Of a stretch of DNA of 64,000 bases, positions 1 through 64,000 are shown one piece after another. The DNA is taken from IMG/VR virus record IMGVR_UViG_3300009130_000013, positions 29,196 through 93,195 of that record; one strand, 5' to 3'. Positions within the stretch are counted from its first letter, which is position 1. Each line of letters starts with the position of its first letter. Made by a program: the position numbers and the translations under genes. This stretch comes from a virus. The notes below the pieces were generated by a model. The model was not told the DNA's origin. It was given only the letters and a program-made list of their open reading frames with translations, and made no database searches.

Positions 1-1
1 C

Positions 2-64
2 GAAATATACGGAATTATGCTGATTTCATTGCCATTTGTCCTATTTTTTCTTACAAAAGACTAA
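2..64 (+). CDS. C-terminal tail of a membrane protein (5' partial)
   Basis: The frame open from base 2 to the TAA at 62-64 reads as a hydrophobic segment (GIMLISLPFVLFFLTKD) typical of a final transmembrane helix with a short charged tail. Frame 1 also stays open to base 90 but reads as mixed residues. The gene begins outside the window, so its identity cannot be judged. Confidence 0.4.
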   Translation, partial: EIYGIMLISLPFVLFFLTKD

Positions 65-105
65 AAAAGCCAACAAATTCAATGATTTAAAAGCACAAAT
101 ACTGG

Positions 106-137
106 TTGACAGATTGGATATTTGGTGCTATTATAAT
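106..137 (+). promoter_or_regulatory. sigma70-type promoter
   Basis: TTGACA at 106-111 is followed after 17 nt by TATTAT (129-134), or after 20 nt by TATAAT (132-137). The stretch GGTTGACAGATTGG is also present at the promoter near 6180, and the downstream TATAATAGTATAGTTAATAA is shared with the promoter near 24578. It drives the gene at 170. Confidence 0.8.
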
Positions 138-169
138 AGTATAGTTAATAATAAAGTTAAGGAGTAAAA

Positions 170-508
170 ATGTTAGAACAAGCAATTAAAACACTACAAC
201 AAGCAATCAAACAAGACTACATCGATTGGTCTACTTCATATGGGAAGAAACCATTAACTGGTTATTCTAAAGAGCAGGTAGATAATTTCGATGATAATAT
301 GTCTGTTAAAGACGGTAAGAAATATATCAAAATTATCAGAGATAGAAGTGTTTGGGGTTTCATAGTTAAGGAAGACTTTAAACATTTTAGAAAAGGTGAT
401 ATTTTAAAGGCGGCAGGTTATAATGCTCCAGCATTAAATCAAGCCAGAGGTAACATCTTAGATGGTGGTTATACAATCCAATGGACTGGACCACTTTACT
501 TAAAATAG
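170..508 (+). CDS. conserved small phage protein, function unknown
   Basis: A 112-residue soluble protein. The ATG has GGAG at a good distance and lies about 30 nt after a consensus promoter, so it is probably the first gene of an early transcript. The second half (WGFIVKEDFKHFRKGD, then LKAAGYNAPALNQARGN and the ending TGPLYLK) resembles a short protein I associate with marine T4-like phages. No catalytic motif is visible. It ends just before a strong ribosome binding site for the next gene. Confidence 0.8.
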   Translation: MLEQAIKTLQQAIKQDYIDWSTSYGKKPLTGYSKEQVDNFDDNMSVKDGKKYIKIIRDRSVWGFIVKEDFKHFRKGDILKAAGYNAPALNQARGNILDGGYTIQWTGPLYLK

Positions 509-516
509 GAGGAACA

Positions 517-774
517 ATGGGATTAGAAAAGAAAGTATTAAATTCAATCAAGACTACATTTGAGTCAAAAGGTTTAACAAAACCTATGGCTTGGTTTGAG
601 TATGGTACTCTTTGGGCTGACACAGAAAATCCGATGGCTGTTGCTCTAATAAAAGATTCAATTGAAAATGTTATTGTACCAGCAACTGGTGACCCAGATA
701 ATTTTGGAGTCAAAGTAACAAAATTTAAACCAACAAAAAGGGAGCCTTGGACACATTGGGCTTTTGATTTCTAA
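517..774 (+). CDS. small hypothetical protein
   Basis: An 85-residue protein. The start was set at the ATG at 517 because AGGAGGA lies 7 nt upstream; an in-frame ATG at 481 would overlap the previous gene and has no ribosome binding site. The sequence is mixed alpha/beta in character and rich in aromatic residues near the end (EPWTHWAFDF). No known domain is recognised. It is spaced 2 nt from the phosphoesterase gene, so the two are probably co-translated. Confidence 0.75.
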   Translation: MGLEKKVLNSIKTTFESKGLTKPMAWFEYGTLWADTENPMAVALIKDSIENVIVPATGDPDNFGVKVTKFKPTKREPWTHWAFDF

Positions 775-776
775 AA

Positions 777-1280
777 ATGGATAGATTCTTTATTGGCGAT
801 ACCCATTTTGGGCATGACGCCGTATACACATTTACACATCCTGACGGAACAAGGGTTAGAGATATAGCAGATAACTCTGAGGAGGGCGATGCTATTATGG
901 TTGACCGTTGGAATAAGGTTGTGAAACCAAACGACAGAGTTTATCATTTAGGTGACGTAGCATTTCCTAGAAGGAAATTGGCATTACTTGATCAACTAAA
1001 TGGAAATAAGATTCTTATAAAAGGCAATCATGATATGTTTGATCTAAAAGATTACATGAAATACTTTAAAGATATCAGAGGAGCATTTGAACTTTATAAG
1101 ATGATATTAACACATATACCTGTACATCCTGACCAGCTTTATAGGTTTGATGCTAATATCCACGGTCATATACACGATACCACGATGGGAGATCGTAGGT
1201 ACGTCAACGTTTCGGTAGAGCAGATAAACTATACGCCTATCACTCTAGACGAAGTTCTCTATAGGAGGGGAAATGAATAA
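777..1280 (+). CDS. calcineurin-like metallophosphoesterase
   Basis: A 167-residue protein with the whole metal-ligand set of the calcineurin-like phosphoesterase family: GDTHFGH (residues 7-13), GD (59-60), GNHD (83-86), TH (112-113) and HGHIH (129-133). The family uses two metal ions to hydrolyse phosphomonoesters or phosphodiesters. The short length with no accessory domain fits phage nucleotide or RNA 2',3'-cyclic phosphodiesterases, but the substrate cannot be read from sequence. The last codons overlap the next start by 8 nt, indicating coupled translation. Confidence 0.9.
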   Translation: MDRFFIGDTHFGHDAVYTFTHPDGTRVRDIADNSEEGDAIMVDRWNKVVKPNDRVYHLGDVAFPRRKLALLDQLNGNKILIKGNHDMFDLKDYMKYFKDIRGAFELYKMILTHIPVHPDQLYRFDANIHGHIHDTTMGDRRYVNVSVEQINYTPITLDEVLYRRGNE

Positions 1281-1815
1281 GAAACTATTTTTAATATTAA
1301 CTTTTGCTGTAGTATGTTGGGCACTATTTTTTACTAGTTCAACAAAGGCAGAAGACAGGGGTCCTGGAGCCATTTTAATAGAATTTGGTCCAAGTGGATA
1401 TGGTGATATAGATAAAGGACCTACACTAAAAGGATTCGGTGGAGCATTTTTTGATGCTTTAGACGGTAAAGTACCTGACGACAAAGGTCCACTTTTAGAT
1501 AAAAGTATGGGACTATGGGATAAAATTTATACAGATTTATTCTATCATGGATTTAGATGGGACTGGCATATTGAATTATGTGCTAGTAATAGAGCATTAG
1601 ATTCTATTAATGGCGAAGGATCATTTGATAAAAGACTTAAAGCATCTGTAGAAGCAGGTGGTATGCCTTGTCCAACAGGCGGCCCAAATCATCCAAGCTG
1701 GGCATATGATTGGAAAGGTCATATTGATGAACACTGGTTAAAGATTAGTGAACATAAAAAACCAATGGGGCGAATGGGAATACCTACAGCGCCTTGTTGT
1801 ATGATAAGAGGATAA
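1273..1815 (+). CDS. secreted protein of unknown function
   Basis: A 180-residue protein beginning with a clear Sec signal peptide: basic MNKK, a hydrophobic core over residues 5-22, and a cleavage region at TKA-ED. It would therefore reach the periplasm. The mature part is Gly-, Pro- and Trp-rich, with four or more cysteines (C104, C133 and a CC pair near the end) that could form disulfides. AGGAGG precedes the ATG. It is immediately followed by another secreted protein, so the pair may work together on cell-surface or extracellular material. No family is recognised. Confidence 0.75.
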   Translation: MNKKLFLILTFAVVCWALFFTSSTKAEDRGPGAILIEFGPSGYGDIDKGPTLKGFGGAFFDALDGKVPDDKGPLLDKSMGLWDKIYTDLFYHGFRWDWHIELCASNRALDSINGEGSFDKRLKASVEAGGMPCPTGGPNHPSWAYDWKGHIDEHWLKISEHKKPMGRMGIPTAPCCMIRG

Positions 1816-1816
1816 T

Positions 1817-3181
1817 GTGAGACCAAATAGAGGATTATTTCAACTTGTTACACTAACTTTGTTATGTCTAATGATATACAGTTATGCCAATGCGAGTGAA
1901 TGGCCTAGTGGTAAGACCTGGGCTTATAATTGTGCTAAAACTGGCGACTGTAATATAATAATTGATGATATAGAGAAAGAACCTAAGTTGTTTATAGGTA
2001 AAAGTGTATTCAACAATAAGAACAGAGTTATTAATATTGCTGACAAAGATAACAAATTCTCACTATCAAATTACAATGGTAAGATGGTAGGAGTATGGGG
2101 AGAAAACTGGACATCTCGTAAAGCCATACTTGGTGAATGTCGTAAAAAACAAACAAACTATGCTCAAAATGGCAACTGTAATGAAATGTCATGGAGTGGA
2201 GAATATGATAGTATACTTTATGCTCCTTCACCTGACGATGGCAATGAAATTTTTCTTAATAAGCAATTTAAAAATAAAATTATGGATGGTGGTGATATAA
2301 AACCATGGAGACATACATATGATATCGCTTACTTAATACAAGCAGGTAAATTTAAATCATTAAAAATAGGTTTGGTTAAAGGAGCAGAAGGTAAATGGTT
2401 AAAAGAATTACAAGCAGATACCTACATCTATAAAAGTGGGTCATATAAAGACTACCAAGCATATAGTAGTTCCTTGAATGTCTTTTACCCTACAATTTTT
2501 TCTTTGTTAGAAGCACATATTATACTACAACGAAAAGGGTTATACACTGAAGAAGAATTTAATCTAGTACACAAATGGCTAGAAAAAAGAGTGTGGGCAT
2601 TAGAACAAGGTCCTTTAGATGGATTAGTATCAAGTGCCTGGGGCTGGAAACATTTCTTTGAACCTGCTAACCATGAGTCAATTAATAAAAGATTGGCTTA
2701 TATGTTATGGGGTATTGCTGACCAAAATGATTATTATTTTAAAGCAAGTATGAATGGGTTTGAAGATGTCTATAGTACTATGAGAGAAAATGGTACATTT
2801 AAAAACGAGCACAAAAAAGGTAACGGAGCAAACTATGGAATTTCTTCAGGTAATAAATTGGGTCAAGCAATGGTCTATATGGCAATTATACTACATAATC
2901 AAGGATTTGATATTAAATTAAAATATCCTAAGATTGAAAAATTTGTTGAATGGGCAATTAAAAGTTATAATGATCCTAAGAAAACAGGATACACATCAGG
3001 CGGTAATAGTAACTTAAGATTTTTAGGTGAAGACCCCCAAAAAGACAATACATTAGCATATTTGATTTTATTTGATAAAGTATTTGGAACAAATCATTTA
3101 AATAATAAAGACATATTTGATAATGGCAGAGCTTATATACCACTTGGTATTTCAGATGCCAATAAAATTAGAATAAAATAA
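1817..3181 (+). CDS. secreted alginate-lyase-like protein
   Basis: A 454-residue exported protein (signal peptide about 1-26, ANA-SEW cleavage) starting at a GTG that follows GAGG. Residues 160-430 look all-helical and carry a pattern seen in alginate lyase-type alpha/alpha toroid enzymes: an Asn-His pair (PANHES, 285-286) followed by a regular helix with Trp-Gly, RENGTF (323-328) and a later helix with Tyr/Ser/Asn. Such enzymes cleave uronate polysaccharides by beta-elimination. The assignment rests on these motifs only. A virion or lysis role (depolymerisation of host capsule) is possible, but the signal peptide argues for export from the infected cell. An uncharacterised secreted toroid protein is the alternative. 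Confidence 0.6.
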   Translation: MRPNRGLFQLVTLTLLCLMIYSYANASEWPSGKTWAYNCAKTGDCNIIIDDIEKEPKLFIGKSVFNNKNRVINIADKDNKFSLSNYNGKMVGVWGENWTSRKAILGECRKKQTNYAQNGNCNEMSWSGEYDSILYAPSPDDGNEIFLNKQFKNKIMDGGDIKPWRHTYDIAYLIQAGKFKSLKIGLVKGAEGKWLKELQADTYIYKSGSYKDYQAYSSSLNVFYPTIFSLLEAHIILQRKGLYTEEEFNLVHKWLEKRVWALEQGPLDGLVSSAWGWKHFFEPANHESINKRLAYMLWGIADQNDYYFKASMNGFEDVYSTMRENGTFKNEHKKGNGANYGISSGNKLGQAMVYMAIILHNQGFDIKLKYPKIEKFVEWAIKSYNDPKKTGYTSGGNSNLRFLGEDPQKDNTLAYLILFDKVFGTNHLNNKDIFDNGRAYIPLGISDANKIRIK

Positions 3182-3195
3182 TTGTCCAAAAAAGG

Positions 3196-3223
3196 TTGAC
3201 AATAATCTAAAAGATGTTATATT
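3196..3223 (+). promoter_or_regulatory. sigma70-type promoter
   Basis: TTGACA (3196-3201), a 16-nt spacer and TATATT (3218-3223) lie 30 nt before the start at 3253. The -35 box lies in an imperfect palindrome, ATTGTC at 3181-3186 and GACAAT at 3198-3203, which could be an operator. Confidence 0.7.
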
Positions 3224-3252
3224 AATATAAACCATTAATGAAAGGCCGTTAA

Positions 3253-3447
3253 ATGTACCTAACGACAATCGACTACAAACACAAGAACAAAATAGAAACA
3301 ACAGAAGCCTGGGAAGGCAATACATCAAAAGAAAGTATTGACAAAGCCATAAAATGTTGTGAGCGAGAAAACATTAAAGCAAATCAAATCCTTGCTATCG
3401 TTACATTTGAAAAATGGATGCTAGGCAAGAAAGGAATTTTAGTATGA
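3253..3447 (+). CDS. small hypothetical protein
   Basis: A 64-residue soluble protein of alternating beta and alpha character (start MYLTTIDY, then a Lys/Glu-rich helix), first in a run of tiny overlapping genes behind its own promoter. It contains a CC pair near residue 36. No family is recognised. Its stop overlaps the next start as ATGA. Confidence 0.7.
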   Translation: MYLTTIDYKHKNKIETTEAWEGNTSKESIDKAIKCCERENIKANQILAIVTFEKWMLGKKGILV

Positions 3448-3563
3448 TTAAACGATTATGGAATTGGGAAGTTAAAATAATTAAAGCAAACCCTGTTTTT
3501 TGGTGTTACTTTAGTTTTTTAAAAGGCTTAATAATCGGTATGTTAATAGTATGGTATTTTTAA
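3444..3563 (+). CDS. 39-residue single-pass membrane protein
   Basis: A short ORF sharing the ATGA junction with the preceding gene. The protein starts MIKRLWNWEVK, then has a hydrophobic helix over roughly residues 17-39 (FWCYFSFLKGLIIGMLIVWYF). A basic amphipathic N-terminus followed by one membrane span is usual for small phage inner-membrane proteins. The function is unknown. Confidence 0.6.
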   Translation: MIKRLWNWEVKIIKANPVFWCYFSFLKGLIIGMLIVWYF

Positions 3564-3578
3564 TATGAGGAGAATAAC

Positions 3579-3869
3579 GTGGCTTTTACACGAAAACAAA
3601 AAGAGCAGATGGAATCACTATTCCAGATTGCTGACAACAAGGATCTAGGAGACATTTCAGAGTTATATCAACTTCGTAGAACTTGGTTGAATAATAAAGC
3701 ACGAAGAAGTTTTATTAAAGGCGAGAACGTTACATTTAATCACAACGGAAATACAATCAGAGCAATAATTAGAAAAATTAACCCTAAGACTATTGAAGTA
3801 GGGGTTACCACCGGGGGCCAAACTACTGTATGGAAAGTGGCTCCTACTTATCTTAACAAAGTAGCTTAA
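3579..3869 (+). CDS. small protein with SH3-like beta C-terminus
   Basis: A 96-residue protein read from a GTG preceded by GAGGAG. The N-terminal half is a charged helix. The C-terminal half (ARRSFIKGENVTFNHNG, then IRKINPKTIEVG and WKVAPTYLNKV) has the strand spacing of a small KOW/SH3-like barrel and resembles short proteins common in marine T4-like phages. Nucleic-acid binding is possible given the basic charge, but no specific role is known. Confidence 0.75.
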   Translation: MAFTRKQKEQMESLFQIADNKDLGDISELYQLRRTWLNNKARRSFIKGENVTFNHNGNTIRAIIRKINPKTIEVGVTTGGQTTVWKVAPTYLNKVA

Positions 3870-3883
3870 ACGAGGATCAAGCA

Positions 3884-4099
3884 ATGGCTAAGAAAGAAGT
3901 AAAATCTACTCAATATCGAGCAGAAGAAATGGACCTGGCGGCTTCACAGGCTGTATATGGTTTACAATTAAGTAAGGATAAGGCAATACGTTTTATTCTT
4001 CGCAGGGTAAAAGGAAGTGATGTTAAGCAGGCTCGTAAAGCTCTTCATTATGTTTGTACGAGTTACAAAACTGATGAACCAGATTATGGGTTCAAATAA
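3884..4099 (+). CDS. small hypothetical protein
   Basis: A 71-residue basic, helical protein (KAIRFILRRVKGSDVKQARKA), preceded by GAGG. No family is recognised. It ends the short operon that began at 3253, and the next gene block has its own promoter 37 nt downstream. Confidence 0.7.
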   Translation: MAKKEVKSTQYRAEEMDLAASQAVYGLQLSKDKAIRFILRRVKGSDVKQARKALHYVCTSYKTDEPDYGFK

Positions 4100-4135
4100 A
4101 TAATATTGCTACTTTTTAAGCATTTGAAATATATC

Positions 4136-4165
4136 TTGACAAGTAGATGATAATTATAGTATAAT
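4136..4165 (+). promoter_or_regulatory. sigma70-type promoter
   Basis: TTGACA (4136-4141), an 18-nt spacer and a perfect TATAAT (4160-4165). Transcription would begin near 4172, giving a leader of about 135 nt before the first clear start at 4307. Confidence 0.85.
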
Positions 4166-4306
4166 ATAACTATAATTTCGAATTGGAAAGACCATTAAAG
4201 TTCGCTATAATTTGTTATGTGGGCTGAACAGATCGAGAACGGCAGGAATGGTCACTTAAAGGACGGAGACTAGGGGGTCACTTTAGGAACTGATGAGTAA
4301 CTGACT
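4166..4306 (+). other. long transcribed leader with a direct repeat
   Basis: About 140 nt between a strong promoter and the first recognisable gene, unusual in this compact genome. It holds two near-identical 15-mers, GGTCACTTAAAGGAC at about 4250 and GGTCACTTTAGGAAC at about 4276, and an 18-codon ORF (4217-4273, starting MWAEQIENG) without a ribosome binding site. It could be a regulatory leader or a small RNA. No known RNA family is recognised. Confidence 0.3.
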
Positions 4307-4438
4307 ATGGGCAAAAGAGCAATACCAGGAATAATAGTAAAAAGAGGCCAGCCAAGACTTAGAAAGAATATGAGTCATGGAACGTTTCGTTGTAAAAGGC
4401 ATCCTAATTCAAAGAGATGTCAGAGTGGGAAAGTATAA
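4307..4438 (+). CDS. 43-residue basic protein
   Basis: The ORF starts MGKRAIPGIIVKRGQ and contains FRCKRHPNSKRCQ near the end, giving about 13 Lys/Arg and two cysteines. Its stop overlaps the next start (TAATG). Strong positive charge suggests nucleic-acid binding, but no family is recognised and its small size limits confidence. Confidence 0.45.
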   Translation: MGKRAIPGIIVKRGQPRLRKNMSHGTFRCKRHPNSKRCQSGKV

Positions 4439-4620
4439 TGCCAACAGTAAGTGATTTCATGTATGGATGGAAAGCAGATGGAAATCCTAAACCAAATGAA
4501 CACAACAGAAAAGAAAGAAGAAAGGCGGCTAAGATAGCCTATAAGGTTTATAAGAAAACACAAAAGGCATTAAAGCAAAAGAACCAAGATGGCGTACAAA
4601 GTAAAGAGGCTAATTTGTAA
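4438..4620 (+). CDS. small Lys-rich hypothetical protein
   Basis: A 60-residue protein. The start was chosen at the ATG at 4438 (GGGAAAG upstream, TAATG overlap with the preceding gene) rather than an in-frame ATG at 4417. The centre (NRKERRKAAKIAYKVYKKTQ) is a strongly basic helix. The function is unknown. Confidence 0.6.
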   Translation: MPTVSDFMYGWKADGNPKPNEHNRKERRKAAKIAYKVYKKTQKALKQKNQDGVQSKEANL

Positions 4621-4723
4621 ATTACGAATGTGGTATGCTGAATTAAGAGGACACAAAGGAAAACGTTGGAACTACGAACCTTCAGAACATTATATGGGAA
4701 GAGGTAGACATGGAAAAATGTAA
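4589..4723 (+). CDS. 44-residue basic protein
   Basis: A short ORF overlapping the 3' end of the previous gene by 32 nt. The protein begins MAYKVKRLICKLRMWYAELRG and is basic and aromatic-rich, with a Gly/Arg/His-rich tail. Overlap on both sides with other small genes suggests a real coupled cassette, but coding support is modest. Confidence 0.45.
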   Translation: MAYKVKRLICKLRMWYAELRGHKGKRWNYEPSEHYMGRGRHGKM

Positions 4724-4817
4724 AAATTGTAATCACGACGCTCACTGTCCTGAAGTATGTTCAATGGAAGAATGTACTTGTAAAAAATGTAATTGTTCAG
4801 TATGTACAAAAGAATAA
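4710..4817 (+). CDS. 35-residue metallothionein-like Cys-rich miniprotein
   Basis: Nine of 35 residues are cysteine (C4, C7, C13, C17, C22, C24, C27, C29, C32), arranged as CxxC and CxC pairs including ECTCKKCNC. Such density of close Cys pairs is the hallmark of metallothioneins and other small metal-thiolate proteins that bind Zn, Cu or Cd. No tertiary-fold homology can be claimed at this length. GAGG lies 7-10 nt before the ATG. A related Cys-rich stretch sits inside the late protein at 50403. Metal buffering or a small zinc-binding regulator are both possible. Confidence 0.6.
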   Translation: MEKCKNCNHDAHCPEVCSMEECTCKKCNCSVCTKE

Positions 4818-4820
4818 TAT

Positions 4821-5342
4821 ATGACAAATGATTTAAAATGGCACGAAAGATTAAGACTTAAAATAGTCCGAATATTACTGAGCATTATAGATCGTTTATT
4901 AAAAAGAAATCCAAACTCATTACAGAAATTTATTGAGCAGAAAAATGTTGCTATGGATTCAGCTTTAACAGAAGCTGTCAATAAAAAAATGGCAAGCGAT
5001 ATTGCCAAAGTATTAATACCACCAGTACCAGAACCTACTTTCGAAGAAACTAAACCTAATCTAGCTATTAGAGATATAGATTTTAATCTATCTAATGATG
5101 AAAAGGCTAGTGATGATTTAATAATGTTTTATGCTGAACTAGAAAATTTAATTGAAAAACATATGGTCGGTACTAGTGCTCTAGTTATCGCTGGACCTTT
5201 AATGGCCCATTCAATGAAAATATATCGTACTGTATTACCTCAAAATGAATACGATCAAATACTATATCATGTTTATAATACAAGAAACAAGATAGAACCA
5301 ATAATCCTACCAGATTCAAATTCTCCAAAAACAATACACTAA
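4821..5342 (+). CDS. hypothetical protein
   Basis: A 173-residue protein. The N-terminus is an amphipathic basic helix (residues 1-35) that could lie on a membrane. The middle is Pro/Glu-rich (PPVPEPTFEETKP, about 67-80) and the C-terminal half is helical. No catalytic signature is visible. It is the last gene of the transcript started at 4136; a late-type promoter box overlaps its stop. Confidence 0.7.
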   Translation: MTNDLKWHERLRLKIVRILLSIIDRLLKRNPNSLQKFIEQKNVAMDSALTEAVNKKMASDIAKVLIPPVPEPTFEETKPNLAIRDIDFNLSNDEKASDDLIMFYAELENLIEKHMVGTSALVIAGPLMAHSMKIYRTVLPQNEYDQILYHVYNTRNKIEPIILPDSNSPKTIH

Positions 5343-5348
5343 TAAGTA
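5341..5348 (+). promoter_or_regulatory. late-type promoter box AATAAGTA
   Basis: AATAAGTA fits the ATAAGTA variant of the T4 late -10 element seen elsewhere in this window. The ATG of the next gene begins 7 nt after the box and has no Shine-Dalgarno sequence, so the transcript would be leaderless or nearly so. Confidence 0.5.
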
Positions 5349-5355
5349 TTAGTAC

Positions 5356-6129
5356 ATGAACGAAAACCTAACAATTTACATTAGCCAACCTATGGAAAAT
5401 AATAGCCGAACAGATAGGTTATTTGAGCATACCAAAAATAATTGTTATGAAATGTACCCAAGTGCTACGATTAATAGTTTCCCTACAGAGGATTCTCGTC
5501 AAAAAGATATCTGGAATTCAATATATTTTAATAGAGATAGCCTAGGTATTGTTTGTGTAATTTCAGCAGGACATATATTTTTAGAGCCTAACAAAACATT
5601 TGAATTAGTATTAGAGCAAACCAAAGGTAAAACTTGGTGGGCTTTAGGCCATATGTTAGATCGTACAAACGAAGGAACATATCTGAGAATATTTAATAGT
5701 TGTTACTTTGTAAATGTACCAGAGATTCGTTCAATCTTAAGCAAAAGAGAAAAAGGAGTATTTCCAGGCTATCGTCCTACTGGTGGAATAAAAGAACCAT
5801 GGAAAAATTGGACAAGAAGTAAACAAAATCATCATGGAACCTATACTCCATTGTGGATTGAAAATGGAAAGGGTTATTACGAAGGACCCCCTTTAAAAGA
5901 ACATTGTGGATCTGTAATGATACACGAAGGAATTAAAAGAAACATCAGATTTGAAAGTTTTAACCAGAAAATTAGAGATAGTAAAGAATTTGCCTATATG
6001 AATTGGGATGATTTTGGTACTATTGATTGGGAGAATATGATTGGATATTTGGACTCAAAAGTCATTCCAAACGGTGAAAATGACGATAATTATTGGTGGT
6101 TTTACAGAGATTCCGAAATAAAATCATAA
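5356..6129 (+). CDS. hypothetical protein, late-type
   Basis: A 257-residue soluble protein rich in Trp, Tyr and Asn. There is no Shine-Dalgarno before the ATG but an AATAAGTA box lies immediately upstream. A segment TWWALGHMLDR (about residue 95) and the Trp/Gly-rich second half are distinctive but match no family I know. Possibly a virion or host-modification protein. Confidence 0.7.
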   Translation: MNENLTIYISQPMENNSRTDRLFEHTKNNCYEMYPSATINSFPTEDSRQKDIWNSIYFNRDSLGIVCVISAGHIFLEPNKTFELVLEQTKGKTWWALGHMLDRTNEGTYLRIFNSCYFVNVPEIRSILSKREKGVFPGYRPTGGIKEPWKNWTRSKQNHHGTYTPLWIENGKGYYEGPPLKEHCGSVMIHEGIKRNIRFESFNQKIRDSKEFAYMNWDDFGTIDWENMIGYLDSKVIPNGENDDNYWWFYRDSEIKS

Positions 6130-6140
6130 AAATCCAACAA

Positions 6141-6184
6141 AATCAACGACATATCTAGGTAAAAAAACCGTCTTTTTGGTTGAC
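6141..6184 (+). repeat. promoter-upstream repeat, copy A
   Basis: This 44-nt stretch matches 24539-24582 at 39 positions. It ends in the -35 box and includes AAAAAACCGTCTTTTTGGTT, in which AACC and GGTT are complementary around a T-rich centre. See the related finding. Confidence 0.75.
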
Positions 6185-6208
6185 AGATTGGCCAAAAGGT
6201 GGTATAAT
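6180..6208 (+). promoter_or_regulatory. sigma70-type promoter
   Basis: A perfect TTGACA (6180-6185), a 17-nt spacer and a perfect TATAAT (6203-6208), 34 nt before the start at 6243 with GGAAAGG as ribosome binding site. Confidence 0.9.
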
Positions 6209-6242
6209 AGTAGTTATATTAGTTAATTAAGGAAAGGAAAAT

Positions 6243-6614
6243 ATGTCAAATTGTTCAAAAAGCTGGATCAAAGAGAGTTTCAATTATCACGGCAAGTACT
6301 TAACATATAAATTCGGTGGCGAAGATAAATTCGTTGGTCGTTTCAAATATGGTGGAATGGGTCATTTTAAAACCTTCCTGAAAAAGAATTTTACACCTGA
6401 AGAATACTTTAAAATGTATGATGAAGGTTTTACACCAGTAGGAATACTAGAAACAAAAGGTTATGTTTCTAAGAACTTACAGGAGTTCGCTAAACATTAT
6501 GGGTTTGAACCTACTCAACGTGGAGTACAACAAGCTCTTAAATATGTTAGGGACGAAAAAGATCGTAAAGAAGACGCCCAGTTTTTAGGCGTTGAAGTGG
6601 AGGCGTTAGCATAA
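6243..6614 (+). CDS. hypothetical early protein
   Basis: A 123-residue soluble protein with aromatic, Gly-rich first half (YKFGGEDKFVGRFKYGG) and a helical, charged C-terminal half. It is the first gene behind one of the strongest promoters in the window, so high early expression is likely. The function is unknown. Its stop overlaps the next start (TAATG). Confidence 0.8.
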   Translation: MSNCSKSWIKESFNYHGKYLTYKFGGEDKFVGRFKYGGMGHFKTFLKKNFTPEEYFKMYDEGFTPVGILETKGYVSKNLQEFAKHYGFEPTQRGVQQALKYVRDEKDRKEDAQFLGVEVEALA

Positions 6615-6841
6615 TGACAATTAGAGCTAAAACTGAACCAACAGAAAGAATTATAGACTTAACAGGACCAGATGGTAATGCTTTTGTCTTAATGGGATAT
6701 GCCCAAAACTTCGCAAAACAACTTGGCATGATATCAGGTGAAATTGAAATAATGCTAAATGAAATGAGGTCGGGCGATTATGAAAACCTGATTCAAGTAT
6801 TTGATAGATATTTTGGATCGTTTGTAGTATTGGAGAGGTAA
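6614..6841 (+). CDS. conserved small phage protein
   Basis: A 75-residue protein containing ERIIDLTGPDGNAFVLMGYA, then an acidic helix and DRYFGSFVVLER. I recognise this as a short protein frequent in marine T4-like phages, but no function is known. It is translationally coupled on both sides by 1-nt overlaps. Confidence 0.8.
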   Translation: MTIRAKTEPTERIIDLTGPDGNAFVLMGYAQNFAKQLGMISGEIEIMLNEMRSGDYENLIQVFDRYFGSFVVLER

Positions 6842-7074
6842 TGATAGATGTTATCACAGACATTGAAGTTTTAACAACGGCACTGGAGAACTTAAAGCCA
6901 ACAGATAAGAAAGGCAAAGCCAGTCGAGAAATGCTAGTAAACTTATTAAATAAAAAAGTAAGGATACTCGCAGACTTTGAAAGAACAGAGCCGTTAAAAT
7001 GGGAGAAGGTTATAAACTCCCCAACGGCTCAAGAAGCATTTGAACCTGTAACTTTTAAGAAAGTAGGAACATGA
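6841..7074 (+). CDS. small hypothetical protein
   Basis: A 77-residue helical protein with a Lys-rich linker (TDKKGKASRE), coupled by the shared A of TAATG with the gene before and by a 4-nt overlap (ATGA) with the gene after. No motif was found. Confidence 0.7.
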   Translation: MIDVITDIEVLTTALENLKPTDKKGKASREMLVNLLNKKVRILADFERTEPLKWEKVINSPTAQEAFEPVTFKKVGT

Positions 7075-7256
7075 ATACAAAATATTCAACAACACCTAGC
7101 ACAGAAGACAGATTGCTTAATGTTAAAGTTTGGAAAAATATGAATAAAGACAACGCCTGGGTACAATTTATTAGTAAGATTTGGATCAGACGTTTAGCAA
7201 GAGACCTTTCATTAGAAAAGGTTGGGTTAACTCATCACGATGGGTTATATAAATGA
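7071..7256 (+). CDS. small hypothetical protein
   Basis: A 61-residue basic protein (IWIRRLARDLSLEKVGL near the C-terminus). It starts within the stop of the previous gene (ATGA). The function is unknown. Confidence 0.65.
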   Translation: MNTKYSTTPSTEDRLLNVKVWKNMNKDNAWVQFISKIWIRRLARDLSLEKVGLTHHDGLYK

Positions 7257-7300
7257 ATTTGTTTGGGTACGCCAAACATTTAACTGAGGAAGGAGACAAA

Positions 7301-7768
7301 ATGAAGAAACTATATAAACAATTAGCAACAATACTTTTTATTATGGGTATGGTAATTTCTATGCCAACGTTTGCTTATAGTGAAGGGTTTATAAGACAAG
7401 GAAAGGTTATTGATCATTATAAGATGGTTATTGATCGTGTACCTTACCAAGTTGAAGTATGCCAAAAAGTAACAGGTCAACCTGGTGCTTCATCGGCTGA
7501 TGTCATAGTTGGTGCTATAATTGGTGGTGCTGTAGGTAACCAAATTGGTAAAGGCAAAGGTAACGATGCCGCAACTATTTTGGGTGCTATTTTAGGTGCC
7601 GATATTGCCAATAAAAGTAAACCAGGTACTACAGGTTCAACTCAATGTTTTTTAGAAACTCGTTATAATGAAACTGAAAGAAACATATACAGCCATTCTG
7701 TATTACACTTTGAATATGCTGGACGTATGTATTCTGTTTCGTTTGTAAGAGACGGCGTTAACAACTAG
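7301..7768 (+). CDS. glycine-zipper outer-membrane-type protein
   Basis: A 155-residue protein with a Sec signal peptide (MKKLYKQ, hydrophobic core, cleavage near TFAYS). The start was placed at 7301 because GAGGAAGGAG lies just upstream and the signal peptide begins there; an ATG at 7253 would add 16 hydrophilic residues. The mature part has a glycine-zipper segment (VGAIIGGAVGNQIGKGKG) and a second helix (LGAILGADIANKS), as in the Rickettsia 17-kDa antigen / glycine-zipper 2TM family of alphaproteobacteria. Two cysteines may pair. A role in modifying the host envelope or in superinfection exclusion is plausible but unproven. Confidence 0.75.
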   Translation: MKKLYKQLATILFIMGMVISMPTFAYSEGFIRQGKVIDHYKMVIDRVPYQVEVCQKVTGQPGASSADVIVGAIIGGAVGNQIGKGKGNDAATILGAILGADIANKSKPGTTGSTQCFLETRYNETERNIYSHSVLHFEYAGRMYSVSFVRDGVNN

Positions 7769-7779
7769 TAGATAAAATT

Positions 7780-8271
7780 ATGACAATGAGTTTAGCACGT
7801 GGTCTGACCATGCTGAATACAAAAAAGCGAAAACGTAAGACTATTACGGAAAAGCAAAGATTAAAGTATAAGGCAGATCTTAAAGCACATAACAAACGTT
7901 TGAGACAACTACATCTACATAATTCTCAAATGAACCTTGATGATTATATTGATTATGTTCAAGGTTATTATCAGCCACGTAACACATTTCAAGTCCGTAA
8001 AACAATTACCGGGCCTATTTCCACTTCACCTAGGAGTGTAGTGTCAACGGTTAGCACGGCGGTCTCCAAAACCGCAAGTGGGGGTTCGAATCCCTCCGCT
8101 TCTGCCAACCATTCTTGGCGTAACAATTCTAACGGTGGTACTAAAGATTGGAAGGAGCAACAAGAACGTATTGAGATTAGTAAACAATATGCTATTGTTC
8201 CAGCTTATAACAAAGGCCCGTACATGGTCGTATCAAAAGAGGATTTAAAGACGGCCGGGAAGAAGGTCTGA
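7780..8271 (+). CDS. conserved small basic protein interrupted in frame by tRNA-Trp
   Basis: A 163-codon frame. Residues 1-80 are a Lys/Arg-rich helical segment (TKKRKRKTITEKQRLKYKAD, then LDDYIDYVQGYY), and residues 115-163 end in YNKGPYMVVSKEDLKTAGKK, which I associate with the C-terminus of a protein common in marine T4-like phages. Codons 85-110 coincide with a complete tRNA-Trp gene on the same strand. The frame stays open across it although the tRNA's 76 nt is not a multiple of three. Either the tRNA-derived residues form a Ser/Ala/Gly linker, or two separate proteins flank the tRNA. Confidence 0.7.
   Translation: MTMSLARGLTMLNTKKRKRKTITEKQRLKYKADLKAHNKRLRQLHLHNSQMNLDDYIDYVQGYYQPRNTFQVRKTITGPISTSPRSVVSTVSTAVSKTASGGSNPSASANHSWRNNSNGGTKDWKEQQERIEISKQYAIVPAYNKGPYMVVSKEDLKTAGKKV
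8032..8107 (+). tRNA. tRNA-Trp (anticodon CCA)
   Basis: A full 76-nt cloverleaf. The acceptor stem is AGGAGTG with CGCTTCT (two G-U pairs), followed by discriminator G and encoded CCA at 8105-8107. The D-arm is GTGT/GCAC around CAACGGTTA, the anticodon arm is GCGGT-CTCCAAA-ACCGC giving anticodon CCA, and the T-arm is GGGGG-TTCGAAT-CCCTC with the invariant TTCGA. It reads UGG codons. It lies wholly inside the open frame at 7780-8271, on the same strand. Confidence 0.96.
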
Positions 8272-8475
8272 TTGTCCGACTCAAAAGATTCACATATATT
8301 TAAAAATGACAGCGGTAGAAAGATTGTAAGAATTCCTGTAAAGGAATTTGTTTGTATAGGTGAAACGCCACCTATGGATCATCCACACGTTTTTTTAACT
8401 ATGGGCAATAAAGATTTTATGTATTGTCCTTATTGTAGTACGAGGTATGAATATGGCGGGAATGATGAAACGTAA
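8272..8475 (+). CDS. zf-CHCC zinc-finger protein (NDUFS6-like domain)
   Basis: A 67-residue protein from a TTG start directly abutting the previous stop, with GGGAAGAAGG upstream. Ligands C28, H37, C52 and C55 in the pattern VCIG-DHPHV-YCPYCSTRYEY match the CHCC zinc finger known from mitochondrial complex I subunit NDUFS6 and its small alphaproteobacterial relatives. The zinc-binding set is complete. In bacteria these proteins are poorly understood; here it could bind a host respiratory or RNA target. It overlaps the next gene by 29 nt. Confidence 0.85.
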   Translation: MSDSKDSHIFKNDSGRKIVRIPVKEFVCIGETPPMDHPHVFLTMGNKDFMYCPYCSTRYEYGGNDET

Positions 8476-9115
8476 ATTTAAAAAATGGACATATATAATC
8501 TTAGGATTTATATTTGGATTAATATTAACATTTGTTGTAGGAACATTTTACCCTAACTTTTATGTTGTATCAAAATTACAACAACAATTTGATGATAAGA
8601 TTCAATCTGTTTGGGAAGACTTTGGTATAATAGAACCTGCTATAGAATATTCAAACAATAACGAATTTGTTTTATCTGTTAGTAAATGTATTCAATGGAT
8701 AAATTTAGGCGTTAAAACACACGAAAGAATAGATAGAGAAATTATCATAGCAATGGCTGTTCTTGAAACAGGATACGGAAAGAGTAGATTTGCTAACGAA
8801 GGTAATAACTTATTTGGTATTAGAACTTGGGATGATGAAATACCACAACTAAAACCATTAGGAAATCCTGACGTTGTTTGGGGTGTAAGAGTATACAAAA
8901 CCAAGTGCCAATCAGTTCAAGATATGATAAGTACTATTAACAGACATCCAGCCTATGAACTGTTTAGAATTGAAAGAGCAAAACAGTTAGAAACAAATTC
9001 TATTAACATTAATAAACAAATCGATCTTCTAAACAAATGGAGCACCAACCCTGACTACACAAAACTAATTAAGCAAAAGGTTATAAAGATTAAAAAAATA
9101 TTAGAGAATGGGTGA
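8447..9115 (+). CDS. membrane-anchored Bax/glucosaminidase-like muralytic enzyme
   Basis: A 222-residue protein with one N-terminal membrane helix (about 13-35) and a periplasmic domain. The core IAMAVLETGYGKSRFANEGN, then NNLFGIRTW, VRVYKTKCQSVQDMI and NRHPAYELFR is the endo-beta-N-acetylglucosaminidase / Bax fold. The catalytic Glu is expected in LETGYGKS, about residue 102. The enzyme would hydrolyse peptidoglycan glycan strands. There is no tail or holin context here, so it may serve envelope remodelling during infection rather than final lysis, which the GH19 endolysin at 34407 probably performs. Confidence 0.8.
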   Translation: MNMAGMMKRKFKKWTYIILGFIFGLILTFVVGTFYPNFYVVSKLQQQFDDKIQSVWEDFGIIEPAIEYSNNNEFVLSVSKCIQWINLGVKTHERIDREIIIAMAVLETGYGKSRFANEGNNLFGIRTWDDEIPQLKPLGNPDVVWGVRVYKTKCQSVQDMISTINRHPAYELFRIERAKQLETNSININKQIDLLNKWSTNPDYTKLIKQKVIKIKKILENG

Positions 9116-10358
9116 ACCGATTTATAGTTTAAAAAATCTCAACACAATCCAAGTAGAACTTACAGCCAATTGTAATGCTATGTGTCCTGCTTGTGACCGG
9201 TGGGTTAGAGATACCGATAATAAAGATAAAACACTAAAGGTTGGTGACTTAAACCCTACCATTAAACCTTACCAAGGTAGTAAAGGACATTTTACTTGGG
9301 AGGCTTGGCAAAATTTATTCAATAAAGAAACATTAGCAGACTTAAGAATGATCACCTATAATGGAACTTGGGGTGATGCTATTTTACATCCTGATATATT
9401 TTCGTATACACAACATATCATTGATACAATAAAAGAAACAGATAATAAATTTTGTGCTCTTGAAATTAGTACCAATGCTGGTTTACATTCTACAGATTGG
9501 TGGAGAGAATTAGCAAACTTAAACAAACAATTTTATCAGCCATGGAGTAAAGTTATATTTTGTATAGATGGACTTGATGATAAAACCCATCAACTATATC
9601 GTAGAGCAGTTAAGTGGGAAAAGGTTATGGAAAATGCCAAAGCATATATAGACGAAGGTGGTAGAGCTGTTTGGCAATGGTTACAATTTGATCACAATAA
9701 ACATCAAACAGAACAAGCAGAGGAATTAGCAAAAGAATTAGGGTTCGCTGAATTTTGGTTAAGAGGCAGTCGAGGTGAACGTTTAGCAGTACAAAAAACA
9801 ATAGCAAAATTAGGTGACGACGATACTGATATCGGAAATGTAGACGTAGCCTTGTATAATAGCAAAGCAGTAAACAGACGTGTTAAACATAATGAAGCGA
9901 AAGAGGGCTCTATATCGTATATTACAGATAAGGATAAAGTATCAGTTAATACAAAAGAAATAACATCTAAATATAAGAATTACGAAGATTATAGAGAGAA
10001 TACAACGATTTCTTGTTCCTGGGGGAACAAAGGAAAAATCAACGTGGAGTTCAACGGTTTAGTCCATCCATGTTGTTACGTTAACCACTATATGAATAAC
10101 TTCTGGAGTAAAGAACTAGATGGTCATTTAGAGGGTAGCGAATATGAGATTATGACAGATAGTTATGTTGGTCATTGGAATAATTTGAACCATAACAATC
10201 TACAGAACATATTATCTCATAACTTTTATATGAACGACCTGGAGCAATCTTGGAAAAATAAGACAGGTGATTTAGAACTTCCAAGACTAGGTGTTTGTGT
10301 AAGTCATTGTGGTGAAGGCCACGAAAACATCAGAAGTTATGATGTAAGCAAACTGTAA
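9108..10358 (+). CDS. radical SAM/SPASM protein, paralogue 1
   Basis: A 416-residue protein. The radical SAM signature CX3CX2C is present as CNAMCPAC (C22, C26, C29) in ELTANCNAMCPACDRW. The C-terminal SPASM-type region has further cysteines (ISCSWGNKGK, LVHPCCY, VCVSHCGEG) that would bind one or two auxiliary 4Fe-4S clusters. Enzymes of this class cleave S-adenosylmethionine to modify peptides, carbohydrates or cofactors. It is clearly paralogous to the gene at 22031 (shared DDKTHQLYRR and FDHNKHQ). A ferredoxin and an A-type Fe-S carrier follow and could supply electrons and clusters. The substrate is unknown. Confidence 0.9.
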   Translation: MGEPIYSLKNLNTIQVELTANCNAMCPACDRWVRDTDNKDKTLKVGDLNPTIKPYQGSKGHFTWEAWQNLFNKETLADLRMITYNGTWGDAILHPDIFSYTQHIIDTIKETDNKFCALEISTNAGLHSTDWWRELANLNKQFYQPWSKVIFCIDGLDDKTHQLYRRAVKWEKVMENAKAYIDEGGRAVWQWLQFDHNKHQTEQAEELAKELGFAEFWLRGSRGERLAVQKTIAKLGDDDTDIGNVDVALYNSKAVNRRVKHNEAKEGSISYITDKDKVSVNTKEITSKYKNYEDYRENTTISCSWGNKGKINVEFNGLVHPCCYVNHYMNNFWSKELDGHLEGSEYEIMTDSYVGHWNNLNHNNLQNILSHNFYMNDLEQSWKNKTGDLELPRLGVCVSHCGEGHENIRSYDVSKL

Positions 10359-10369
10359 AGGAGAATATT

Positions 10370-10528
10370 ATGGATTATGTTACAGATAGAATGAAAGAAA
10401 AAGCATCGCACGGTGGAGCAGGCTTAATCGCTATTGGAGTTTTAGTTTTAGTAGGCGGTAGTTTGGTACATTGGGCGGCCTGGGCCGCGATTGCCTATGG
10501 TGCTTATCAAGTATTAAGCAAAGGCTAA
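10370..10528 (+). CDS. 52-residue two-helix membrane protein
   Basis: A short ORF with a strong ribosome binding site (AAAGGAG). After MDYVTDRMKEKASHGGAG comes a helix (LIAIGVLVLVGGSLVHW) and a second Ala-rich hydrophobic stretch ending AYQVLSKG. It is probably an inner-membrane hairpin. Small hydrophobic proteins of this type are common in phages; a holin role is possible but there is no supporting context. Confidence 0.65.
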   Translation: MDYVTDRMKEKASHGGAGLIAIGVLVLVGGSLVHWAAWAAIAYGAYQVLSKG

Positions 10529-10536
10529 TTTTAACT

Positions 10537-10848
10537 ATGAGTACGTTCAAATGTATTACAAGATCGGGACGTGAATTTGATGTTGAGTACAATGAGAACG
10601 ATAACATCATGGTGGCACTATATGATCACTTCAAAGGCGAACCTTGGGGAGACTGTGGAGGGTGTTGTATATGTGCCACCTGTCATGTTGAAATTATAAA
10701 AGGGTATCCTAATATACCACACGAAGATGAAGAGGATACCTTAGAAGGGTCTTTTGAGAAGGTTGACAATAGCCGACTAGGTTGTCAATGTCCATTAAAA
10801 GGCATAAAAGATAAGTCACTAGTCGTGAAAGTTCATCATATAGACTAA
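10537..10848 (+). CDS. 2Fe-2S ferredoxin, adrenodoxin type
   Basis: A 103-residue protein (ATG at 10537; in-frame starts further upstream would overlap the membrane protein gene). The ligand pattern is C40-x5-C46-x2-C49 (GDCGGCCICATCHVE) with the fourth Cys in LGCQCPL (83 or 85), as in ISC-type/adrenodoxin ferredoxins. The residue context CxxCCxCATC is Cys-rich beyond the four ligands. Its function is electron transfer, plausibly to the adjacent radical SAM enzyme or to Fe-S assembly. It lies directly upstream of an A-type carrier gene with a GATAAGTA box between them. Confidence 0.92.
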   Translation: MSTFKCITRSGREFDVEYNENDNIMVALYDHFKGEPWGDCGGCCICATCHVEIIKGYPNIPHEDEEDTLEGSFEKVDNSRLGCQCPLKGIKDKSLVVKVHHID

Positions 10849-10852
10849 TAAC

Positions 10853-10860
10853 GATAAGTA
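10853..10860 (+). promoter_or_regulatory. late-type promoter box GATAAGTA
   Basis: GATAAGTA, identical to the box at 48926, lies 22 nt before the start of the A-type carrier gene. Confidence 0.45.
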
Positions 10861-10882
10861 TTATTAGTTAGGAATTATTAAA

Positions 10883-11215
10883 ATGATAGAAGTAACACAA
10901 AAAGCAAAAGACTATCTACTACAAGCTACAAACAGAAATGATCAACAATATGCTACTTTTTCTATAAAAGGTGGTGGTTGTAGTGGATTTACCTACGAAT
11001 GGGAATTTGCTAACGAAATAAAAGATCCTAAAGAATGGATTGAAGTACAATTAAGCGATAAATCAGATAAAAAATTAATGATAAATCGTCTCGCTGAAAT
11101 GTATGTTTTAGGTAGCACAATAGACTATGTAGAAGAATTAGGTGGTTCCTTCCTAGCAATTAAGAACCCACAAGCCAAATCAAGCTGTGGCTGTGGCGAT
11201 TCATTTGCTGTTTAA
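10883..11215 (+). CDS. A-type Fe-S cluster carrier (IscA/ErpA/HesB family)
   Basis: A 110-residue protein with the three conserved cysteines of the family: GGGCSGFTYEW (C33) and the C-terminal SSCGCGDSF (C102, C104). These proteins receive Fe-S clusters from the scaffold and deliver them to apo-enzymes. The length is normal. With two radical SAM enzymes and a ferredoxin encoded nearby, the likely role is maturation of phage Fe-S proteins or support of host Fe-S supply during infection. Confidence 0.93.
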   Translation: MIEVTQKAKDYLLQATNRNDQQYATFSIKGGGCSGFTYEWEFANEIKDPKEWIEVQLSDKSDKKLMINRLAEMYVLGSTIDYVEELGGSFLAIKNPQAKSSCGCGDSFAV

Positions 11216-11218
11216 GAA

Positions 11219-11226
11219 TATAAATA
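11219..11226 (+). promoter_or_regulatory. T4 late promoter (TATAAATA)
   Basis: An exact match to the T4 late -10 consensus TATAAATA, directly after the Fe-S carrier stop and 30 nt before the first tail fibre gene. In T4 this element is read by gp55 with the gp45 clamp; gp45 is encoded at 60455, gp55 is not in the window. Confidence 0.75.
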
Positions 11227-11255
11227 CAATATAACATAAAAATAGGAACACGGAA

Positions 11256-11921
11256 ATGGCAAAACAAACTGTAAATCTAGGTAGTTCAGCAAATGACGGA
11301 ACAGGTGATCCGTTAAGAACAGCCTTTGATAAAATTAATGATAATTTCGACGAACTATATAGTGCTGGAGCGGCCGGTACAAACTTAGACTTAACCGGAA
11401 ACAGTATAACAAGCATAGACACAAACGGCAATATTACACTTGATCCAAACGGAACAGGTAAAGTAGTAGTTAATACAGCCGCTAAACTAAACCTAGCTGA
11501 CCATAATGACCATTCCATCCTATTTACAAATACAGCAGGTGATGTTAGCAATAGCACAAAATTAACTTTTAATGCCGCAACTAGCACTTTCTCATTTGAA
11601 GATCTATCAGTAAATGCTAGTACTATTTCATCTAATAACTCAAATCAAGATATAACACTTGACCCAGCTGGTACTGGAAGAGTAGCTGTTAACAGTTCAC
11701 TAATTCCAGTTGATACAGCACAAGAAAGTTTAGGATTAGCAACTAAACAATGGTTAACTGTATTTGCTAGTACAGGTACATTTGGTACAACTAGTGCTAA
11801 TTCATCTTTACACAATCCAGGTTCGGCTCCAGGTTCACCAACAAATGGTATGATCTATTATGATAGTACAGCCCATAAATTCAAAGGCTATGCCAATGGT
11901 GCTTGGGTTGACTTACATTAA
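11256..11921 (+). CDS. tail fibre/adhesin-like structural protein
   Basis: A 221-residue protein. The N-terminus TVNLGSSANDGTGDPLRTAF is the hallmark of short T4-like marine phage fibre proteins (attachment module). Two copies of the strand motif ITLDPxGTGxVxV (about residues 63 and 129) suggest a repetitive beta-fibre. The C-terminus NGMIYYDSTAHKFKGYANGA is a terminal beta module found in many fibre proteins. Probably a virion surface protein contacting the host. It is transcribed from the TATAAATA late promoter. Confidence 0.85.
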   Translation: MAKQTVNLGSSANDGTGDPLRTAFDKINDNFDELYSAGAAGTNLDLTGNSITSIDTNGNITLDPNGTGKVVVNTAAKLNLADHNDHSILFTNTAGDVSNSTKLTFNAATSTFSFEDLSVNASTISSNNSNQDITLDPAGTGRVAVNSSLIPVDTAQESLGLATKQWLTVFASTGTFGTTSANSSLHNPGSAPGSPTNGMIYYDSTAHKFKGYANGAWVDLH

Positions 11922-11934
11922 TAGGTAATACTTA

Positions 11935-13353
11935 ATGGCATATACAAGACAGATAGTAAACGTAGGTACAACAGCAGACGACGGTTCTGGTGATTACTTA
12001 CGTGATGCTTTAATAAAAGTTAATTCAAACTTTGAAAACTTATGGAGTGTCACAGCAGTAAATTCTGATTTAGACTTTACTGGTTCTACTATTTCGTCTG
12101 TGGTTACTAACGAAGATATTATTTTAGATCCAGCAGGTACTGGTAAAATTATAGTAGCTAGTTCAATAGAACCACAAACAACAGCAACAGCTACATTAGG
12201 TTCATCTAGTAAAGAATTTTCAAATGTTTATTCAGACATTGTAACAACAGATACATTAGCTTTAAATGGTTTATCTTCTGCTCCTTCAAGTCCAGCAGAT
12301 GGTTATTTGTATTATGATAGTGCTACTAAAAAGTTTGTTGGTCGTGTAGACGGTGGTTGGTTAAACGTACAAACTGTTGCCGTAGGTGCTGACAATAAAT
12401 GGACAACTTTTAATGCTGACACAGGAAGTACGGCGGCAAATACAACTACAGACGCTTTAACAATTACAGGTGGTACAGGAATTACTACAGCAATAAGTGG
12501 TGATACAGTTACTATTACAAGTTCAAATCCTTCAGGATTAGATAATGTTGTAGAAGATACTACACCTCAACTAGGTGGTGGATTAGATACACAAGGTAAT
12601 ATTGTTTCAGCAAGTACTGGATACTTAAAATTTGGTGCGACATTACCTGGATCACTAGCAACTAGAACAGTTGGTCTTGGTGCTTATTTTACTTCAAATA
12701 GTGATAACTCACAAAGACATTATTCTAGTAGTTGGATGAACAAACAAACATTAACAGCTAACGTCGATGCCAATAATAAAAAACAAGGTTGGTCATATGA
12801 TAATACTTTAGATATAGCAGGCTTTACACATGGAATTGACGATGCTACTAATTCTTCTAAAAACTGGGGCGATTATGAATATACTATTGTTACAAATTCA
12901 AGTGCTTCAGCTAAATCAATAAATGGTGTAACAGGTAGATTTGTTAAAGGTGAAATTGCTTACGATTCAACTGGAGATATTTCAGCAACTAACGTAATTG
13001 GTTTAGAAGCAGTAGGATCAACTGACACAGGCGGAACAACTACAAACTTAATTGGTGTTAAGGCTAAAACTGATAAAGGTGGTAGTACTACAGTAACAAA
13101 TAGATATTCAATTTATGCTGATAATAGTGACGATACATTGTATAGTGTAGGTCCTATTAAAACAGATGCTAAAGTAACAACTACAAGCGATAAATTTAAT
13201 GTAGCAACTAAACTTACACCTGGTTCAGCAGTAGGATCAGCTGGTGATGTTACTGGTGATATTGCTTTTGATGATGATTACATCTACTACTGTACAGCTG
13301 ATCATGACGGTTCAACAGCTATTTGGAAAAGATCAGCACTCTCTACTTGGTAA
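11935..13353 (+). CDS. tail fibre protein, longer paralogue
   Basis: A 472-residue protein. The N-terminal module VNVGTTADDGSGDYLRDAL is paralogous to that of 11256, and one IILDPAGTGKIIV repeat and a YYDSATKKFVGRVDGGW module follow. The middle is Thr/Ser/Gly-rich beta sequence. The C-terminus DDDYIYYCTADHDGSTAIWK matches the C-terminus of the protein at 15731 rather than that of 11256, so the gene is a mosaic of modules from both neighbours. The likely role is host recognition. Confidence 0.85.
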   Translation: MAYTRQIVNVGTTADDGSGDYLRDALIKVNSNFENLWSVTAVNSDLDFTGSTISSVVTNEDIILDPAGTGKIIVASSIEPQTTATATLGSSSKEFSNVYSDIVTTDTLALNGLSSAPSSPADGYLYYDSATKKFVGRVDGGWLNVQTVAVGADNKWTTFNADTGSTAANTTTDALTITGGTGITTAISGDTVTITSSNPSGLDNVVEDTTPQLGGGLDTQGNIVSASTGYLKFGATLPGSLATRTVGLGAYFTSNSDNSQRHYSSSWMNKQTLTANVDANNKKQGWSYDNTLDIAGFTHGIDDATNSSKNWGDYEYTIVTNSSASAKSINGVTGRFVKGEIAYDSTGDISATNVIGLEAVGSTDTGGTTTNLIGVKAKTDKGGSTTVTNRYSIYADNSDDTLYSVGPIKTDAKVTTTSDKFNVATKLTPGSAVGSAGDVTGDIAFDDDYIYYCTADHDGSTAIWKRSALSTW

Positions 13354-13372
13354 AATCCTAACTATATTTTCT

Positions 13373-13380
13373 GATAAATA
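13373..13380 (+). promoter_or_regulatory. late promoter box GATAAATA next to the start codon
   Basis: GATAAATA ends 5 nt before the ATG at 13386 and no Shine-Dalgarno sequence is present, so initiation from this box would give a leaderless mRNA. Confidence 0.6.
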
Positions 13381-13385
13381 CTTGT

Positions 13386-15707
13386 ATGAGTAAACCCATA
13401 TGGACAACGCCAGCGGGTAGTCTAGGAACTATCCAAGAGAACGAATATTATAGCCTTCCAATAGAATGTGATTACGGTGAAAGGCATGATATTGTTTATA
13501 CCCTACAGGCTGGCAAATTACCACAAGGATTATTAATTAGACGAGACGGTATCTTAGAAGGACAACCTACTTGTAAGGTTGATGTTGCTGGTATTCCAGT
13601 GGAAGTAGGGCAAGATGTCAAAAGCACATTTGCCATAAGGGCTTCAGCAGATGGGTTTGTAACAGATAGAACATTTGAATTAACAGTAACAGGACAAGAT
13701 GCTCCTATGTTTACTACATCAGCAGGTGTTATTGGAACATTTGTAGATGGTCAAGAAGTTAATTTACAACTAACAGCACACGATCCAGACCCAGACGACA
13801 CATATACATTTTTAAAAACATCAGGTGAATTACCACCAGGTGTTACAATGGATTCAAGTGGTAAAATTACAGGGTTTATTACACCTTCTAAAATACCTGG
13901 ATCACCTGATCCTGGTTTAGATAAAACATACTTTGACCTGTATAGTTTTGACTTCACAAACAACTATATTAGTAAAGCATATGAATGGACAGTAGCAGTA
14001 ACTGATAGTAAAGATACAGCAATAAGAACATTTGCTATTGATGTTAAAGCATCTTCTACATTAAGAGCCTCAACTGATGCCATAAAAGCCAGTAACACAA
14101 TAATGACAGCTGATTCTAGTGTTTTTCATCCACCACAAATAACAAATAAAAGTTATGTGTTTGATAATATCTTACATAGTAACAAATGGTACTTACAAGT
14201 ACTTGGTTACGACTATGACGAAACACCTATAACATATAGTATTAGTTCTGGAGCACTACCATCTGGGCTATCAATTAATTCAACATCAGGTTGGATAACA
14301 GGAAACTTACCATCTATTACTGACATCAAAAAACAATACAAGTTTACAGTAAGGGTTACAAAATCAGACAATCCAAATTACTATAGCGAAAAAGAATTTA
14401 CACTTAACCTTGTAATAGATAGTGCTGTTACTCCTACATGGAAAACTCCTGCTATATTAGGAACAGTTATTAGTGGAGAACCTAGTAGACTTTATGTTGA
14501 AGCTACAAGTACAATGTCAGAAAGTTTTTCTTACAGAATTAAATCAGGAACTAAAAGTGGATTGCCACAAGGACTACAACTAGAAACAGATGGAACAATA
14601 TCTGGTGTACCTAGCTTTGGTAGTTTCTCAAATGATAATAATACTACAACATATGATAACAAGTTATTAACATTTGACAAATCATTTAAGGTTACAATCC
14701 AAGCCGTTAATGCCAACGGAAGTGTAAGGGCTGAAAGAGAATTTACAATATTAATTAAGAACGAAAACTTTAAGCCTTATGAAAATGTTTATGTTGTTAA
14801 TCAATCAACTGATGTTAATAGAACAGCTTGGTTTAATATGGTTAACAATCATGATAACATACCAAACGAATTTATATATAGACCAAACGATCCATTTTAT
14901 GGTGTTGAACGAAGTCCTAAAATATTATTAGCACATGGATTATATCCTAAATTAAGTTCTGAATACATGACAGTTTTACAGAAAAACTTTTATAAAATAG
15001 ACTTAAACTATGGAGAAATAAAAACAGCTCAAGCAGTTGATCCTGATACTGATAAAGTAGTATATGAAGTTGTATATGCTGAAATAGTAGATCGACACAC
15101 CGAAAAGAACACAGATGGAAAACTAATCCCAGGCAATGTAAAAATTGTAGCCAATTCGGCAACTACAATTACCAGTTATAGTTCTCCTTTAACAGTTGAT
15201 GAGATAACTAAAGGTAACACTAATTTAATTACTGGTGATGTTAAAAACAAAACAATACTTTATCCAAGTGGACTTGAAATTATGCGACAAGCTATTATTT
15301 CAAGTATTGGACATTTAGATAGTAGAGTTTTACCATTATGGATGAGAAGTGCTCAAGCAGATGGCAAGATTTTAGGTTACATACCAGCAGTTATCTTATG
15401 TTATGCTAAACCAGGCAAAGCGGCACAGATCAAGTATTATTTAGATAAAGATAAAACAATAGACTTAAAGAAACAAATATTTACTGTAGATAGATTCCTT
15501 TGGGATAACAGTCGAAGTAAAAACTTTAATAAAACTACTCAAAAGTGGAGTACAACAACTGAAACAACATATGATGGTGATACAACTACTTTTGAGGGCT
15601 CTTATACCAGCTTTTTTGGTAATGTTGATAAAAGAGAACAAAATTGGAACACAGGCGATCAATATTTGAAGTTCCCGAGAGAACATATAATGGATACGCC
15701 GAACTAA
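13386..15707 (+). CDS. large virion protein with repeated Ig-like (He_PIG/cadherin-type) domains
   Basis: A 773-residue protein. At least four repeats carry the LPxGL/V....G.I.G motif (GKLPQGLLIRRDGILEGQP, GELPPGVTMDSSGKITG, GALPSGLSINSTSGWITG, GLPQGLQLETDGTISG) across residues about 45-430, the signature of putative Ig (He_PIG) domains. Residues 450-773 are a separate region with no repeat. Such architecture is found in large baseplate- or fibre-associated proteins of marine myoviruses. There is no signal peptide, consistent with a virion part. The start codon lies 5 nt from a late promoter box. Confidence 0.8.
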   Translation: MSKPIWTTPAGSLGTIQENEYYSLPIECDYGERHDIVYTLQAGKLPQGLLIRRDGILEGQPTCKVDVAGIPVEVGQDVKSTFAIRASADGFVTDRTFELTVTGQDAPMFTTSAGVIGTFVDGQEVNLQLTAHDPDPDDTYTFLKTSGELPPGVTMDSSGKITGFITPSKIPGSPDPGLDKTYFDLYSFDFTNNYISKAYEWTVAVTDSKDTAIRTFAIDVKASSTLRASTDAIKASNTIMTADSSVFHPPQITNKSYVFDNILHSNKWYLQVLGYDYDETPITYSISSGALPSGLSINSTSGWITGNLPSITDIKKQYKFTVRVTKSDNPNYYSEKEFTLNLVIDSAVTPTWKTPAILGTVISGEPSRLYVEATSTMSESFSYRIKSGTKSGLPQGLQLETDGTISGVPSFGSFSNDNNTTTYDNKLLTFDKSFKVTIQAVNANGSVRAEREFTILIKNENFKPYENVYVVNQSTDVNRTAWFNMVNNHDNIPNEFIYRPNDPFYGVERSPKILLAHGLYPKLSSEYMTVLQKNFYKIDLNYGEIKTAQAVDPDTDKVVYEVVYAEIVDRHTEKNTDGKLIPGNVKIVANSATTITSYSSPLTVDEITKGNTNLITGDVKNKTILYPSGLEIMRQAIISSIGHLDSRVLPLWMRSAQADGKILGYIPAVILCYAKPGKAAQIKYYLDKDKTIDLKKQIFTVDRFLWDNSRSKNFNKTTQKWSTTTETTYDGDTTTFEGSYTSFFGNVDKREQNWNTGDQYLKFPREHIMDTPN

Positions 15708-15710
15708 ATA
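15703..15710 (+). promoter_or_regulatory. late promoter box ACTAAATA
   Basis: ACTAAATA overlaps the stop of the preceding gene and lies 20 nt before the ATG at 15731, which here does have a GGAGAA ribosome binding site. The same octamer precedes the gene at 43621. Confidence 0.6.
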
Positions 15711-15730
15711 CAGTATACGGAGAATAGAAA

Positions 15731-16501
15731 ATGGCAAGTAGTATTACACCGACTAACATAAGCGTAACTTTCCCAATAGCTGGGCAAGATAACGACTCGC
15801 AAGGGTTTAGAGATAACTTTAATAACATTAAAACTAACCTAACTTATGCTAAAACAGAATTAGAAGATATACAAGCAAAAGGTATATTTAAAAGTGCTTT
15901 AACAGGTACAACACTATCTAATGATGGTGCTGGTGCTGTTCTTGAAGACTTTGAACTTAAAGACATTTCCGAAACTAAAATTGACAAAGGTACAAACTCA
16001 GGTACTGTAGCAATTGATTTCTCCGCAGGTCATTTCCAAACAATTCAAACAAGTGGTGATGTTACTTTAGACTTTACTAATTTTCCAGCAAGTGGTAAAA
16101 TTGGTTCTGTAACAGTTGAAGTTAACGTTACTACAGCACACAAATTAGGATTACCTGCTACAGTAACTATTGGCGTTGCTGACTTGGCAGACTATAATTC
16201 AACAGCTAGAAAAATTGGGTTTGCGGCAGATGGAAAATATAGATTTAAATTTACATCATACGATGGCGGAACTTCTGTAGCAATAGAAGATCTTAATAGA
16301 GCACCAAATAGAGTACATGGTAACACATTACAACTTGTTCCAGTTCCTGGAAGTGATGTTGCTAACTTTAAAACTGTTGGTGTTGCTGGTAATAAAGCCG
16401 GAATGATAGCCATTGATGCTGATGCTATCTATATTTGTACAGCAGATTACGATGGCTCTGCCAATATTTGGAAAAAAGCTACATTAGTAGCAAGTTCATA
16501 A
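15731..16501 (+). CDS. tail fibre-like structural protein
   Basis: A 256-residue protein. The N-terminus (SITPTNISVTFPIAGQDNDS, then GFRDNFNNIK) is an attachment module seen in marine phage fibre/baseplate proteins. The centre is predicted all-beta, and the C-terminus DADAIYICTADYDGSANIWK is shared with the C-terminus of the protein at 11935. It is the last gene of the late fibre block. Confidence 0.8.
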   Translation: MASSITPTNISVTFPIAGQDNDSQGFRDNFNNIKTNLTYAKTELEDIQAKGIFKSALTGTTLSNDGAGAVLEDFELKDISETKIDKGTNSGTVAIDFSAGHFQTIQTSGDVTLDFTNFPASGKIGSVTVEVNVTTAHKLGLPATVTIGVADLADYNSTARKIGFAADGKYRFKFTSYDGGTSVAIEDLNRAPNRVHGNTLQLVPVPGSDVANFKTVGVAGNKAGMIAIDADAIYICTADYDGSANIWKKATLVASS

Positions 16502-16511
16502 TAAAAAATAC

Positions 16512-16541
16512 TTGACTTTGTAACCTCTTTGATGCTATAAT
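16512..16541 (+). promoter_or_regulatory. sigma70-type promoter
   Basis: TTGACT (16512-16517), an 18-nt spacer and TATAAT (16536-16541), with GGAGG at 16552-16556 before the MazG start. Confidence 0.85.
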
Positions 16542-16562
16542 AGTATTTTATGGAGGCTATAG

Positions 16563-16970
16563 ATGACAACCATCTTAAACAACTATTCAAAATTTGTTGA
16601 AACTGTCACAAGCGAAGAAGCAAATGACACAAATACCCTTATAGATAAACTTAAAGAGATAGAAGCATCTTCGGGAGTAAACTTGGCTTTACTTATGAAT
16701 GGTGCGATTGGTATCTCATCAGAAGGAGGAGAATTCAGTGAAATTGTTAAAAAATGTGTGTTCCAAGGTAAGCCACTTAACGATGAAACTATATTTCATT
16801 GTAAACGAGAACTTGGTGATATTATTTGGTATTGGAGTAATTGCTGTAGGGCTCTTGGCTTGGACCCAAATAAAGTCATAGAAGAAAATATAAACAAACT
16901 ATCAAGTCGTTACCCAGGCGGTTCATTTGATGTATATCATTCTGAAAATAGAAAAGAGGGAGACCTATAA
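16563..16970 (+). CDS. MazG-like nucleotide pyrophosphohydrolase
   Basis: A 135-residue all-alpha protein with the MazG-type metal-binding pattern: GISSEGGEFSEIVKK (EGGE...E) and KRELGDIIWYW (E..D), then RYPGGSFD. Such phage enzymes hydrolyse (d)NTPs to monophosphates plus pyrophosphate. Marine phage versions prefer dGTP/dCTP, which fits recycling of GC-rich host nucleotides, or they may alter (p)ppGpp signalling. It is the first gene behind a strong promoter, so expressed early. Confidence 0.9.
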   Translation: MTTILNNYSKFVETVTSEEANDTNTLIDKLKEIEASSGVNLALLMNGAIGISSEGGEFSEIVKKCVFQGKPLNDETIFHCKRELGDIIWYWSNCCRALGLDPNKVIEENINKLSSRYPGGSFDVYHSENRKEGDL

Positions 16971-17248
16971 TGTTTAATCCACTCGCTCCTAATCTAGATG
17001 ATTACAGCATAGATGATTTAACTAAAAGATTATCCCAACTAAATGCTAGACTATCTGGTGCTATTAAAAGTGGTAACCCTACTGTAGCACAACAGGTAAG
17101 AGTATTAATAATGGAAGCTTCTGAAGAACTTGCTAAACGTAACAGAGATTTAATGAAAAAAACACAAGAAGAAATGAATAAGGGTAAAGAACCTGTAAGA
17201 AAAGATCTTGACCCTGAAAACACAGACCCAATGGATATAGGCGAATGA
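16970..17248 (+). CDS. small helical hypothetical protein
   Basis: A 92-residue protein, mostly charged helices (DLTKRLSQLNARLSG, then LMKKTQEEMNKGKE) with coiled-coil potential. It is coupled to the MazG gene by TAATG overlap. The function is unknown. Confidence 0.7.
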   Translation: MFNPLAPNLDDYSIDDLTKRLSQLNARLSGAIKSGNPTVAQQVRVLIMEASEELAKRNRDLMKKTQEEMNKGKEPVRKDLDPENTDPMDIGE

Positions 17249-17487
17249 AAGGAATCAGAGCACACAAACGGAAACCAAAAGAAAAAGATTTCTTAGAAGA
17301 AGCCGAAAAGGAGAAAAGAGAATTGAACGAATCTTATCAAGAGTCAAAACGACAAACTAAAGAAAGAAAATATCAAAACCTAGCTGACTGTATTAGATCC
17401 GATCAGTTATCAGCAAGACAAGTAGTACAAGAAATGGAAGCTGATCCTGAGTTTAAAGAATGGTACAAAAAAAGGTACTTAAAATGA
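17245..17487 (+). CDS. small charged hypothetical protein
   Basis: An 80-residue helical, Lys/Glu-rich protein. It begins in the ATGA junction with the previous gene and ends in another ATGA junction. No motif is recognised. Confidence 0.65.
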   Translation: MKGIRAHKRKPKEKDFLEEAEKEKRELNESYQESKRQTKERKYQNLADCIRSDQLSARQVVQEMEADPEFKEWYKKRYLK

Positions 17488-17681
17488 CAACAAAGCCATT
17501 TAAAAAAATGTGGCAATTAAGAATTCCATTTCCTGATATGCCAGAGTTATGGCAAGATTGGAATTGGGAATACAATAAAGAAGAAGCAAAAGCAAACATT
17601 GAGAAAAAAATGAAAGCATGGCGTGAAAGCGAAGGCGGTAAAAAGTTTTTTAAACATTTTGGTAACAGATATGATCGATAA
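17484..17681 (+). CDS. small Trp-rich hypothetical protein
   Basis: A 65-residue protein read from the ATG at 17484 (ATGA overlap). WQLRIPFPDMPELWQDWNWE gives four Trp in 20 residues. Two in-frame upstream ATGs (17460) would give an overlap inside the previous gene and are less likely. It overlaps the next gene by 11 nt. The function is unknown. Confidence 0.65.
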   Translation: MTTKPFKKMWQLRIPFPDMPELWQDWNWEYNKEEAKANIEKKMKAWRESEGGKKFFKHFGNRYDR

Positions 17682-18180
17682 GTACGGGCAAGTATACTTT
17701 AATGAAAACGAAGCTATAAATTTAGTTTATGCTAACCCTAAAATAGACTTGAGTAATATTAAAATTGAAGACCCAAGTAAATTTAATAAAGCAGTAGAAG
17801 AATTATACAGTGACGTACCAAAGTTAAAACAATATGTACCTTTGGATATAAGTATCGAAGAATTCGATAGAAACAATCAAAATAATTGGTTTATGCCTAA
17901 AGAATATATCGAGTTTGATATAGCAAAATGGGTATTAGAACAATGTGATGGTGATGCTGAATTACAACGGGCTGGAGAAGAATTAATGTCTTTTCAAGAA
18001 CGTAATTTATTACCATTATTAAATTTTATGTATTATCTAGTTAACATCATGAGAGAAAATAACATAGTCTGGGGTGTAGGTAGAGGATCTAGTGTATCTA
18101 GTTTTGTATTATACAAAATTGGAATTAATAGAATAAACCCGATATATTACAGTTTAGACTTCTCTGAGTTTCTAAGATAA
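17671..18180 (+). CDS. DnaE (Pol III alpha)-like fragment protein
   Basis: A 169-residue protein (ATG at 17671; a start at 17623 would overlap the preceding gene). The C-terminal half includes VWGVGRGSSVSSFVLYKIG, then INPIYYSLDFSEFLR, closely following the C-family polymerase palm segment G-GRGSSAGSLVAYLLGI...DP..Y.LLFERFL that contacts the incoming nucleotide triphosphate. The protein stops just there, before the region where DnaE carries its catalytic aspartates, so it cannot be a polymerase. Possibly a dominant-negative mimic of host DnaE or a repurposed fold. It has its own stop and a well-spaced downstream gene, so it is not obviously decayed. Confidence 0.7.
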   Translation: MIDKYGQVYFNENEAINLVYANPKIDLSNIKIEDPSKFNKAVEELYSDVPKLKQYVPLDISIEEFDRNNQNNWFMPKEYIEFDIAKWVLEQCDGDAELQRAGEELMSFQERNLLPLLNFMYYLVNIMRENNIVWGVGRGSSVSSFVLYKIGINRINPIYYSLDFSEFLR

Positions 18181-18206
18181 TATATACATATACAGGAGAA
18201 TAACTT

Positions 18207-18821
18207 ATGGCAAAAAGAGAATATAAGACAGCAAGTGGTAAAAGAGTAGACTTTGATACTTTAATGATCAAAGGCGAAGAAACTATTGCTGTTGGAAATA
18301 TGGGTGTTAATGCCAGGGGTGATAAACTAGGTGAAGGTGGAGCAGTAGTTCAAAAACGTGAAGAGGTAATAGCTGATTATTACAGAATTCACAATGGCAC
18401 TATTCCACAAGACCGTCCAATTCCAGATGGTTCACCAGAGCCTGATCAAGTTGATTTACAACAAACAACAGGCCCAGAAGTAACAAACATTAACCCTAGC
18501 AAAGATCCTATTTTAGCAGAGCTAGAGACTGAAAGTCCTAGTGAACGTGATATTGTTACCAGTGATGAACTTGCTTCAGCATTGGCTTCAACAGCAGAAG
18601 TAGTAGTCCCAGCTACAGATCACGCTGAACAAAAGACTTATGAAAATGAAGTTGATAAAAGTTCAGAAACTGAAACAGTAGTAGAAGAACCCGTTGTAGA
18701 AGAAAAACCTCGTGGAGGATTGGCTTCAGCAGTAGCAAAAGTAAAATCTACAAAGCCTGTTGTTAAAGAAAAAACAGCAGATGAAACGACAAAGGCAAAG
18801 CCAGGAGTAAAACGAGTTTAG
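18207..18821 (+). CDS. conserved marine myovirus protein, probably structural
   Basis: A 204-residue protein. The N-terminal 60 residues (YKTASGKRVDFDTLMIKGE, then TIAVGNMGVNARGDKLG) are a conserved module I associate with T4-like marine phages. The rest is low-complexity, acidic and Pro/Val/Glu-rich with a basic tail (VKEKTADETTKAKPGVKRV). Such disordered acid/basic tails fit virion-packaged or assembly proteins. A good ribosome binding site (CAGGAGA) is present. Confidence 0.75.
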   Translation: MAKREYKTASGKRVDFDTLMIKGEETIAVGNMGVNARGDKLGEGGAVVQKREEVIADYYRIHNGTIPQDRPIPDGSPEPDQVDLQQTTGPEVTNINPSKDPILAELETESPSERDIVTSDELASALASTAEVVVPATDHAEQKTYENEVDKSSETETVVEEPVVEEKPRGGLASAVAKVKSTKPVVKEKTADETTKAKPGVKRV

Positions 18822-18822
18822 T

Positions 18823-20019
18823 ATGAAAATACTTTGTATTTTATATGACGACCCTACAAAGGGTATGCCTACAAACTATCCAGTAAAAGATTTACCCAAG
18901 CTGGACAAATATCCTGATGGGATGACATTACCAACACCTAAAGGTAGAGATTATACTCCAGGTGAATTACTAGGTTGTGTCTCAGGAGAATTGGGTTTAA
19001 GAAAGTTCTTGGAAGACCAAGGACATACATTAGTTGTTACGTCTGATAAAGATGGTGAAGGTTGTACAGCTGATAAAGAGTTAGTTGATTCTGACATTGT
19101 TATATCACAACCATTTTGGCCTTACTACTTAACAAGGGAAAAAATGGAATCAGCACCAAACTTAAAGATGGCAATTACGGCAGGCATAGGATCTGATCAC
19201 GTAGACTTACAAGCGGCAATGGATAATAAAGTTGACGTAGTTGAAGTAACTTATTGTAATTCAAGATCAGTAGCAGAACATATTGTTATGATGATACTAG
19301 CATTAGTTAGAGATTATCATAATCAACACGCTATCGTAAAAGCAGGCGGCTGGCATATTGCTGACGCTGTTCAAAGAAGTTATGATGTTGAAGGTATGAA
19401 CGTAGGTACTATTGCGGCAGGACGTATTGGTATTGATATGTTAAGAAAAATGAAACCATTTGATGTACATTTACATTACATGGATAGACATAGATTACCT
19501 GAAGCTGTGGAGCAAGAGTTAAATCTTACTTTCCACGAAACAGTAGAATCTTTAGTAGCAGTTTGTGACGTTATTAACATTAGTTGTCCACTACACCCTG
19601 AAACAGAACATTTGTTTAATGACGAAATGATTAGTAAGTGTAAGCCTGGTGCTTATATTATTAATACAGCACGTGGTAAGATTTGTGATAAAGATGCTAT
19701 TGCTAGAGGACTTGAGTCAGGTCAGTTAAGTGGTTATGCAGGAGATGTTTGGTTTCCACAACCAGCACCTAACGATCATGTGTGGAGAAGTATGCCACAT
19801 CATGGAATGACACCACATACATCAGGAACAAGTTTATCAGCACAGACAAGATATGCTGATGGCGTTAGAGAAATACTAGAATGTTTCTTTGACGGTACAC
19901 CAATTAGAGATCCATACTTAATTGTACAAAATGGAGAACTAGCAGGTATGGGAGCTCACTCTTATAGTAAGGGTACAGCTACTGGTGGCTCTGAAGAAGC
20001 CGCAGAATATAAAAAGTAA
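18823..20019 (+). CDS. fdh: NAD-dependent formate dehydrogenase
   Basis: A 398-residue D-2-hydroxyacid-dehydrogenase-fold enzyme, full length for the class. Residues fall in the same positions as in the well-studied Pseudomonas sp. 101 enzyme: N146 in VTYCNS (formate binding), AAGRIG (198-203, NAD loop), D221 in YMDRHR (NAD over NADP), R284 in NTARGK, Q313 in FPQPAP and H332 in MTPHTSG. The tail GAHSYSKGTATGGSEEAAEYK is FDH-specific. The reaction is formate + NAD+ to CO2 + NADH in the cytosol, so infection could gain NADH from C1 metabolism. The start lies 1 nt past the previous stop; base use resembles its neighbours. A GroES-like gene follows. Confidence 0.95.
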   Translation: MKILCILYDDPTKGMPTNYPVKDLPKLDKYPDGMTLPTPKGRDYTPGELLGCVSGELGLRKFLEDQGHTLVVTSDKDGEGCTADKELVDSDIVISQPFWPYYLTREKMESAPNLKMAITAGIGSDHVDLQAAMDNKVDVVEVTYCNSRSVAEHIVMMILALVRDYHNQHAIVKAGGWHIADAVQRSYDVEGMNVGTIAAGRIGIDMLRKMKPFDVHLHYMDRHRLPEAVEQELNLTFHETVESLVAVCDVINISCPLHPETEHLFNDEMISKCKPGAYIINTARGKICDKDAIARGLESGQLSGYAGDVWFPQPAPNDHVWRSMPHHGMTPHTSGTSLSAQTRYADGVREILECFFDGTPIRDPYLIVQNGELAGMGAHSYSKGTATGGSEEAAEYKK

Positions 20020-20037
20020 GGCAGAGAGTTTAAGACT

Positions 20038-20403
20038 ATGATTAATCCTACTATTATGGGAGGTAAAGTTCCCCAATACAATGCCATTAAAGGGAAACTT
20101 ATACCAATAAAAAACAATGTTATTATCGAAGACATGGCATTCGGTGAAACAGTAACAAAAGGCGGAATTATATTACGTGATGATGACGGGACAGATGAAG
20201 GAATTAAACCTCGTTGGGGCAGAGTATATGCTAAAGGCCCTGAAAACAAAGACGATTACGAGATAGGCGATTGGGTATTAATTGCCCATGGACGTTGGAG
20301 TAGAGGTATTGATGTTGAAGACCCTGACTCAGGTAACATTGTTAAACTACGAAGAGCAGACCCTGAAGACATCATGGCTGTATCAACAGAGGAACCAAAT
20401 TAG
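20038..20403 (+). CDS. GroES/gp31-like co-chaperonin
   Basis: A 121-residue protein with the small beta-barrel pattern of co-chaperonins: LIPIKNNVIIEDMAFGET, a mobile-loop-like TVTKGGIILRDDDG (ending hydrophobic IIL, as needed for GroEL contact), then WGRVYAKGPEN and EIGDWVLIAHGRW. In T4, gp31 replaces GroES so that GroEL can fold the major capsid protein. Longer than host GroES by an N-terminal extension, as in gp31. Confidence 0.85.
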   Translation: MINPTIMGGKVPQYNAIKGKLIPIKNNVIIEDMAFGETVTKGGIILRDDDGTDEGIKPRWGRVYAKGPENKDDYEIGDWVLIAHGRWSRGIDVEDPDSGNIVKLRRADPEDIMAVSTEEPN

Positions 20404-20406
20404 TAT

Positions 20407-20577
20407 ATGACTTGGAAAAATCACGAAGATGATCCAACAGAACAAATGAGAAGACATTTATTAGCTTCAGAGGAAAGATGCTCTATACTTAAAAAGCAAA
20501 TCCAAGAAGAAGTAAAAGAAAAATATGCTTTATACAAACGGATTAAAGAATTAAGAGAAGAAATAGATGCCAAATAA
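20407..20577 (+). CDS. 56-residue coiled-coil protein
   Basis: A charged helical protein (MRRHLLASEERCSILKK, then VKEKYALYKRIKELREEI) with heptad-like spacing. The ATG is 3 nt after the previous stop. The 3' end overlaps the next start by 11 nt. The function is unknown. Confidence 0.6.
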   Translation: MTWKNHEDDPTEQMRRHLLASEERCSILKKQIQEEVKEKYALYKRIKELREEIDAK

Positions 20578-20728
20578 AAATAAAGATCGTCCTAAGATAT
20601 ATGAACGTAATCCTGACACTGGAGTAATACGTTGGAGATATGTAGGCGAAAGCCCTGATGATTATGGTTGGCCACATTATGGAAACATTCTAACTAAAGA
20701 AGAAGAGAAAGAGTTAGATGGCAAATAA
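20567..20728 (+). CDS. 53-residue hypothetical protein
   Basis: A small soluble protein (RNPDTGVIRWRYVGESPDD, then YGWPHYGN) overlapping its neighbours by 11 nt on each side. The RNPETGEIR.R-type sequence is a recurring short motif in phage small proteins. No function is known. Confidence 0.6.
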   Translation: MPNKNKDRPKIYERNPDTGVIRWRYVGESPDDYGWPHYGNILTKEEEKELDGK

Positions 20729-21038
20729 AAGAAAAATGACAACAAACGAATATGTTAGGTCACTACCGCCAAAAGATCCTAAAGACATAGCAGTTGGTAT
20801 ACTCCTTAAAGAAAATCGTAAAAATAGAGAACTCTTAGATACTTTAAAATTAGAATCAATCCAATCAATTGAAAATGCTAAAAAAGAATCTGATGAGTTA
20901 ATGATGGCTAAAGTTATAAAATACGAAAACGAAATAGCTATGTTAAAGAAAAACATTTCCGAACTAGAACAGCAATTACTTACAGCTCAAAACGACGCCG
21001 ATGCCAACAGAGCAATGGCCAATATTCCACAATATTAA
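20718..21038 (+). CDS. coiled-coil hypothetical protein
   Basis: A 106-residue protein: N-terminus TTNEYVRSLPPKDPKDI, then a single long charged helix (residues about 30-95) with heptad repeats. It is the last of three overlapping small genes; a sigma70 promoter for gp44 begins 3 nt after its stop. It could be an oligomerising accessory protein. The function is unknown. Confidence 0.7.
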   Translation: MANKRKMTTNEYVRSLPPKDPKDIAVGILLKENRKNRELLDTLKLESIQSIENAKKESDELMMAKVIKYENEIAMLKKNISELEQQLLTAQNDADANRAMANIPQY

Positions 21039-21040
21039 AC

Positions 21041-21069
21041 TTGACTTTTATCATAAATTGTTATATAAT
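21041..21069 (+). promoter_or_regulatory. sigma70-type promoter for gp44
   Basis: TTGACT (21041-21046), a 17-nt spacer and TATAAT (21064-21069), 26 nt before the clamp loader ATG. Confidence 0.88.
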
Positions 21070-21095
21070 ACTTGTTATATGAAAAGGTATAGCAA

Positions 21096-22016
21096 ATGAA
21101 AGAACTTTGGACAGAAAAATATAGACCTACAAATCTTAATGATTATGTATTCCGTGATGAAGCACAACGAAGACAAGTAGAATCATGGATAGATTCTGGT
21201 ACTATTCCACACTTATTATTCAGTGGTGCTCCTGGTGTAGGAAAAACTACACTAGCAAAACTACTATTGGGTATATTGGAAGTAGATCAATATGACACAT
21301 TAGAAATTAATGCTAGTAGAGAAAACTCTGTAGACACAATTAGAGATAAGATAACAGGCTTTGTACAAACAATGCCATTTGGTGACTTTAAAGTAGTATT
21401 ACTTGATGAAGCAGATTATATTAGTCCAAACGGACAGGCGGCATTACGTGGTGTTATGGAAATGTATGCTCAAACGGCAAGGTTTATATTAACTTGTAAC
21501 TATCCTAATAGAGTTATTCCAGCATTACATAGTAGATGTCAAGGATTTCATATTGAGAAATTAGATGTAACTGACTTTACACATAGAGTAGCAACTGTAT
21601 TAGTAGAAGAAGATGTTAAAGTTGATATAGATGTATTAGATAGCTATGTTAAAGCAACATACCCTGACTTAAGAAAATGTTTAAACTTATGTCAAATGAA
21701 TACAGTTAATGGTTTATTACAACGACCACACGAAGCTGAAAATAGTTCAGCAGATTATAGACTACAAATGGTAGATATGATTAAAGGTGGAAAGATTAGA
21801 GAAGCTAGACAACTATTGTGTAGTCAAGTACGCCCAGATGAAATGGAAGAACTATTTAGATGGATGTATGATAATTTAGGTTTATGGAGCACAACTGTAG
21901 AAGGTGAAGACGAAGCAATTTTAATTATAAGAAAAGGTTTAGTTAATCATCCTATGGTAAGTGATCCAGAAATTAACTTATCAGCGACATTAGTTGAATT
22001 AGCAAATATTAAATAA
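21096..22016 (+). CDS. 44: sliding clamp loader large subunit gp44
   Basis: A 306-residue AAA+ ATPase close to the length of T4 gp44 (319). Motifs: WTEKYRP start, Walker A GAPGVGKTT (44-52), Walker B VLLDEAD (101-107), sensor 1 LTCNYPN, and the SRC arginine-finger motif (HSRCQG, about 145-150). It opens the gp45 clamp (60455) and loads it on DNA for gp43 (55963). The partner gp62 is not identified in the window. Confidence 0.95.
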   Translation: MKELWTEKYRPTNLNDYVFRDEAQRRQVESWIDSGTIPHLLFSGAPGVGKTTLAKLLLGILEVDQYDTLEINASRENSVDTIRDKITGFVQTMPFGDFKVVLLDEADYISPNGQAALRGVMEMYAQTARFILTCNYPNRVIPALHSRCQGFHIEKLDVTDFTHRVATVLVEEDVKVDIDVLDSYVKATYPDLRKCLNLCQMNTVNGLLQRPHEAENSSADYRLQMVDMIKGGKIREARQLLCSQVRPDEMEELFRWMYDNLGLWSTTVEGEDEAILIIRKGLVNHPMVSDPEINLSATLVELANIK

Positions 22017-22017
22017 G

Positions 22018-22025
22018 GTTAAATA
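22018..22025 (+). promoter_or_regulatory. late promoter box GTTAAATA next to the start codon
   Basis: GTTAAATA followed by TTTGT and ATG, the same geometry as GATAAATA-CTTGT-ATG at 13373. It implies a leaderless transcript for the second radical SAM gene. Read-through from gp44 is also possible, with AAGG at 22015-22018 as a distant ribosome binding site. Confidence 0.5.
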
Positions 22026-22030
22026 TTTGT

Positions 22031-23329
22031 ATGTTTTTAGACCCAACGAAACTCAGAAGAATCACGATAGAAATTACAGCAAACTGTAATAGTTTCTGCC
22101 CTCAATGTTTGAGAAGAGTATCAGGTGATATTCCACATTTAAATTTAAAAGAAGGTGATGTTAATCCAGCAATTAAAGTAGGTAGTTCTGGTAATATGCC
22201 TATGTCTACTATTAAGAATATCTTTACTCCTACAGTAATGGGTGGACTTAAAACATTAGACTTAAATGGTTCGTTTGGTGACGCTATTAATCACCCAGAC
22301 ATGATAGAGATACTTCATTATATTGCTGATGTAAGTGATAGTGTAAAGTCACAGAGATTAAAGAATGATCGTAACACTAGAACAGACCTATGGGTTAGTA
22401 CTAACGGTGCTATGAGAAACAAAGAGTTTTGGACTGACCTTGGGCATTTAGCAAGTCAACGATACAATCCTAACAACTCAGAATTAATATTTGCTTTAGA
22501 TGGAACAGATGATAAAACACATCAACTATATCGTAGAGGTTGTTCATACGAAAAAGTTTTAGAGAATGCTCGTTACTTTATGGAGGCTGGCGGCAAAGCT
22601 ATATGGCAAATTATTGAGTTTGACCACAACAAACATCAAATAGAAGAAGCAAAAGAACTAGCAAAGAAATTAGGATTTGTTAGAATTGATGTAAGACGTA
22701 GTAGATGGGCTGAAAGAATTAGTAATCAATTAAGAGAAAAAGCAATTAAAACAGGTGTTGTAAGTGTAAAAGAAAAAGAAACAGACTTCGACCATAAAGG
22801 ATTTGGTAACGTTAAGAAAAAGAAGTTTGAAAACAAATCACATAAGCCACCTACAGATCATTACAAGTCAATGGAAGAAAAAGCTAAGAAAATTGTTGTA
22901 GAAAAGTTTGACAATAGTATGGATGACTATGCCAACAACTGTAACATTTGGTGCTCATGGGGTAATGAAGGAAAGTTACAAATTGAATGGGATGGTCGTG
23001 TACACGTTTGTTGTCACTTTACAGCCTATTTTGCTCGTTCATGGCGTAAAGATATGGCTAACCCTGATGGTAGCCCTAATAATACATACCATAACAAGTA
23101 TGTGTCGAACTATGATGAGAAATGGAATTATACCAGCCATCATACATTAGAAGATGTGTTAGGACATAAGTTCTTTCAAACGGATTTACAGGATAGTTGG
23201 AAAAACCGTACTGACGATCCAATTAAACCTAGAATGGAGATCTGTGTAGATAACTGTGGTAGTATCGTACAAGAGCTCAGAGATAAAAAAGAAGATAGAA
23301 TATCTTTAGACGGAGGTAAAACAACATGA
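22031..23329 (+). CDS. radical SAM/SPASM protein, paralogue 2
   Basis: A 432-residue protein, paralogous to 9108. CX3CX2C is CNSFCPQC (C19, C23, C26). Shared blocks include FALDGTDDKTHQLYRR and EFDHNKHQIEEAKELAKKLG. C-terminal auxiliary-cluster cysteines: NIWCSWGNEGK, HVCCHF, ICVDNCGS. A Lys-rich insertion near residues 250-290 distinguishes it from paralogue 1. The two enzymes may act on related or consecutive substrates, or form a heterodimer. The substrate is unknown. Its stop overlaps the next start by 4 nt. Confidence 0.9.
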   Translation: MFLDPTKLRRITIEITANCNSFCPQCLRRVSGDIPHLNLKEGDVNPAIKVGSSGNMPMSTIKNIFTPTVMGGLKTLDLNGSFGDAINHPDMIEILHYIADVSDSVKSQRLKNDRNTRTDLWVSTNGAMRNKEFWTDLGHLASQRYNPNNSELIFALDGTDDKTHQLYRRGCSYEKVLENARYFMEAGGKAIWQIIEFDHNKHQIEEAKELAKKLGFVRIDVRRSRWAERISNQLREKAIKTGVVSVKEKETDFDHKGFGNVKKKKFENKSHKPPTDHYKSMEEKAKKIVVEKFDNSMDDYANNCNIWCSWGNEGKLQIEWDGRVHVCCHFTAYFARSWRKDMANPDGSPNNTYHNKYVSNYDEKWNYTSHHTLEDVLGHKFFQTDLQDSWKNRTDDPIKPRMEICVDNCGSIVQELRDKKEDRISLDGGKTT

Positions 23330-23652
23330 ACCCAGAAGATCAATTAGAATTAGATTTAACGTATATAAGAGACAAGATAGATGTATTATCATACGACGAA
23401 GATGATATGTGGAGCAAAGCTGGAGCAGGATTTGATATGGGTGATACACACGAGGACCAAAGCTCTAAAATAAATGACATTGGTCAAAGATTAACTCTTA
23501 TAGAAAAAGCATTAGGTATCCCACCTAAGTTAAAAGTAAATCTCGACATGGAAGAAGAGTATCCACACATTAAAAAATTACGTGAAAAATACGAGCTTGA
23601 AGTAGAGAAACACTTAACTTTAAAACTTTTAAAACCTGAGCTACCTTATTAA
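23326..23652 (+). CDS. hypothetical acidic protein
   Basis: A 108-residue soluble, Asp/Glu-rich protein with helical ends (INDIGQRLTLIEKALGI, HIKKLREKYELEVEKHL). ATGA overlap with the radical SAM gene and 1-nt overlap with the next gene suggest co-expression; it might be a partner of the radical SAM enzyme. No motif is recognised. Confidence 0.65.
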   Translation: MNPEDQLELDLTYIRDKIDVLSYDEDDMWSKAGAGFDMGDTHEDQSSKINDIGQRLTLIEKALGIPPKLKVNLDMEEEYPHIKKLREKYELEVEKHLTLKLLKPELPY

Positions 23653-24521
23653 TGAATCAGTCGTATGCTTTTATAGGAACAAGTTATCTCGAGGCTTGTG
23701 AAGAAAGTTATACTCCGAACGCCTGGCGGACTGATCCTGCCTTATCAACCGATTCAACTTTAACTCCAAGATTTGAATACAAAACAAATCTAATTCAAGC
23801 AGTATCTAAAAGAAATCCTAGCAACACCATTTATAATTGTAGTGAAAGTGGACATGGTATTACAACATACTATAAAAGAATACTAACTCTACTAGATAGG
23901 TATGACCCAGATGTATTTGTATTTGAAATACCAAATGGACAACGTATGTTAGCACATACAGATAATGAGTACGGTGAAAACTACGACCTTCATTTTCCTG
24001 TACAAGTATACGAAGCAGGACAACCTCAAAACCTAGATGAAGAGTACCGCAAGGTTTCGGCCGCAATAATTGATGATTGTCAAGTACTCATGTCATCACA
24101 TAGATTAAACAAGTATTGGACTACACATACTAATATGGTATTTAATTTAGGGGACAAACAATGGCAAGGCTATACAAGAATACTATCAACTCTTGATGAT
24201 GGTATGAAGTCTAAGTTTTCAGATATTGTAGCACAATGCGAAATAATAAACGAATTTTTAGTAAGCAAAGGTAAAAAAGTATATTGGTTTAGTTGGTTTA
24301 AAGATTACCGACTAGAAGTTAACCCTGACAAAATAACGTTATTAAGCCCAGACAACATTCAGCAATGGAAATTCGATAAAGACGGTCAAGTGTCTCCACG
24401 AGTTAGCAGACAACAAGATCTAATAAAGAAGTATTATAAGCAATTTTCTTATGATAACAGCCACTTACATTCCAAATATATGCCCGAATTTGCTGAATAT
24501 TTCGACCAAATCTTTAAATAA
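23652..24521 (+). CDS. SGNH/GDSL hydrolase-like protein
   Basis: A 289-residue protein. The start AFIGTSYLE resembles block I of SGNH hydrolases, with the nucleophile-loop Ser at SY; CSESGHGI looks like the Gly/Asn block, and the C-terminal DNSHLHSKYMPEFAEYF matches the DxxH block V. The canonical GDS is altered to GTS, so this is a divergent member. SGNH enzymes hydrolyse esters or remove acetyl groups from glycans. Terminal in its operon. Confidence 0.6.
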   Translation: MNQSYAFIGTSYLEACEESYTPNAWRTDPALSTDSTLTPRFEYKTNLIQAVSKRNPSNTIYNCSESGHGITTYYKRILTLLDRYDPDVFVFEIPNGQRMLAHTDNEYGENYDLHFPVQVYEAGQPQNLDEEYRKVSAAIIDDCQVLMSSHRLNKYWTTHTNMVFNLGDKQWQGYTRILSTLDDGMKSKFSDIVAQCEIINEFLVSKGKKVYWFSWFKDYRLEVNPDKITLLSPDNIQQWKFDKDGQVSPRVSRQQDLIKKYYKQFSYDNSHLHSKYMPEFAEYFDQIFK

Positions 24522-24538
24522 TTTCCAAAATCTATATA

Positions 24539-24582
24539 AATCAACGACTTATCTCGACTAAAAAACCGTCTTTTTGGTTGAC
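24539..24582 (+). repeat. promoter-upstream repeat, copy B
   Basis: This matches 6141-6184 at 39 of 44 positions, including AAAAAACCGTCTTTTTGGTT directly before the -35 box. See the related finding. Confidence 0.75.
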
Positions 24583-24609
24583 TTTTTGGCTAGTTTAGTG
24601 TATTATAAT
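24578..24609 (+). promoter_or_regulatory. sigma70-type promoter
   Basis: TTGACT (24578-24583) followed by TATTAT after 17 nt (24601-24606), or TATAAT at 24604-24609, and a leader TAGTATAGTTAATAAGGAATAG similar to that of the promoter at 106. Confidence 0.8.
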
Positions 24610-24637
24610 AGTATAGTTAATAAGGAATAGTTGAAAA

Positions 24638-25441
24638 ATGTATAGAAATAATATATCCGCAGTTAATAGAGCTAGTAACTTTATGTCAACAAAATCAAGA
24701 CCAATGAGAACTTATAGTACACAAGCAGTATTAGAAGCTTCAGTGGCCGCGAATCGTTTTAACGGTGCTTATATTAAACAGAACAAAACCAAATACATTA
24801 AAGACGAAAACGACAATGATACAACAAAGTATATTGTTGAAATGGCTTGTAATAAGTCATTAGTATATTTCCTATTAAACAAGAAATTACCAGATGTTAA
24901 GTACCATAAAGAAGAAAATGCTTATCTGTCTAACATTCAAAATATACTTAAAGTAACAGATGCTGATAAAGAAACAGCTAACGATATTAAAGACCATTTT
25001 CAAAGCAAACTGTTTCAAGCATTAGGTGGTAAGCTAGATGAATATACTGATCAAATTTGGAAAGTATTAGATACTGAAGAGGTTACAGCACGTGAAGTAG
25101 GCTTATTAACTAGTACGCCATCTGCTTATAATAGAGATCTTAATAAAGAAGTAGTTGAAGATACAGTTTTAGAAAGATGTGCTGATGAATATGTTGGCAG
25201 TAAAGGCGAAAAGATTGAAGGACCTGTCGAACTTGTAAATGTAATTTACTCTAGTCGATTTGAGTCATACATTTACACAGGCATTTATAAAGATAAGTTT
25301 CTTGTTAGTTTTTGGAACGGTGTAGAGCTAGGCAAGAAAGGTGAAACTATTAATCTTAAAGCAAGAATCAAAAAACTTGCTCTTAGTAGATTTTACAACG
25401 GTGCTTGGGAAACTCAATTAAATTATGTTAAGAAGGTATAA
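24638..25441 (+). CDS. hypothetical early protein
   Basis: A 267-residue soluble protein from an ATG with only weak ribosome binding (AAGGAATAG about 10 nt upstream). The N-terminal 40 residues are Ser/Asn/Arg-rich and the remainder is mixed alpha/beta with a Lys-rich C-terminus. It is the first gene behind a repeat-associated promoter, so likely abundant early. No catalytic motif is visible. Confidence 0.75.
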   Translation: MYRNNISAVNRASNFMSTKSRPMRTYSTQAVLEASVAANRFNGAYIKQNKTKYIKDENDNDTTKYIVEMACNKSLVYFLLNKKLPDVKYHKEENAYLSNIQNILKVTDADKETANDIKDHFQSKLFQALGGKLDEYTDQIWKVLDTEEVTAREVGLLTSTPSAYNRDLNKEVVEDTVLERCADEYVGSKGEKIEGPVELVNVIYSSRFESYIYTGIYKDKFLVSFWNGVELGKKGETINLKARIKKLALSRFYNGAWETQLNYVKKV

Positions 25442-25755
25442 TGGTTAAAGACGTGAAACAAAAACTTAATGATAAAATAAAGGCCCTAAATTCAACTAGG
25501 GTTTTTAAAAAGATTACACCACAGTATGAACTTACTTGGTACATCAAATGGTCAGCAAGTTTATTTCTATTATTAGGAATGGCTTTAGTGACAGCAAACA
25601 TACAACCACTTCAAATGATAGTTTCACTAGTAGGTGTTGTTGGTTGGCTAGTAGTTGGAATGATGTGGCACGATAGAGCATTAATTTTTATTAACGGTAT
25701 TGCCTGTTTTATATATACTACAGGTTTAATTAAATATTTCCACTCAGGATTATAA
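25441..25755 (+). CDS. small inner-membrane protein, three helices
   Basis: A 104-residue protein. After a basic N-terminus (about 1-28) come hydrophobic segments near 33-52, 55-74 and 80-98 (SASLFLLLGMALVTANI, QMIVSLVGVVGWLVVGMMW, ALIFINGIACFIYTTGL). The spacing WYIKWSAS-LVGVVGWLVVGMMWHDRAL resembles a membrane protein family common in marine T4-like phages. The function is unknown. It is coupled to the previous gene by TAATG. Confidence 0.75.
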   Translation: MVKDVKQKLNDKIKALNSTRVFKKITPQYELTWYIKWSASLFLLLGMALVTANIQPLQMIVSLVGVVGWLVVGMMWHDRALIFINGIACFIYTTGLIKYFHSGL

Positions 25756-25756
25756 T

Positions 25757-26083
25757 ATGGATGATTTTGTACAACGAGATTTATTCGAAGACGTGGGGTT
25801 TGATGACAAAGATCGTCAAGCAGAAGTTAAAGAAGATTTACAAACAAAAATTCTAGAAGTTACATTTACTAAAAAGGATGGCGAAGAACGAGTAATGACG
25901 TGTACACTTATGTCAGAAGCTATTCCTTTAGAACGTAGACCTAAACCTTTAGCAGAAGGTGAAGTACTAAAACCAAAGCCTGAAGGTTTACAAAGTGTTT
26001 GGGATGTCAAAGCTGAAGGTTGGCGTAGTTTTTATTGGGATAAAGTAACAGCCGTTAAGGTTGCCAACATTGAAACAGTCTAA
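25757..26083 (+). CDS. WYL_2/DUF2693-like Sm-fold protein
   Basis: A 108-residue protein. The C-terminal two thirds (KILEVTFTKKDGEERVMTCT, then SVWDVKAEGWRSFYWDKV) match the small SH3/Sm-like beta fold of the phage WYL_2 (DUF2693) family, recognised from the KKxDGxERVMxCTL and VWDxxxxxWRSF motifs. Its role may be binding nucleotides or nucleic acid. The N-terminal 30 residues are acidic. Confidence 0.75.
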   Translation: MDDFVQRDLFEDVGFDDKDRQAEVKEDLQTKILEVTFTKKDGEERVMTCTLMSEAIPLERRPKPLAEGEVLKPKPEGLQSVWDVKAEGWRSFYWDKVTAVKVANIETV

Positions 26084-26531
26084 CAAATTTAAAAGCAGTT
26101 TAAGGTTTGGCAACAAACTAGAAAAGAATCATGCTCTTAGAGTAATCGAGCAAATCCATCCAAAGTGTACTATACACGAACCAGACGAATACAGAGAGAA
26201 TGGATTAGCAGTTCCTGATCATATAATAAAGAAAGGCAAAAAAATCGTAGCCTTTTATGACAGCAAAAACAAACGTTCAACATATAAAGTTACAGGTGAA
26301 CCAGAAAGAATTTGGAGTGTTGATGAGAAACTTTTAGAATATAGAAAATATGCTCTAAAACATAAAGCACCTTGTTACTTAATATTCTATCATAAAGATA
26401 GCGATAAAAATAATGTGTATATTGTGGATGTTAGTATTGAACCAAAGTTCTATAGAAGAATCAATAACAAGTACGGTGAACACTGGTACGGTTATTACAT
26501 ATCACAAACAACACCATATTCAATTGATTAA
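26061..26531 (+). CDS. possible PD-(D/E)XK nuclease-like protein
   Basis: A 156-residue basic protein using a TTG start (26061, or 26070 in the same frame) that overlaps the end of the previous gene. The arrangement VPDHIIKKGKKIVAFYDSKNK gives a PD followed about 14 residues later by D-x-K on a strand, reminiscent of the PD-(D/E)XK core, with a Glu/Asp earlier (EPDEYRENG) and YLIFYHKDS as a following strand. A Holliday-junction or repair nuclease would fit phage biology, but motif support is thin. A strong terminator follows directly. Confidence 0.5.
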   Translation: MPTLKQSNKFKSSLRFGNKLEKNHALRVIEQIHPKCTIHEPDEYRENGLAVPDHIIKKGKKIVAFYDSKNKRSTYKVTGEPERIWSVDEKLLEYRKYALKHKAPCYLIFYHKDSDKNNVYIVDVSIEPKFYRRINNKYGEHWYGYYISQTTPYSID

Positions 26532-26558
26532 AAAGCCCTCTGTAAGGAGGGCTTTTTT
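26531..26558 (+). terminator. rho-independent terminator
   Basis: A 10-bp stem AAAAGCCCTC / GAGGGCTTTT (26531-26540 with 26547-26556) around TGTAAG, ending in a run of T. It closes the plus-strand operon that converges with the minus-strand one and, being symmetric with an A-run on the other side, can also act on the minus strand. Confidence 0.93.
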
Positions 26559-26562
26559 ATGA

Positions 26563-26634
26563 TTACTTTTTCTTTTTCTTTTTATTTTTAGCCTTCGCTT
26601 TTTTAGAAGGCTTTTTTTTCTTTTTCTTAGCCAT
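26563..26634 (-). CDS. 23-residue poly-lysine peptide
   Basis: The reverse strand reads MAKKKKKKPSKKAKAKNKKK and three more Lys, then stop. AAAGG lies 9-13 nt before the ATG, within a hairpin (26648-26668). It is the last ORF of the minus-strand operon. Its DNA also forms a plus-strand terminator, so its coding status is uncertain. If made, it would be an extremely basic nucleic-acid- or membrane-binding peptide. Confidence 0.35.
   Translation of the reverse strand: MAKKKKKKPSKKAKAKNKKKKKK
26590..26619 (+). terminator. second terminator hairpin
   Basis: AGCCTTC (26590-26596) pairs with GAAGGCT (26606-26612) and is followed by seven T. Together with the hairpin at 26531 it makes a tandem block against read-through into the convergent operon. 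Confidence 0.65.
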
Positions 26635-26687
26635 GTTAATGACCTTTCTAAAGGCTTAAAGCCTTTAGCTCGTATTTATGAGTCCAG

Positions 26688-27284
26688 TTACTTAATATCT
26701 TCTATCTTATCACACAACTTTAAGGTTTTAGCCTCTTTGGCACTCAACCATACGTCCTGTGGTGGAAGTAAAAACTCTCTAATTTTCTTTTCAGTTAACC
26801 CTGTACATTTTTTGTAGTGGTTAATCATACGTTCTGTAGTTAATTCTAGTTCTTTAACACGAGCAAATAATTCGTGTTCTTTACCAGCACTACCCCAACT
26901 ATATTGATGTGATAGTATTGCTGTATTAGGTGTAAGTATTCTACGACCTTTCTTACCTGATATGAATAGTAACAAGCCACAAGAAGCAATCATACCTAAT
27001 CCTATTGTTCTAACAGGTATTGAAGATGCTCTCATAACATCAATTAAAGCAAAACAGGCATTTAAGTCTCCACCTCTGGAGCAAATTCCCAAGGTTAACT
27101 CTTTTGCCTTATTCCCTTTCTTCATATTTTCAGCAAGAATCCAATCGACGATCGGGCTCAAAGTGTCCATTGTTACATCACCCATGAACACATACATACC
27201 ATTCATAAGTAATTCTATTTTAGGTAGCATCATTTCTGGTCCAGGTGGTTTTGGGGCACCGTTAGCCGGTTTTTTATCTGACAT
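26688..27284 (-). CDS. clpP: ClpP-type serine protease subunit
   Basis: A 198-residue protein with a full ClpP triad: S101 in GMIASCG, H126 in LSHQYS and D177 in PPQDVWLSAKEA. SRGGD (69-73) is the oxyanion-loop motif. The N-terminal 20 residues are Pro/Lys-rich and could be a propeptide. ClpP forms tetradecamers that degrade proteins unfolded by a Clp ATPase; this phage encodes a ClpA with an IGF loop at 38925. AAGGAG precedes the start. It is the distal enzyme gene of the minus-strand membrane operon. Confidence 0.92.
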   Translation of the reverse strand: MSDKKPANGAPKPPGPEMMLPKIELLMNGMYVFMGDVTMDTLSPIVDWILAENMKKGNKAKELTLGICSRGGDLNACFALIDVMRASSIPVRTIGLGMIASCGLLLFISGKKGRRILTPNTAILSHQYSWGSAGKEHELFARVKELELTTERMINHYKKCTGLTEKKIREFLLPPQDVWLSAKEAKTLKLCDKIEDIK

Positions 27285-27299
27285 TTTCTTGTTCTCCTT

Positions 27300-27403
27300 G
27301 ATCCTTTGTTATATGTTCCATTGTGTTAAAATCCCACACTAGAGTCGTTGTCTTCATAATTACGATCTTTTGTTATATGTTCCATTTTATTAAAGTCCCA
27401 CAA
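27300..27403 (-). repeat. partial gene duplication, 64-nt period
   Basis: GATCcTTTGTTATATGTTCC at 27300 recurs as GATCtTTTGTTATATGTTCC at 27364, and about 35 of 40 positions match between the copies. Read on the minus strand, both encode a WDFN-MEHITKD peptide, but in different frames because 64 is not a multiple of three. Confidence 0.75.
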
Positions 27404-27844
27404 CTTTAATGTTTTTTCTGTAAATTCATTACCCGAATCCTCAGGTAACATCATTTTTTGAGGAAGTCCTTGTCCTTGCCTTTGTTTGGCTTCCGATAAT
27501 TTCTTTTCTCTTTCTTTAGTATATTTTATTTTATATGATCTAGGTTCCATTGACCTTGACATATCAACAGCCCAAATGTATATCCATTTTTGCTCATGTC
27601 CAACTAAATGAGTTATATAAACTTGCTCTTGTTTAGAGTTAAAATTAGTTGGATAGCCGAGCATATTTTCTATATTTGTTTTAACACTCATAGAAAGAAA
27701 TAAGATTAAAGGTATCATAACATACGTCCACCTATTTACCTTACCATATCTAATCATTGTTAACAATGAAAAAGACATTAAAACAAATATAGAAATAGTT
27801 AAGATTGTCTTAACAGTTTCAAAATCGAAATAACTAAAGACCAT
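27326..27844 (-). CDS. two-helix membrane protein with cytoplasmic tail
   Basis: A 172-residue protein. Membrane helices lie near 9-29 and 38-56; the rest is hydrophilic, with a tryptophan-rich IYIWAVDMSRSMEPRSYKI segment and a Lys/Gln-rich linker. The C-terminus (KLWDFNKMEHITKDRN) is followed by an out-of-frame near copy, so the present end may result from a duplication frameshift. It overlaps the upstream gene by 11 nt. No family is recognised; it is probably a partner of the TolQR-like pair. Confidence 0.75.
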   Translation of the reverse strand: MVFSYFDFETVKTILTISIFVLMSFSLLTMIRYGKVNRWTYVMIPLILFLSMSVKTNIENMLGYPTNFNSKQEQVYITHLVGHEQKWIYIWAVDMSRSMEPRSYKIKYTKEREKKLSEAKQRQGQGLPQKMMLPEDSGNEFTEKTLKLWDFNKMEHITKDRNYEDNDSSVGF

Positions 27845-28562
27845 GTTCCGCTCCTTCTCCTGGCGCTGGATTTAAATTCGTACTTGGAATATGACCTTCT
27901 AAATCACCTTCCGACTCATAAGCATTTTGAGTTGGTTTGCCTTTAATAAGATGTGAAGGCCTATTATTAAAACCCACCCAGTTACCTTTCTTGTCTATAG
28001 TAAATCTGACTAGGCTTTTTTCTTCCCAACGTCTACTGTATGTTCCTTCGCCTTTATACATAACTTTATACGGGTTAATTTTAATAACTTCTATTGTATA
28101 CTTTGTTGGTACCCTGTCACCTTTTATACCACCATCTACTTTCTTTACAAAAGGTCTCGCATATACGTGAAGCATAACTTGGTATTCACCAGCATAAGTA
28201 CCTCTTAATGTAACTATCTCCCTATTCAATTCTATTATAGTTTCATTACCATATTCATCTATCATTTTATCGTTTTTAGAACCTAAGTCATCTTTTTCAA
28301 GATTCATAAAACCACTAGTCTTGTTTTTAAAACTAACTACTCCACCACTTGGATCAGAAACCCAAAGATCTATATCATCTTTTGATTGGTGTTCCCATTC
28401 CATTACAATTATATACTCTGCTTTTTTTACTATATCAGCCTCTTTTGCTGGTGGTTGAATAAGCAAAAAAGCAATAATAAACATGGCTCCGAATCCTGCT
28501 AACAAGATCCAGAGCATATCTAAGAACGAGGTTATACTTTTAAATTTTGTTCTATTCGCCAT
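27834..28562 (-). CDS. TolR/ExbD/MotB-like membrane protein with periplasmic domain
   Basis: A 242-residue protein (ATG at 28562; a TTG at 28574 would add four residues). One membrane helix (about 13-36) begins FLDMLWILLAG; D15 sits where TolR, ExbD and MotB carry the proton-accepting aspartate. The periplasmic part starts with DDIDLWVSDPSGG, then a beta-rich segment (LRGTYAGEYQVMLHVYA), unlike the OmpA domain of MotB. It should pair with the TolQ/MotA-like product of the overlapping upstream gene as the rotor or plug of a proton-driven complex. The output domain is the novel part. Confidence 0.75.
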   Translation of the reverse strand: MANRTKFKSITSFLDMLWILLAGFGAMFIIAFLLIQPPAKEADIVKKAEYIIVMEWEHQSKDDIDLWVSDPSGGVVSFKNKTSGFMNLEKDDLGSKNDKMIDEYGNETIIELNREIVTLRGTYAGEYQVMLHVYARPFVKKVDGGIKGDRVPTKYTIEVIKINPYKVMYKGEGTYSRRWEEKSLVRFTIDKKGNWVGFNNRPSHLIKGKPTQNAYESEGDLEGHIPSTNLNPAPGEGAEHGL

Positions 28563-29043
28563 CTTCTTGATCAAATTCTATATTCATTAATTGAACTTTT
28601 GTAATTAAAGCACCTATCATACCACATATAGTAGTATACATCGCAGTTGAAAGTCCCCTAGCCATATGACCCAAAGCGTCTTTAAGATCTTCTGGGTTAC
28701 TTGGATCTATCTGGTCGAATATCATTCCAAATAAATATATCATTCCTGCGATCGTTCCAATCAATCCTAATGTCATCATTGTTTCTGAACAGAACCAACA
28801 GACATCAATAACCTTTTTGGTGAATCCATTATACTCTTTATCTTTAGCATCAATGTTAGTTCTATAGGCGGCAATACCTGTTAGTATTGTTGCTATTAAA
28901 AATACGCCATATATTATAAAACTAATATTAGTAACGTCAGCATGATAGATATCTTTAAATACACCAAAATGCCATAACGGATAAATGCCACACAGAGTAA
29001 TCGTTGTAAGCAACCACCAACGAGGCAGAGTTTTTCTTATCAT
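28552..29043 (-). CDS. MotA/TolQ/ExbB-type proton channel protein
   Basis: A 163-residue protein with four hydrophobic segments (about 9-27, 40-60, 88-110, 132-155). The segment TLGLIGTIAGMIYLFG and GLSTAMYTTICGMIGAL are the two channel-lining helices of the MotA/TolQ/ExbB family, including the conserved Gly and Thr residues. The family forms pentamers around a dimer of TolR/ExbD/MotB, whose gene follows and overlaps by 11 nt. It uses proton motive force to drive a motion in the periplasm. It lacks the long cytoplasmic tail of Zorya ZorA. Confidence 0.85.
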   Translation of the reverse strand: MIRKTLPRWWLLTTITLCGIYPLWHFGVFKDIYHADVTNISFIIYGVFLIATILTGIAAYRTNIDAKDKEYNGFTKKVIDVCWFCSETMMTLGLIGTIAGMIYLFGMIFDQIDPSNPEDLKDALGHMARGLSTAMYTTICGMIGALITKVQLMNIEFDQEDGE

Positions 29044-30065
29044 TTTGTTTTTCCTTCTGCTTCATCTAGAGCTCCGTTGAATTCCCTTATACGTTTAATA
29101 ACTGATAAAAAGTCTACGATAGTAGTCCATCTATCTATAAAGAATCCCATCGAACTTTCAACTCGTCCAAAGGCGTTAAGCACTTGGAACAAGACCCCTA
29201 GAGTAATTAGTTGATCAAAGTATGCTGGTGCTAATACAATTAAAGCTAAATTACCAACAGCTAATCCAAAAGAAGTTTGCCAAACACCAAAGCCCATATA
29301 CCAGTTAAACAGTCTGTAATAGTTCTTTTTAACTGCCGAGAACATTGGAAATAAAACATCTGTAGCTCTTTCTTTAAAATTGTCTTCTGAAAATACTAAT
29401 TGCTTCCTAAAAGTTGCTTCTACTTTCTGGTTGTTATATTCAAGTTTAGGAAGTTTCCAACCCAGAACAACTGATATTAGTGTACCACCCAATGATACGC
29501 CTAATGCTACCCATACTAAAAACCCAGGAATTATTTGGCCATTCCATACTGGTAAGCCTTCTGATAAATTCCATAGGATTGGAAGGAAGGCAAACAATAT
29601 CAATATAGACGAAAAGAATCCAGTAAACAATCCTTGTAATGTTTTACCGAATATCATTAAGTCTTCTTGAATACGCTGGCTTCCACCTTCTATTTGAGCG
29701 TCACAATTTTCCCACCTTCTTAGGTAGTAGTGTGTATTAGCCTCTCGCCAATGGAAACAATATCTTTGTGTTTGCCACGTGGCGTAAACGGCTATTGGAA
29801 CATACAAGCCTATAATTTCAATAAATGAAGGCATGGTATCTTCTGTTAGTGTAACGAAATCCCAAATCCTCTCGAGATTAAACCCTAGAAATAATTCCCA
29901 AAATCTATCTTCTTGAAGAGATTGAATAGCGTCATAAATTTCTTTATTCCAAGCATTATAAAATACTAGAATTTCTACAGTATACCAAGATATACTTAAT
30001 AATAATGACAACATAACCCAAGCATAAAAGGCCTGACTTCGTTCTAAGAAAAATGACTTTAACAT
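29040..30065 (-). CDS. sbmA: SbmA/BacA-family peptide transporter
   Basis: A 341-residue membrane protein clearly related to E. coli SbmA (406 aa). It has the start FKSFF-like MLKSFFLERSQ, GGSQRIQEDLMIFGKTLQ, WKLPKLEYNNQKVEATFRKQ, FSAVKKNYYRLFNWYMGF and SSMGFFIDRWTTIVDFLSV, matching SbmA order and spacing. It is shorter at the N-terminus. SbmA/BacA import peptides (proline-rich antimicrobial peptides, microcins, bleomycin) across the inner membrane using proton motive force. It has no ATPase domain. AGAGGAG precedes the ATG. It lies between a membrane-anchored ClpP-like peptidase and a TolQ-like channel gene. Confidence 0.92.
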   Translation of the reverse strand: MLKSFFLERSQAFYAWVMLSLLLSISWYTVEILVFYNAWNKEIYDAIQSLQEDRFWELFLGFNLERIWDFVTLTEDTMPSFIEIIGLYVPIAVYATWQTQRYCFHWREANTHYYLRRWENCDAQIEGGSQRIQEDLMIFGKTLQGLFTGFFSSILILFAFLPILWNLSEGLPVWNGQIIPGFLVWVALGVSLGGTLISVVLGWKLPKLEYNNQKVEATFRKQLVFSEDNFKERATDVLFPMFSAVKKNYYRLFNWYMGFGVWQTSFGLAVGNLALIVLAPAYFDQLITLGVLFQVLNAFGRVESSMGFFIDRWTTIVDFLSVIKRIREFNGALDEAEGKTK

Positions 30066-30077
30066 TGACTATCTCCT

Positions 30078-30902
30078 CTAATCATGTGTCCCTGACAGTA
30101 AAACTCCTTCACCTGTCACTCCCCAAAAGTTTTTATAATGTGTAGCCAATGTAGCAAGTGCTGGCTTGTACTGAAAATCTCTTGGATTTAAAAAGTACAT
30201 TGACGTAGATGGTACTTGAAGAAACAAGTACTTAATATCATCGTCTGTTATACCTAACTGATCAAGCAACATCATTATTGCCGCACTAGTTCTGTACGTT
30301 TGTGCCTCTAAAGCTCGTTTACCAACTTGTGGTAATACTTCATCTGGAGTTCTAGGACTATGTATACCAAAGTACACGTCACCAATTAAGTAACGTTTAT
30401 CTCCGCCTAAAAATATTAATGAACACGAAGAAGCACACATAACTTTGCCGTCCTTACTTGGCCATCCTGGTATTGATACCTTGCCAGGATCGTATAGTAT
30501 TTCACCGTCTTCATTAATAACAGGTGTATCTCTAACTACTGTAACTACATTTCGATGTTTTAAATGAGCCGCCAAACAAGCCCCATCAATTAATGATCCA
30601 CCGGGGCTTTCTAATATTACAGAAAAAGGCGAGCCATCATTAGGCAATTTAGCTACAATCTTTTCACAGTCGTCAACTTGAACGTAACCAGTCATTGAAT
30701 ATAATGACTTTGATAATTGTTTAAATTCTAACCCCGGTAATTGTTCGTCATTAAGTGAATGAGTATAGGGCGGGAATGGCGAAGCACCAGAACCTGTATC
30801 TTGGTTGCTAACAAACCAAAAAATATTTCCCACAAGTATCGATACTAATATAATGCCCGATAATAGGAACCATCTAGTTTCCTGAAAAAACGACTTAAAC
30901 AT
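30078..30902 (-). CDS. membrane-anchored ClpP-like serine peptidase
   Basis: A 274-residue protein with one N-terminal membrane helix (about 12-31); the catalytic domain would be periplasmic. ClpP/crotonase-fold motifs are SPGGSLIDG (99-107), MCASSCSLIFLGG with the likely nucleophile S158, and H181 in FGIHSPR. An acidic third residue is not obvious. Similar anchored ClpP-like proteins occur in alphaproteobacteria and some phages. It is the first gene of the operon and 12 nt from the SbmA-like gene, suggesting processing of peptides before uptake. Confidence 0.82.
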   Translation of the reverse strand: MFKSFFQETRWFLLSGIILVSILVGNIFWFVSNQDTGSGASPFPPYTHSLNDEQLPGLEFKQLSKSLYSMTGYVQVDDCEKIVAKLPNDGSPFSVILESPGGSLIDGACLAAHLKHRNVVTVVRDTPVINEDGEILYDPGKVSIPGWPSKDGKVMCASSCSLIFLGGDKRYLIGDVYFGIHSPRTPDEVLPQVGKRALEAQTYRTSAAIMMLLDQLGITDDDIKYLFLQVPSTSMYFLNPRDFQYKPALATLATHYKNFWGVTGEGVLLSGTHD

Positions 30903-31013
30903 ACCTTTGTTTTCCTTTTCTTCTTAGTAGCCATTTTTGTTTCCTATTTGGGCTTAGAGTTATTTCTGTGACACCTATTGTCTTAATGATAGTCTACACA
31001 TCCTTATTAAAAT

Positions 31014-31041
31014 GTTATAGTATTATTTATTTTAAAATCAA
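31014..31041 (-). promoter_or_regulatory. possible promoter of the minus-strand operon
   Basis: On the minus strand TTGATT (31041-31036), a 16-nt spacer and TATAAC (31019-31014) lie about 110 nt before the first gene. AATAAATA on the same strand between them could instead be a late-type box. Between this site and 30902 lies one more short Lys-rich ORF (30934-30845, start MATKKKRKTK). Confidence 0.4.
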
Positions 31042-31093
31042 ACCATAGATAAATGGCCATTAAAGTTTTTATTTTTTTAACATAAATTAGGTC

Positions 31094-31122
31094 TTGACAA
31101 GTTGCTCGAAATGTGTTATAGT
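31094..31122 (+). promoter_or_regulatory. sigma70-type promoter
   Basis: TTGACA (31094-31099), a 17-nt spacer and TATAGT (31117-31122), 34 nt before the HAD phosphatase ATG, divergent from the minus-strand operon. Confidence 0.85.
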
Positions 31123-31156
31123 ATACTAATAATAACGAAAATGAATAATCAATAAC

Positions 31157-31774
31157 ATGAAAAAAACAATATTAACAGATGTAGATGGAGTACTCTTAAA
31201 TTGGGAGTATGCTTTCGATGTTTGGATGATCGAACAAGGATTTAGAAAACAAGAAGGCGAAGAATTTGTATACGGAATGAATGTTCGTTACGGAATTGAA
31301 CAATCACAAGCCAAAAAACTCATTAAAACCTTTAATGAGAGTGCTGTAATGGGGTTTATTCCTCCTTTAAGAGATGCTGTTGAATATGTAACTAAAATGG
31401 CTGATGAAGGATATACCTTTCATGCTATTACTAGTATGAGTACACAATATCATGCTAAAAAACTTCGTAAACAAAACTTAGACAAATTATTTGGAGAAAA
31501 TGTATTTACAGAAGTTGTTTGTTTAAGTACAGGTGCTGATAAAGACGAAGCATTAGCAGTATACAAAAATAGTGGAATGTGGTGGATCGAGGATAAAGTA
31601 GTTAACGCTCATGCGGGAGCAAGAGTAGGATTAAAGCCTATTGTTATGGAACATGGTTTTAATATGAACGATGAACATTCATTTCCTGTAGCAAAAACCT
31701 GGAAGGACATTTACAACATTGTCAAAGGTAAATCAATAAAAACCGATATACTCAAGATTCAAAAAACTGGATAA
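31157..31774 (+). CDS. HAD-family phosphatase
   Basis: A 205-residue protein with the HAD nucleophile motif DVDGVLLNWE (D8, D10), motif II AITSMSTQ and an acidic motif IV (WWIEDKVVNA). The substrate is unknown; small phage HAD enzymes often act on nucleotides or sugar phosphates. It stands alone between its own promoter and a strong terminator. Confidence 0.85.
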   Translation: MKKTILTDVDGVLLNWEYAFDVWMIEQGFRKQEGEEFVYGMNVRYGIEQSQAKKLIKTFNESAVMGFIPPLRDAVEYVTKMADEGYTFHAITSMSTQYHAKKLRKQNLDKLFGENVFTEVVCLSTGADKDEALAVYKNSGMWWIEDKVVNAHAGARVGLKPIVMEHGFNMNDEHSFPVAKTWKDIYNIVKGKSIKTDILKIQKTG

Positions 31775-31784
31775 TCACTCAAGA

Positions 31785-31813
31785 AAATAGAGCGATTTTA
31801 GGTCGCTCTATTT
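31785..31813 (+). terminator. bidirectional terminator
   Basis: An 11-bp perfect stem AAATAGAGCGA / TCGCTCTATTT (31785-31795 with 31803-31813) around TTTTAGG. It lies between the HAD gene and the converging minus-strand small membrane genes. Confidence 0.88.
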
Positions 31814-31827
31814 AAATATTACTTTGA

Positions 31828-31935
31828 TTAACCGCCAGTTACTTCTGCCGGTGTAGGAGTGAAAATTCCGTATTGCCATAACGCCAAAGCGACAACAATA
31901 ACTATTCCTCCCCATATCCATTTATTCTTCATCAT
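31828..31935 (-). CDS. 35-residue single-pass membrane protein
   Basis: The reverse strand gives MMKNKWIWGGIVIVVALALW then QYGIFTPTPAEVTGG. It has one membrane helix and a short polar tail, with GAGGAAA before the start. The function is unknown. Confidence 0.6.
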   Translation of the reverse strand: MMKNKWIWGGIVIVVALALWQYGIFTPTPAEVTGG

Positions 31936-32038
31936 TTCAATTTCCTCTAAAATGAGTAAAACTGAGTGCGGTTCAGACTCGCAAAGTTTTTAATTAACTC
32001 TTAGCCACACTCGGAGTCAAACATAATATTCTAATAAC

Positions 32039-32272
32039 TTACTTCGCTTTATATAAGTTATATAAAATCCAAACAGCAACCAAACCAAGTAAACCTTGCT
32101 CTGAGAACCCTGCTAGAATTGACTGAACATTACCTATAACAGATATGTTCGGCCAGAACGGAATGTTTTGACCACTAAAAAGAACTTCAAGCACTATGCC
32201 TAAAGCTATTAGGCTTACGCCTGTGTCAGCTAGAGACGATGCCCAGCCTTTTATTTTTGTCATAATGTCCAT
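32039..32272 (-). CDS. small two-helix membrane protein
   Basis: A 77-residue protein with hydrophobic segments near 18-35 and 58-74 (SLIALGIVLEVLFSG; LLGLVAVWILYNLY) and a proline-rich loop between (NIPFWPNISVIGN). AAGGAG precedes the start. It resembles small membrane proteins that sit beside phoH in marine T4-like phages. A holin-like or envelope role is possible. Confidence 0.75.
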   Translation of the reverse strand: MDIMTKIKGWASSLADTGVSLIALGIVLEVLFSGQNIPFWPNISVIGNVQSILAGFSEQGLLGLVAVWILYNLYKAK

Positions 32273-32460
32273 ATTGGATCTCCTTTATGTTCACTGAAAA
32301 AGTTAATCAGCAGTAATATTTACTGGTTCTCCGATCATGAGTTATAACATCTGAAATGGTCTTAGGTACCAAAAACAGCGAAACCGCCAGGACTAATATT
32401 CGTGGCCAGCCAGTTATCCACAAGTTATATAGGTGTTTAACCTCTATTCTTAATTATTCT
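32273..32460 (-). other. intergenic region, no clear gene
   Basis: 188 nt between the small membrane gene and phoH. It holds a perfect 9-nt DnaA box sequence TTATCCACA at 32414-32422 (plus strand) and a minus-strand frame from a TTG without a ribosome binding site that would give a short hydrophobic peptide (MWITGWPRILVLAVSLFLV). Neither is convincing. Confidence 0.3.
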
Positions 32461-33183
32461 TTAAATTTCGCCATATAATGCTAAAACCTCCGCAACAGCT
32501 GGATGCCGTTCGATGTCTTTGTTTGTGAACTGACAAGATCTAATATATCTCATTTCTTTTCCATTGGTGATCATGTTAAAATTCAATAACCCATTATTAG
32601 AATCTTTCTTATCAGCTTGTTTGACGTCACCGGTTACTACAATCTTTGAACCTTCACCTAAGCGGGTAAGTAACATCTTTATCTGACTTGGAGTGGCATT
32701 TTGCATTTCATCTGCTATGATCCACGATTTTTTAAAAGTTCTTCCTCGCATGAATGCTAGTGGACTAATTTCTATTATTTCTTCTTCTAACATCCTAGTA
32801 ATTTCTTTAGGACTGTAATATTCCTTCAACACGTCAAAGAGGGGCTTTGTCCACGGTTCCATTTTCGCATTTAAATCACCTGGTAAGAAACCATGTCGTT
32901 CGTCATCAACTCCTACAGCTGGTCTTGTTAATACTAATTTATTAACGTGACTTAATCTCAAAGATCTAATAGCCGCTAACATGGCCAAATATGTTTTACC
33001 AGTACCAGCTGGGCCGCTAGTAATAGCTATTGAACATTTGGGGTCTGTTAGTATATCCACATAGTGTTCTTGTGCTAAAGATCTAGGTATTATTTGTGGG
33101 GGTTTATTACGAATGTTGTCAAAATGTAATGTATTATCAGCATAAGCTAGGTTATGCTTTTGTTTTCTGTGTTTTCTTGACAT
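32461..33183 (-). CDS. phoH: PhoH-like ATPase
   Basis: A 240-residue P-loop protein: Walker A GPAGTGKT (57-64), Walker B WIIADEMQNA (about 153-162), and the PhoH block TRPAVGVDDERHGFLPGD. phoH is a frequent marine phage gene; the family is linked to RNA metabolism and to phosphate stress in some hosts, but its phage role is undecided. AGGAGG lies upstream of the ATG. It is minus strand like its small membrane neighbours. Confidence 0.93.
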   Translation of the reverse strand: MSRKHRKQKHNLAYADNTLHFDNIRNKPPQIIPRSLAQEHYVDILTDPKCSIAITSGPAGTGKTYLAMLAAIRSLRLSHVNKLVLTRPAVGVDDERHGFLPGDLNAKMEPWTKPLFDVLKEYYSPKEITRMLEEEIIEISPLAFMRGRTFKKSWIIADEMQNATPSQIKMLLTRLGEGSKIVVTGDVKQADKKDSNNGLLNFNMITNGKEMRYIRSCQFTNKDIERHPAVAEVLALYGEI

Positions 33184-33316
33184 TAGTGCCTCCTATAAAC
33201 AATGTCTAGTGGCTCGATTCTTATCCATTTCTATCAGTGGATTTATCTTAACCACTATAAGTATTTAATGAGCAGGAGCAAAACCATATAACTTATGTAA
33301 TATTCTTGTTTTTCGA

Positions 33317-33324
33317 GCTAAATA
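33317..33324 (+). promoter_or_regulatory. late promoter box GCTAAATA
   Basis: GCTAAATA lies 26 nt before the first gene of the plus-strand virion and lysis block. Confidence 0.55.
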
Positions 33325-33350
33325 CAACATACATATAGACGGATTATTAA

Positions 33351-33899
33351 ATGAAAGCATTGGACATAACTGAAACACTTAAAACACTATACAACTCTGA
33401 TAGTTTTACAGAAACACTAGTAGACTTTGAAAGAGTACTAGATGCTGTTCACCTTTACAGTTATAAGAACTGGTTAGACGGTGAATTAGTCTTAGGACCT
33501 GTTACTGAACGACATTGGGTAACAGCTTCTTTTTTATGGCCTGAAAAGAAAATGCCAGACCCAGATGGTGCTAGACGACTTTTAGACTATGGTGCTAAAG
33601 TAACTTTTCGAAAAGACATTTTAGAAACACCTATGAAAATAACAGCTGACATGGTTCATAATAGAGACAGCTTTACAGACAGTGGTCGCTATCCTAAAAT
33701 GATTAAAGAAAAAGTTTGGATAGTAGAAATTATTATGCCAAAGCAACTAATGACAGAAATTTATAGAGGTAGTGTTGAGATCGAAGGCGACACTTACGAC
33801 ATGGAAGATATTACAGCAACAAACGAAACTGGAACTACTGAAACAGATATAGTAACTCCAGAACCTGGAGCAGAAATAGACGCAGGAGTAGAAATATAA
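33351..33899 (+). CDS. conserved marine myovirus protein, probably virion-associated
   Basis: A 182-residue protein. The block YSYKNWLDGELVLGPVTERH, then WPEKKMPDPDGARRLLDYG is one I associate with a conserved protein of T4-like marine phages. The last 30 residues are acidic and disordered (TGTTETDIVTPEPGAEID). It is coupled to the next gene (TAATG). The function is unknown; the late box suggests a structural or assembly role. Confidence 0.75.
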   Translation: MKALDITETLKTLYNSDSFTETLVDFERVLDAVHLYSYKNWLDGELVLGPVTERHWVTASFLWPEKKMPDPDGARRLLDYGAKVTFRKDILETPMKITADMVHNRDSFTDSGRYPKMIKEKVWIVEIIMPKQLMTEIYRGSVEIEGDTYDMEDITATNETGTTETDIVTPEPGAEIDAGVEI

Positions 33900-34357
33900 T
33901 GGGACTCAAACACGGCGACCTTAGAATGACAATTAACGATCATGTTGAAGTAGATCGTTATAAAGCAAAAATGGGCACAGACGAAGATGTTTGTGTTGTT
34001 AACTTTTTTGTTGAAAACAAAGAAGCAGGAAAAGATTTAGTTGACTTTCTAGAATCAGGTTATGAATGGATCTTAGATGCGGCTGTGTCACCAGGCACTA
34101 ATAGACACGGAAAATATATGGTGTTTGTTGAAGCTGAAAGAGATGAAAGCATTAGAGAAAATATTGGATATATGCTTTCAGAAGTAAGCAAAGTTGCTGA
34201 AATTGAAAAATGGAAATTTAGATACAGTAAAAGCCCAATCAGTAAAGAAGTTAATGAAGAAGCATTGGCTTCAATACCAAATTCAGCTGAAACTTATAAT
34301 CATTTTTTAGCTGACTCAGAAATAATTGACAATATCAAAAAGGCAATAAACTTATAA
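33899..34357 (+). CDS. conserved late protein, function unknown
   Basis: A 152-residue alpha/beta protein (VNFFVENKEAGKDLVDFLESG, then SPGTNRHGKYMVFVEAERD) translated together with the gene before. It looks like a conserved partner of it in marine phages. No catalytic motif is visible. Confidence 0.72.
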   Translation: MGLKHGDLRMTINDHVEVDRYKAKMGTDEDVCVVNFFVENKEAGKDLVDFLESGYEWILDAAVSPGTNRHGKYMVFVEAERDESIRENIGYMLSEVSKVAEIEKWKFRYSKSPISKEVNEEALASIPNSAETYNHFLADSEIIDNIKKAINL

Positions 34358-34365
34358 TTGCCTTT

Positions 34366-34373
34366 AATAAGTA
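34366..34373 (+). promoter_or_regulatory. late-type promoter box AATAAGTA
   Basis: AATAAGTA lies 33 nt before the endolysin ATG, the same octamer as at 5341. Confidence 0.5.
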
Positions 34374-34406
34374 TGTTAGAAGCATACAACTAGAAGGACA
34401 TATCAA

Positions 34407-35243
34407 ATGAGTTTTAAGTTCGATTTTACAAAAGATCAATTATCAAGTATTCTATCAAAAAACAATGAAGTAAATGAATGGTATGAACTAATGAAAGACT
34501 TACTACCAAAATACGACATTGATACAGAAAATAGAGTAGCAGGATTTTTAGCACAATGCGGACATGAAAGTTTACAGTTTACAGTATTAAAAGAAAACTT
34601 AAACTACAGTTCAGATGCTCTTAACAGAGTATTTCCAAAGTATTTTAAAAATGCTGGCAGAGATGCTACAGAGTATCACAGGCAACCTGAAAAAATTGCT
34701 AACGTTATCTATGCTAATAGGATGGACAACGGAGACACAGCGTCAGGAGATGGATATAGATTCCGTGGACGTGGTGTAATACAATTAACAGGTAGAAGTA
34801 ACTACACTAGATTTGGTGAGTCTATTAATAAATCACCAGAAGAAGTTGTAGAATATTTAGGAACTAAACAAGGTGCTCTTGAAAGTGCTTGTTGGTTTTG
34901 GAGTACAAATGGATTAAATAGATATGCTGACAGTCAAGATATTGTTGGTATGACTAAAAGAATTAACGGCGGAACAATAGGTTTAGAAGATCGTAAAAAA
35001 CATTATGAACACGCTCTTGAAACATTTGATGGACATTATAAACCTATAAGAAGTTTTGAATCAGTTAGAAAAGGTTCTAAAGGACAAACGGTTATGGAAG
35101 TACAAAGAAAATTAGGAATTATGCCAGTTGATGGCATCTTTGGTTCTGGTACTGAGAACCGTGTTAAAAGATGGCAACAAAGTGTTGGCCTAACTCCAGA
35201 TGGTATTATGGGACCAAAATCTTTAGGAAAACTACTAGGATAA
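34407..35243 (+). CDS. endolysin: GH19-type lysozyme/chitinase domain plus peptidoglycan-binding domain
   Basis: A 278-residue protein. The catalytic region has AGFLAQCGHES (Glu general acid of the GH19/lysozyme superfamily), YRFRGRGVIQLTGRSNY and GALESACWFWSTNGLN, typical of phage GH19 muramidases. Residues about 215-278 form a PG_binding_1 domain (VRKGSKGQTVMEVQRKLGI, then DGIFGSGTENRVKRWQ). There is no signal peptide, so it needs a holin. Spanin-like genes follow, making a lysis cassette. Confidence 0.92.
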   Translation: MSFKFDFTKDQLSSILSKNNEVNEWYELMKDLLPKYDIDTENRVAGFLAQCGHESLQFTVLKENLNYSSDALNRVFPKYFKNAGRDATEYHRQPEKIANVIYANRMDNGDTASGDGYRFRGRGVIQLTGRSNYTRFGESINKSPEEVVEYLGTKQGALESACWFWSTNGLNRYADSQDIVGMTKRINGGTIGLEDRKKHYEHALETFDGHYKPIRSFESVRKGSKGQTVMEVQRKLGIMPVDGIFGSGTENRVKRWQQSVGLTPDGIMGPKSLGKLLG

Positions 35244-35247
35244 AATT

Positions 35248-35742
35248 ATGGGACTAAAACTAGCATTGATAATGATGGTATTAATGGCCGCCATGGGCGG
35301 AGCAGGATATTGGTATTATCAAGATACACAGAAAAAAATGAATATACTTGTAGCTAATGAGGCCAAAGCAACTGTGGCGGCTGAAGTGGCAGAAGCATCT
35401 GTACAAGCTATGAAAGAATCCTATGAAGCTATGGACCGAGAAAACAAAATAATCAAAGCAAAGTATAAAGAAATAGAAGACCGAGCTGATAGATTACAAA
35501 ACAAATTATCTAAACATGACATAGGCGTACTAGGAATTGCTAGAGATAGTTTAACAGAACAAGTAATTACTAAAATGTCAAATAGTTCTTTACGATGTAT
35601 AGAAATTACTAGCGGAGCAGAGTTAACAGAACAAGAATTATTAGCAACTAAACCAAGTGAAATTAATTCTGAATGTTATGAAATAGCTAACCCTAACTTT
35701 GATCCTAAATTATATCCTGTATGGCTGGAGAAAAATCAATGA
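35248..35742 (+). CDS. inner-membrane spanin-like protein (Rz type)
   Basis: A 164-residue protein with one N-terminal membrane helix (about 4-24), a long periplasmic coiled coil (residues 35-95) and a C-terminal region with two cysteines. Order and overlap with a short lipoprotein gene match i-spanin/o-spanin pairs, which fuse the inner and outer membranes at lysis. Longer than many Rz proteins, so another envelope function is possible. Confidence 0.7.
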   Translation: MGLKLALIMMVLMAAMGGAGYWYYQDTQKKMNILVANEAKATVAAEVAEASVQAMKESYEAMDRENKIIKAKYKEIEDRADRLQNKLSKHDIGVLGIARDSLTEQVITKMSNSSLRCIEITSGAELTEQELLATKPSEINSECYEIANPNFDPKLYPVWLEKNQ

Positions 35743-36185
35743 GAACAATAGCTATTTTTATTATCGCTACTCTGTTTTTGGCAGGCTGTAGCACTACACC
35801 TAGAGTACTAGAAGTTTCAGCAGTACCTATAGACAAACCTCAACTAATATTACCAGATGTTGATAAACTAGAACTAAAAGAAATTGAATGGATTGTAATT
35901 AATGAAGCAAATGTCCAAGAAGTTTGGAAACGTATATCAGACGATAAAAAAGATGTAGTCCTGTTTGGGCTAACTGATGACGGATATGAACAATTATCAA
36001 TAAACTTATCTGACATAATGACATTGATACAACAACAAAAAGCTATCATAGTGGCTTATAGAAATTACTATGAAGAAGCCAACGAAGCTCTTGATAATGC
36101 TAATTCGCAAAACAAGAAAGTAAACAAACAAGTCGAAGATGCTAACACAAAAGAAGCTAATAAAAAGTGGTGGCAAATCAAGTAA
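35739..36185 (+). CDS. outer-membrane lipoprotein, spanin-like (Rz1 type)
   Basis: A 148-residue protein read from the ATG at 35739 with GGAG upstream. A lipoprotein signal peptide ends in the lipobox LAGC, so the mature N-terminus is a lipidated Cys followed by STTPRVLEV. The C-terminal half is a helical coiled coil with Lys/Asn-rich end. It overlaps the i-spanin-like gene by 4 nt. Larger than classical Rz1 and not Pro-rich. Confidence 0.72.
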   Translation: MRTIAIFIIATLFLAGCSTTPRVLEVSAVPIDKPQLILPDVDKLELKEIEWIVINEANVQEVWKRISDDKKDVVLFGLTDDGYEQLSINLSDIMTLIQQQKAIIVAYRNYYEEANEALDNANSQNKKVNKQVEDANTKEANKKWWQIK

Positions 36186-36254
36186 AGTAGCTTTACACCT
36201 CTAAGAACGCTATCCAAATGCTTTCTTAATCTCTCCTTTTGACCTTTTAATCTT

Positions 36255-36262
36255 AATAAATA
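36255..36262 (+). promoter_or_regulatory. late promoter box AATAAATA
   Basis: AATAAATA followed by ACATAATAAAGGAGC and the start at 36286. Confidence 0.55.
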
Positions 36263-36285
36263 CATAATAAAGGAGCAATTTTAAT

Positions 36286-36528
36286 ATGTGGTTTTTTCTA
36301 ATTAAAGCAATAGCTGGTGGAATCATTGGCAATGCTACAGCAAATTGGTTTCGTGATACAAAACTAGGTGTCTGGTTTTATAACAAAATGGATAGTTTAT
36401 ATAACTGGGCGGCTAAACGTTACCATCTCAAGCTTCTAACTGACGAAGAAAAACAAATGAAGAAATTCCCAGCTTTAAAAGAAAGACTGGACTCAATGGA
36501 CAAACGACTTAAAAAGTTAGAAAAGTAA
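36286..36528 (+). CDS. small membrane protein with coiled-coil tail
   Basis: An 80-residue protein: N-terminal hydrophobic helix with Gly/Ala (FFLIKAIAGGIIGNATANW), then an amphipathic region and a charged C-terminal coiled coil (LKERLDSMDKRLKKLEK). AAAGGAGC precedes the start. A holin or pinholin-like role next to the lysis genes is possible but not shown. Confidence 0.7.
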   Translation: MWFFLIKAIAGGIIGNATANWFRDTKLGVWFYNKMDSLYNWAAKRYHLKLLTDEEKQMKKFPALKERLDSMDKRLKKLEK

Positions 36529-36532
36529 GACA

Positions 36533-36967
36533 ATGGAAATATTCGACCAAATGGGAATGGACGTAGCTGATTTAATAGGGCCGTGGATAGCGATCCTAAT
36601 ATCAGTTTCTGCGGTATTCTGGTTTAAAGACTTTATAGGTAATATGGTACAGGGTTTAAAGTTTAAATGGAACCCTGCTTTTAAAGAAGGCGATAGTGTA
36701 TTACTTGATGGCGATGATGCTATTATTGTTAAAATAGGATTATGGTCAACTGTATTTGGTGTGTATGGCGAAAAAGGATATACTTGGAGGTATGTTCCAA
36801 ATACTCGTATACCATTTTTAAAATTAGAAAAAATAGTTAACCCTGATTTACACTTGGATAGTAAAGGTGAAAAGGGTAGACGAATAAAAGAATTACTCGA
36901 CGAAGCTCAAAATCAAGCAATATCAAAAAATAGAGAAGACATCGATAATTTAAAAGGTAAGAAATAA
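36533..36967 (+). CDS. minimal MscS-like mechanosensitive channel protein
   Basis: A 144-residue protein. One membrane helix (about 15-37), then FKEGDSVLLDGDDAIIVKIG, LWSTVFGVYGEKGYTWRYVP and PNTRI, matching the MscS pattern of a pore-side helix followed by the beta domain (F..GD.V......V..I...T.......G....VPN..I). MscS is a 286-residue heptamer; this version keeps little more than the pore-proximal helix and the beta domain and ends with a charged coiled tail. It may form a channel or regulate the host MscS. It lies near the lysis genes. Confidence 0.65.
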   Translation: MEIFDQMGMDVADLIGPWIAILISVSAVFWFKDFIGNMVQGLKFKWNPAFKEGDSVLLDGDDAIIVKIGLWSTVFGVYGEKGYTWRYVPNTRIPFLKLEKIVNPDLHLDSKGEKGRRIKELLDEAQNQAISKNREDIDNLKGKK

Positions 36968-36979
36968 GGAGTATAATAA

Positions 36980-37288
36980 ATGAGTGATGAAGTCACAAAG
37001 AAAAAAGTAAATATTGAGCTTGAAGTAGATACAAGCATTGTAGATAGTTCTCAGAACAAATATCGTACAGTAATCGATTTAGCGAAAGCAGTAGACAGTT
37101 GGCGAATTTTCCCAAGAATTTTCATCACTACATATATAGTTCTGCTCTACAAAGTAGTTGTTTGGTTTATGGCCTTAGAAGCTCCAAATTTTGAACAAAG
37201 TGGATTAGTATCAATAGTAGTTGGTGCTGGTGCGGCTTGGTTCGGTTTATATTGTGGTTCTAGCAAGTTTAAAGGCAACAAAGAATAA
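36980..37288 (+). CDS. small membrane protein (holin-like candidate)
   Basis: A 102-residue protein with two hydrophobic segments (about 45-65 and 75-94): IFITTYIVLLYKVVVWFMAL and SGLVSIVVGAGAAWFGLYCG. I recognise the YKVVVWFMALE..VVGAGAAWFGLY pattern in marine T4-like phages. The N-terminus is charged and cytoplasmic. Placement downstream of endolysin and spanin-like genes makes it a candidate holin. Confidence 0.7.
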   Translation: MSDEVTKKKVNIELEVDTSIVDSSQNKYRTVIDLAKAVDSWRIFPRIFITTYIVLLYKVVVWFMALEAPNFEQSGLVSIVVGAGAAWFGLYCGSSKFKGNKE

Positions 37289-37293
37289 TTAAC

Positions 37294-37322
37294 TTGACAA
37301 AGAACTTGATATATTATATAAT
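37294..37322 (+). promoter_or_regulatory. sigma70-type promoter overlapping the dnaJ start
   Basis: TTGACA (37294-37299), a 17-nt spacer and TATAAT (37317-37322). The dnaJ ATG begins 8 nt after the -10 box, where transcription would start, so the message is expected to be leaderless. Confidence 0.85.
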
Positions 37323-37329
37323 ATAAACT

Positions 37330-38160
37330 ATGACTAGAGACCCTTACGAAGTATTGGGTGTATCCCCCGACGCAGATGAAAAAACAATAAAAAAAGCCTA
37401 CAAAAAAATGGCAATGAAACACCACCCCGATCGTACGGGCGGTGACGAAACCAAAATGAAGGAAGTAACTGAGGCTTATAATAGAATTACTAAAGGGGAC
37501 ACACAACAAAATCCATTTGGGGATGGGTTTCACTTTTCTACTAATTCTAATATGTCGCAAGAAGATTTACACGACATACTATCAGGATTTGGCGATTTCT
37601 TTACAAGAGGATTTGGCGGATTTGGCGGACCACACCCTGATGTAAAATATAGAGATAGTCAAAGAAAAGGCCGTGATGTCGCAATGGACTTACCAATATC
37701 CTTTCATCAAATGTGGTTTGGGCATGAACATTTCTTACAAATAAATGGTAAAACTCTTAGTGTTAAAACACCTCCAGGTGTTCGTAATGGTGCTAGAATA
37801 CGTTACACAGGGCACGGACTGCCTCCTAATCAATTAGGTACTCCGGGAGACTTAATAATCACGGTACTTGTACAGCAAGACGATAAGTACAGTATAGAAG
37901 GTAATACAGTTATTGCTAACCAGCACATATCAGTTTGGGACGCAATCATCGGAGGAGACGTTGAATACAAACACGTTGATGATAGAGTTCTCAAAATCTC
38001 AATTAATCCAGGAACACAACATGGTCAGCTTTTTCGTATACCAGGATATGGTGTTAACAATGGTGACCTAATAGTTAGAGCTGTTATTGAAGTTCCGAGT
38101 TCTAAGAGCTTGACAAAGGAGCAAAAAGAAGTTATAATGAAATGGAAGAATAAAAAGTGA
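37330..38160 (+). CDS. dnaJ: DnaJ-type (CbpA-like) co-chaperone
   Basis: A 276-residue protein. The J-domain is intact: DPYEVLGVSPDADEKTIKKA and HHPDRTGGDE with HPD at 32-34, which triggers DnaK ATP hydrolysis. A Gly/Phe-rich linker (about 72-100) and two C-terminal beta domains (GRDVAMDLPISFHQMWFGH, TVKTPPGVRNGARIRYTGHG-like) follow. The zinc-finger domain of type I DnaJ is absent, as in CbpA. No Shine-Dalgarno sequence lies before the ATG, which falls at the predicted transcription start. Confidence 0.9.
   Translation: MTRDPYEVLGVSPDADEKTIKKAYKKMAMKHHPDRTGGDETKMKEVTEAYNRITKGDTQQNPFGDGFHFSTNSNMSQEDLHDILSGFGDFFTRGFGGFGGPHPDVKYRDSQRKGRDVAMDLPISFHQMWFGHEHFLQINGKTLSVKTPPGVRNGARIRYTGHGLPPNQLGTPGDLIITVLVQQDDKYSIEGNTVIANQHISVWDAIIGGDVEYKHVDDRVLKISINPGTQHGQLFRIPGYGVNNGDLIVRAVIEVPSSKSLTKEQKEVIMKWKNKK
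38110..38138 (+). promoter_or_regulatory. sigma70-type promoter inside the end of dnaJ
   Basis: A perfect TTGACA (38110-38115), a 17-nt spacer and a perfect TATAAT (38133-38138) sit in the last codons of dnaJ (LTKEQKEVIMKW). It would drive the deformylase gene with about a 12-nt leader. Confidence 0.8.
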
Positions 38161-38693
38161 TACGGTTAGATCCACAATATCTTCATAACAAAGCAAAACG
38201 TTGCCTATGGCATAACTTTGAAAAAGATAAAAAAATGTATCAAATGCTATCAGCTCAAATGATTGAACTTATGATAGCTGAACATGGATTAGGATTGGCC
38301 GCAAATCAAGTAGGTATGAACTTACAAATGTTTGTTATGAAAAGAGAGAACGGAGATAAGATTGCTTGTTTTAACCCTGAGGTAGTAAAGGTAGGTACTG
38401 ACTGGCACGGTGATGTTATGTGGGCCGACTTTGAAGAAGGTTGTTTAAGTTACCCAGACGTACATTATAAAATATTACGTCCTAGAACTATAACAGCTAA
38501 ATGGACTAACTATCAGTCAACAGATGTTGTACAAGATTTAACAGATATGGAAGCCAGATGTTTTTTACATGAATTTGATCACTGTCAAGGAATCACTTTT
38601 GAACAACGATATAATAACACCATAAAGAAAGAGTACATATCGGATAATATTATATTAGAAGAGAAACCAATAAAACAAAGCGTGGCTATATGA
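38157..38693 (+). CDS. def: peptide deformylase
   Basis: A 178-residue metalloenzyme from a GTG overlapping the dnaJ stop. All three motifs are present: GLGLAANQ (44-51), EGCLS with the metal ligand C96 (94-98) and HEFDH (138-142) giving the two histidine ligands and catalytic Glu. It removes formate from N-formyl-Met of new proteins. Marine phage deformylases are known from cyanophages. This one releases formate that the phage formate dehydrogenase could oxidise. Its C-terminus is normal in length for phage forms. Confidence 0.96.
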   Translation: MIRLDPQYLHNKAKRCLWHNFEKDKKMYQMLSAQMIELMIAEHGLGLAANQVGMNLQMFVMKRENGDKIACFNPEVVKVGTDWHGDVMWADFEEGCLSYPDVHYKILRPRTITAKWTNYQSTDVVQDLTDMEARCFLHEFDHCQGITFEQRYNNTIKKEYISDNIILEEKPIKQSVAI

Positions 38694-38923
38694 GAACATA
38701 CAAATGGATTGAAGGAATAGTTAGACCAGTAAAAGGCGTTAAAGAAGAATACAAAGATATAAACGAAGAAACTGAAGACAGAAGTTTTAAAAAAGCATTA
38801 AAGTCATTTCAGAATAAAGTTAAAGAATGTCGCTGGTTAAGAGTACAATATAAAAGTAAAAAAGGTAAAGACCTAGATCGTTGGGTTGAAATACCATTAG
38901 GACGTAAGAAGAGAATTGGATAA
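38690..38923 (+). CDS. small basic hypothetical protein
   Basis: A 77-residue protein, Lys-rich (KSFQNKVKECRWLRVQYKSK), ATGA-coupled to the deformylase gene and abutting the clpA gene. The function is unknown; possible nucleic-acid or ribosome binding by charge. Confidence 0.65.
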   Translation: MRTYKWIEGIVRPVKGVKEEYKDINEETEDRSFKKALKSFQNKVKECRWLRVQYKSKKGKDLDRWVEIPLGRKKRIG

Positions 38924-38924
38924 A

Positions 38925-41243
38925 ATGATAAAACACAACCCGGAAATGGATTTAATCTTAAGCAAGGCTTATGACTTTGCTCATAAACTTAATCACAAAT
39001 ATGTAACTATCGAACACTTGATGTTGAGTTTAGTTAACTATAAAAATTTTAAAATTATGCTTGAAGAATTTGGTTGCGACCAAGAAAATCTTGCTTTAGA
39101 AATTAAACATCACGTTGAAACATTACCCATAGCATCTAAATCGCCAGTTGAACCTCAAAAGACACACGGCTTAGATAGAGTATGTAATAGAGCATTTACT
39201 CAAGTACTATTCAGTGGTAGACAACATTTACAAACTATAGACTTGTTTCATAGCATAATGACTGAACAAAGAAGCTATGCTTTTTATTTGTTCGCAAAAT
39301 ACAATGTTGACAAAGATGAACTAACAAAATTCTTTAATAAAACATATACCGGTGATGATGAAAAAGCATTACATCAACAAATGGCACAAGAAACACTAGG
39401 CGAGTATTGTACAAATTTAAACGATCAAGCTAAAGTAGGAAAGATAGATCCTGTTATAGGCAGAGAAAACGAAATTGAAGAAATGTGCCAAGTACTAGCA
39501 AAGCGAAATAAATCAAATGTATTACTAATAGGTGAGCCAGGTGTAGGTAAAACAGCACTTGCTGAAGGACTTGCTATGAGAATTTTAGATGGCGATGTTC
39601 CTGATTACCTAAAGAACTCTCGTGTTTACAACTTAGACATGGGTAGTTTAATAGCTGGTACAAAGTACAGAGGAGAATTTGAAGAACGATTAAAAGAAAT
39701 TATTTCCGCGGCAAAAATATTGCCAGGATCAATACTTTTCATTGATGAAGCACATCAAATGAGAGGTGCCGGCGCCGGGGGAAACAGTGGACCAGATTTT
39801 ATGCAAATGCTCAAACCAGCATTGGCTAAAGGAGATGTGAAAGTAATCGCATCTACTACTTGGGAAGATTATACGTCTAGTTTTGAAAAAGACAGGGCGT
39901 TTATGAGAAGATTTTATAGACTAACAGTTGAAGAGCCCACACCAGAGGTAGCGAAAGATATACTTACTGGTCTTAACAAATATTTTATGGAATTTCATAA
40001 AGCGAAAATATTTCCAGAGGCTATTGAAGCCGCTGTTGACCTTAGCGTCAGGCACCAACCAGATAAAAAGTTGCCTGACAAGGCAATTGATTTAATAGAT
40101 AGTGCCTGTGCTAGACAACGTTTCCTAAAACAAACTAACTATAAGATTCGTAAGTCTAACATTATAGAAGAACTATCTAAAGCAACTAGAATACCATTAG
40201 AACAATTAAACTCAGAAGCTACAAAGAGCTTGGCTGATATAGACGGTCATATTAAAACAAAACTATTCGGTCAAGACCACGTTATAGATACTGTGGTTAA
40301 TAAAATTATGGTATCTAAAGCAGGACTTAAGAGTATTCATAAACCAATTGGTGTATTTTTACTATTAGGTCCAACTGGTTCTGGTAAAACAGAGTTTGCT
40401 AAACTACTTGCTGAAAACAGTCAAGCAAAACTATTAAGATTTGATATGAGTGAATATCAAGAGAAGCATACAGTCGCAAGACTAATTGGTGCTCCTCCAG
40501 GTTATGTAGGTTATGAAGACGGTAATCTAGGAGGTGGACTATTAATTAGTCAAATTGAAAAGAATCCACACGCCATTGTATTGTTTGACGAGATAGAAAA
40601 AGCACACCCTGATGTTAGTAACGTTTTACTACAACTAATGGACGAAGGCTTTATTACTAGTACAAATGGTAAAAAAGCAGATGCTAGAAATACAGTTATC
40701 TTAATGACATCTAACTTAGGTGCCAAAGACAATGAAATGAATAATATAGGATTTAGTCAAGAACTAGAAAAGTCGGGTGAAGAAGATAAAGCAATGAAAA
40801 ACTTCTTTAAACCTGAATTTAGAAATAGACTAGATGGAGTATGTAAGTTTAAACATTTATCAAATGACGTAGTAAGAAAAATTGTTGGTAAGTTTAAAAA
40901 TGAAATAAATGACTTACTAGCAGAAAAAGGTATTAAGATAGAATTTATGGAAAAAGCTGTAGCCCAATTAGCCAAACTTGGCTATGATAAGAAAATGGGT
41001 GCTAGACCACTTGGTCGAGTTATTGAAGATAAAATTAAAATACCTCTATCTAAAAAGATATTATTTGAGAGTATTAAAGAAGGTTCTTTAATATTAATTG
41101 ATTATACGAAAAAAGAATTTAGTATAACAGTTAACCCTAACGAGGCTAATGCTGATGGCGAATTACAAGATACCAAATCTAAAACCGGAGTCGATAAATC
41201 AGGTCTTATTGTACTGGACCAATTTAAACCAGAACCTAAATAG
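38925..41243 (+). CDS. clpA: ClpA-type AAA+ unfoldase
   Basis: A 772-residue protein (E. coli ClpA is 758) from the ATG at 38925. The N-domain (1-140) carries the Clp repeat. D1 has Walker A GEPGVGKT (203-210) and Walker B LFIDEA (271-276); D2 has Walker A GPTGSGKT (482-489) and Walker B VLFDEI (552-557). The ClpP-docking tripeptide IGF (608-610, NNIGFSQ) is present, so it should bind ClpP, possibly the phage ClpP at 26688. The middle coiled coil of ClpB is absent, confirming ClpA rather than ClpB. Its likely role is degrading chosen host or phage proteins. Confidence 0.95.
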   Translation: MIKHNPEMDLILSKAYDFAHKLNHKYVTIEHLMLSLVNYKNFKIMLEEFGCDQENLALEIKHHVETLPIASKSPVEPQKTHGLDRVCNRAFTQVLFSGRQHLQTIDLFHSIMTEQRSYAFYLFAKYNVDKDELTKFFNKTYTGDDEKALHQQMAQETLGEYCTNLNDQAKVGKIDPVIGRENEIEEMCQVLAKRNKSNVLLIGEPGVGKTALAEGLAMRILDGDVPDYLKNSRVYNLDMGSLIAGTKYRGEFEERLKEIISAAKILPGSILFIDEAHQMRGAGAGGNSGPDFMQMLKPALAKGDVKVIASTTWEDYTSSFEKDRAFMRRFYRLTVEEPTPEVAKDILTGLNKYFMEFHKAKIFPEAIEAAVDLSVRHQPDKKLPDKAIDLIDSACARQRFLKQTNYKIRKSNIIEELSKATRIPLEQLNSEATKSLADIDGHIKTKLFGQDHVIDTVVNKIMVSKAGLKSIHKPIGVFLLLGPTGSGKTEFAKLLAENSQAKLLRFDMSEYQEKHTVARLIGAPPGYVGYEDGNLGGGLLISQIEKNPHAIVLFDEIEKAHPDVSNVLLQLMDEGFITSTNGKKADARNTVILMTSNLGAKDNEMNNIGFSQELEKSGEEDKAMKNFFKPEFRNRLDGVCKFKHLSNDVVRKIVGKFKNEINDLLAEKGIKIEFMEKAVAQLAKLGYDKKMGARPLGRVIEDKIKIPLSKKILFESIKEGSLILIDYTKKEFSITVNPNEANADGELQDTKSKTGVDKSGLIVLDQFKPEPK

Positions 41244-41943
41244 ATTTTCAGCTAGAGTTAGAATAGCTGATAAACGATTTTATACTTCATATCCTATACG
41301 AATACGTTTCTATCCAATATGTCATTTTAGATTCTTCTGGAGTAACCGTTCTAAGTTTGTTAATCTTACTTGGCCGGAATATCGAAAAACATTATCCACT
41401 TACGAAAAAGAATTACTTGTAAAATACATATCTTGGGCACGTTACCCTGTGCCTATGCCAAAAACTCTTAACAATAGAGAATTTCAAACTACATTTACAT
41501 TATGTAAATGGTTAATGGATAACATTGAAAAACCAAAGATTCGAATGGAATCAAATACTGTAGATTTTTATACAACTGACCCTCAAGTGTTTACGCCATT
41601 AGAGGATATTGGACCTTTAGTATGGGAAGTAGACCTAGTAAATCCAAATCTTGCTATTGACGAAATTGAATGCGATAACTTTCCACTTGACAAATACGAA
41701 TATCGTGTTATACTTAAAGAAGTAAAGTTAAAAAATGATAATATCCTAAACGTAATTGATGAATTAAATAGCCAAGGAGACATCAAAATTACAGATAGAA
41801 GACTATCAGATTTTAAAAAATTTAGAAATTCCCATGGTGATTGGCTTTATGTTAAAGACGATTACATTCTAACAATAGTAAATCTAACCCTTGGGCATTT
41901 AGTATCTAGAATACTAAAATATGTTAAAGTAGGAGAAAAATAG
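41209..41943 (+). CDS. hypothetical protein
   Basis: A 244-residue protein. The start is uncertain: an ATG at 41149 would overlap clpA by 95 nt, while a TTG at 41209 with CAGG nearby is more economical. The first 50 residues are very basic and aromatic (FSARVRIADKRFYTSYPIRI), then mixed alpha/beta. It resembles a conserved protein in marine T4-like phages in the basic Arg/Tyr segment only. The function is unknown. Confidence 0.6.
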   Translation: MYWTNLNQNLNRFSARVRIADKRFYTSYPIRIRFYPICHFRFFWSNRSKFVNLTWPEYRKTLSTYEKELLVKYISWARYPVPMPKTLNNREFQTTFTLCKWLMDNIEKPKIRMESNTVDFYTTDPQVFTPLEDIGPLVWEVDLVNPNLAIDEIECDNFPLDKYEYRVILKEVKLKNDNILNVIDELNSQGDIKITDRRLSDFKKFRNSHGDWLYVKDDYILTIVNLTLGHLVSRILKYVKVGEK

Positions 41944-41944
41944 A

Positions 41945-42211
41945 ATGAAAATAGATCAATGGAAAACGTTTTTAAGTAGAAAACTAATACAACAAGGCAC
42001 TAGAGTTTATGCTGAAGTAACAGCTAAAGGAATTGCCGATGACCCAGTTAGAGTTATGAAAGAATTAAGCATTATTGACGTTAATAAAGACGGCGGACTC
42101 GGACATTTTGTACGAGATCATACAGAAAATTATACATTTACATATGATACTGTTAAAACAATAGATAGTATGACGCCAGAACGTTTAGCTAAAGCGTTCA
42201 AGATTAAATAA
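41945..42211 (+). CDS. small hypothetical protein
   Basis: An 88-residue alpha/beta protein (YAEVTAKGIADDPVRVMKEL). The ATG lies 1 nt past the previous stop with GGAG upstream. Its 3' end contains a late promoter box for the next gene. The function is unknown. Confidence 0.7.
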   Translation: MKIDQWKTFLSRKLIQQGTRVYAEVTAKGIADDPVRVMKELSIIDVNKDGGLGHFVRDHTENYTFTYDTVKTIDSMTPERLAKAFKIK

Positions 42212-42218
42212 ATAAGTA
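42203..42218 (+). promoter_or_regulatory. late promoter boxes ATTAAATA and ATAAGTA
   Basis: ATTAAATA (42203-42210) and ATAAGTA (42212-42218) lie in tandem, 16-24 nt before the start at 42234. Confidence 0.5.
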
Positions 42219-42233
42219 AAATAGGAAAACATT

Positions 42234-42629
42234 ATGCCAGCAATAGCAACAACACTTATACCAAGCACATCACACGGTACAGCTACAGGTAATTATGACG
42301 GTAGTTCAATATACTTCTATAGCGATGCCGCTAAAGGTGATGGTTATTATGGATATAGTGATGGATTACATACTGTTAGTTGGCAAGTAACATCATTTAT
42401 TGGTGATATTAAAATACAAGGAAGCCTTGTTGAAACACCTGCTACTGATGATTGGTTTGATATTACAATGACTGACCCAGCTGGAGCAACGTACACTAGC
42501 CCATATGATGGTAGTACAGCACAAACGGCTCACGTAGCATACAATTTTACAGGAAACTTTGTCAATATACGAGCATCTGTTACAAACTTTACAGCAGGCT
42601 CTATTAACAAATTAAGGTTTAATTACTAA
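42234..42629 (+). CDS. virion-type beta protein
   Basis: A 131-residue all-beta protein. SDAAKGDGYYGYSDGLHTVS, then WQVTSFIGDIKIQGSLVETP resembles a small structural protein of marine T4-like phages. There is no signal peptide. The late promoter box supports a virion role; the precise location is unknown. Confidence 0.75.
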   Translation: MPAIATTLIPSTSHGTATGNYDGSSIYFYSDAAKGDGYYGYSDGLHTVSWQVTSFIGDIKIQGSLVETPATDDWFDITMTDPAGATYTSPYDGSTAQTAHVAYNFTGNFVNIRASVTNFTAGSINKLRFNY

Positions 42630-42880
42630 TGGTAAACTGGATTAAATTAAAATTAGGACATACACCTACAGTACAAGAACAACGTGTCTTTGCTGGTGCT
42701 ATTGCTATGGTGTTAGGTAAAAACTTAACTGAAAGTAAAGACGACTGGTATATAGACGTATTAGATGATCATGCTTTAGGTTGTAAATTTAAAACAGCAT
42801 TTACAGAAGATGAAGCTAATAGATTAGCTCACGTATTATCGAGAACTATCCCCGATCACGAATTAGAAATATCAGTTTAA
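42629..42880 (+). CDS. small hypothetical protein
   Basis: An 83-residue soluble protein (FAGAIAMVLGKNLTESKDD), coupled to the preceding structural gene (TAATG). Its stop region includes TTTAAATA, a late box for the following gene. No motif is recognised. Confidence 0.7.
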   Translation: MVNWIKLKLGHTPTVQEQRVFAGAIAMVLGKNLTESKDDWYIDVLDDHALGCKFKTAFTEDEANRLAHVLSRTIPDHELEISV

Positions 42881-42883
42881 ATA
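42876..42883 (+). promoter_or_regulatory. late promoter box TTTAAATA close to the start
   Basis: TTTAAATA ends 8 nt before the ATG at 42892. AGG within the box-to-ATG gap is the only possible ribosome binding site. Confidence 0.45.
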
Positions 42884-42891
42884 GGTAATCA

Positions 42892-43590
42892 ATGTTCACT
42901 GACGAACAATCAAAAAGAATACAAAACAGTTTCTTAGCAATATGTACTCCTTGTTACGGAGGACAACTCACAGAAAAACATTATGTAAGTATGGTTTCAT
43001 ACGTTATTGCTTGTATGAAAAATAATATGATGTTTAGTTTAGAAACTATGGCTAACGAAAGCCTTGTTACTAGAGCTAGGAATAATCTAGTAGCAAAAAT
43101 GATGATGAATCCTAAAACTACCCACCTAATGTTTATAGATGCTGATGTTGGTTTCCCAACTGACGCTATGTATAAACTTATAGCACACGATAAAGATGTT
43201 GTTGGTGGTATATATCCTAAAAAAACATTTGAACCTGACTATGTTTTTAATCCTTTACCTGATGCTAAAAGAGAAGGTGATGTAATAGAAGTTGATGATA
43301 TAGGTACAGGCTTTTTACTAATCAAACGTGAAGTTATTCAAAAGATGTTTGACAGTTTTCCTAACTTAAAATACAAAAATAATATCAATATTGGCAATGA
43401 CGCTGAGCCGTTCATGTATGCCTTATTTGATACTCACCTCGACGAAAAAGGCAATTACCTAAGCGAAGATTACACTTTTTGCGAACGATGGCGTAGTTTA
43501 GGTGGCAAAATATATGCTGATACTAGCATAGAATTAACACATACTGGCTATTATCCATTTACAGGCGACGTCACGTTGCTTCAAAAATAA
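42892..43590 (+). CDS. GT-A-type glycosyltransferase
   Basis: A 232-residue protein. SFLAICTPCYGGQLTEKHY begins the nucleotide-binding half, and LMFIDADVGFP (about 80-90) carries the DxD metal-binding motif. DIGTGFLLIKREVIQKMF and SEDYTFCERWRSLGGKIYAD match the acceptor-side ED motif of family-2-like glycosyltransferases. It transfers a sugar from an NDP-sugar; phage targets include virion proteins, modified DNA or host glycans. The epimerase and UDP-sugar dehydrogenase genes near 59 kb could supply substrates. Confidence 0.85.
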   Translation: MFTDEQSKRIQNSFLAICTPCYGGQLTEKHYVSMVSYVIACMKNNMMFSLETMANESLVTRARNNLVAKMMMNPKTTHLMFIDADVGFPTDAMYKLIAHDKDVVGGIYPKKTFEPDYVFNPLPDAKREGDVIEVDDIGTGFLLIKREVIQKMFDSFPNLKYKNNINIGNDAEPFMYALFDTHLDEKGNYLSEDYTFCERWRSLGGKIYADTSIELTHTGYYPFTGDVTLLQK

Positions 43591-43597
43591 CTAAATA
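43590..43597 (+). promoter_or_regulatory. late promoter box ACTAAATA
   Basis: ACTAAATA overlaps the glycosyltransferase stop and lies 23 nt before the next ATG, which is preceded by TGGAG. Confidence 0.6.
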
Positions 43598-43620
43598 CAT
43601 TATAACTGGAGTAATTTAGT

Positions 43621-45330
43621 ATGGCGAGTAAAATCGTGGCAATATACGCGGGAAGATTTCACCCATTTCATAAGGGCCATAAGGCTGTCTATGACAGTAT
43701 GGTTGATAAGTTTGGTGAGAATAATGTTTATATCGCTACAAGTAACAAAACAGGTCCTGGATCACCATTTACATTTAAAGAAAAACGTGTTATGATGATG
43801 CTTACAGGTGTGCCTGCTAGTGCTATTAAACAAGAAATATCTCCGTATAAACCCGAAAATACGCTGTCTACAGTACCGAAAGATACAGCGGCCATCTTTG
43901 CTGTAGGGCAAAAAGATATGGCTGAGAATCCTCGTTTTAAACCAGGACTTAAAAAAGATGGCAACCCAACTTATTATCAAGATTTAGATGCTTGGCTTAA
44001 AGCAGGGAAAAAATTAGAAGGCTATGAAACACATGGCTACTTAATCGCAATACCATCAGTTAAATTTACAGTACTTAATAAGCCGGCAGATTCGGCTACA
44101 CAATTAAGAGCTCAATATAAAACATTAGATGATGAGAAACGTAAAGAGTTTATAACAGATTTATTTGGACAATACGACGATATGGTTAAAACAGTAATGG
44201 ATACTAAATTAACTGAAGATTTTAATCCACAAGATCATTATGATCCAAAAACAGGAAGATCTTTTGTGAATAAAAATCATCCAGAATTTAAAAACAGAGT
44301 GTTTGGTGGCGATAAAGGAATAATTGTAAAACAAATTAAAAGACTATCTTATGTTATAGATGACATAGAAAAACTTGTTAAAGATAAAGCTATCGACAAA
44401 GAAACAATGGCAACTATTAAATCACAATTAGATAGAATAGGTGATAGTTTACATGGTACACCAGTAGCAGAAAAATGGAGTAAGTTTGTTGAAACATTAT
44501 GGCAACTAAACAAAGAAGAACCAATGGACAGCGAAATTTTAATACAAGGTCTTGGACGAATGACTCTACAACAAGCAATCCGCAGAGTAAAAGAATATGC
44601 TGATGAAATAAGCAGAGTAGTTTCAGACGAAGATGCTTGGTCTCATCAAGGTAAACTAAACCATCATATAGAAATATTAAGTCATTATAACAAAGCTATA
44701 CAAGATGCTTATAAAGATTTGGCCGCTATCCGTAAGAAAGGCGGAACAAGAAGCAGAGGAATTGACAAATACATTGAAGGTGATGTAGAAGCAGATAAGA
44801 AAAATCCTGTAGCAAAAAAACATATTAATAAGCCTGAATGGAAGGCTTTACATGATATGGATGATGACATTATCAACGATTATATTAAACATAAAAAAGT
44901 TAAAGAAGCAAATGATTATGGCGAAGCAAGACTTTTAGGTATTGCTCAAGCACATCTAAGCCATGGATTAGAAATGGCCCAATACATATTAGATGGTGAC
45001 GAGTTCAAAGCTAAAAGCATAGCCAGAAGCATTGTACAAAATTGGCCAGAAGCAATTGACAAAATACAAAATGTGTATAAAGAAACAATTGGAGAGGCAG
45101 ATTCATATTCGCCACCAACTATTAAGGTAGGTGACGAAGTTAAAGTTGGTCGATTTAAAAATAGAAAAGCTGAAGTCAAAGGTTTCACAAAAGATGAACA
45201 CAATCAACCAGTACTCAAAACTAACAAAGGTGACCAAAAATTATTTAAACCACGAATAGTGAAGTTAGAAGTCAGTGAAACTTTTGATACTGTAGAGAGG
45301 GCGTACAATGAGAATAAGAGAAGTAGCTAA
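43621..45330 (+). CDS. late protein with N-terminal nucleotidyltransferase (NMNAT/cytidylyltransferase-like) domain
   Basis: A 569-residue fusion. The N-terminus has GRFHPFHKGHKAV (residues 11-23), the (H/T)xGH signature of the cytidylyltransferase-like superfamily that includes NMNAT, and a nucleotide-binding end (PADSATQLRAQY) in place of ISSTxVR. Residues about 200-569 are long helical, charged segments, with VGDEVKVGRFKNRKAEVKG as a KOW-like module near the end. Enzymatic NAD or CDP chemistry is possible, but late expression and the appended region suggest a virion-packaged enzyme. It overlaps the next gene by 23 nt. Confidence 0.75.
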   Translation: MASKIVAIYAGRFHPFHKGHKAVYDSMVDKFGENNVYIATSNKTGPGSPFTFKEKRVMMMLTGVPASAIKQEISPYKPENTLSTVPKDTAAIFAVGQKDMAENPRFKPGLKKDGNPTYYQDLDAWLKAGKKLEGYETHGYLIAIPSVKFTVLNKPADSATQLRAQYKTLDDEKRKEFITDLFGQYDDMVKTVMDTKLTEDFNPQDHYDPKTGRSFVNKNHPEFKNRVFGGDKGIIVKQIKRLSYVIDDIEKLVKDKAIDKETMATIKSQLDRIGDSLHGTPVAEKWSKFVETLWQLNKEEPMDSEILIQGLGRMTLQQAIRRVKEYADEISRVVSDEDAWSHQGKLNHHIEILSHYNKAIQDAYKDLAAIRKKGGTRSRGIDKYIEGDVEADKKNPVAKKHINKPEWKALHDMDDDIINDYIKHKKVKEANDYGEARLLGIAQAHLSHGLEMAQYILDGDEFKAKSIARSIVQNWPEAIDKIQNVYKETIGEADSYSPPTIKVGDEVKVGRFKNRKAEVKGFTKDEHNQPVLKTNKGDQKLFKPRIVKLEVSETFDTVERAYNENKRSS

Positions 45331-45787
45331 AGCAATAAAAGAAGGGGTGGACTTTAATGCGGGCCATCTCAACAAAGAAAAAGGATACTGGACTAGCGAT
45401 ACTGATTCTGGGCAACGATATAAAGATGAATTTTATGGTCCAGATTCTGATCCGTATGCGGAACCAGAATACCATCCTGATTACAAACCAGAATTAGATT
45501 TACATTTAACTGGTTCAAGCATGGGTCAAGTGTTTGCTGAGCTCGGATACGACTCAGAAGCACATCCGCCAATAGATGAATTTATAGCAAGAACAACACA
45601 ATGGTTACAAAAAGCAATAGGTAAACCTTCTCCAGAAGAACCTACTACAATAGATAAAAGTGGTGGAGGTGCTACAATGATAAGTGGTGGCAAACGTGAA
45701 GGTTACTTTAATGATGTAATTATGAGAATGAATAAAATTGCTAGATATGGTAAAGAAAACGGCGCAACCCATGTTTGGGCGGCCTAA
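45308..45787 (+). CDS. late protein with short basic leader
   Basis: A 159-residue acidic protein. The N-terminus MRIREVAKAIKEG resembles those of other genes in this block and contains IKE, which fits the (I/L)xE cleavage consensus of T4 prohead protease. The middle is Asp/Pro/Tyr-rich (FYGPDSDPYAEPEYHPDY), the end basic. Possibly an internal virion protein. No known fold is recognised. Confidence 0.65.
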   Translation: MRIREVAKAIKEGVDFNAGHLNKEKGYWTSDTDSGQRYKDEFYGPDSDPYAEPEYHPDYKPELDLHLTGSSMGQVFAELGYDSEAHPPIDEFIARTTQWLQKAIGKPSPEEPTTIDKSGGGATMISGGKREGYFNDVIMRMNKIARYGKENGATHVWAA

Positions 45788-45796
45788 GGACCTGTA

Positions 45797-48214
45797 ATGA
45801 ACATCGGAGAAGTAGACAATCCAAAACCCGTAGTATATGTAGACATGGACGGCGTCTTGGCAGACTTCTTCTCTGAATGGGCTAAAATGGCAGGAGTAAA
45901 GTCAGGCAGTTATAGAGATATACCCCCAGCAAACGTTGACCCTACACTTAACAAAATGATTGGCACAGACTTCTTTGCTAAATTACCAAAATTTCCTACA
46001 ACTGATAAACTAATCCAATTAGTTATTAATCGCTTTGGCTCGTATAAAATATTAAGCTCGCCATTAAGAAACGATCATGCTAACAGCAAAAAACATAAAA
46101 TAGATTGGGTTGGAAGAAAGTTAAAAATTAAACCTACTGAAACTATTATTGTAGCAAACAAAACAGGTTATGCTAAACAACCAGACGGCACCCCTAATAT
46201 ACTAATCGACGACAGGGGACTTAACATTGAACGCTGGAACCAAGCAGGCGGATACGGTATTAAGTATCAAGCAGATGAGGACTCGTTAGAAAAAGTAGTA
46301 AAAGGATTAGATGACTACCAACAAAAGTTAGGTGAGCGTGGAGTAATGAGTATTGGTGGCATACAATATGGTGGCTTTAGACGACCATTAAAAATTAAAA
46401 AATCTACACCGGGCAAATTACACTACAGCAAACCTAAAGGTAAAAAGATTAAAATGGGTGCTGATGGTAACTTGAGTTATAAAAAGTTTGTAAGAAAAGT
46501 ATACGAAGTAACAGCAGATGAACTAAAACAAATAGAAACGTATGCTGATAGACTATTTGCTAAAGTAGGTATAGATGTAAGATTTACAAAACATTTTTTA
46601 GATAGAGTTAACGATACTAGAAATGAAAAAGAAATAACACCTGCTGAACTTACACGTTTATTCAAACAAGAATTTAAAAAATGGGGAAGACCTATTGCCC
46701 AAATGGGGCCTGATGCTGAAGCTGTAATGAAAGATATGAGAACAGATGTTAATGTACCTTTTGCTTTGGTATGGGACAAGAACAACAACGAATTAGATTT
46801 GGTTGCTAAAACAGTAATGAAAAAGCCAGACTTTAAAACATCTAACAGAGAATTTACTATTGAAAACGAAGAGATAGATTCTACAGCATTTAATGAAATT
46901 ATAACACCAGCACTAGAACGTTTAGACAAAGCATTTAAAAAAGATAACTTTGAAATAAGAATAGTTGGCGGTGCTGTTAGAGATATTGCTTTAGGTAAAA
47001 CACCTAAAGATATTGACTTGGCAACTGATGCCACACCTGATGAAATGATTGAACTGTTTGATAAAAATAATATTAGACATAAACCTACAGGACTAGAACA
47101 CGGCACAGTTACAGCAATAATAGACAGTGAACCATTTGAAATTACAACACTACGGGCAGACGTTAGTACTGACGGTAGACACGCTGATGTAGAGTTTATT
47201 CGTAACTGGAAAGAAGATGCTCAACGTAGAGACTTAACGTACAATGCTATGAGCTTAGACTTTGATGGTAACTTATACGATTACTTTAATGGTATGGACG
47301 ACTTACAAGATAAAGTTAGTAACTTTGTAGGTGACCCAGAAGAACGTATTAAAGAAGACTATCTAAGAATATTAAGATACTTTAGATTTCAGAGTAAATT
47401 AGATAGTCCTAAATGGGATAAAGATACACTAGTTGCTATAAAAGATAATGCTAAAGGATTGCCACAAATTTCTGTAGAAAGAATATGGCAAGAAATGGGT
47501 AAACTTCTTGTAGGAAATAGTGTAATTCAATCTTTAGCATATATGTCAGCAACTAACGTAGATCGAGCAATAGGATTAGATACTAGTAACATACAAAAAC
47601 TAAAAGATTTAAAAGGTAATACAGATCCTATTATGGCTCTAGCATTATTAGTAGACAGTCTTGCTATTGCTAATCAATGGAAATTAAGTAACGCTGAAGA
47701 ACAAGACTTAAAATTTTATCTTAGTTACAGAGATAAAAAATTAAACAAAGAACAAGCAGAACATTTAGTAATTGATGGTACGGATAAATTAAAAGTTAGT
47801 AACTTATTAAAACTACAAAAACAAGATAAGTTAGCTAGTTACATAGAACAATTTCAAATGCCAGAGTTTCCTATAACAGGAAATGATCTTATACAACGTG
47901 GTATGAAGCCTGGTCCCGATTTAGGCAATACATTAAACAAATTAAAAGATTTGTGGAAGAAAAGTAACTATGATTTATCAGCAGATGAATTGCTTGGTGC
48001 TGTTAGTTTTGAATCTACAGAAGAAGCTAAACGTATGAATGATATGTTAGGTATTACAGAAGGTGTTGGAATCATAACAGCATACAATACAACAAAAGAT
48101 GTTAAGCCAGGTGAAACAGCTCGGCAAGCCAACAAGCTCGGCTTACAAGTAAAAGGCGAAGGCAAAGTCGCTTTTTTAAGAAGGAGTTGGGAAAATGAGA
48201 AACAAATCAAATGA
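45797..48214 (+). CDS. HAD phosphatase fused to CCA-adding-type nucleotidyltransferase
   Basis: An 805-residue multidomain protein. Residues 1-185 are a 5'-nucleotidase-like HAD domain (YVDMDGVLADFF, D16/D18; KILSSPLRND; NILIDDRG). Residues 235-360 contain a module with FTKHFLDRVNDTRNEKEIT and VPFALVWDKNNNELDLVAKT. Residues 370-700 are a class II tRNA nucleotidyltransferase/poly(A) polymerase: GGAVRD at about 391-396, DIDLATDATPDEM with the catalytic Asp pair, EITTLRAD, RRDLTYNAMS and ILRYFRFQSK. It might repair tRNA CCA ends, add A tails, or process dNMPs. It begins with no short leader motif and overlaps the next gene by 20 nt. Confidence 0.85.
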   Translation: MNIGEVDNPKPVVYVDMDGVLADFFSEWAKMAGVKSGSYRDIPPANVDPTLNKMIGTDFFAKLPKFPTTDKLIQLVINRFGSYKILSSPLRNDHANSKKHKIDWVGRKLKIKPTETIIVANKTGYAKQPDGTPNILIDDRGLNIERWNQAGGYGIKYQADEDSLEKVVKGLDDYQQKLGERGVMSIGGIQYGGFRRPLKIKKSTPGKLHYSKPKGKKIKMGADGNLSYKKFVRKVYEVTADELKQIETYADRLFAKVGIDVRFTKHFLDRVNDTRNEKEITPAELTRLFKQEFKKWGRPIAQMGPDAEAVMKDMRTDVNVPFALVWDKNNNELDLVAKTVMKKPDFKTSNREFTIENEEIDSTAFNEIITPALERLDKAFKKDNFEIRIVGGAVRDIALGKTPKDIDLATDATPDEMIELFDKNNIRHKPTGLEHGTVTAIIDSEPFEITTLRADVSTDGRHADVEFIRNWKEDAQRRDLTYNAMSLDFDGNLYDYFNGMDDLQDKVSNFVGDPEERIKEDYLRILRYFRFQSKLDSPKWDKDTLVAIKDNAKGLPQISVERIWQEMGKLLVGNSVIQSLAYMSATNVDRAIGLDTSNIQKLKDLKGNTDPIMALALLVDSLAIANQWKLSNAEEQDLKFYLSYRDKKLNKEQAEHLVIDGTDKLKVSNLLKLQKQDKLASYIEQFQMPEFPITGNDLIQRGMKPGPDLGNTLNKLKDLWKKSNYDLSADELLGAVSFESTEEAKRMNDMLGITEGVGIITAYNTTKDVKPGETARQANKLGLQVKGEGKVAFLRRSWENEKQIK

Positions 48215-48437
48215 CGAATATTTTAACCAAAATCCTAAACCGAGGCACAGTTACTTAAAACATAAAGCTATTCAATATCTCGGTTTTAACACTGAAAAAA
48301 AGTTAAGTAAAACTGAAGCCAAGAAACTCAGAATTAAAACAAACAAATTAAAAGTTTCAGAGAAAAAAGCTCGGAGGCATTTCGGCCACGAATTTTTTAA
48401 ACAGGTTTCATATGTTTTTAAATCAGGATTTAAATGA
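48195..48437 (+). CDS. small basic protein
   Basis: An 80-residue protein, about one third Lys/Arg/His (KKLSKTEAKKLRIKTNKLKV, KKARRHFGHEFFK). The start at 48195 has AAGGAG upstream. It would bind nucleic acid by charge; a packaged DNA-binding protein is one option. Confidence 0.65.
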   Translation: MRNKSNDEYFNQNPKPRHSYLKHKAIQYLGFNTEKKLSKTEAKKLRIKTNKLKVSEKKARRHFGHEFFKQVSYVFKSGFK

Positions 48438-48925
48438 AAGTAGCAATTACAGGACACACATTAGGATTAGGTAGAGCTTGTTACATACATTATGGCACAA
48501 ATGCTGTAGGATTTAGTAGAGGTAATGGTTATGACATTAATAACCCTGCCGATATTATAAAAGACTCAACTGACTGTGACATTTTTATTAACAATGCTTA
48601 TGATGGGTTTGCCCAAGTAAATTTGCTATATGAACTTATAAAAACATTTAAAGGTAAAATTATTAATATATCAAGTAACAGTAGCACAGGTGTTAAAAAT
48701 AAAGTGTGGCCTTACTCTGTACACAAAGCCGCATTGGATAAAGCAAGTGAGCAATTATCTCATAATGGATATGATGTAAGTAATATTAGATTTGGTTATA
48801 TTGATACAGCTAGAATTAAACATATAAAAGAACCTAAAATAAGTATTCAAGAAGCTGTTTTAACTATTGATGATGTTATTAACAGTCCAAATCCTATTCC
48901 GCTAACAACTTTATTACCTAAATAA
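48434..48925 (+). CDS. short-chain dehydrogenase/reductase-like protein
   Basis: A 163-residue Rossmann protein, shorter than usual SDRs (about 250). It keeps the nucleotide loop TGHTLGLGRA, NNAYDG (NNAG equivalent), INISSNSS with the active-site Ser, and YSVHKAALDK with YxxxK. The C-terminal substrate region is cut back. It could oxidise or reduce a sugar nucleotide or be a binding-only relic. It starts within the preceding stop (ATGA). Confidence 0.85.
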   Translation: MKVAITGHTLGLGRACYIHYGTNAVGFSRGNGYDINNPADIIKDSTDCDIFINNAYDGFAQVNLLYELIKTFKGKIINISSNSSTGVKNKVWPYSVHKAALDKASEQLSHNGYDVSNIRFGYIDTARIKHIKEPKISIQEAVLTIDDVINSPNPIPLTTLLPK

Positions 48926-48933
48926 GATAAGTA
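48926..48933 (+). promoter_or_regulatory. late-type promoter box GATAAGTA next to the start codon
   Basis: GATAAGTA then CTAAT then ATG: the same 5-nt spacing as at 13373 and 22018, without a Shine-Dalgarno sequence. Confidence 0.55.
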
Positions 48934-48938
48934 CTAAT

Positions 48939-49181
48939 ATGAAGATAAAAGATATTATTGAAACCGCAACAGCAGGTGCTACAGCAAGTGGTAACATCGC
49001 CACCGTTGTAAATCCTCATATTGCTATAGGAAGTAAAGCACAACAGAAAAGTTATGCTGGATCGCCAGGTAAAATGGGTAAAACACCTAAACATCCTAAA
49101 CCCAAAAAACAAAAACCTACTGATAATGCTTTAAATATGAAAGATACAAGTATATTTGGTGGGCCAATGCTAAAGCGATAA
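48939..49181 (+). CDS. small basic late protein
   Basis: An 80-residue protein. MKIKDIIETATAGATASGN leads, with IIE fitting the (I/L)xE prohead-protease consensus, then a Pro/Lys-rich low-complexity part (KTPKHPKPKKQKPTDN). A likely small virion or core protein. It has a late-type box and no Shine-Dalgarno. Confidence 0.65.
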   Translation: MKIKDIIETATAGATASGNIATVVNPHIAIGSKAQQKSYAGSPGKMGKTPKHPKPKKQKPTDNALNMKDTSIFGGPMLKR

Positions 49182-49193
49182 TAATATATTTTA

Positions 49194-49201
49194 AATAAAT
49201 A
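49194..49201 (+). promoter_or_regulatory. late promoter box AATAAATA
   Basis: AATAAATA in TTTTAAATAAATAAC, 38 nt before the start at 49240. Confidence 0.5.
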
Positions 49202-49239
49202 ACTTATAATAAAACAATTAATTAATTCGGGGTTAAAAA

Positions 49240-49725
49240 ATGAGAGCTAAACAAATAATAAGAGAAGATTTGTCCATGGACACTCGTGTTATGGAAACAG
49301 ACCACGAAGTACAAATGGCTAGAGCAGACTTATTTAAAATAGCAAAGTACTCCGTAGAACTACACAAGATGCTTAAAAACATTTCCGAAGCTGAAGGTCT
49401 TGAGGGTTGGGTACAAGCTAAGATTACTAAAGCGGCGGATTATATTTCAAGTGTAAAACATCATTTAGAATACGAACAAGCTGAAGTAGATGTTTCACCA
49501 GAACCACAAGACGCTACTATTGAAATTCCAGCTGAAAGTATTACAGAAGGTGAATACACTGAAAAAGAAATTAAAATGGCAATAGGTATTGCTTTTGATC
49601 CAAGATATAAGCAAGGCAATATGAGTGGTGCCGTTACAGCAATTAACAAAATTAAACCAGGGTTAGCAGATCATCCAAAGGTAAGTGATGCTTTAAGAAG
49701 AGCTAACGAGTCTAAAGGAAAATAA
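49240..49725 (+). CDS. late protein, probable virion core or structural protein
   Basis: A 161-residue protein. Leader MRAKQIIREDLSMDT, with IRE fitting the (I/L)xE consensus; then a helical domain DHEVQMARADLFKIAKYSVE, KMLKNISEAEGLEGWVQAKI that resembles a recurring module of marine phage late proteins. Acidic linker and a C-terminal helix pair. GGGG precedes the start about 10 nt upstream. Confidence 0.65.
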   Translation: MRAKQIIREDLSMDTRVMETDHEVQMARADLFKIAKYSVELHKMLKNISEAEGLEGWVQAKITKAADYISSVKHHLEYEQAEVDVSPEPQDATIEIPAESITEGEYTEKEIKMAIGIAFDPRYKQGNMSGAVTAINKIKPGLADHPKVSDALRRANESKGK

Positions 49726-49726
49726 G

Positions 49727-50398
49727 ATGGAAGATAATTCATTCTCAAGTCTGGTAGCTAAACTTAATGAAATGAGTGAAACTGGTGCTCCAGCAAAAAA
49801 ACATAAAGAAATTAAAGTAATTAAAAAAGCAAAACATGAAGGTAAGAAACACGAAGACCCTAATGTAAATGCTATGGCTGAATTGCTTGAGTCAATTGAT
49901 GAAGGTAAGAAACCAAATCATTTAAAAGGTAAACACAAATTAAAAACTGTTCCAGCTGGAGAACATGATGGCACAACTAAAAATCCTAGTAAAGGAAAAT
50001 TAGTTGGTGAAGAACACATACCAGTTGATGAAGATTTAATTGCTGATTTATCTACAAGATTTAGAGATTTATTAGAGCCAACTAAAGTAGCAGAAGAAGA
50101 ACCAACAGACGAAGCAGTTGGTGAATTTGCTGAACCATTATATACACTACAAGATGAATTAGGTCTTGAAGATAATGTTTTAGTAGATGAGCTTACTCGT
50201 TGGATGAGTGGTGACGACATTAAAGACTTTGTTGCTCATTTCCGTCAAAATCACGATATGCCAGAAGGTGGACGTGAGTATGAAGGTGTTGAAGAAGGTA
50301 AGAAAAAAGATCACGACAAAGATGGTGATGTAGATAGCGACGATTATTTGGCCGCAAAGGACAAAGCAATTAAAAAAGCAAAAGCCAAGGAAAAGTAA
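49727..50398 (+). CDS. acidic/basic low-complexity late protein
   Basis: A 223-residue protein, disordered in appearance. Blocks of Lys (KKHKEIKVIKKAKHEGKKHE) alternate with acidic stretches, and the tail has DHDKDGDVDSDDYLAAKDKA, which looks like an EF-hand/dockerin-type calcium loop (DKDGDVDSDDY). It ends in a Lys-rich helix. Possibly a scaffold/core protein. Coupled to the previous gene by a 1-nt gap. Confidence 0.65.
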   Translation: MEDNSFSSLVAKLNEMSETGAPAKKHKEIKVIKKAKHEGKKHEDPNVNAMAELLESIDEGKKPNHLKGKHKLKTVPAGEHDGTTKNPSKGKLVGEEHIPVDEDLIADLSTRFRDLLEPTKVAEEEPTDEAVGEFAEPLYTLQDELGLEDNVLVDELTRWMSGDDIKDFVAHFRQNHDMPEGGREYEGVEEGKKKDHDKDGDVDSDDYLAAKDKAIKKAKAKEK

Positions 50399-50402
50399 TA
50401 CA

Positions 50403-51842
50403 ATGGCACACGTTGACCTACATAAAATAAACGAATTACTTCAAAAAATTCAACACGAAGATTCAAGTGATCTAGCTCAAGCTAAAGCCACTGGTAAAGA
50501 TCATAAATTAAGATCTGGTCGTTATCACGATATGGCTCAACAAGATACTGAAGGCATGAGCGATGGTGACATGGTTGACGTTATTGCTAACTTATATTAT
50601 AGATTAGATAAACTACACGCCTTAGAATCAATAAACGAAATAGACCCAAGCAGATCACCATGGACACAATCAGGTAAACATCCTGGTGCGATGAATAGAG
50701 AAGAACTAGAAAAAGAAATTGCTGTATTTGATGAATTGAGAGCTAGAGGTGATCATTTATCACCAAAAGAATTAGCACAAGAAGATTCATTATATCATTA
50801 CTTAGATCAAACTAACGAAGACGAAACACCAAATTTTAATCCTAAAGGCGGCTCCTTTGCCAAAAGAGCAGATGCGGCCAGAGGTATGTGGGCATCAAGT
50901 AATGAAATACAAAAAAGATTTAAAACTTGGCAAGACTTTATGAATTCAGAAGATTTTGATGACTGGTTAGATGACAAGTTTAGAGATGAACTTGGAGAAG
51001 ATAGCGGTTGTCCTTGTTGCGGATGTGATAGTGTAGCAGAATGTACTTGTAGCCCAGACTGTCCTAATTGCGATTGTCATAGCGGCGTAACTGAAGATGA
51101 TAGATATACAAAATATGCTAGTGTTCCAGGTCGCGAATATGATAAGGACGACAAAGCAGAAGCAAAACTATTATCATTACAAGATCGAAAATCAAAACTT
51201 TTAAAAAAATTAGATAGAATTTCCGATGAAGGTGGTAAAATTGGCATTAATGATCCTGAATATAAAGAACTTCAAGCAGTTAAAAAAGCAATAGCAGGTC
51301 TTAAAGAAGATGAAGCTAGTGATCTTTATCACGATAATGTTAAATCAGGTAAAGATTATAATGACTACAAAGGTATCCAAATCCATAATTTAAGAAAAGA
51401 ATTAAAACAAGTGAGAAAAACACTTCTTAACCTACAAGACATTGAAGGTAAAGATAACAGTTCAGATATGCTTAATAACATTAAAGGTATGCTGGGCGGT
51501 TATGAACAAGTAGTTGACAATATGGAAGATGCTTTTAACAAACTTCGGATTGGTAGACATCGTAAAGAATCATCAGAATTTCAAAAAAGAGTTAAAGAAG
51601 CTGAACAAGGAAGTACTGAATACTACAGAGAATTAGATAAAAATCAACTTGATCACACTCATCAACTATTAATGAAAGCTATGAACCAATTAAACGTAGC
51701 AATAGCACAAAGATCAAAATTTGGTAAAGAGCTAATGGGGTCAGGCGACAGAGCAGGCACAGGTCACTTATACGGAATATTACAAAGACTTGAAGCAATA
51801 AGCAACGAGTGGGATAGAGAAACAGAGTTGTACGGAAATTAA
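50403..51842 (+). CDS. late protein with internal Cys-rich cluster
   Basis: A 479-residue, highly charged protein. Around residues 200-222 lie nine or more cysteines in CPCCGCDSVAECTC and CPNCDCHSG, a likely multi-metal site resembling the 35-residue miniprotein at 4710 (both contain ECTC). The C-terminal half is coiled-coil (ELKQVRKTLLNLQDIEGK, NQLDHTHQLLMKAMNQLNVA). The N-terminus MAHVDLHKINELLQKIQHED contains an (I/L)xE site. Probably virion-internal. Confidence 0.68.
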   Translation: MAHVDLHKINELLQKIQHEDSSDLAQAKATGKDHKLRSGRYHDMAQQDTEGMSDGDMVDVIANLYYRLDKLHALESINEIDPSRSPWTQSGKHPGAMNREELEKEIAVFDELRARGDHLSPKELAQEDSLYHYLDQTNEDETPNFNPKGGSFAKRADAARGMWASSNEIQKRFKTWQDFMNSEDFDDWLDDKFRDELGEDSGCPCCGCDSVAECTCSPDCPNCDCHSGVTEDDRYTKYASVPGREYDKDDKAEAKLLSLQDRKSKLLKKLDRISDEGGKIGINDPEYKELQAVKKAIAGLKEDEASDLYHDNVKSGKDYNDYKGIQIHNLRKELKQVRKTLLNLQDIEGKDNSSDMLNNIKGMLGGYEQVVDNMEDAFNKLRIGRHRKESSEFQKRVKEAEQGSTEYYRELDKNQLDHTHQLLMKAMNQLNVAIAQRSKFGKELMGSGDRAGTGHLYGILQRLEAISNEWDRETELYGN

Positions 51843-51844
51843 CA

Positions 51845-52903
51845 ATGAGAGCAACTGATTTACTAGATAGAAAATTAAGTGGGGGCGAAAAGCGTTCTAA
51901 AGAAGCACACGTCAAAAAACTTAAAAAGCACAAAGGCGACTTTGAAAAACGTTACGGTGATGATGCTGAAAGTGTCATGTATGCTGTAGCAACTAAAAGA
52001 GCTAAAGGTGAATCAGTAGAAAAAGAAGGCTGGCATAAACTTCCAGATATGGATAGAGAAAGATATCAAGAACGTGATGGACTAGAAGGTCCTATTATGA
52101 CACGCTCTGGTAAAGTAGTTTACTACGATAATAAAGAAGGCAAATACTACGACCCAGATACAGATATGTACATTGATGACGAAGATATGAGAGCTTTAAC
52201 GACAGTTAGAACAGAAGACAACTTTGATGCTGAAGGACAAAAACCCAAAGCATTAATGGCTTTATATAAAGATAACGAACATAACAACTATCACTCAGAA
52301 AACAATTTATTACTAGCTAAAGCATTTGGTACTCCTAAAGAAGTACAAATGGTAGAATTAATTCTTAAGAAAAATCAAAAACAAGGCTACACATCAAACG
52401 AAGATTCTGAATGGATGTACAAAAACATAAACAAAAAATACTATAAAGAACTAGTTAAAGGAGCACTAGGTGAAACTTATGGTTCTTTAATGACAGTTGG
52501 TGCTGATCCTAAACCAAAATATAAGGATGAAAAACCAGGCAAATATAAAATTGGATTAACTAAAAAACCTAAAAATGCTAAAGAACCTTATATTGCTAAA
52601 AAGGAAAGTATATTTGACGAGGTTTGGGGAGAAGCAGAAGTAGATGACGTAAAAGTAAAAAAGAACGACATAAAATTATCTGGAAGTGTTACACCACAAA
52701 TGATTGCTAAACAACTACCAGGTGTACAAGATCAAAAAAACTTAATAATGGCATTAATGAAAATGAAACGTGGTGACCCGAATTATAGTAGACCACAAAT
52801 GATTGCGGCCGCGGATGCTTTTAAAGAACTAATATCAAAAACACCAGAAGAAACACAAAAAATAATGATGCTATTAAAACGTGTCAAAACACTAGGGGAT
52901 TAA
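51845..52903 (+). CDS. late charged protein
   Basis: A 352-residue Lys/Asp/Glu-rich protein. The N-terminal module MRATDLLDRKLSGGEKRSKE, then KHKGDFEKRYGDDAESVMYA is also seen in marine phage late proteins. A basic Pro/Lys segment (KPKYKDEKPGKYKIGLTKKP) precedes a helical C-terminus. The function is unknown. Confidence 0.65.
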   Translation: MRATDLLDRKLSGGEKRSKEAHVKKLKKHKGDFEKRYGDDAESVMYAVATKRAKGESVEKEGWHKLPDMDRERYQERDGLEGPIMTRSGKVVYYDNKEGKYYDPDTDMYIDDEDMRALTTVRTEDNFDAEGQKPKALMALYKDNEHNNYHSENNLLLAKAFGTPKEVQMVELILKKNQKQGYTSNEDSEWMYKNINKKYYKELVKGALGETYGSLMTVGADPKPKYKDEKPGKYKIGLTKKPKNAKEPYIAKKESIFDEVWGEAEVDDVKVKKNDIKLSGSVTPQMIAKQLPGVQDQKNLIMALMKMKRGDPNYSRPQMIAAADAFKELISKTPEETQKIMMLLKRVKTLGD

Positions 52904-52904
52904 A

Positions 52905-53609
52905 ATGTCTAGATTAGCAGAAGAATTAAACACTTATGTTAAAATGGTAAGTGATAATCTGATTAAAGAAAAACATTATCAATCTATACACGACATTCTT
53001 CAAGCTCACCCAAAAGAAGTAGATGCTTTTAAAAGCAATCCTCATAATTTCCCTATACAAAAACACAAAGAATTTTATAAAGATCTTTGGGATCTGTATA
53101 GTAACTCGGGCGAAATGCCACACGAAGTAGTAACAGCATCAAGTGAAAAATATAAAGCACAATGGATAATGGACAAACTACACGACGAAGTTAGTAGCCA
53201 AGAACCAGAAGACTTTGATCCACATGATGACGCATCAAATGACCATTTTGATATGGACTTAGATTATGATGAAGACTGGGACACATTAGGATTTGACCCT
53301 GCTTACGAAAATAACAAAGTTAAAGAAGAATTACCACATACTGAAGGTCCACCTTTAGCAGATAAAATTCATGATAGTTTACATAATACTTGGATGAACG
53401 GTGGCGAAGAAGCTCTTCAGGCAGAAATGAAAATGGACGACAAAGATTGGCAAAATGCTATAACAGATATTTCTATTAACACAGGTTGGCATCAAGATGA
53501 CGATAGAGAAGAAATTATTACTAAAATAATCGATGATTATGTTGACAATTATGCTACTGGCGAATCAACTACTCCAATTTCAAAAATGAAACATCTAGCC
53601 GGCTTGTAA
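52905..53609 (+). CDS. late acidic protein
   Basis: A 234-residue, strongly acidic protein with an Asp-rich tract (HDDASNDHFDMDLDYDEDWD, about 108-127). Helical N-terminal half and a C-terminal amphipathic region. It ends the run of late genes that starts at 43621. The function is unknown; acidic scaffolding-type proteins fit the context. Confidence 0.65.
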   Translation: MSRLAEELNTYVKMVSDNLIKEKHYQSIHDILQAHPKEVDAFKSNPHNFPIQKHKEFYKDLWDLYSNSGEMPHEVVTASSEKYKAQWIMDKLHDEVSSQEPEDFDPHDDASNDHFDMDLDYDEDWDTLGFDPAYENNKVKEELPHTEGPPLADKIHDSLHNTWMNGGEEALQAEMKMDDKDWQNAITDISINTGWHQDDDREEIITKIIDDYVDNYATGESTTPISKMKHLAGL

Positions 53610-53637
53610 ATCATTAACTACCCATATAACTACCCAT

Positions 53638-53645
53638 TCTAAATA
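53638..53645 (+). promoter_or_regulatory. late promoter box TCTAAATA next to the start codon
   Basis: TCTAAATA ends 9 nt before the ATG at 53655; there is no Shine-Dalgarno sequence between (ATTACTAGT). Confidence 0.5.
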
Positions 53646-53654
53646 ATTACTAGT

Positions 53655-54380
53655 ATGTTAAACAACGATTTAAATATTCGTAAAAAAACTTCCTATAAAT
53701 CTATTGGCCCTACTGGTATACCAGAAGGCTTTATACTAGATAGTCCATCTAAAAGTGAACTAGGTGCTGAAGGTTGGAAAAATCATATGTGGCAAAACTT
53801 TAGCTACACATACAATGAAGATGGCTTTAGAACAACATTTCCTTATACAAACTCAGGAATAATTGCTATAGGTGATAGTTTTACAGAACATCACGGAGGC
53901 CCTGAAGAAGAACAATGGACACAACATATACATGGCCCAGGCACTAAAACGCCAATGGATGCTATAGTTATGGTTCCTAAGATTGATGTTATTAACTTAG
54001 GTATGGATGGGGCTGGTAATGATACTATTGCTGATATTGTAGAATGGGGAGTAAACAAATTTAAACCTCATACAGTATTAATAATGTTTAGCTTTTTACA
54101 TAGATGGAATGATAACGGCGAATTAAAAGCAGATGATACTAATGATGAAAGATGCCGAGAACGTATGTTGTTTAACTTTAATAGAATAGTAGAATATACT
54201 AAAGGATTAAAACTAATATACAGCTTCATACCAGATAGATTAGTTAGCAACAATGAATGGATAAACGAACATTTTCCTGATAGAATAAAGTATAGGCAAA
54301 CTGATTATGCTCGTGATGGAGTACATTTTGGTTATGATACTGTAAGATCAATTGGCGACTTGTTTAGTCGGGCTCTTTAA
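53655..54380 (+). CDS. SGNH/GDSL-family hydrolase
   Basis: A 241-residue protein. Block I IIAIGDSFTEHH (S75), a Gly/Asn block INLGMDGAGNDT, FSFLHRWND, and block V DGVHFGYDT with the Asp and His of the DxxH pair (about 222-225). The catalytic triad is complete. Such enzymes are esterases or acetyl-hydrolases acting on glycans or lipids. Its gene converges with the minus-strand gene at 54364 and overlaps it by 17 nt. Confidence 0.85.
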   Translation: MLNNDLNIRKKTSYKSIGPTGIPEGFILDSPSKSELGAEGWKNHMWQNFSYTYNEDGFRTTFPYTNSGIIAIGDSFTEHHGGPEEEQWTQHIHGPGTKTPMDAIVMVPKIDVINLGMDGAGNDTIADIVEWGVNKFKPHTVLIMFSFLHRWNDNGELKADDTNDERCRERMLFNFNRIVEYTKGLKLIYSFIPDRLVSNNEWINEHFPDRIKYRQTDYARDGVHFGYDTVRSIGDLFSRAL

Positions 54381-55290
54381 TAAATTCTGCTTCTAGTTTA
54401 GCTTCTTCTTTTTTAACTACTTTTTCTTTTCTAATATGTGGATAAAATAATGGAGCCGGAGATAAACTAGTACACCATGGGTCTTTTTTATCAATAGCTT
54501 GTTTTATTTTAACACCCCAATATACTAAATTAGGTTTATGAATTTCAATAGCTTGTTTCCAATCAAACGTACGAACGCCTGTGTCTAACACAATTTTACT
54601 ACCAGCATACATTAAAGGTAAAATACAATTTACTAACTGAGATACTTGATTTCTTGTATCTTGTTCTATATAAGCTACCGCTGGTGCCTCCATAACACTT
54701 GATTTACCATCAGGTGTATGTACAGCAGAAAAACTTTTAATAAGTTCATCTAAGTTTGATTTTTTATATTTGTGAAGTTTAGTATCGCGATGTTCAATAA
54801 TAACACCATCTATATTTTGGTATTCTTTACATTCATCTGGATACTCATATGGTTCTGAATATTGAACAAAACTACGATGGAAAACTAAACGTACAGATTT
54901 TTTATCAGGTCCTGCTTCGTATCTTCCACCTGGTAAAACTAAATCTTCCGAGCCAACCATTATTACTGTTGGCTTAACTTTTTTATACCATGCTGGTGTT
55001 AAATTATTAGCATTATCAAAATAAAGTGTATGACCACATTTAACAGCGGCAAAAAGCATAGCTAATACTGTAATAGATGTATGCCCTTTAATAACAATTC
55101 TCATTGGGTCTAGTATATAAACCGGATCAGGCATTTCACCTGGTTCATGAACTAGTGTACCTTTTACTCTTAAATGGTTAAAATATCGTCCCCAATAGTT
55201 AACGGCTGATTCAAAACGTCTACTATCAATCCAATTTCCGTCATCTTGGATAATTTTGAATTTACCAAATTTACTAAAATCTAAGTCCAT
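54364..55290 (-). CDS. ANL-superfamily-like (AMP-forming ligase-like) protein, degenerate
   Basis: A 308-residue protein. Two sections resemble adenylating-enzyme landmarks: GHTSITVLAMLFAAVKCGHT (like the early helix of acyl-CoA synthetases) and a later VNCILPLMYAGSKIVLDTGV followed by IEIHKPNLVYWGV. The Thr/Ser/Gly-rich ATP loop of active ligases is not visible where APAVAYIEQDTRNQ occurs, and the small C-terminal domain is missing, so ligase activity is doubtful. AGGAG precedes the start. It is the only minus-strand gene in this region. Confidence 0.5.
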   Translation of the reverse strand: MDLDFSKFGKFKIIQDDGNWIDSRRFESAVNYWGRYFNHLRVKGTLVHEPGEMPDPVYILDPMRIVIKGHTSITVLAMLFAAVKCGHTLYFDNANNLTPAWYKKVKPTVIMVGSEDLVLPGGRYEAGPDKKSVRLVFHRSFVQYSEPYEYPDECKEYQNIDGVIIEHRDTKLHKYKKSNLDELIKSFSAVHTPDGKSSVMEAPAVAYIEQDTRNQVSQLVNCILPLMYAGSKIVLDTGVRTFDWKQAIEIHKPNLVYWGVKIKQAIDKKDPWCTSLSPAPLFYPHIRKEKVVKKEEAKLEAEFIKEPD

Positions 55291-55333
55291 ACTGTCAATC
55301 TCCTATTGTACTAGTATGTATCACTAAAAGAGC

Positions 55334-55362
55334 TTGACTTCTTTCGAAAGTGGTAGTATAAT
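55334..55362 (+). promoter_or_regulatory. sigma70-type promoter
   Basis: TTGACT (55334-55339), a 17-nt spacer and TATAAT (55357-55362), 34 nt before the DsbA-like start with AAAGGAG as ribosome binding site. It lies between divergent genes. Confidence 0.88.
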
Positions 55363-55395
55363 ATAAACTATTAAATTTAATAAAGGAGACTCCAA

Positions 55396-55653
55396 ATGTC
55401 TGATAGATATTTTAACCCTGAAGAAAAAGCAAAACTGACCCAAGTTATTAACGAAGGTATGACAGTAATGCAAGAAGTCGAAGATTTGTCGGCAGGTCTT
55501 AACGAAACAGTTAAAGCCGTTGCTGAAGAATTCGAAATTAAACCAGCTGTACTTAAAAAAGCAATAAGAACAGCACATAAAGGAAACTTTGCCGAAGTTA
55601 GTACTGATCAAGAATTGTTAGAAACAATTTTATCAACAGTCGGAAAAGTGTAA
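55396..55653 (+). CDS. DsbA-like dsDNA-binding protein
   Basis: An 85-residue helical protein. EEFEIKPAVLKKAIRTAHKG, then DQELLETILSTVG follows the C-terminal pattern of the T4 late-promoter-binding protein DsbA (89 aa), where a helical bundle binds dsDNA near late promoters. Identity is suggested by length, context beside gp43 and this block only. It may regulate the TAAATA-type late promoters. Confidence 0.65.
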   Translation: MSDRYFNPEEKAKLTQVINEGMTVMQEVEDLSAGLNETVKAVAEEFEIKPAVLKKAIRTAHKGNFAEVSTDQELLETILSTVGKV

Positions 55654-55935
55654 GTGAATAAAGTTGCCCAATTTTGGGTTAACTCTTATAAAAGCGACCA
55701 AATAGCATTTAGTTTTGAACTTGTTAGTTTTATATTTACAGTAGCGGCAAGTTTAACATTAGCCTTAACGGCACTAGATCCAAATATGGTATTGATATAC
55801 CCGCTTTTCTTTATAGGGTCAACAACTCAATGTTATGCTTCTATGAGAAGAGGTGCGGCTTGGGTAATGTTATTAACAGGGTGGTTCGTTTGTGTTAATG
55901 TATTCGGATTCCTTGTAGCAACTGGGATTTTATGA
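55654..55935 (+). CDS. small three-helix membrane protein
   Basis: A 93-residue protein from a GTG directly after the previous stop. Hydrophobic segments lie near 22-42, 45-60 and 70-92 (VSFIFTVAASLTLALTAL, MVLIYPLFFIGSTTQCYAS, VMLLTGWFVCVNVFGFLVA). I recall similar sequences in marine T4-like phages, of unknown function. Confidence 0.7.
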   Translation: MNKVAQFWVNSYKSDQIAFSFELVSFIFTVAASLTLALTALDPNMVLIYPLFFIGSTTQCYASMRRGAAWVMLLTGWFVCVNVFGFLVATGIL

Positions 55936-55962
55936 TAATTATATGTATAAGGTAAACTTTCA

Positions 55963-58620
55963 ATGTATGTAGATGCTTTCTTTGATCGCCAACGTGATCG
56001 AATTCACATTGTTGAGCGAGACAAAAATCAAATTAGACAATACCACGATCATCAAGCAAAATATATAATGTATTATGATGACCCGAAAGGTAAGTTTAAG
56101 AGTATCTATGGCAATCCGGTCAGTCGAATTCAATGCCGTACTAATAAAGACTTTAGACGTGAAAAAGCTCTTCATGTAAATGTTAGAACATACGAGTCGG
56201 ATATGAATCCAGTATTTCGTTGTTTAGAAGAAAACTATTTAGGTCAAAATGCTCCAAAACTACATACAGCATTTTTTGATATTGAAGTTGACTTTGACGT
56301 CACTAGAGGATTTAGCCCACCAGAAAACCCATTTAACCCAGTTACAGCAATATCAATATACTTACAATGGTCTAAACAATTAATAACATTGTTAACACCA
56401 CCTAAAGGTATGTCTAAAGACGAAGTTGATAAAATTATTAGTAAGTTTGAAAATACATTTGTATTTGAAAACGAAGCAGATTTACTTAATACATTTTTAG
56501 ATGTAATCGAAGATGCTGATGTATTAAGTGGTTGGAACAGTGAAGGTTATGATATTCCATACATGGTTAATAGAGTTAAAAGTGTATTAAGCAAAGATGA
56601 TACAAGACGTTTTTGTTTATTTGGGCAATTTCCTAAAGAACGAAAATTTGAACGTTTTGGTAAGGAACAAATTACACACGATTTAATAGGTCGTGTACAT
56701 CAAGACTATATGCAACTTTATCGAAAATACACCTATCATGAGATGCATTCTTATTCATTAGATGCGATTGCTGAATATGAATTAGGTGAAACTAAAGTAC
56801 AATACACAGGTACATTAGATCAACTATTTAATAATGACTGGGAAAAGTTTATTGAATACAATAGACAAGACACAATGCTATTAAACAAGTTAGATGAAAA
56901 GTTAAAGTTCTCAGATTTAAGTAACGAACTAGCTCATGCTAATACTGTTTTACTACAAACAACAATGGGTGCTGTAGCAGTTACAGAACAAGCAATTATT
57001 AACGAAGCACACGAACAGGGCTTTGTTGTACCAGATAGAAAAAAGCACGACAAAGAAAATACAACGGCGGCTGGTGCCTATGTGGCATATCCTAAGAAAG
57101 GATTACATGACTGGATTGGTGCTATAGATATTAACTCACTATATCCAAGTGCCATTAGAGCATTGAATATGGACCCAGCAACTATTATTGGACAACTTAG
57201 ACCAGACTATAGTGACGCTCACGTTAACGAGGCAATGGGCAATAAGAAATCATTTGCTGAAGCTTGGGAAGGTAAGTTTGGTAGCACAGAATATCAAATG
57301 GTTATGGATCAAGATAAAGTAGATGAAATTGTTGTTGAATGGGAAAATGAAGCAAATGAAATATTAACAGGTGCTGAAATTTATAAGAAAATCTTTTTAA
57401 GTGGTAACAAATGGATGTTAAGTGCTAATGGTACTATTTTTACACACGAAAAAGAAGGAATCATTCCGGGATTATTAAAACGTTGGTATAGTGAACGGCA
57501 AGACATACAAAAAGTTAGGGCTTCTGCTAACACACCAGAAGAAAGAGCATTCTGGGATAAAAGACAATTAGTTAAAAAGATTAACCTAAATAGTTTATAT
57601 GGTGCTATACTTAACCCAGGTTGTAGATTCTTTGATAAACGTATTGGGCAAAGTACAACATTAACAGGACGAACGATTGCTAAATTTATGAGTAGCAAAG
57701 TTAATGAAATTATTACAGGTGAATTTGATCATAGAGGAAAGTCTATTATATATGGTGACACAGACTCTGTATATTTTAGTGTTTGGCCAATAATCAAAGA
57801 TACTGTTGAGAAAAAAGAAATGGAATGGAGTAAAGATATATGTGTTAAACTTTATGACAATATATCTGAACAAGTTAACGAAGATTTTCCAAAGCATATG
57901 AAAGAAGCTTTTAATTGTCCAAGAGAAAACGGTGAGATTATACAAGGTGGTAGAGAGATTGTTGCTATTAAAGGATTGTATATTACTAAAAAACGTTATG
58001 CTGTTTTAATTTATGACTTAGAAGGATCTAGACTAGACAGGTCAGGTAACCCAGGTAAAGTAAAAGCTATGGGTTTAGATCTTAAACGTAGTGATACACC
58101 AAAAGTAATACAAGACTTTTTAAGTGAGATATTGTTAGGTGTTTTAACAGGTGACAGTCGAGATACTGTTATTGAAAAAATTAGAAACTTTAAACAAGAC
58201 TTTAAACACAGACCTGCTTGGGAAAAAGGATCACCTAAACGTTGTAACAATTTAACAAAGTTCACTGAAGCAGAAAGACGTGAAGGTAAAACAAATATGC
58301 CAGGTCATGTTAGAGCAAGTATGAACTGGAATACTTTATGTGATATGAATCATGACAAGTATAGTGAAAAGATTATGGACGGGCAAAAGGTTATTGTTTG
58401 TAAACTTAGACCTAACCCGTTAGGATATAAAAGTGTAGCATATCCTACAGATCAACTACACTTACCTACATGGTTTAAAGAGCTTCCATTTAATGAAGCT
58501 GATATGGAAAATACTGTAATTAGTAATAAGATAGACAACTTGTTAGGAGTATTAGATTGGGATTTAGTTAGTGACACAGATACTTCAACAACATTTGATT
58601 CGTTGTTTACGTTTGAATAA
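55963..58620 (+). CDS. 43: family B DNA polymerase gp43
   Basis: An 885-residue protein (T4 gp43 is 898). The 3'-5' exonuclease motif is FFDIEVDFD with D106/E108, later NSEGYDIPYM and a YNRQDTM motif. The polymerase motifs are DINSLYPSAIRA (about 389), KINLNSLYGA and YGDTDSVYF (about 597-605). The C-terminus SLFTFE resembles the clamp-binding tail of T4 gp43. The replicative polymerase works with gp45 (60455) and gp44 (21096). It is preceded only by the DsbA-like and small membrane genes. Confidence 0.98.
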   Translation: MYVDAFFDRQRDRIHIVERDKNQIRQYHDHQAKYIMYYDDPKGKFKSIYGNPVSRIQCRTNKDFRREKALHVNVRTYESDMNPVFRCLEENYLGQNAPKLHTAFFDIEVDFDVTRGFSPPENPFNPVTAISIYLQWSKQLITLLTPPKGMSKDEVDKIISKFENTFVFENEADLLNTFLDVIEDADVLSGWNSEGYDIPYMVNRVKSVLSKDDTRRFCLFGQFPKERKFERFGKEQITHDLIGRVHQDYMQLYRKYTYHEMHSYSLDAIAEYELGETKVQYTGTLDQLFNNDWEKFIEYNRQDTMLLNKLDEKLKFSDLSNELAHANTVLLQTTMGAVAVTEQAIINEAHEQGFVVPDRKKHDKENTTAAGAYVAYPKKGLHDWIGAIDINSLYPSAIRALNMDPATIIGQLRPDYSDAHVNEAMGNKKSFAEAWEGKFGSTEYQMVMDQDKVDEIVVEWENEANEILTGAEIYKKIFLSGNKWMLSANGTIFTHEKEGIIPGLLKRWYSERQDIQKVRASANTPEERAFWDKRQLVKKINLNSLYGAILNPGCRFFDKRIGQSTTLTGRTIAKFMSSKVNEIITGEFDHRGKSIIYGDTDSVYFSVWPIIKDTVEKKEMEWSKDICVKLYDNISEQVNEDFPKHMKEAFNCPRENGEIIQGGREIVAIKGLYITKKRYAVLIYDLEGSRLDRSGNPGKVKAMGLDLKRSDTPKVIQDFLSEILLGVLTGDSRDTVIEKIRNFKQDFKHRPAWEKGSPKRCNNLTKFTEAERREGKTNMPGHVRASMNWNTLCDMNHDKYSEKIMDGQKVIVCKLRPNPLGYKSVAYPTDQLHLPTWFKELPFNEADMENTVISNKIDNLLGVLDWDLVSDTDTSTTFDSLFTFE

Positions 58621-58629
58621 AGGAGATGT

Positions 58630-59364
58630 ATGAGAATAAGTGTAACAGGTAGTAGAGGTTTTGTTGGCACTAGATTAGTTCAAATATTAAAAGAACAAGG
58701 TCACGAAATTGTTGAATGGGATAGAAATATAAGTGAAGAAAGAGATATAGAAGAATGGCGACCTGAAGATTGTTCAGCTGTAATACATCTGGCGGGTATT
58801 GCCAATGTACGAAAAAGTATAGAAAATCCAGAAGAATATTGGTATACTAACGTTGAGCTCAGTAAAAAGTTATTTTACCTAGCATTAACTAACAATATGC
58901 GAATAATTTATGCTAGTAGTTCTTGTGCTAAACGTTGGTGGTTATCACCATATGGTACAAGTAAAAAAGCTATGGAACTAATTGCCCCACCTAGAAGTTT
59001 GGGTATGAGATTTACAACTGTATATGGAGAAGGCAGTAGAAAGGATATGTTTGTTCATCGGCTTAAAACTAAAACACTAGAATATGTAACTGATCATGTT
59101 AGAGACTTTATTCATGTAGACGATGTATGCCAAGCTATTATAAAAAACCTAAATAATAACATACTATCAGGAATTATTGACGTAGGTACAGGTAACGGTA
59201 TAAGCATACAAGAATTAACCCAGATAGCTGGATATGAAGATGGGCAATTAAGATTACAAAAAGGATTATCTTGTGAAATGCCTGAGAATACAGCTAACAT
59301 AGGACCATTGTTAGGAACTGGTTGGAAACCTACAATTAAAATAGAAGATTATATAAAGGAGTAA
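58630..59364 (+). CDS. NAD-dependent epimerase/dehydratase
   Basis: A 244-residue extended-SDR protein: nucleotide loop TGSRGFVGT (6-14), AVIHLAGIANV, YASSSCAKRW with the Ser, SPYGTSKKAME with YxxxK, and a C-terminal substrate region (GEGSRKDMFVHRL). Shorter than typical GalE (about 330). It modifies NDP-sugars. A UDP-sugar dehydrogenase-like gene lies just downstream, so they may form a nucleotide-sugar pathway for a glycan, perhaps for the glycosyltransferase at 42892. Confidence 0.88.
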   Translation: MRISVTGSRGFVGTRLVQILKEQGHEIVEWDRNISEERDIEEWRPEDCSAVIHLAGIANVRKSIENPEEYWYTNVELSKKLFYLALTNNMRIIYASSSCAKRWWLSPYGTSKKAMELIAPPRSLGMRFTTVYGEGSRKDMFVHRLKTKTLEYVTDHVRDFIHVDDVCQAIIKNLNNNILSGIIDVGTGNGISIQELTQIAGYEDGQLRLQKGLSCEMPENTANIGPLLGTGWKPTIKIEDYIKE

Positions 59365-59367
59365 AAT

Positions 59368-59613
59368 ATGGCTGACGATTATAATCCAATGATAGAACAA
59401 AATGTTGGCGATGTTTCTGGAGACTTTACAAAAAGTGTTACAATAACCGATAGTGGTAATACAGAAACAACAGGTACTGGTAGTGATGTTGAAGCTGGTG
59501 TAGAAGCAATCCATACTATATTTCAATACATACCAGAGTTAATTTTTGTTTCAATATACGGCTTATTAATGTACGCCGCGGTGCTTTGGATCACCAAAAA
59601 GATAAAGGGGTAG
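59368..59613 (+). CDS. small single-pass membrane protein
   Basis: An 81-residue protein: a Thr/Gly/Asp-rich, probably extracytoplasmic N-terminal half (SVTITDSGNTETTGTGSD), then a membrane helix near 52-74 (IPELIFVSIYGLLMYAAVLW) and a basic end (TKKIKG), suggesting N-out topology. It has AAAGGAG upstream. The function is unknown. Confidence 0.7.
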   Translation: MADDYNPMIEQNVGDVSGDFTKSVTITDSGNTETTGTGSDVEAGVEAIHTIFQYIPELIFVSIYGLLMYAAVLWITKKIKG

Positions 59614-59614
59614 T

Positions 59615-60454
59615 ATGAAGTTTATTATAGCAGGATATGGATTTGTTGGTAGTGCTATTGGAAGTGTATTAGAACCACATCACGAAATAATACCGGTAGA
59701 CCCAAGACTTAATGTTAATAAAATAGAAGACCATATTAAAACAGCAGATGGCGTGATTATTTGTGTAAGCACACCTCCAAAAGATACAGGTGAGTGTGAT
59801 GCTAGTAATATTTGGAATGTATTAAAACAGATTCCAGGACCACTAGATGTTCCAATCCTAATTAAAAGTACAGTACCATGGATTGATTTAGATCAAATGG
59901 TTGAATATAATAAACAATGGAATAAAAGCAGTATTACATACTACCCAGAATTTTTAAGAGAAGAAACAGCATTAGAAGATTTCGTCAATCAAAAATATGT
60001 TATACTAGGAGGCGATAATACAAAATTTTGGTCAGATGTATTATATAAACATCTACCATTAGTAGAACACATACACACTTGTACGATAAAAGAAGCAAGT
60101 ATTATAAAGTATTTCTCTAACAGTTATTTGGCAACTAAACTTACGTTCTTTAATGAACTGTATGAGTTATGTGAAAAAGTCAAAGCAGATTATGATACAG
60201 TTAGTGAATTATTAGGATTGGATACTAGAATTGGCAAAAGCCATACAACTGTACCAGGGCCTGATGGAAATTTTGGTTGGGCAGGCCATTGTTTTCCAAA
60301 AGATACAACTGCCTTAATAAAAATAGCAGATGATTTGGATATTGAATTGTCTGTACTTGAACAAGCTATGTCAACAAATGTCGAACATAGGAAAAAAGAC
60401 TTGACAACCAGGCCTGAAACAAGTTATAATAAAGACATAAATGGAGAAAACTAA
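59615..60454 (+). CDS. UDP-glucose/GDP-mannose dehydrogenase-like protein, short form
   Basis: A 279-residue protein (family usually about 400-450). The NAD loop AGYGFVGSAIG, IICVSTPP, the Glu/Lys region (YYPEFLREETA, IKYFSNSYLATKLTFFNE) and the catalytic Cys motif GHCFPKDTTAL (C226) are all present. The C-terminal UDP-binding domain is missing, so it ends after the central dimerisation helix. It may work on a different substrate or be a partner of another subunit. The gp45 promoter lies within its last codons. Confidence 0.85.
   Translation: MKFIIAGYGFVGSAIGSVLEPHHEIIPVDPRLNVNKIEDHIKTADGVIICVSTPPKDTGECDASNIWNVLKQIPGPLDVPILIKSTVPWIDLDQMVEYNKQWNKSSITYYPEFLREETALEDFVNQKYVILGGDNTKFWSDVLYKHLPLVEHIHTCTIKEASIIKYFSNSYLATKLTFFNELYELCEKVKADYDTVSELLGLDTRIGKSHTTVPGPDGNFGWAGHCFPKDTTALIKIADDLDIELSVLEQAMSTNVEHRKKDLTTRPETSYNKDINGEN
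60401..60430 (+). promoter_or_regulatory. sigma70-type promoter for gp45
   Basis: A perfect TTGACA (60401-60406), an 18-nt spacer and a perfect TATAAT (60425-60430), inside the end of the dehydrogenase gene, 24 nt before the clamp ATG, with GGAG in between. Confidence 0.82.
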
Positions 60455-61186
60455 ATGAAAGATTACTTACAAGATATCGTACAACATACTCATGGTCTTG
60501 GGTTTATTGATCTAGTAAAGATTGATGGATCAGACGAAGAGACGTTGCTCGAAGGAATAGCAGAAGATCGTTCTGTTATTGTTAAAGCAAAATTTAAAAA
60601 TCCAGTAGCAGACTTTGTTGGCACGTTTGGAATGCCAAACATCAATAAACTGGATTTGTTATTGAAGATCCCAGTTTATAGTGAAAACGCTAAATTGGAA
60701 TTACAACGCCAAGATCGTAATGGTACATCAGTACCAGTTGGCATTCATTTTGAAAATGATGCTGGTGATTTTAAAAACGACTATCGTTTTATGACTAGCG
60801 AAATTATTAATGAAAAGATTAAAAGTCTTAAATTTAAAGATGTAACGTGGGACGTAACTATTGAACCAACTGTGGCGGCAATACAACGTTTGGCATATCA
60901 GGCTCAAGTTCATGCTGAGGAAGTAACATTCATTGCTAGAACTGATGCTGGACATCTTAAATTTTACTTTGGTGATCACTCAACTCATGCTGGAGACTTT
61001 GTATTCCAACCTGATGTTGAAGGTACACTTAAACACGGATGGGCTTGGCCTGTTCTACAAATACAACAAATATTAAAACTACCTGGCGATAAACAAATGA
61101 TGTTTTCAGAACAAGGTGCCGCTCAAATTAATGTTGATAGTGGACTTGCTGTTTACGAATATATCTTACCAGCACAAAGCAAGTAG
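60455..61186 (+). CDS. 45: sliding clamp gp45
   Basis: A 243-residue protein (T4 gp45 is 228) of the expected two-domain beta/alpha clamp. Order and context agree with the T4 replisome: NPVADFVGTFGMPNINKLD and DVTIEPTVAAIQRLAYQAQV are distinctive for marine T4-like clamps. It encircles DNA as a trimer, tethers gp43 and, with gp55, activates late transcription. That link fits the TAAATA late promoters elsewhere in the window. Its promoter is inside the upstream gene. Confidence 0.93.
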   Translation: MKDYLQDIVQHTHGLGFIDLVKIDGSDEETLLEGIAEDRSVIVKAKFKNPVADFVGTFGMPNINKLDLLLKIPVYSENAKLELQRQDRNGTSVPVGIHFENDAGDFKNDYRFMTSEIINEKIKSLKFKDVTWDVTIEPTVAAIQRLAYQAQVHAEEVTFIARTDAGHLKFYFGDHSTHAGDFVFQPDVEGTLKHGWAWPVLQIQQILKLPGDKQMMFSEQGAAQINVDSGLAVYEYILPAQSK

Positions 61187-61195
61187 GAGAAGTAA

Positions 61196-61744
61196 ATGTT
61201 AGCAAGTTTTATATATGTAAGTCGTGAAGCATTAGAAATGATGTTTTTGACTTTATTAATATCAACAACTATTGGAATGAACTGGAAAGTTTATTCAGCT
61301 GGTGCTGTAGGATTACTAGCAGGACTAGGATCAGGATTAGTACTAGGCGATTTTTTAGAAAACTATGAAGTAGGTATGTATACTTTACTTTCAGCATTAA
61401 TGCTTTACTTGTTCTATACTAGTAAAAATATGGCACAGCACATTAAAGGACACGTTGAAACAATTCAAAGTGGGCAACAAGGTATGCTTGTAGGATTGTT
61501 TACAATATTCTTTATATTTGCTAGAGAGTTTATGGAAATTTTTATTTTTATGTTTCAAGCAGTAAATAATACTAAAGATGGCTGGATTGGAGCCACACTT
61601 GCTGTAGCATTAATATTTGGATGTTTTCCTTTAATCAAAAAGTATGCTGATACATCAACAATGTTTAAAGTAACTAGGTATGCTTTCTTAGTATTTGCTT
61701 TTTGGTTTGGCTATGAAGCATTGGAACACGCTCATATTTTATAG
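61196..61744 (+). CDS. FTR1/EfeU-type iron permease
   Basis: A 182-residue membrane protein with about six hydrophobic segments. Both REXXE iron-binding motifs of the family are present: REALE (10-14, in the first helix) and REFME (110-114, in the fourth). In FTR1/EfeU these glutamates pass Fe3+ or Fe2+ through the membrane. It is shorter than usual (about 270), lacking an extracellular insertion. No multicopper oxidase or EfeO/B partner lies nearby. It could raise host iron supply during infection, alongside the Fe-S genes. Confidence 0.85.
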   Translation: MLASFIYVSREALEMMFLTLLISTTIGMNWKVYSAGAVGLLAGLGSGLVLGDFLENYEVGMYTLLSALMLYLFYTSKNMAQHIKGHVETIQSGQQGMLVGLFTIFFIFAREFMEIFIFMFQAVNNTKDGWIGATLAVALIFGCFPLIKKYADTSTMFKVTRYAFLVFAFWFGYEALEHAHIL

Positions 61745-61756
61745 GATAAAAGAATA

Positions 61757-63211
61757 ATGGATACCAATTTAACTACAGAACAAAAAGACTATGCTATATT
61801 TTTACCTGCTATAAGTTCTTTTTATTCAACATTTATTGGTAAACAACGCTACGAAGAATACATTTCTCAAAGTAGATTACCAACAAACATGAATGGCCTT
61901 GTAGAAAGCGGAAACTGGCTCGAACCAGCGGCCGCTCTATGGCAATATAAATGGGGATTACACTCGGCAGGTCACGCCAGCTTAGATTTAGGACATATTC
62001 CTAAAGAAGATATGTATCGTAATAGAGACAGAAACAATAGTTGGCTATTAGGTGACTCAGGTGGATTCCAAATAGGTAAAGGTAAATGGGAAGGTGACTG
62101 GCGGCCAAACAGCGGTGATCCTAGATGTCAAAAAAAGAGGGAACAGGTCTTAAAATGGATGGACGAGTATATGGATTATGGAATGATCCTAGACATCCCG
62201 GCATGGGTTTCACGATCACCTGAAGGGGCTAAAGCAAGTCATATTAATTCATATCAAGAAGCTGTTGAAGGAACACAACAAAACAACGAATACTTTATAA
62301 ACAATCGCAACGGTAATTGTAAATTTTTAAATGTATTACAAGGTGAGAACTTCGCACAAGCAGATGACTGGTATGAGCAAATGAAAAAATATTGCGATCC
62401 TAAGCAATATCCAAATGAACACTTTAATGGTTGGTCAATGGGAGGTCAGAATATGTGTGACATCCACCTCGCTTTGAAACGTTTGGTTACATTAAGATAC
62501 GATGGTTTACTTGAAGAAGGTAAACAAGACTTAATGCATTTTTTAGGAACCTCAAAACTAGAATGGGGTGTAATGCTAACGGCCGTTCAACGAGCTGTAC
62601 GAAAGTATCACAATTCTAAATTTACAGTAACATACGATTGTGCTTCTCCATTTTTATGTACAGCGAACGGCCAGCAGTATACTAATTGGAGACTGGATCA
62701 TAACGGTAAATGGTCTTACATTATGGAACCTGCTCCTGACAATAAAGATTATAAACAAGACACAAGACCTTGGGACGAAGAATGTACTAAACATCATGCT
62801 AATTGGAATCCAAGTCCAATATCAGAAGGATTAAAAGTAAATGATATTTGTGTTTATGGCCCAGGAGACTTAAATAAGAATAACAAAGAAGGAAACACTA
62901 GTTGGGATAGTTTTAGTTATTTCTTAATGATGAATCACAACGTTTACACACACATTAAATCTGTACAAGAAGCAAATAAGGCAATGGACAATGGTTCATA
63001 TCCTAACTGGCTTGTCAATGATACATTTGAAAGACAAGCTGTATGTGAAATGATCGACAGAGTATTCGAAATTGACGACAGAGATAAAGCAATAGATTTC
63101 ATTAATCAAAATGAAAAACTTTGGATGATGGTGCCCGGTACTAGGGGTGCTATTGGCAAAAAAACAATCAATGCTAGTACACAATTCGGAAACTTATTTG
63201 AAGAGGCATAA
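61757..63211 (+). CDS. tRNA-guanine transglycosylase-like (DpdA/TGT-type) enzyme
   Basis: A 484-residue protein with TGT-fold landmarks: LLGDSGGFQIG with DSGGFQ at 100-105 (base-binding Asp), LNVLQGENF (192-199, cf. IVQGG), WSMGGQN (226-232, cf. GGLSVG), FLGTS (262-266) and YDCASP with D294 at the nucleophile position (cf. FDCVMP). The zinc-binding C-terminal Cys/His cluster of bacterial TGT is not evident. Phage relatives (DpdA) exchange guanine in DNA for 7-deazaguanine derivatives; host TGT does it in tRNA. No preQ0-synthesis gene is in this window, so the base may come from the host or another region. Confidence 0.78.
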   Translation: MDTNLTTEQKDYAIFLPAISSFYSTFIGKQRYEEYISQSRLPTNMNGLVESGNWLEPAAALWQYKWGLHSAGHASLDLGHIPKEDMYRNRDRNNSWLLGDSGGFQIGKGKWEGDWRPNSGDPRCQKKREQVLKWMDEYMDYGMILDIPAWVSRSPEGAKASHINSYQEAVEGTQQNNEYFINNRNGNCKFLNVLQGENFAQADDWYEQMKKYCDPKQYPNEHFNGWSMGGQNMCDIHLALKRLVTLRYDGLLEEGKQDLMHFLGTSKLEWGVMLTAVQRAVRKYHNSKFTVTYDCASPFLCTANGQQYTNWRLDHNGKWSYIMEPAPDNKDYKQDTRPWDEECTKHHANWNPSPISEGLKVNDICVYGPGDLNKNNKEGNTSWDSFSYFLMMNHNVYTHIKSVQEANKAMDNGSYPNWLVNDTFERQAVCEMIDRVFEIDDRDKAIDFINQNEKLWMMVPGTRGAIGKKTINASTQFGNLFEEA

Positions 63212-63390
63212 TGACAGTACCAAAAATTAGTATAGAAGCTAAATTGCTTCAACATTTTTCAAAAGAAGAACTTGAAGAAATGACAACAGAAAAAAAAGAA
63301 ATGTGGATTAGATTTTTTGAAAAAGGTGGGAATATAGAAAAACTACCAGACCACATAACAAAAGAAATGCTTGATAATTGGAGGTTTTAG
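63211..63390 (+). CDS. 59-residue hypothetical protein
   Basis: A small helical acidic protein (KLLQHFSKEELEEMTTEKKE, then GGNIEKLPDHITKEML). It starts in the TAATG junction with the TGT-like gene and its stop overlaps the GTG of the next gene. A tightly coupled small partner of the modification enzyme is possible; no motif is recognised. Confidence 0.6.
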   Translation: MTVPKISIEAKLLQHFSKEELEEMTTEKKEMWIRFFEKGGNIEKLPDHITKEMLDNWRF

Positions 63391-63917
63391 TGAAGCGTGA
63401 ATATTCAGGTGTAACTAAAGATGATGCTGTATTTTTTACAGGCATCGAAGTAGAAAAGACACCAGCATACGGTAAACAAACTTTGTTTGTAACAGGCATT
63501 CAAGACTATAACAAAATCAAAGAATACTATAACAACTTAGGTTGTGAACATATATTCTTTGGTGCTAATCACAGTTATAATCCTAAAACAAATGATGAAT
63601 TCGAAGACTGGGAATTTATGATCAAAGCATTTCTAGATGAAGGAATACTTTGTAGTTTAGATATACCTAGTACTGTTAACCTGTCTTGGGTGTTAGAAGG
63701 CGGGTATACTGAATTCAACAACTTTATCCCACAAATTAGATTAGTAATTCCATATGTAGATCAATGGAACTATAACACTATGGTTAAGATTGATGATGTA
63801 GGATATGATGAAACTAACCCAGGAGTATGGTGCCACAGTTTACATGACTTGAAAAACAGAGACAAGTTTACTAGTTGGGATCAATATACTAAAGATAAGG
63901 AGATAGATGATGAGTAA
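63390..63917 (+). CDS. hypothetical protein next to the TGT-like gene
   Basis: A 175-residue protein from a GTG at 63390 sharing G with the previous stop. It has VFFTGIEVEKTPAYGKQTLF, then CEHIFFGANHSYNP and NPGVWCHSLHDL; I recall similar sequences in marine phages, of unknown function. The fold looks like a small alpha/beta enzyme. Coupling with the TGT-like gene hints at DNA or nucleotide modification, but this is inference. Confidence 0.7.
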   Translation: MKREYSGVTKDDAVFFTGIEVEKTPAYGKQTLFVTGIQDYNKIKEYYNNLGCEHIFFGANHSYNPKTNDEFEDWEFMIKAFLDEGILCSLDIPSTVNLSWVLEGGYTEFNNFIPQIRLVIPYVDQWNYNTMVKIDDVGYDETNPGVWCHSLHDLKNRDKFTSWDQYTKDKEIDDE

Positions 63918-64000
63918 AGTTAAAACTGAAATGCGTGAATTACAAGAACAACATAAGATGTTAGACCGTAAAACAACCGATTTAGAAAAAGAAAGAAGAG
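63910..64000 (+). CDS. small coiled-coil protein, 3' partial
   Basis: A frame starting at the ATG at 63910 (another ATG at 63907) and still open at the window end: MSKVKTEMRELQEQHKMLDR then charged. The ELQEQHKMLDRKT spacing resembles small DUF465/YdcH-like phage proteins. It overlaps the end of the previous gene by 8 nt. Confidence 0.5.
   Translation, partial: MSKVKTEMRELQEQHKMLDRKTTDLEKERR

Follow-up and report, generated by a model that had tools for sequence, protein, structure and literature searches.

A complete tRNA-Trp gene lies in frame inside the gene of a conserved phage protein and, judged from sequence, the locus probably (at about 0.78) forms one transcription unit with two products, in which a whole tRNA occupies a disordered linker and the protein frame runs through it. 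The window analyzed here is a 64-kb stretch of DNA, from base 29196 to base 93195 of a virus record that is 93,195 bases long, and the parts of the gene are collected in Table 1. In-frame tRNAs in the linker of the same phage protein family were found in 140 distinct open reading frames (ORFs), and at least eight isotypes occupy the same slot. The sequences establish the anatomy of this arrangement, its recurrence, the maintenance of the reading frame, protein-level selection on the flanks and RNA-level selection on the tRNA.

Table 1. Features of the window gene and of the tRNA nested in it.
Feature	Position in window	Strand	Basis
phrog_4593-like host protein gene, 163 aa	7780..8271	+	Frame runs through tRNA; family alignment
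N-terminal part, with a basic stretch and a helical domain (codons 1-84)	7780..8031	+	AlphaFold; pN/pS 0.50
Nested tRNA-Trp(CCA) with encoded CCA, codon 85 to first base of codon 110	8032..8107	+	ARAGORN, Rfam
C-terminal conserved part (YAIVPAYNKGPYMVVSKEDLKTAGKKV) and stop	8108..8271	+	Invariant residues; pN/pS 0.23
Possible competing hairpin, upstream CACTTC with GGAGTG of the acceptor 5' strand	8023..8038	+	Minimum-energy fold of 7982-8157

ARAGORN calls the nested tRNA-Trp(cca), 76 nt long and ending in GCCA, as the sole tRNA of the 64-kb window, and its Rfam match to RF00005 scores 56.9 bits (E 1.2e-9) where the gathering score is 29. These calls confirm the initial annotation, which had described a complete in-frame tRNA-Trp with CCA over codons 85-110 on the same strand as the protein gene. 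The identity rules of bacterial tRNA-Trp comprise a CCA anticodon, G73 and an encoded CCA end, and the window tRNA has all three. In the rest of the record, outside the window, Rfam finds seven further tRNAs, with no second tRNA-Trp among them. One frame of three is open across the tRNA, encoding the residues RSVVSTVSTAVSKTASGGSNPSASA, while the remaining two run into stops, and the 53 conserved C-terminal codons that follow make the tRNA internal to the gene. The CACTTC element just upstream is similar to the 3' terminus of related tRNAs in two homologous loci, L010 and L041 (TTCCACTTC), and no such element stands upstream of the tRNA in either; it may have been left behind by an earlier tRNA or may form a competing hairpin. 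The neighboring genes encode a glycine-zipper protein (PF05433, window 7253-7768), a small zf-CHCC protein (PF10276, 8272-8475) with an apparent TTG start directly after the host-gene stop, and a glucosaminidase-like protein (PF01832, 8447-9115).

A scan of viral contigs with the window protein identified 384 relatives, and the 80 best matches were taken forward. The initial annotation had taken the two flanks for one conserved protein and had named homologues in the form of two separate genes as the finding that would speak against it; the homologues among the best 80 of the 384 read as single ORFs, so that this objection fails. The alignment of homologues that it had proposed, as a way to find the tRNA-encoded residues absent, gave that result in the large majority, since 76 among the best 80 of the 384 lack a tRNA in the gene, and the remaining four (L002, L003, L010 and L041) carry a nested tRNA-Trp in the same linker. 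In L002 and L003, whose ORFs are identical, the tRNA is 75 nt long and its codon phase differs from that of the window, with both flanks in frame. Residues P141-G146, Y148, V150 and G160 are invariant in an alignment of 36 family members. The profile match to phrog_4593 is weak (E 0.0079 for the window protein; E <=0.01 in 30 of the 36 members, 2e-5 at best), and no function was obtained with the family protein either from a PDB search or from a BFVD search, which returned no match at E <=0.001. AlphaFold block means for the window protein are 94-97 over residues 21-60 and 67-77 over residues 121-160, and pLDDT falls below 50 over residues 85-103 and 109-119, which places the tRNA in a linker predicted to be disordered. 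By their sequences, the proteins with PAYNKG, QAYNKGG and MHKSN C-terminal forms look like one family, and L462 joins a Melnitz-like YTG with the MHKSN form. The isolates HTVC008M, Mosig, ACP17, PhiW-14, BUCT-ZZ01 and C48C1 have the gene, and ARAGORN finds no tRNA within it; in the Synechococcus phage BUCT-ZZ01 no CDS is annotated where the family member lies (L552:401-826).

How often is the slot filled? A frame-blind pattern scan for a T-arm and CCA lying 75-105 nt upstream of C-terminal PAYNKGP codons matched 16 contigs, and all 16 hold the family gene with an in-frame tRNA, the gene running off the contig end in L237 and L241; Arg(UCU), Pro(UGG) or both replace Trp in 12 of them. A protein-similarity search with the PAYNKGP-type C-terminus found nested tRNAs in 72 of 80 loci and none in the other 8, the 72 holding Arg, Pro, Ala, Asp, Thr and Cys, the tandems Arg+Pro and Ala+Pro, and one degenerate copy. 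A search with the protein of the cultured phage Melnitz gave 65 loci, and a nested tRNA-Trp is present in 45 of the 53 that have the C-terminal anchor, the 12 loci without it being left out of this count. For the MHKSN form, a frame-blind scan matched 75 contigs, 72 of them family members (L499, L506 and L545, unrelated genes matching the pattern, were dropped), and 69 of the 72 are continuous from the N- to the C-terminal part, 6 of these being truncated by the contig end. In all, 234 loci, among which some contigs are counted repeatedly, reduce to 142 distinct ORFs and, without L500 and L534, to the 140 given above, in which the absence of an internal stop holds by construction and was not used as a test. 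The full-length set comprises 128 of the 140, and 12 were dropped because they are cut, lie at a contig edge, have no ATG or have fewer than 20 codons before the tRNA.

The nested types are Trp, Arg, Pro, Ala, Asp, Met, Thr, Cys and a long-arm tRNA called Ile, and tandems occur as Arg+Pro, Ala+Pro and Arg+Met (L354 and similar entries are tandems, ordered by position). The long-arm tRNA, 96 nt with a long variable part, is nested in L482, L515 and L537, and its ARAGORN call as Ile(tat) is doubtful. The records, most of them fragments, also hold free-standing tRNAs; ordinary phage tRNA genes and arrays carry the same kind of cargo as the slot but, where examined in these records, do not lie between two homologous parts of one protein, unlike the nested ones. 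In a separate observation, a tRNA-Thr at L220:1498-1573 on the minus strand overlaps a same-strand open frame of 222 codons, with 42 codons upstream of it and 154 downstream.

Of the distinct ORFs in which a tRNA on the same strand lies no more than 300 nt upstream of the C-terminal domain, all 58 carry it in the open frame of that domain. Among the free-standing tRNAs of the fetched loci (n = 98), a given frame is open in 31.6%, and it is the recurrence of the open frame, rather than the single open frame of the window, that excludes chance. Nested tRNAs are 74, 75, 76, 77, 78 or 96 nt long, mostly not multiples of three, and they sit at several offsets (0, 1 and 2 for Trp; 0 and 1 for each of Asp, Met and Cys). 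That nearby length changes keep the frame, as had been suggested for the window, is borne out by L453 and L433, which have homologous tRNAs in the same place: L453 differs by -10 nt just before the tRNA and by -5 nt just after it, such that the frame differs within the tRNA and agrees on both sides. Likewise, L270 compared with L266 has undergone in-frame loss of most of the second tRNA of an Arg+Pro tandem, of which the first bases remain. The exceptions are L500 and L534, which represent one population in which the N-terminal half is replaced by the end of another gene and the tRNA is kept, and L542, whose frame shifts by 1 nt at a poly-A run in the N-terminal part. These data also bear on a further explanation, in which the ancestral protein would be produced by splicing out or skipping the tRNA. 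The product would then be close to the tRNA-less form, but an excised or skipped stretch needs no open frame, and here the frame is continuous with the tRNA included even as most tRNA lengths are not multiples of three, which leaves this explanation with a negligible probability.

Do the nested tRNAs themselves adapt to remain free of stops? This idea was rejected for Pro and Trp, as SAR11-family tRNA-Pro and tRNA-Trp are already open at offset 0 (20/20 each, 40/40 together), which indicates that the slot filters these isotypes rather than shapes them. Free-standing copies of other isotypes are open at the offset used in 0 of 3 cases for Arg(tct) and 1 of 9 for Thr(tgt). Offset 2 is used solely by the 74-nt tRNA-Trp, where U8-A9-G10 would read UAG in frame, and A8 is found in 12 of 12 distinct tRNA-Trp at this offset. 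By comparison, U8 is the rule among free-standing tRNAs (95 of 98) and among nested tRNAs of the first set (42 of 43). This A8 fits shaping by the frame, but it and the Arg and Thr cases come from few lineages; L453, moreover, combines A8 with offset 1, a reading in which position 8 poses no risk of a stop, and the change may therefore be one single event. A8 may also weaken the function of the 74-nt tRNA-Trp.

Selection was compared between flanks and insert by pN/pS in 14 groups of at least three ORFs each, the members of a group sharing C-terminal form, isotype and offset. Across these groups pN/pS is 0.16-0.60 in the N-terminal part and 0.11-0.42 in the C-terminal part, and 0.34-2.58 in the tRNA, where pS is low; for the three 76-nt Trp ORFs the two flanks give 0.50 and 0.23, respectively. 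Cloverleaf pairing is kept in 98.4% of pair cells, versus 38-53% when the partners are slid, and 18 of the 21 pairs have changed on both sides in some sequence, in an alignment that mixes isotypes and reflects general tRNA diversity. The pN/pS pattern together with the kept pairing indicates that the flanks are selected as protein and the insert as RNA. Both one-sided explanations of the locus are weakened as a result. On the first, only the tRNA matters and the ORF is a relic that is open by chance, as might be read from the retention of the tRNA in L500/L534 after loss of the N-terminal half and from the fraction of tRNA frames that are naturally open (31.6%); purifying selection on both flanks, the compensating frame-shift pair of L433/L453 and the persistence of the protein in tRNA-less relatives make it very improbable. 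On the second, only the protein matters and the tRNA is inert filler of a linker that is predicted to be disordered and that holds degraded copies in L304 and L270. The low pS of the insert with its pN/pS near 1, the kept pairing, and the retention of the encoded CCA and anticodon all argue against such filler, as does the finding that no tRNA-Trp apart from the nested one was detected in any of the four records with the window-type (W-type) arrangement, and we judge it improbable. The longest of these records, G003 with 328,149 bases (the contig of L041 and L091), contains no second tRNA-Trp that could be found; its tRNA-Ala match at 1-73 recurs at the opposite end (328075-328147), which suggests a near-complete jumbo phage genome with a terminal overlap.

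The content of the slot changes while its surroundings stay. L277 with Ala and L281 with Pro have flanks identical in 117 of 126 and 143 of 151 columns, and L321 with Asp and L327 with Pro in 110 of 123 and 136 of 154. A tree of 135 ORFs built with the tRNA-encoded residues masked requires at least 18 changes of tRNA label, on an alignment that is short (142 columns) and leaves many forks open, and in the subtree of the window 4 Trp-bearing and 20 tRNA-less ORFs are intermixed. The ORF is retained in versions with a decayed, deleted or absent tRNA: whereas the nested tRNAs of the other loci scored, in a set of 14, reach 52.5-72.8 bits against RF00005, the tRNA-Pro of L304 has decayed to 32.2 bits with its ORF kept. 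Where do these tRNAs come from? Against the SAR11-family tRNAs of 41 genomes, full-length identity is at most 83% for the window Trp and at most 88% for a nested Pro, so that the nested tRNAs look like diverged phage copies. This divergence counts against the view that the locus is an attP formed from a host tRNA sequence, as does the presence of whole tRNAs and tandems rather than 3' pieces. Tyrosine integrase (PF00589) was found in 0 of 15 records searched, all of them fragments, and the authors who described Melnitz found no integrase in it, according to the sections of their paper drawn on here (PMC9004378); the chance that an attP explains the locus is accordingly minute. On the evidence given for each, a chance open frame, a dead ORF, inert filler, an attP and splicing or bypass were rejected.

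The same family includes a cultured example that is already in GenBank. In phage Melnitz EXVC044M (MZ577097.1), a tRNA-Trp at L409:2614-2687, scoring 50.8 bits in Rfam, lies inside the deposited CDS MelnitzEXVC044M_124, whose protein is 100% identical in three other isolates. It differs from the window gene, where the tRNA starts exactly at codon 85, in having offset 2 and A8. Directly after the tRNA the Melnitz protein reads RQTPDYPSLSN where tRNA-less relatives read RETPNYPSLSN, and with this motif kept the Melnitz tRNA looks like a clean insertion. Locus tag 125 is missing between CDS 124 and CDS 126, and the published description lists tRNA genes 59, 125, 147 and 153 (PMC9004378). The sections of that paper drawn on here state that the tRNA-Trp aligned to no tRNA of the compared hosts or phages and that a two-piece tmRNA is carried, and make no remark on the nesting in CDS 124, the word 'nested' being absent. 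Predicted tryptic peptides of CDS 124 include CYGSTSDSKPLGR, which is wholly tRNA-encoded, and GSIPCSPAIR, which crosses the tRNA 3' end.

How would a single RNA serve both products? Ribosomes passing along the whole message would read the tRNA sequence as roughly 25 residues of the linker and complete the protein. Where the tRNA instead folds ahead of them, RNase P and 3' processing would excise it; the remaining 5' piece would lack a stop codon and the 3' piece a start codon, and such an RNA could not yield the full protein. An either/or outcome per molecule, protein or tRNA, follows from known tRNA processing. We infer that both products, a released and charged tRNA and a full-length protein, arise from the locus and do so in competition. 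The linker would accept almost any stop-free, in-frame sequence, and such tolerance would make it a slot where a tRNA can be inserted, swapped for another, doubled, deleted or left to decay.

Features around the gene bear on the message and its folding. Among the 53 nested ORFs of the first set, 37 (L277, L266 and L318, for example) have a sigma70-like promoter, a near-consensus site resembling TTGACA/TATAAT (at least 10 of 12 positions) whose end lies 6-10 nt upstream of the ATG; its position implies a putative short-leader or leaderless message. Counted over the whole 70 nt upstream, such a site occurs in 38 of the 53 nested versus 9 of 82 tRNA-less ORFs; it is also present in the tRNA-less relative L007, which means that the promoter may predate the tRNA, and it is absent upstream of the window gene. 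Folding predictions count against the two-product reading: the minimum-energy fold of window 7982-8157 contains no cloverleaf, and predicted acceptor pairing in context averages 0.47 for nested (n = 86) versus 0.63 for free tRNAs (n = 95), a difference whose p of 0.013 is not strict because the sequences are related, and is near zero for the window tRNA. Besides its nested tRNA-Trp, the record of L010 holds a permuted tmRNA called by ARAGORN at L095:5938-6365; the Rfam tmRNA model did not reach its cut-off in any of 12 records, the L010 record scoring 34.4 bits.

Is the locus then a switch, as the initial annotation had proposed? In such a scheme tRNA processing would set the amount of protein through ribosome load, RNase P or timing, and trans-translation would clear the nonstop fragments. 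The either/or outcome described above is in its favor, together with the ARAGORN tmRNA call and the fact that in parts of the family (72 of 80 loci) some tRNA persists even as its isotype changes. The same idea has been put forward for selB/selC (PMC8124441), and the two-piece tmRNA of Melnitz (PMC9004378) would supply the clearing step. Nevertheless, close relatives keep the gene with no tRNA (76 among the best 80 of the 384, and 8 of 80 in the second set), the tRNA has decayed or been deleted while the ORF stays (L304, L270), the Rfam tmRNA scores stay below cut-off even in the L010 record, and the free interchange of isotypes speaks against a Trp-specific switch. A regulated protein/tRNA switch is therefore possible and rather unlikely. 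The part of the annotation that stands is insertion of the tRNA into the linker, or its exchange there; its built-in switch is matched or bettered by a tolerated dual-use slot, which fits isotype exchange, tRNA-less relatives and decayed or deleted tRNAs at least as well. We tentatively entertain a more detailed joint reading, with reservations about its parts holding together, in which the linker would be an exchangeable tRNA holder: cassettes would be swapped in frame, each transcript would be committed to protein or tRNA by its ribosome load, and tmRNA, phage-encoded in some of these phages, would clear the nonstop fragments.

The closest known system is selC, the tRNA-Sec gene within selB of Alphaproteobacteria, which was called the first nested tRNA in a bacterial ORF and for which an either/or model of processing versus translation was proposed (Mukai 2021, PMC8124441). 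As far as the parts of that report used here describe it, both systems have a whole tRNA on the same strand and in frame inside an ORF, and in both some copies have decayed, selC copies also becoming separated. However, selC forms a C-terminal extension that overlaps the next start codon, whereas the phage tRNA is an internal linker between conserved parts; selC is one fixed tRNA that partners the encoded protein, whereas the phage slot holds interchangeable isotypes and tandems; and the length of selC is mostly a multiple of three, whereas those of the phage nested tRNAs mostly are not. The same parts of PMC8124441 describe a tRNA-Lys inside cox1 of the Armadillidium vulgare mitochondrion, which likewise lies wholly within a coding region in direct orientation; this is a single organelle case for which they tell of no isotype exchange, in contrast to the phage family. 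Searches of the open-licence PMC literature found no phage report of an in-frame nested tRNA, and PMC8124441 was the sole bacterial report found. 

Annotation pipelines that forbid overlap between tRNA and CDS could lose such genes. It is rare for one set of bases, read on a single strand, to encode both a protein and a structured RNA, and here this recurs in marine T4-like phages. The interchangeable tRNAs are natural replicates for how ribosomes and RNase P share one RNA, and because the cultured pair of Melnitz and Methylophilales sp. H5P1 has the arrangement, this question is directly testable.

Follow-up and report, generated by a model that had tools for sequence, protein, structure and literature searches.

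Late promoter boxes of the T4 type occupy two preferred distances from start codons in the virus studied here: 5–9 nt upstream, without a Shine-Dalgarno (SD) sequence, and 18–34 nt upstream, with one. T4-like late transcription is a textbook system in which the late box leaves a leader usually bearing a ribosome-binding site, and the fused, near-ATG layout is a new variant of this promoter type. Judged from sequence, the near boxes are probably late promoters that depend on gp55 and adjoin the start codon directly, which would give leaderless mRNAs for a subset of late genes. The leaderless reading is well supported for a class of late genes whose best cases are those starting at 13386 and 48939 and the baseplate wedge gene 25.

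The virus and its late sigma factor

The window, a stretch of 64,000 nt, is included in a 93 kb source record (G000) that encodes T4-type replication and baseplate genes. A second contig (G011) overlaps this record over 11.2 kb at 99.9% identity and thus represents the same virus species; the two together amount to ~177 kb, and the GC content of the genome is 34%. Comparison with known phages at the DNA level gave no match for the window virus. A late sigma gene of the gp55 family is carried by G011 (phrog_234, E=8e-25, the family being identified via T4 gp55). No match by sequence to the gp45 sliding clamp family (phrog_223) was obtained in 14 records, which may be fragments.

The DNA polymerase (window 55963-58620) is jumbo-phage-like, its nearest isolates being jumbo phages of Sinorhizobium (48%) and Agrobacterium/Vibrio (~44%), despite a genome of only ~177 kb. 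Radical-SAM-like genes are unusually numerous for one phage species and several are clustered. In the 479-aa protein encoded at window 50403-51842, a 45-residue stretch is 73–91% identical to otherwise dissimilar phage proteins (L033-L041), as if it were an exchanged domain. Finally, TAGTATAGTTAATA occurs in four exact copies, all on the + strand and directly 5′ of an SD and ATG, with TTGG ~20–25 nt before; these repeats look like a separate promoter class, possibly early.

Window 9108-10358 and 22031-23329, G000 14865-24284, G011 ~13-26 kb: radical-SAM-like genes
L003 6774-7220 (contig part left of the window): cluster of five tRNAs (Arg, Cys, Glu, Phe, Ser)
Window 137-150 and 24609-24622, G000 1019 and 26379, + strand: copies of TAGTATAGTTAATA

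Late boxes lie at two distances from start codons

Genes of both contigs (215 genes) were called by one simple method that rewards SD sequences and is hence biased against leaderless starts. We scored the patterns NATAARTA and NHTAARTA, with d the distance from the end of the late box to the start codon. NATAARTA was found at d=5–9 before 9 genes of the two contigs where chance predicts 1.5 (P=2e-5); at d=5 exactly the count is 5 and the expectation 0.3. Some near boxes include the TAA stop of the upstream gene, and in a stop-corrected count all boxes with TAARTA overlapping any upstream CDS were omitted. Wholly intergenic boxes then occupied 13 of 437 positions at d=5–9 in this virus, a 6.9-fold enrichment over chance (P=9e-8), while d=10–17 was at background and a second peak of 2.6 times appeared at d=18–34. 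Permitting overlap with stop codons had inflated the count, especially for the related contig G010, but the enrichment held after correction.

Part of these matches could be fortuitous: for a short A/T-rich motif in a genome of 34% GC, ~1.5 to 3 random matches are expected at 5–9 nt over the two contigs, and this applies to the boxes at 5341, 22018 and 53638. For the box class as a whole, chance is refuted by the genome-wide enrichment together with the conservation described below, and it is a very improbable explanation.

The two classes differed in their SD content, an SD being present in 3 of the 14 near-box genes of this virus and in 15 of the 16 genes with a box at 18–34 nt (Fisher P=9e-5). 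ATG is the start codon of every one of the 14 near-box genes. The base immediately 5′ of TAARTA was preferentially A in near and far boxes alike. The leadered boxes of the window, which form the contrast class, are as follows.

11219..11226, + strand: ordinary leadered box TATAAATA, 29 nt before ATG 11256, SD present; baseplate connector-like gene
15703..15710, + strand: leadered box ACTAAATA, 20 nt before ATG 15731, GGAG; spacing and GGAG kept in relatives
36255..36262, + strand: leadered box AATAAATA, 23 nt before ATG 36286, AAGGAG
43590..43597, + strand: leadered box ACTAAATA, 23 nt before ATG 43621, GGAG

Genes of the 11256 type also have their box 24–29 nt upstream in relatives, mostly with an SD-like AGGA or GGGA.

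Near-ATG boxes in the window

The earlier note had listed five box/ATG pairs in the window. All five are present, with spacers of 7, 5, 5, 5 and 9 nt, and the pattern of box, 5 nt and ATG that it claimed for three sites is seen at 13373, 22018 and 48926. It had also described all five as devoid of SD; four indeed lack an SD of any class, but 22031 has AAGG at −16 to −13, too distant upstream for a good SD. The string used in that search does not match the box at 53638 (TCTAAATA) unless C is allowed at position 2.

5341..5358, + strand: box AATAAGTA, 7-nt spacer TTAGTAC, ATG 5356; 257-aa gene with no assigned function; individually weak
13373..13388, + strand: late box GATAAATA (13373-13380), 5-nt spacer CTTGT, ATG 13386; best-supported window site
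22018..22033, + strand: box GTTAAATA, 5-nt spacer TTTGT, ATG 22031; radical-SAM-like gene; individually weak
48926..48941, + strand: late box GATAAGTA, 5-nt spacer CTAAT, ATG 48939; 80-aa gene; conserved near box
53638..53657, + strand: weak box TCTAAATA, 9-nt spacer, ATG 53655; 241-aa gene with no assigned function; individually weak
42876..42883, + strand: TTTAAATA, 8 nt ahead of ATG 42892; TAA shared with the stop of the upstream gene, AGG between box and ATG

The last of these is probably a chance match, since its TAA doubles as the upstream stop and an AGG intervenes; it was excluded from the stop-corrected count. The 13386 gene encodes 773 aa with putative Ig domains and lies immediately 3′ of baseplate/tail-fibre connector genes. 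The 22031 gene starts 14 nt past the end of gp44 (clamp loader) and could be transcribed from upstream of this junction.

Conservation of the near boxes

A scan of the spacing in relatives, proposed in the earlier note, divided the five sites: the boxes at 13373 and 48926 are conserved, whereas those at 5341, 22018 and 53638 are not. All nine relatives of the 13386 gene (68–75% aa identity) show GATAAATA, 5 nt and ATG, and in none of the nine was an SD present upstream of the start. The octamer is invariant in 9 of 9, against 39–57% identity in stretches further upstream. Eight of these relatives have an in-frame stop (TAG) 15 nt ahead of the ATG, which excludes an earlier start; in the window the nearest in-frame stop is 27 nt away on the upstream side, and no ATG, GTG or TTG intervenes. 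In the distant G010 orthologue (29% identical) an SD is present and the box lies 21 nt upstream, and thus the layout can switch. Longer leaders with ribosome-binding sites in relatives had been named in the earlier note as a result that would speak against leaderless starts: the near relatives of 13386 always keep the leaderless geometry, and the distant G010 does have such a leader.

The 48939 homologues keep the box with some variation of the gap to ATG (8 nt in G003/G004, 6 nt in L034-L036, 9 nt in G010), and none of those compared has an SD before the start. At the remaining sites, 22031 relatives have a box 17–18 nt upstream or no box, no near box was found in 5356 orthologues, and the sole orthologue found for 53655 (G004) has no box. 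A search of viral contigs for homologues of the 5356 gene and of the gene at G000 10273-11493 returned nothing or the same virus only. The near boxes of 22031, 5356 and 53655 may therefore be recent or due to chance.

Gene 25 carries the near box across its clade

Gene 25 seems to us the strongest case for the leaderless layout. Its near box stands 5 nt from the ATG in this virus (G011:65533-65934) and in G006, 6 nt in G010, 5 nt in HTVC008M and 8 nt in Mosig; no near box was present at gene 25 of T4, Syn9, Vibrio 2.275.O, Serratia BF, phiM12, Cr30 or Melnitz. We then drew two gene 25 panels from IMG/VR, with 68 distinct contigs of the window type and 62 of the pelagiphage type. In the window clade, TAARTA lies 4–9 nt before the ATG in 59 of 68 contigs, at exactly 5 nt in 40; the other 9 have no box within 40 nt and several have an SD instead. 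Among pelagiphage-type copies an SD was found in 0 of 18 with a near box vs 35 of 44 with a far box (P=2.5e-9). The gene 25 proteins that keep this register are only ~41–65% identical.

The stop codons near many of these boxes could point to another origin, namely translational coupling, in which a stop within ~15 nt allows SD-less reinitiation and the box is a by-product of the TAA stop and A/T-rich sequence. Many near-box genes do begin 8–14 nt past a stop, and sometimes the TAA of the box is that stop. At gene 25 the upstream stop overlaps the box in 27 of the 59 contigs, and since the box TAA is there the stop of the upstream ORF, read-through and reinitiation are possible at those copies. 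The 32 other boxes are stop-free, however, and gene 25 of this virus stands head-to-head with its neighbour, so that no upstream gene is available for coupling. The genome-wide enrichment also survives removal of all boxes overlapping an upstream CDS, and the 13386 box is kept while its flanks diverge. Coupling is thus quite an improbable explanation for the near boxes, which we continue to read as promoters.

The extent of the layout was judged from the neighbours of gene 25 throughout the wider clade, which gave 78 boxes at 15–24 nt vs 4 at 5–9 nt. On these counts the fused layout belongs to gene 25 in that clade, while further genes have it in this virus, G010 and HTVC008M. A leaderless expression of the whole late programme was ruled out, most other boxed genes beside gene 25 in the wider clade being leadered.

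The fused layout in other phages

The fused layout is more widespread than the earlier note supposed, and is also found in the pelagiphages HTVC008M and Mosig, which infect SAR11, an abundant marine bacterium. Stop-corrected enrichment at d=5–9 was 10.3 times in G010 (P=2e-12), 7.2 times in HTVC008M (P=6e-7; 24 times at d=5 exactly) and 4.9 times in Mosig (P=2e-3; 20 times at d=5 exactly), with d=10–17 at background in all three as in our virus. By contrast, intergenic boxes at d=5–9 occupied 0 of 5,377 positions in six reference phages (T4, Syn9, the jumbo phages Vibrio 2.275.O and Serratia BF, Cr30 and phiM12) vs 47 of 1,553 in our virus, G010, HTVC008M and Mosig pooled (P=2e-31), the grouping of genomes for this test having been chosen after the first results were seen. 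Box rates at d=18–34 were equal in the two groups (0.87% in the references and 0.97% in the others). The gene 25 panels and the phages Mosig, Melnitz, Cr30 and phiM12 served as checks brought in at a later stage. P-SSM2 has 3 boxes at d=5–9, near chance.

An SD was found in 4 of 28 near-box vs 12 of 13 far-box genes in G010, and in 2 of 12 vs 9 of 9 in HTVC008M; 27 of 28 and 12 of 12 near-box genes, respectively, start with ATG. The start codons of the HTVC008M near-box genes are identical in the depositors' annotation. Genes with a box at exactly 5 nt include in HTVC008M those for the tape measure, the gp2 DNA end protector, the tail-tube-associated baseplate protein, gp25 and the gp3 tail completion protein, and in Mosig those for gp2 and gp3. 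In HTVC008M, Mosig and Melnitz alike, gene 2 lacks an SD and follows its box after a spacer of exactly 5 nt. Melnitz, which infects a Methylophilales bacterium, has three boxes at this spacing, a weak signal. Late (virion) genes thus lie downstream of near boxes in several phages: gene 25 in our virus, G006 and G010, and several genes in HTVC008M. The host class (alphaproteobacteria) was considered as the cause of this geometry and found no support, as Cr30 (Caulobacter) and phiM12 (Sinorhizobium) have no such boxes and Melnitz has three.

The near TAAATA might instead be an A/U-rich translation-initiation element of a longer mRNA, serving SD-less ribosome binding and involving no promoter. 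Such a role would fit a box that keeps a fixed distance to the ATG and takes the place of the SD. The identical box with the same preference for a preceding A, however, stands 18–34 nt before genes with an SD, here and in T4, where this upstream box is the late promoter. Moreover, the near-ATG box is missing from other T4-like phages, of which several are likewise A/T-rich, and short head-to-head gaps (32–56 nt; 4883 in our virus, 59714 in HTVC008M, 60990 in Mosig) have a near-ATG box at hand and offer the gene no other late box. We consider a purely translational element improbable and retain the promoter reading.

A model for two registers of one late promoter

In this promoter reading, RNA polymerase with the phage gp55-like sigma would recognise the box as its −10 element, and transcription would start ~6 nt past it. 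A 5-nt spacer would then make the A of the AUG the +1 base, and spacers of 6–9 nt would put the start up to 4 nt earlier. T4 late promoters are numbered from −13 at the first base of the octamer to −6 at its last (PMC2988020), from which 5–9-nt spacers predict leaders of 0–4 nt; for spacers of 7–9 nt the predicted leaders are 2–4 nt, strictly speaking not leaderless. An mRNA without room for an SD would be translated in the leaderless, 70S-type manner from its 5′-terminal AUG. We infer the activity of the box as a promoter, the exact start base and the 70S-type translation.

Leaderless expression would be limited to a subset of late genes, gene 25 above all, with the other boxed late genes keeping 18–34 nt and an SD. 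For this subset, the proposal that transcripts begin on or next to the AUG is well supported by conserved spacing, SD exclusion, the two preferred distances, the gp55 gene and the virion genes downstream; it is less secure for the three sites that are unconserved. We also find it reasonably likely that a large group of uncultured T4-like phages, together with SAR11 phages from another T4-like lineage, use one late promoter in two registers, whose position alone decides the mode of translation. That gene 25 keeps its register across such divergent proteins hints at a function, for instance control over how much of a baseplate part is made or when, or escape from a late translational shut-off.

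Relation to known systems and significance

With the T4 late promoter (TATAAATA, gp55/gp33/gp45) the near boxes share the same −10-like octamer or a near variant, a gp55-family sigma and virion genes downstream. They differ in position: the T4 box is mostly 15–34 nt upstream with a leader that usually has an SD, and the NATAARTA count gives T4 no box at 5–9 nt, whereas a subset here is at 5–9 nt with no SD. HTVC008M and Mosig EXVC030M likewise have a box 5 nt before the ATG at late virion genes, but represent a separate T4-like lineage, to which their records give the label Kyanoviridae. In the literature, a search for late promoters in pelagimyophages was unsuccessful (PMC7029224). Our literature search, outside which most subscription journals lie, found no description of leaderless T4-type late genes, which is weak evidence of absence.

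T4 gene 25 also has a non-standard translation start: its ribosome-binding site is split, and a hairpin brings a distant SD close (Nivinskas and Malys, cited in PMC3014915). In the window clade, a box stands beside the ATG of this gene with no SD.

Among cellular systems, a −10 element adjoining the ORF is an established route to leaderless mRNA in Deinococcus (PMC12340547). There too, the promoter is a −10 element that precedes the start codon by a few bp, the mRNA is leaderless and there is a spacing requirement, but the genes are cellular, the sigma is RpoD and the motif TANNNT, as opposed to the late sigma of a phage and the T4 late box. In Lactococcus cremoris, leaders are either <5 nt or ~40 nt long, and lengths of 4 to 14 nt do not occur (PMC10986495). 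The two box distances found here predict the same gap in leader length, which matches the unenriched zone; those leaders were measured on bacterial host genes, whereas the phage leaders are deduced from sequence.

If the model is true, searches for late promoters that expect a leader may miss some late genes, as in the failed attempt in pelagimyophages, and such starts may be misplaced by gene-finding programs that favour an SD. Gene 25 would, moreover, switch between leadered and leaderless forms among phages, a natural experiment for testing directly why leaderless expression is used.

Follow-up and report, generated by a model that had tools for sequence, protein, structure and literature searches.

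Six tightly packed minus-strand genes in a large marine phage comprise two conserved units, a three-gene set of motor-type proteins (motA-tolR-tm2, here the triad) and an invariant gene pair (clpP1-sbmA), together with a gene for a cytosolic-type ClpP (clpP2). Based on their gene content, conservation, co-occurrence, folds and key residues, we tentatively favour the reading that they form a conserved, proton-powered envelope module of two units, which would link proteolysis in the periplasm to the import of peptides and to recycling by Clp. The first-pass annotation had regarded the six genes as a single machine. This was not borne out, since they fall into two modules, the triad occurs without SbmA in complete genomes of rhizobial phages, and triad and SbmA are statistically independent in bacteria. 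No described phage system with such a gene set, or with SbmA, MotA or TolQ parts, was found in the literature searched, in line with what that annotation had expected.

All six ORFs were confirmed in the window (the whole 64,000-nucleotide stretch analysed), and the ORFs, Pfam matches and predicted clpP1 fold agree with the identities first given to these genes. Neighbours within the operon overlap by 4-23 nt or are separated by gaps of 12-41 nt. The gene set is more than a chance assembly, since all six genes are under purifying selection (dN/dS 0.05-0.30 where estimable) and the same companions recur in two arrangements at 27 loci with sbmA of at least 70% identity, wherever the sequence extends far enough; the expectation that the genes are conserved as neighbours in other phages was thereby confirmed. 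A convergent, unstranded terminator-like hairpin at 26530..26557 (AAAAAGCCCTC-CTTACA-GAGGGCTTTTT, read from the sequence) separates the operon from a plus-strand gene that ends at 26531. A Lys-rich ORF of 23 codons (26563-26634) was rejected as a seventh gene or SbmA substrate, as it is not conserved in relatives. The T4 late promoter TATAAATA is not usable as a marker of expression timing (1 occurrence in the window vs 13 expected), and a sigma-70 scan was uninformative (25 sites vs 24.6 expected).

The triad is a single fixed unit kept together in phages and cells. Its channel subunit, motA (28552..29043, minus strand; 163 aa), overlaps the sbmA stop by 4 nt, is of the MotA/TolQ/ExbB type (MotA_ExbB PF01618, E 1e-6, 29 bits against a cut-off of 22.9) and conserves a GT motif (T97) and T138. 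The TolR/ExbD/MotB-like partner, tolR (27834..28562, minus strand; ~242 aa), probably starts at ATG 28562 and not at TTG 28574, since homologues begin there. It consists of a transmembrane helix with an invariant Asp followed by a beta-sandwich domain. This Asp, seen at first reading, is D19 and is present in 33/33 relatives; the invariant residues of the domain are W60, DxD (67/69), DD (95/96) and E119, numbered from TTG 28574. The third gene, tm2 (27326..27844, minus strand; 172 aa), encodes a protein with a basic loop between two predicted helices and a C-terminal domain that is probably periplasmic. Of the two TM segments in its earlier description, TM1 is strong and TM2 is weak. No library among those searched gives a name to the tolR or tm2 of the triad.

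The phage locus is neither Zorya nor Tol. With Tol-Pal and Ton (TolQ-TolR, ExbB-ExbD) it shares the MotA_ExbB channel motifs, an Asp-bearing single-TM partner and overlapping genes, but the phage channel subunit is shorter and tm2, a third subunit, replaces TolA/TonB. The periplasmic beta sandwich of tolR is without a TolR/ExbD family match, and its membership of the Tol or Ton family was rejected by Pfam and PDB sequence searches; no Pfam family was found for it beyond a weak DUF2135 match (E 0.03, 6/33 relatives). The closest PDB sequence relatives of motA are ZorA chains (E 8e-5), and PADLOC ZorA2 models match it at E 1.2e-8. However, these matches are partial and lie far under the curated cut-offs (25.9 bits vs 500; 15 vs 700), none of which is reached. 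The phage proteins also lack the long ZorA tail, and no OmpA-like (ZorB-type) domain was found in tolR, which upholds the earlier statement that the locus is not Zorya.

The relationship to ZorA suggests an alternative that we consider unlikely, namely that in infected cells the motor senses or counters envelope changes and keeps out a second phage or a toxin while the proteases destroy incoming proteins, in the manner of Zorya but with a different output. The triad of the temperate phage 16-3, which lies in the same region as the immunity genes of that phage, is consistent with such a guard. The partial ZorA matches and the missing OmpA domain argue against it, as does the history of the triad, an old cellular operon that is widely inherited and whose neighbours differ from lineage to lineage, in contrast to genes of defence islands. 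An importer such as SbmA would also raise the entry of some toxins.

The second unit begins with clpP1 (30078..30902, minus strand; 274 aa), which encodes a single N-terminal TM helix and a ClpP-fold domain predicted to be periplasmic. Structure prediction was applied to tolR and clpP1, and it assigned the latter to the ClpP fold (AlphaFold2/Foldseek: E 7e-7, prob 1.00, target TM 0.67), while Pfam PF00574 was matched by 0/18 clpP1 relatives and the window clpP1 has no Pfam match at all. Ser158 and His181 are invariant among relatives, the third catalytic Asp is not conserved at the expected place, and four cysteines (Cys 79, 109, 156 and 160) are invariant.

Its companion, sbmA (29040..30065, minus strand; 341 aa), encodes an SbmA/BacA-like (SLiPT) transporter that matches SbmA_BacA PF05992 along its length (residues 12-332; E 1.8e-78, 264.6 bits, cut-off 24). 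It shares with SbmA/BacA the lack of a nucleotide-binding domain (no ATPase family match in Pfam) and the equivalents of E193, E269, E276 and E287, whereas the TM0 part is missing from the phage protein. The residues at the ladder positions are E134, Q144, E209, E216, E227 and D318, so that the six-glutamate ladder is incomplete (E203 is replaced by Q144 and E378 by D318, the other four being kept). Unlike SbmA/BacA, the ClpP1-linked clade carries Q in place of E203 and D in place of E378, and E203 is replaced by Q or N in 27/27 distinct importers linked to clpP1. Since full activity of E. coli SbmA requires E203 (PMC13316013), the importer encoded in the window may work differently or less well.

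Proteolysis as a partner of the motor and importer, proposed at first reading, proved recurrent in the form of ClpP1, ClpP2, ClpA and ClpS. The clpP2 product (26688..27284, minus strand; 198 aa) is a cytosolic-type ClpP (CLP_protease PF00574, E 3.7e-27, 95.8 bits) with the catalytic residues Ser101, His126 and Asp177, all present in 17/17. Its likely partner is a phage ClpA-like AAA+ unfoldase encoded outside the operon (38916..41243, plus strand) with Clp_N, two AAA and ClpB_D2-small domains and the IGF loop NNIGFSQE. A peptide deformylase gene (38157..38693, plus strand) adjoins clpA, and a gene for a DnaJ-type co-chaperone (37330..38160, plus strand) adjoins both. In the related phage L078, clpS overlaps tm2 at the end of the triad. 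Genes for ClpP, ClpA and ClpS have already been described singly in jumbo phages (survey PMC7824862). The present locus resembles ClpAP and these phage-borne genes in the catalytic residues of clpP2, a ClpA with an IGF loop and, in one relative, a ClpS, but differs in that ClpP-type genes are found together with importer and motor genes in one operon and in that ClpP1 is membrane-anchored.

The surroundings of the triad vary. A DUF3108-like lipoprotein gene follows it in some lineages, genes for trypsin-like proteases lie beside or near it in 16-3, TM3_3_14B and N3_13, and no common cellular neighbour was found overall. In the window, a plus-strand lysis cassette (34407..36185; endolysin 34407-35243, i-spanin 35248-35742, o-spanin 35721-36185) is 3.5 kb from the operon; in the relative G004 the triad sits inside such a cassette, between the spanins and holin-like, DnaJ, PDF and ClpA genes; and in many phages the holin-like gene phrog_10198 is found 3-7 genes upstream of the triad. 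These positions would fit a helper role at the outer membrane or in lysis, where motor and periplasmic protease would weaken or remodel the envelope to time or complete lysis and release. We regard this as improbable, since the triad of T4-like rhizobial phages is surrounded by replication and late-sigma genes, cells keep it without a phage, and an importer and ClpAP are unsuited to lysis.

Carriers of the triad include many marine phages, cultured rhizobial phages such as 16-3 and approximately 14-16% of the sampled alphaproteobacterial genomes, and the phage copies split into two subfamilies. When viral contigs were scanned with the window tolR as the only query, no matches were obtained because its patterns are too specific; other family members did find matches. 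The 347-kb contig G024 was excluded since its triad and surroundings look cellular, and a phage-only tm2 model was used for later counts because late HMM rounds had drifted to antisense ORFs in GC-rich loci. The alphaproteobacterial operon, itself undescribed, matches the phage triad in gene content and order and is homologous throughout, but neither clpP1 nor sbmA lies beside the cellular copies.

All cultured phages with the triad infect rhizobia, and rhizobial BacA protects against host peptides. The uptake of antimicrobial peptides is a known activity of SbmA/BacA (PMC13316013), and both observations would fit a detoxifying role, in which SbmA rids the periplasm of toxic cationic peptides, Clp proteases destroy them and the motor maintains the envelope, such that the infected cell survives. 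However, the rhizobial triad phages do not encode SbmA themselves and marine hosts have no known source of such peptides, and we consider this reading very unlikely.

Among phages, the triad and the clpP1-sbmA pair are adjacent in two arrangements (A and B), and sbmA is present in 11/11 triad-bearing viral records >55 kb, mostly tens of kb from the triad. These co-occurrences are not independent counts, since most viral records are fragmentary and mutually related. In bacteria, the triad and SbmA occur together in 4 genomes vs 4.15 expected, as by chance, and are unlinked, which marks their pairing as a phage feature. Least likely of the readings is that the two units are unrelated accessory elements in a shared permissive region and co-occur through the kinship of the phages: their separability, the lack of association in cells and the inflation of counts by related fragments favour it, but arrangements A and B keep both units side by side, and each of the long records retains both even where they have been rearranged or lie far apart.

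For the coupled two-unit module that we favour, we infer a topology, motor activity, direction of transport, set of contacts and benefit to the phage as follows. The triad would form a motor of the MotA-MotB/TolQ-TolR type, driven by protons and equipped with an output domain of its own in the periplasm, and would draw on the proton gradient to exert an effect in the periplasm or on the outer membrane. In the second unit, a membrane-anchored periplasmic ClpP-fold protease would be coupled to a peptide importer, such that ClpP1 would cleave periplasmic or incoming proteins and the SbmA-like protein would carry the peptides into the cytoplasm. Degradation would be completed by ClpP2, probably with the phage ClpA (and ClpS in a relative). 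Amino acids would thereby be recycled during infection, or harmful peptides removed. Against this reading speak the chance-level co-occurrence of triad and SbmA in bacteria, the complete rhizobial phages that have the triad alone, the non-independence of the viral records, the replaced E203 and the lack of an obvious catalytic Asp in ClpP1. A more far-reaching proposal, which we hold to be doubtful, is that alphaproteobacterial phages recruited a widespread, undescribed bacterial motor (motA-tolR-tm2) and combined it with a ClpP in the periplasm and an SbmA importer in modified form; the resulting viral trans-envelope machine would capture, cut, import and recycle peptides, and the lost ladder glutamate would mark a changed energy coupling.

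If true, phages that encode an ion-driven motor would interfere with the host envelope in a way new for viruses, and peptide import together with proteolysis would extend the repertoire of phages in nutrient-poor seawater to the recycling of amino acids across the inner membrane. The triad can be tested now in cultured phages such as 16-3 and in bacteria such as Azospirillum. Apart from the phage, the motA-tolR-tm2 operon represents a conserved family of putative bacterial motors.

The six genes lie on the minus strand of the window (positions 29196–93195 of a virus record 93,195 bases long) in the order clpP1, sbmA, motA, tolR, tm2 and clpP2, running from 30902 to 26688. sbmA, encoding an SbmA/BacA-like importer, and motA, encoding a MotA/TolQ-like channel, overlap by 4 nt; the motA/tolR and tolR/tm2 overlaps are ~11 nt each, counting tolR from its ATG start, and the clpP1/sbmA and tm2/clpP2 pairs are spaced by 12 nt and 41 nt. 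Downstream of the operon lies a convergent terminator-like hairpin, and GC skew dips across the operon, as expected for genes on the opposite strand. Directly after clpP2 and before the terminator is a 23-codon ORF (MAKKKKKKPSKKAKAKNKKKKKK, 26563–26634, minus strand), the sole one of its kind on the minus strand, which was not found in the relatives searched for it. Elsewhere, the plus strand encodes a DUF6552 membrane protein that weakly matches a sugar-efflux family (MtN3_slv; 25441–25755) and an 805-aa protein combining deoxyribonucleotidase-like and tRNA nucleotidyltransferase-like parts (45797–48214).

A scan with sbmA recovered 80 loci. Within the clade sharing at least 70% sbmA identity, the companion genes are kept at every locus with enough sequence, in two arrangements: clpP1-sbmA-motA-tolR-tm2-clpP2, and motA-tolR-tm2-small gene-clpP1-sbmA with clpP2, where seen, a few genes upstream. 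Substitutions in all six genes are strongly biased towards silent sites (dN/dS 0.05–0.30, with dS often near saturation). Two further tolR proteins used as queries added ~50 loci, and the intact ones keep motA-tolR-tm2 (the triad) together. sbmA is absent from the surroundings of many of these loci; among their records, all 11 longer than 55 kb encode it elsewhere, and all those without it are shorter than 48 kb. The triad and sbmA are both present in the large phages G004, G014 and G025. One 246-kb record (G365) has clpP1-sbmA and no tolR; it resembles a second record, G349, and appears to end about where tolR would be. The window phage's DNA polymerase most resembles the enzymes of two rhizobial jumbo phages, Phosso and Atu_ph07, neither of which was among the tolR and sbmA matches; this relationship fits an alphaproteobacterial host. 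The gene assigned to phrog_10198, the last of three small membrane-protein genes between the spanins and DnaJ (36286–37288, plus strand), is found again in many phages, 3–7 genes upstream of the triad, and may encode a holin.

The importer matches SbmA_BacA (1.8e-78) and the E. coli SbmA structures (5e-53). The proton ladder of E. coli SbmA comprises six glutamates, and transport is abolished or severely impaired when a single one of them is lost (PMC13316013). Mapped by alignment, E193, E269, E276 and E287 are kept in the window protein as E134, E209, E216 and E227, with E203 replaced by Q144 and E378 by D318. Phage SbmA proteins with clpP1 in the locus have the residue corresponding to E203 replaced by Q or N in 27/27 distinct cases; those without clpP1 have the full ladder in 36/37, the lone exception apparently coming from a locus cut inside sbmA. 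Since the E203 substitution is probably one ancestral change, it serves as a marker rather than as 27 events, but it still links this change with the ClpP1 partnership.

clpP2 encodes a ClpP whose Ser101-His126-Asp177 triad is invariant in 17 relatives. No sequence family was found for clpP1, which aligns with clpP2 by profile (E 6.4e-6, probability 85); AlphaFold2 models its product (mean pLDDT 78) with one long N-terminal helix, and ClpP structures head the list of matches to that model. Four invariant cysteines and the N-terminal anchor suggest that the ClpP1 domain is periplasmic. Genes for DnaJ and peptide deformylase are also present in the window, as is one for a ClpA that has two AAA domains and the IGF loop characteristic of docking to ClpP. 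ClpA is present in 10/24 related records, and most of those lacking it are fragments. ClpS (PF02617, 2.5e-24) comes next after tm2, with a 4-nt overlap, in a 235-kb phage (L078), and phages 16-3, TM3_3_14B and N3_13 have a trypsin-like protease adjacent to the triad or in its vicinity. The L078 triad is also flanked by a gene similar in look to one following the clamp-loader gene of the window (22031–23329, plus strand), whose 432-aa product is radical SAM enzyme-like with a cysteine-rich start (TANCNSFCPQC).

MotA matches MotA_ExbB above the cut-off and, weakly, structures of ZorA, MotA and TolQ. TolR is predicted to combine a single Asp-bearing transmembrane helix with a beta-sandwich domain (pLDDT 78.5), for which the PDB returned only weak matches to DUF4425 and a calcium-bound Parabacteroides domain (E 2e-3); DUF2135 was matched by 6/33 relatives (best E 0.03). 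Its invariant residues D67, D69, D95, D96 and E119 would, as a guess, suit a metal site. Assignment of the motor to Zorya, and of TolR to the TolR/ExbD family, did not hold when tested, which is no argument against a similar way of working.

Bacterial tolR relatives, almost always preceded by motA and followed by tm2, occur in Azospirillum, Skermanella, Tistrella, Geminicoccaceae, Kiloniellales, Mesorhizobium, Granulosicoccaceae, Thiobacillus and others, with neighbours varying by lineage. In several alphaproteobacterial lineages (L208–L211, L204, L214, L215), 1.4-Mb genomes among them, the gene after tm2 encodes a DUF3108-like lipoprotein, which may be a partner of the motor in the outer membrane. 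The triad was matched at 1e-6 in 47/289 sampled alphaproteobacterial genomes (40 strongly) and SbmA strongly in 30; the two coincide in 4 genomes against 4.15 expected, and the triad–SbmA link was therefore made by phages. Of the sampled genomes in the 1.2–1.4 Mb range, the triad occurs in seven and a strong SbmA match in seven others. In a tree built by a quick method, 62 TolR proteins fall into two deep groups: Azospirillum-type bacteria with 16-3-like phages, and small-genome alphaproteobacteria with the marine phages and T4-like rhizobial phages; phages have thus probably acquired the triad on two or more occasions. Every cultured phage carrying tolR has a rhizobial host or, where the host is unstated, is named a Rhizobium phage. 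The triad and its neighbours look bacterial in a 347-kb viral-collection record (G024, also L228), possibly a misclassified contig.

Each part falls within a known class or resembles one in how it works, namely MotA/TolQ-type motors, SbmA/BacA-like peptide transporters (SLiPT) and ClpP. A jumbo-phage survey (PMC7824862) names ClpP, ClpS and ClpA individually; MotA, TolQ, ExbB and SbmA are absent from it. A phylogeny of MotA-type stators includes ZorAB as a remote phage-defence relative and mentions generic ion transporters whose additional domains are unknown, and our literature search found no paper describing this gene set. Taken together, the motor-type proteins, the importer and the proteases on either side of the inner membrane would form a module acting on the envelope, its proteases cutting proteins and its importer bringing peptides in. 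As far as sequence shows, the benefit to the phage could be a supply of amino acids, protection against toxic peptides, the exclusion of other phages or assistance with lysis. We tentatively rank first the reading that the locus is a module for recycling or handling peptides, because the importer and Clp proteases are the parts that these marine phages have in common.
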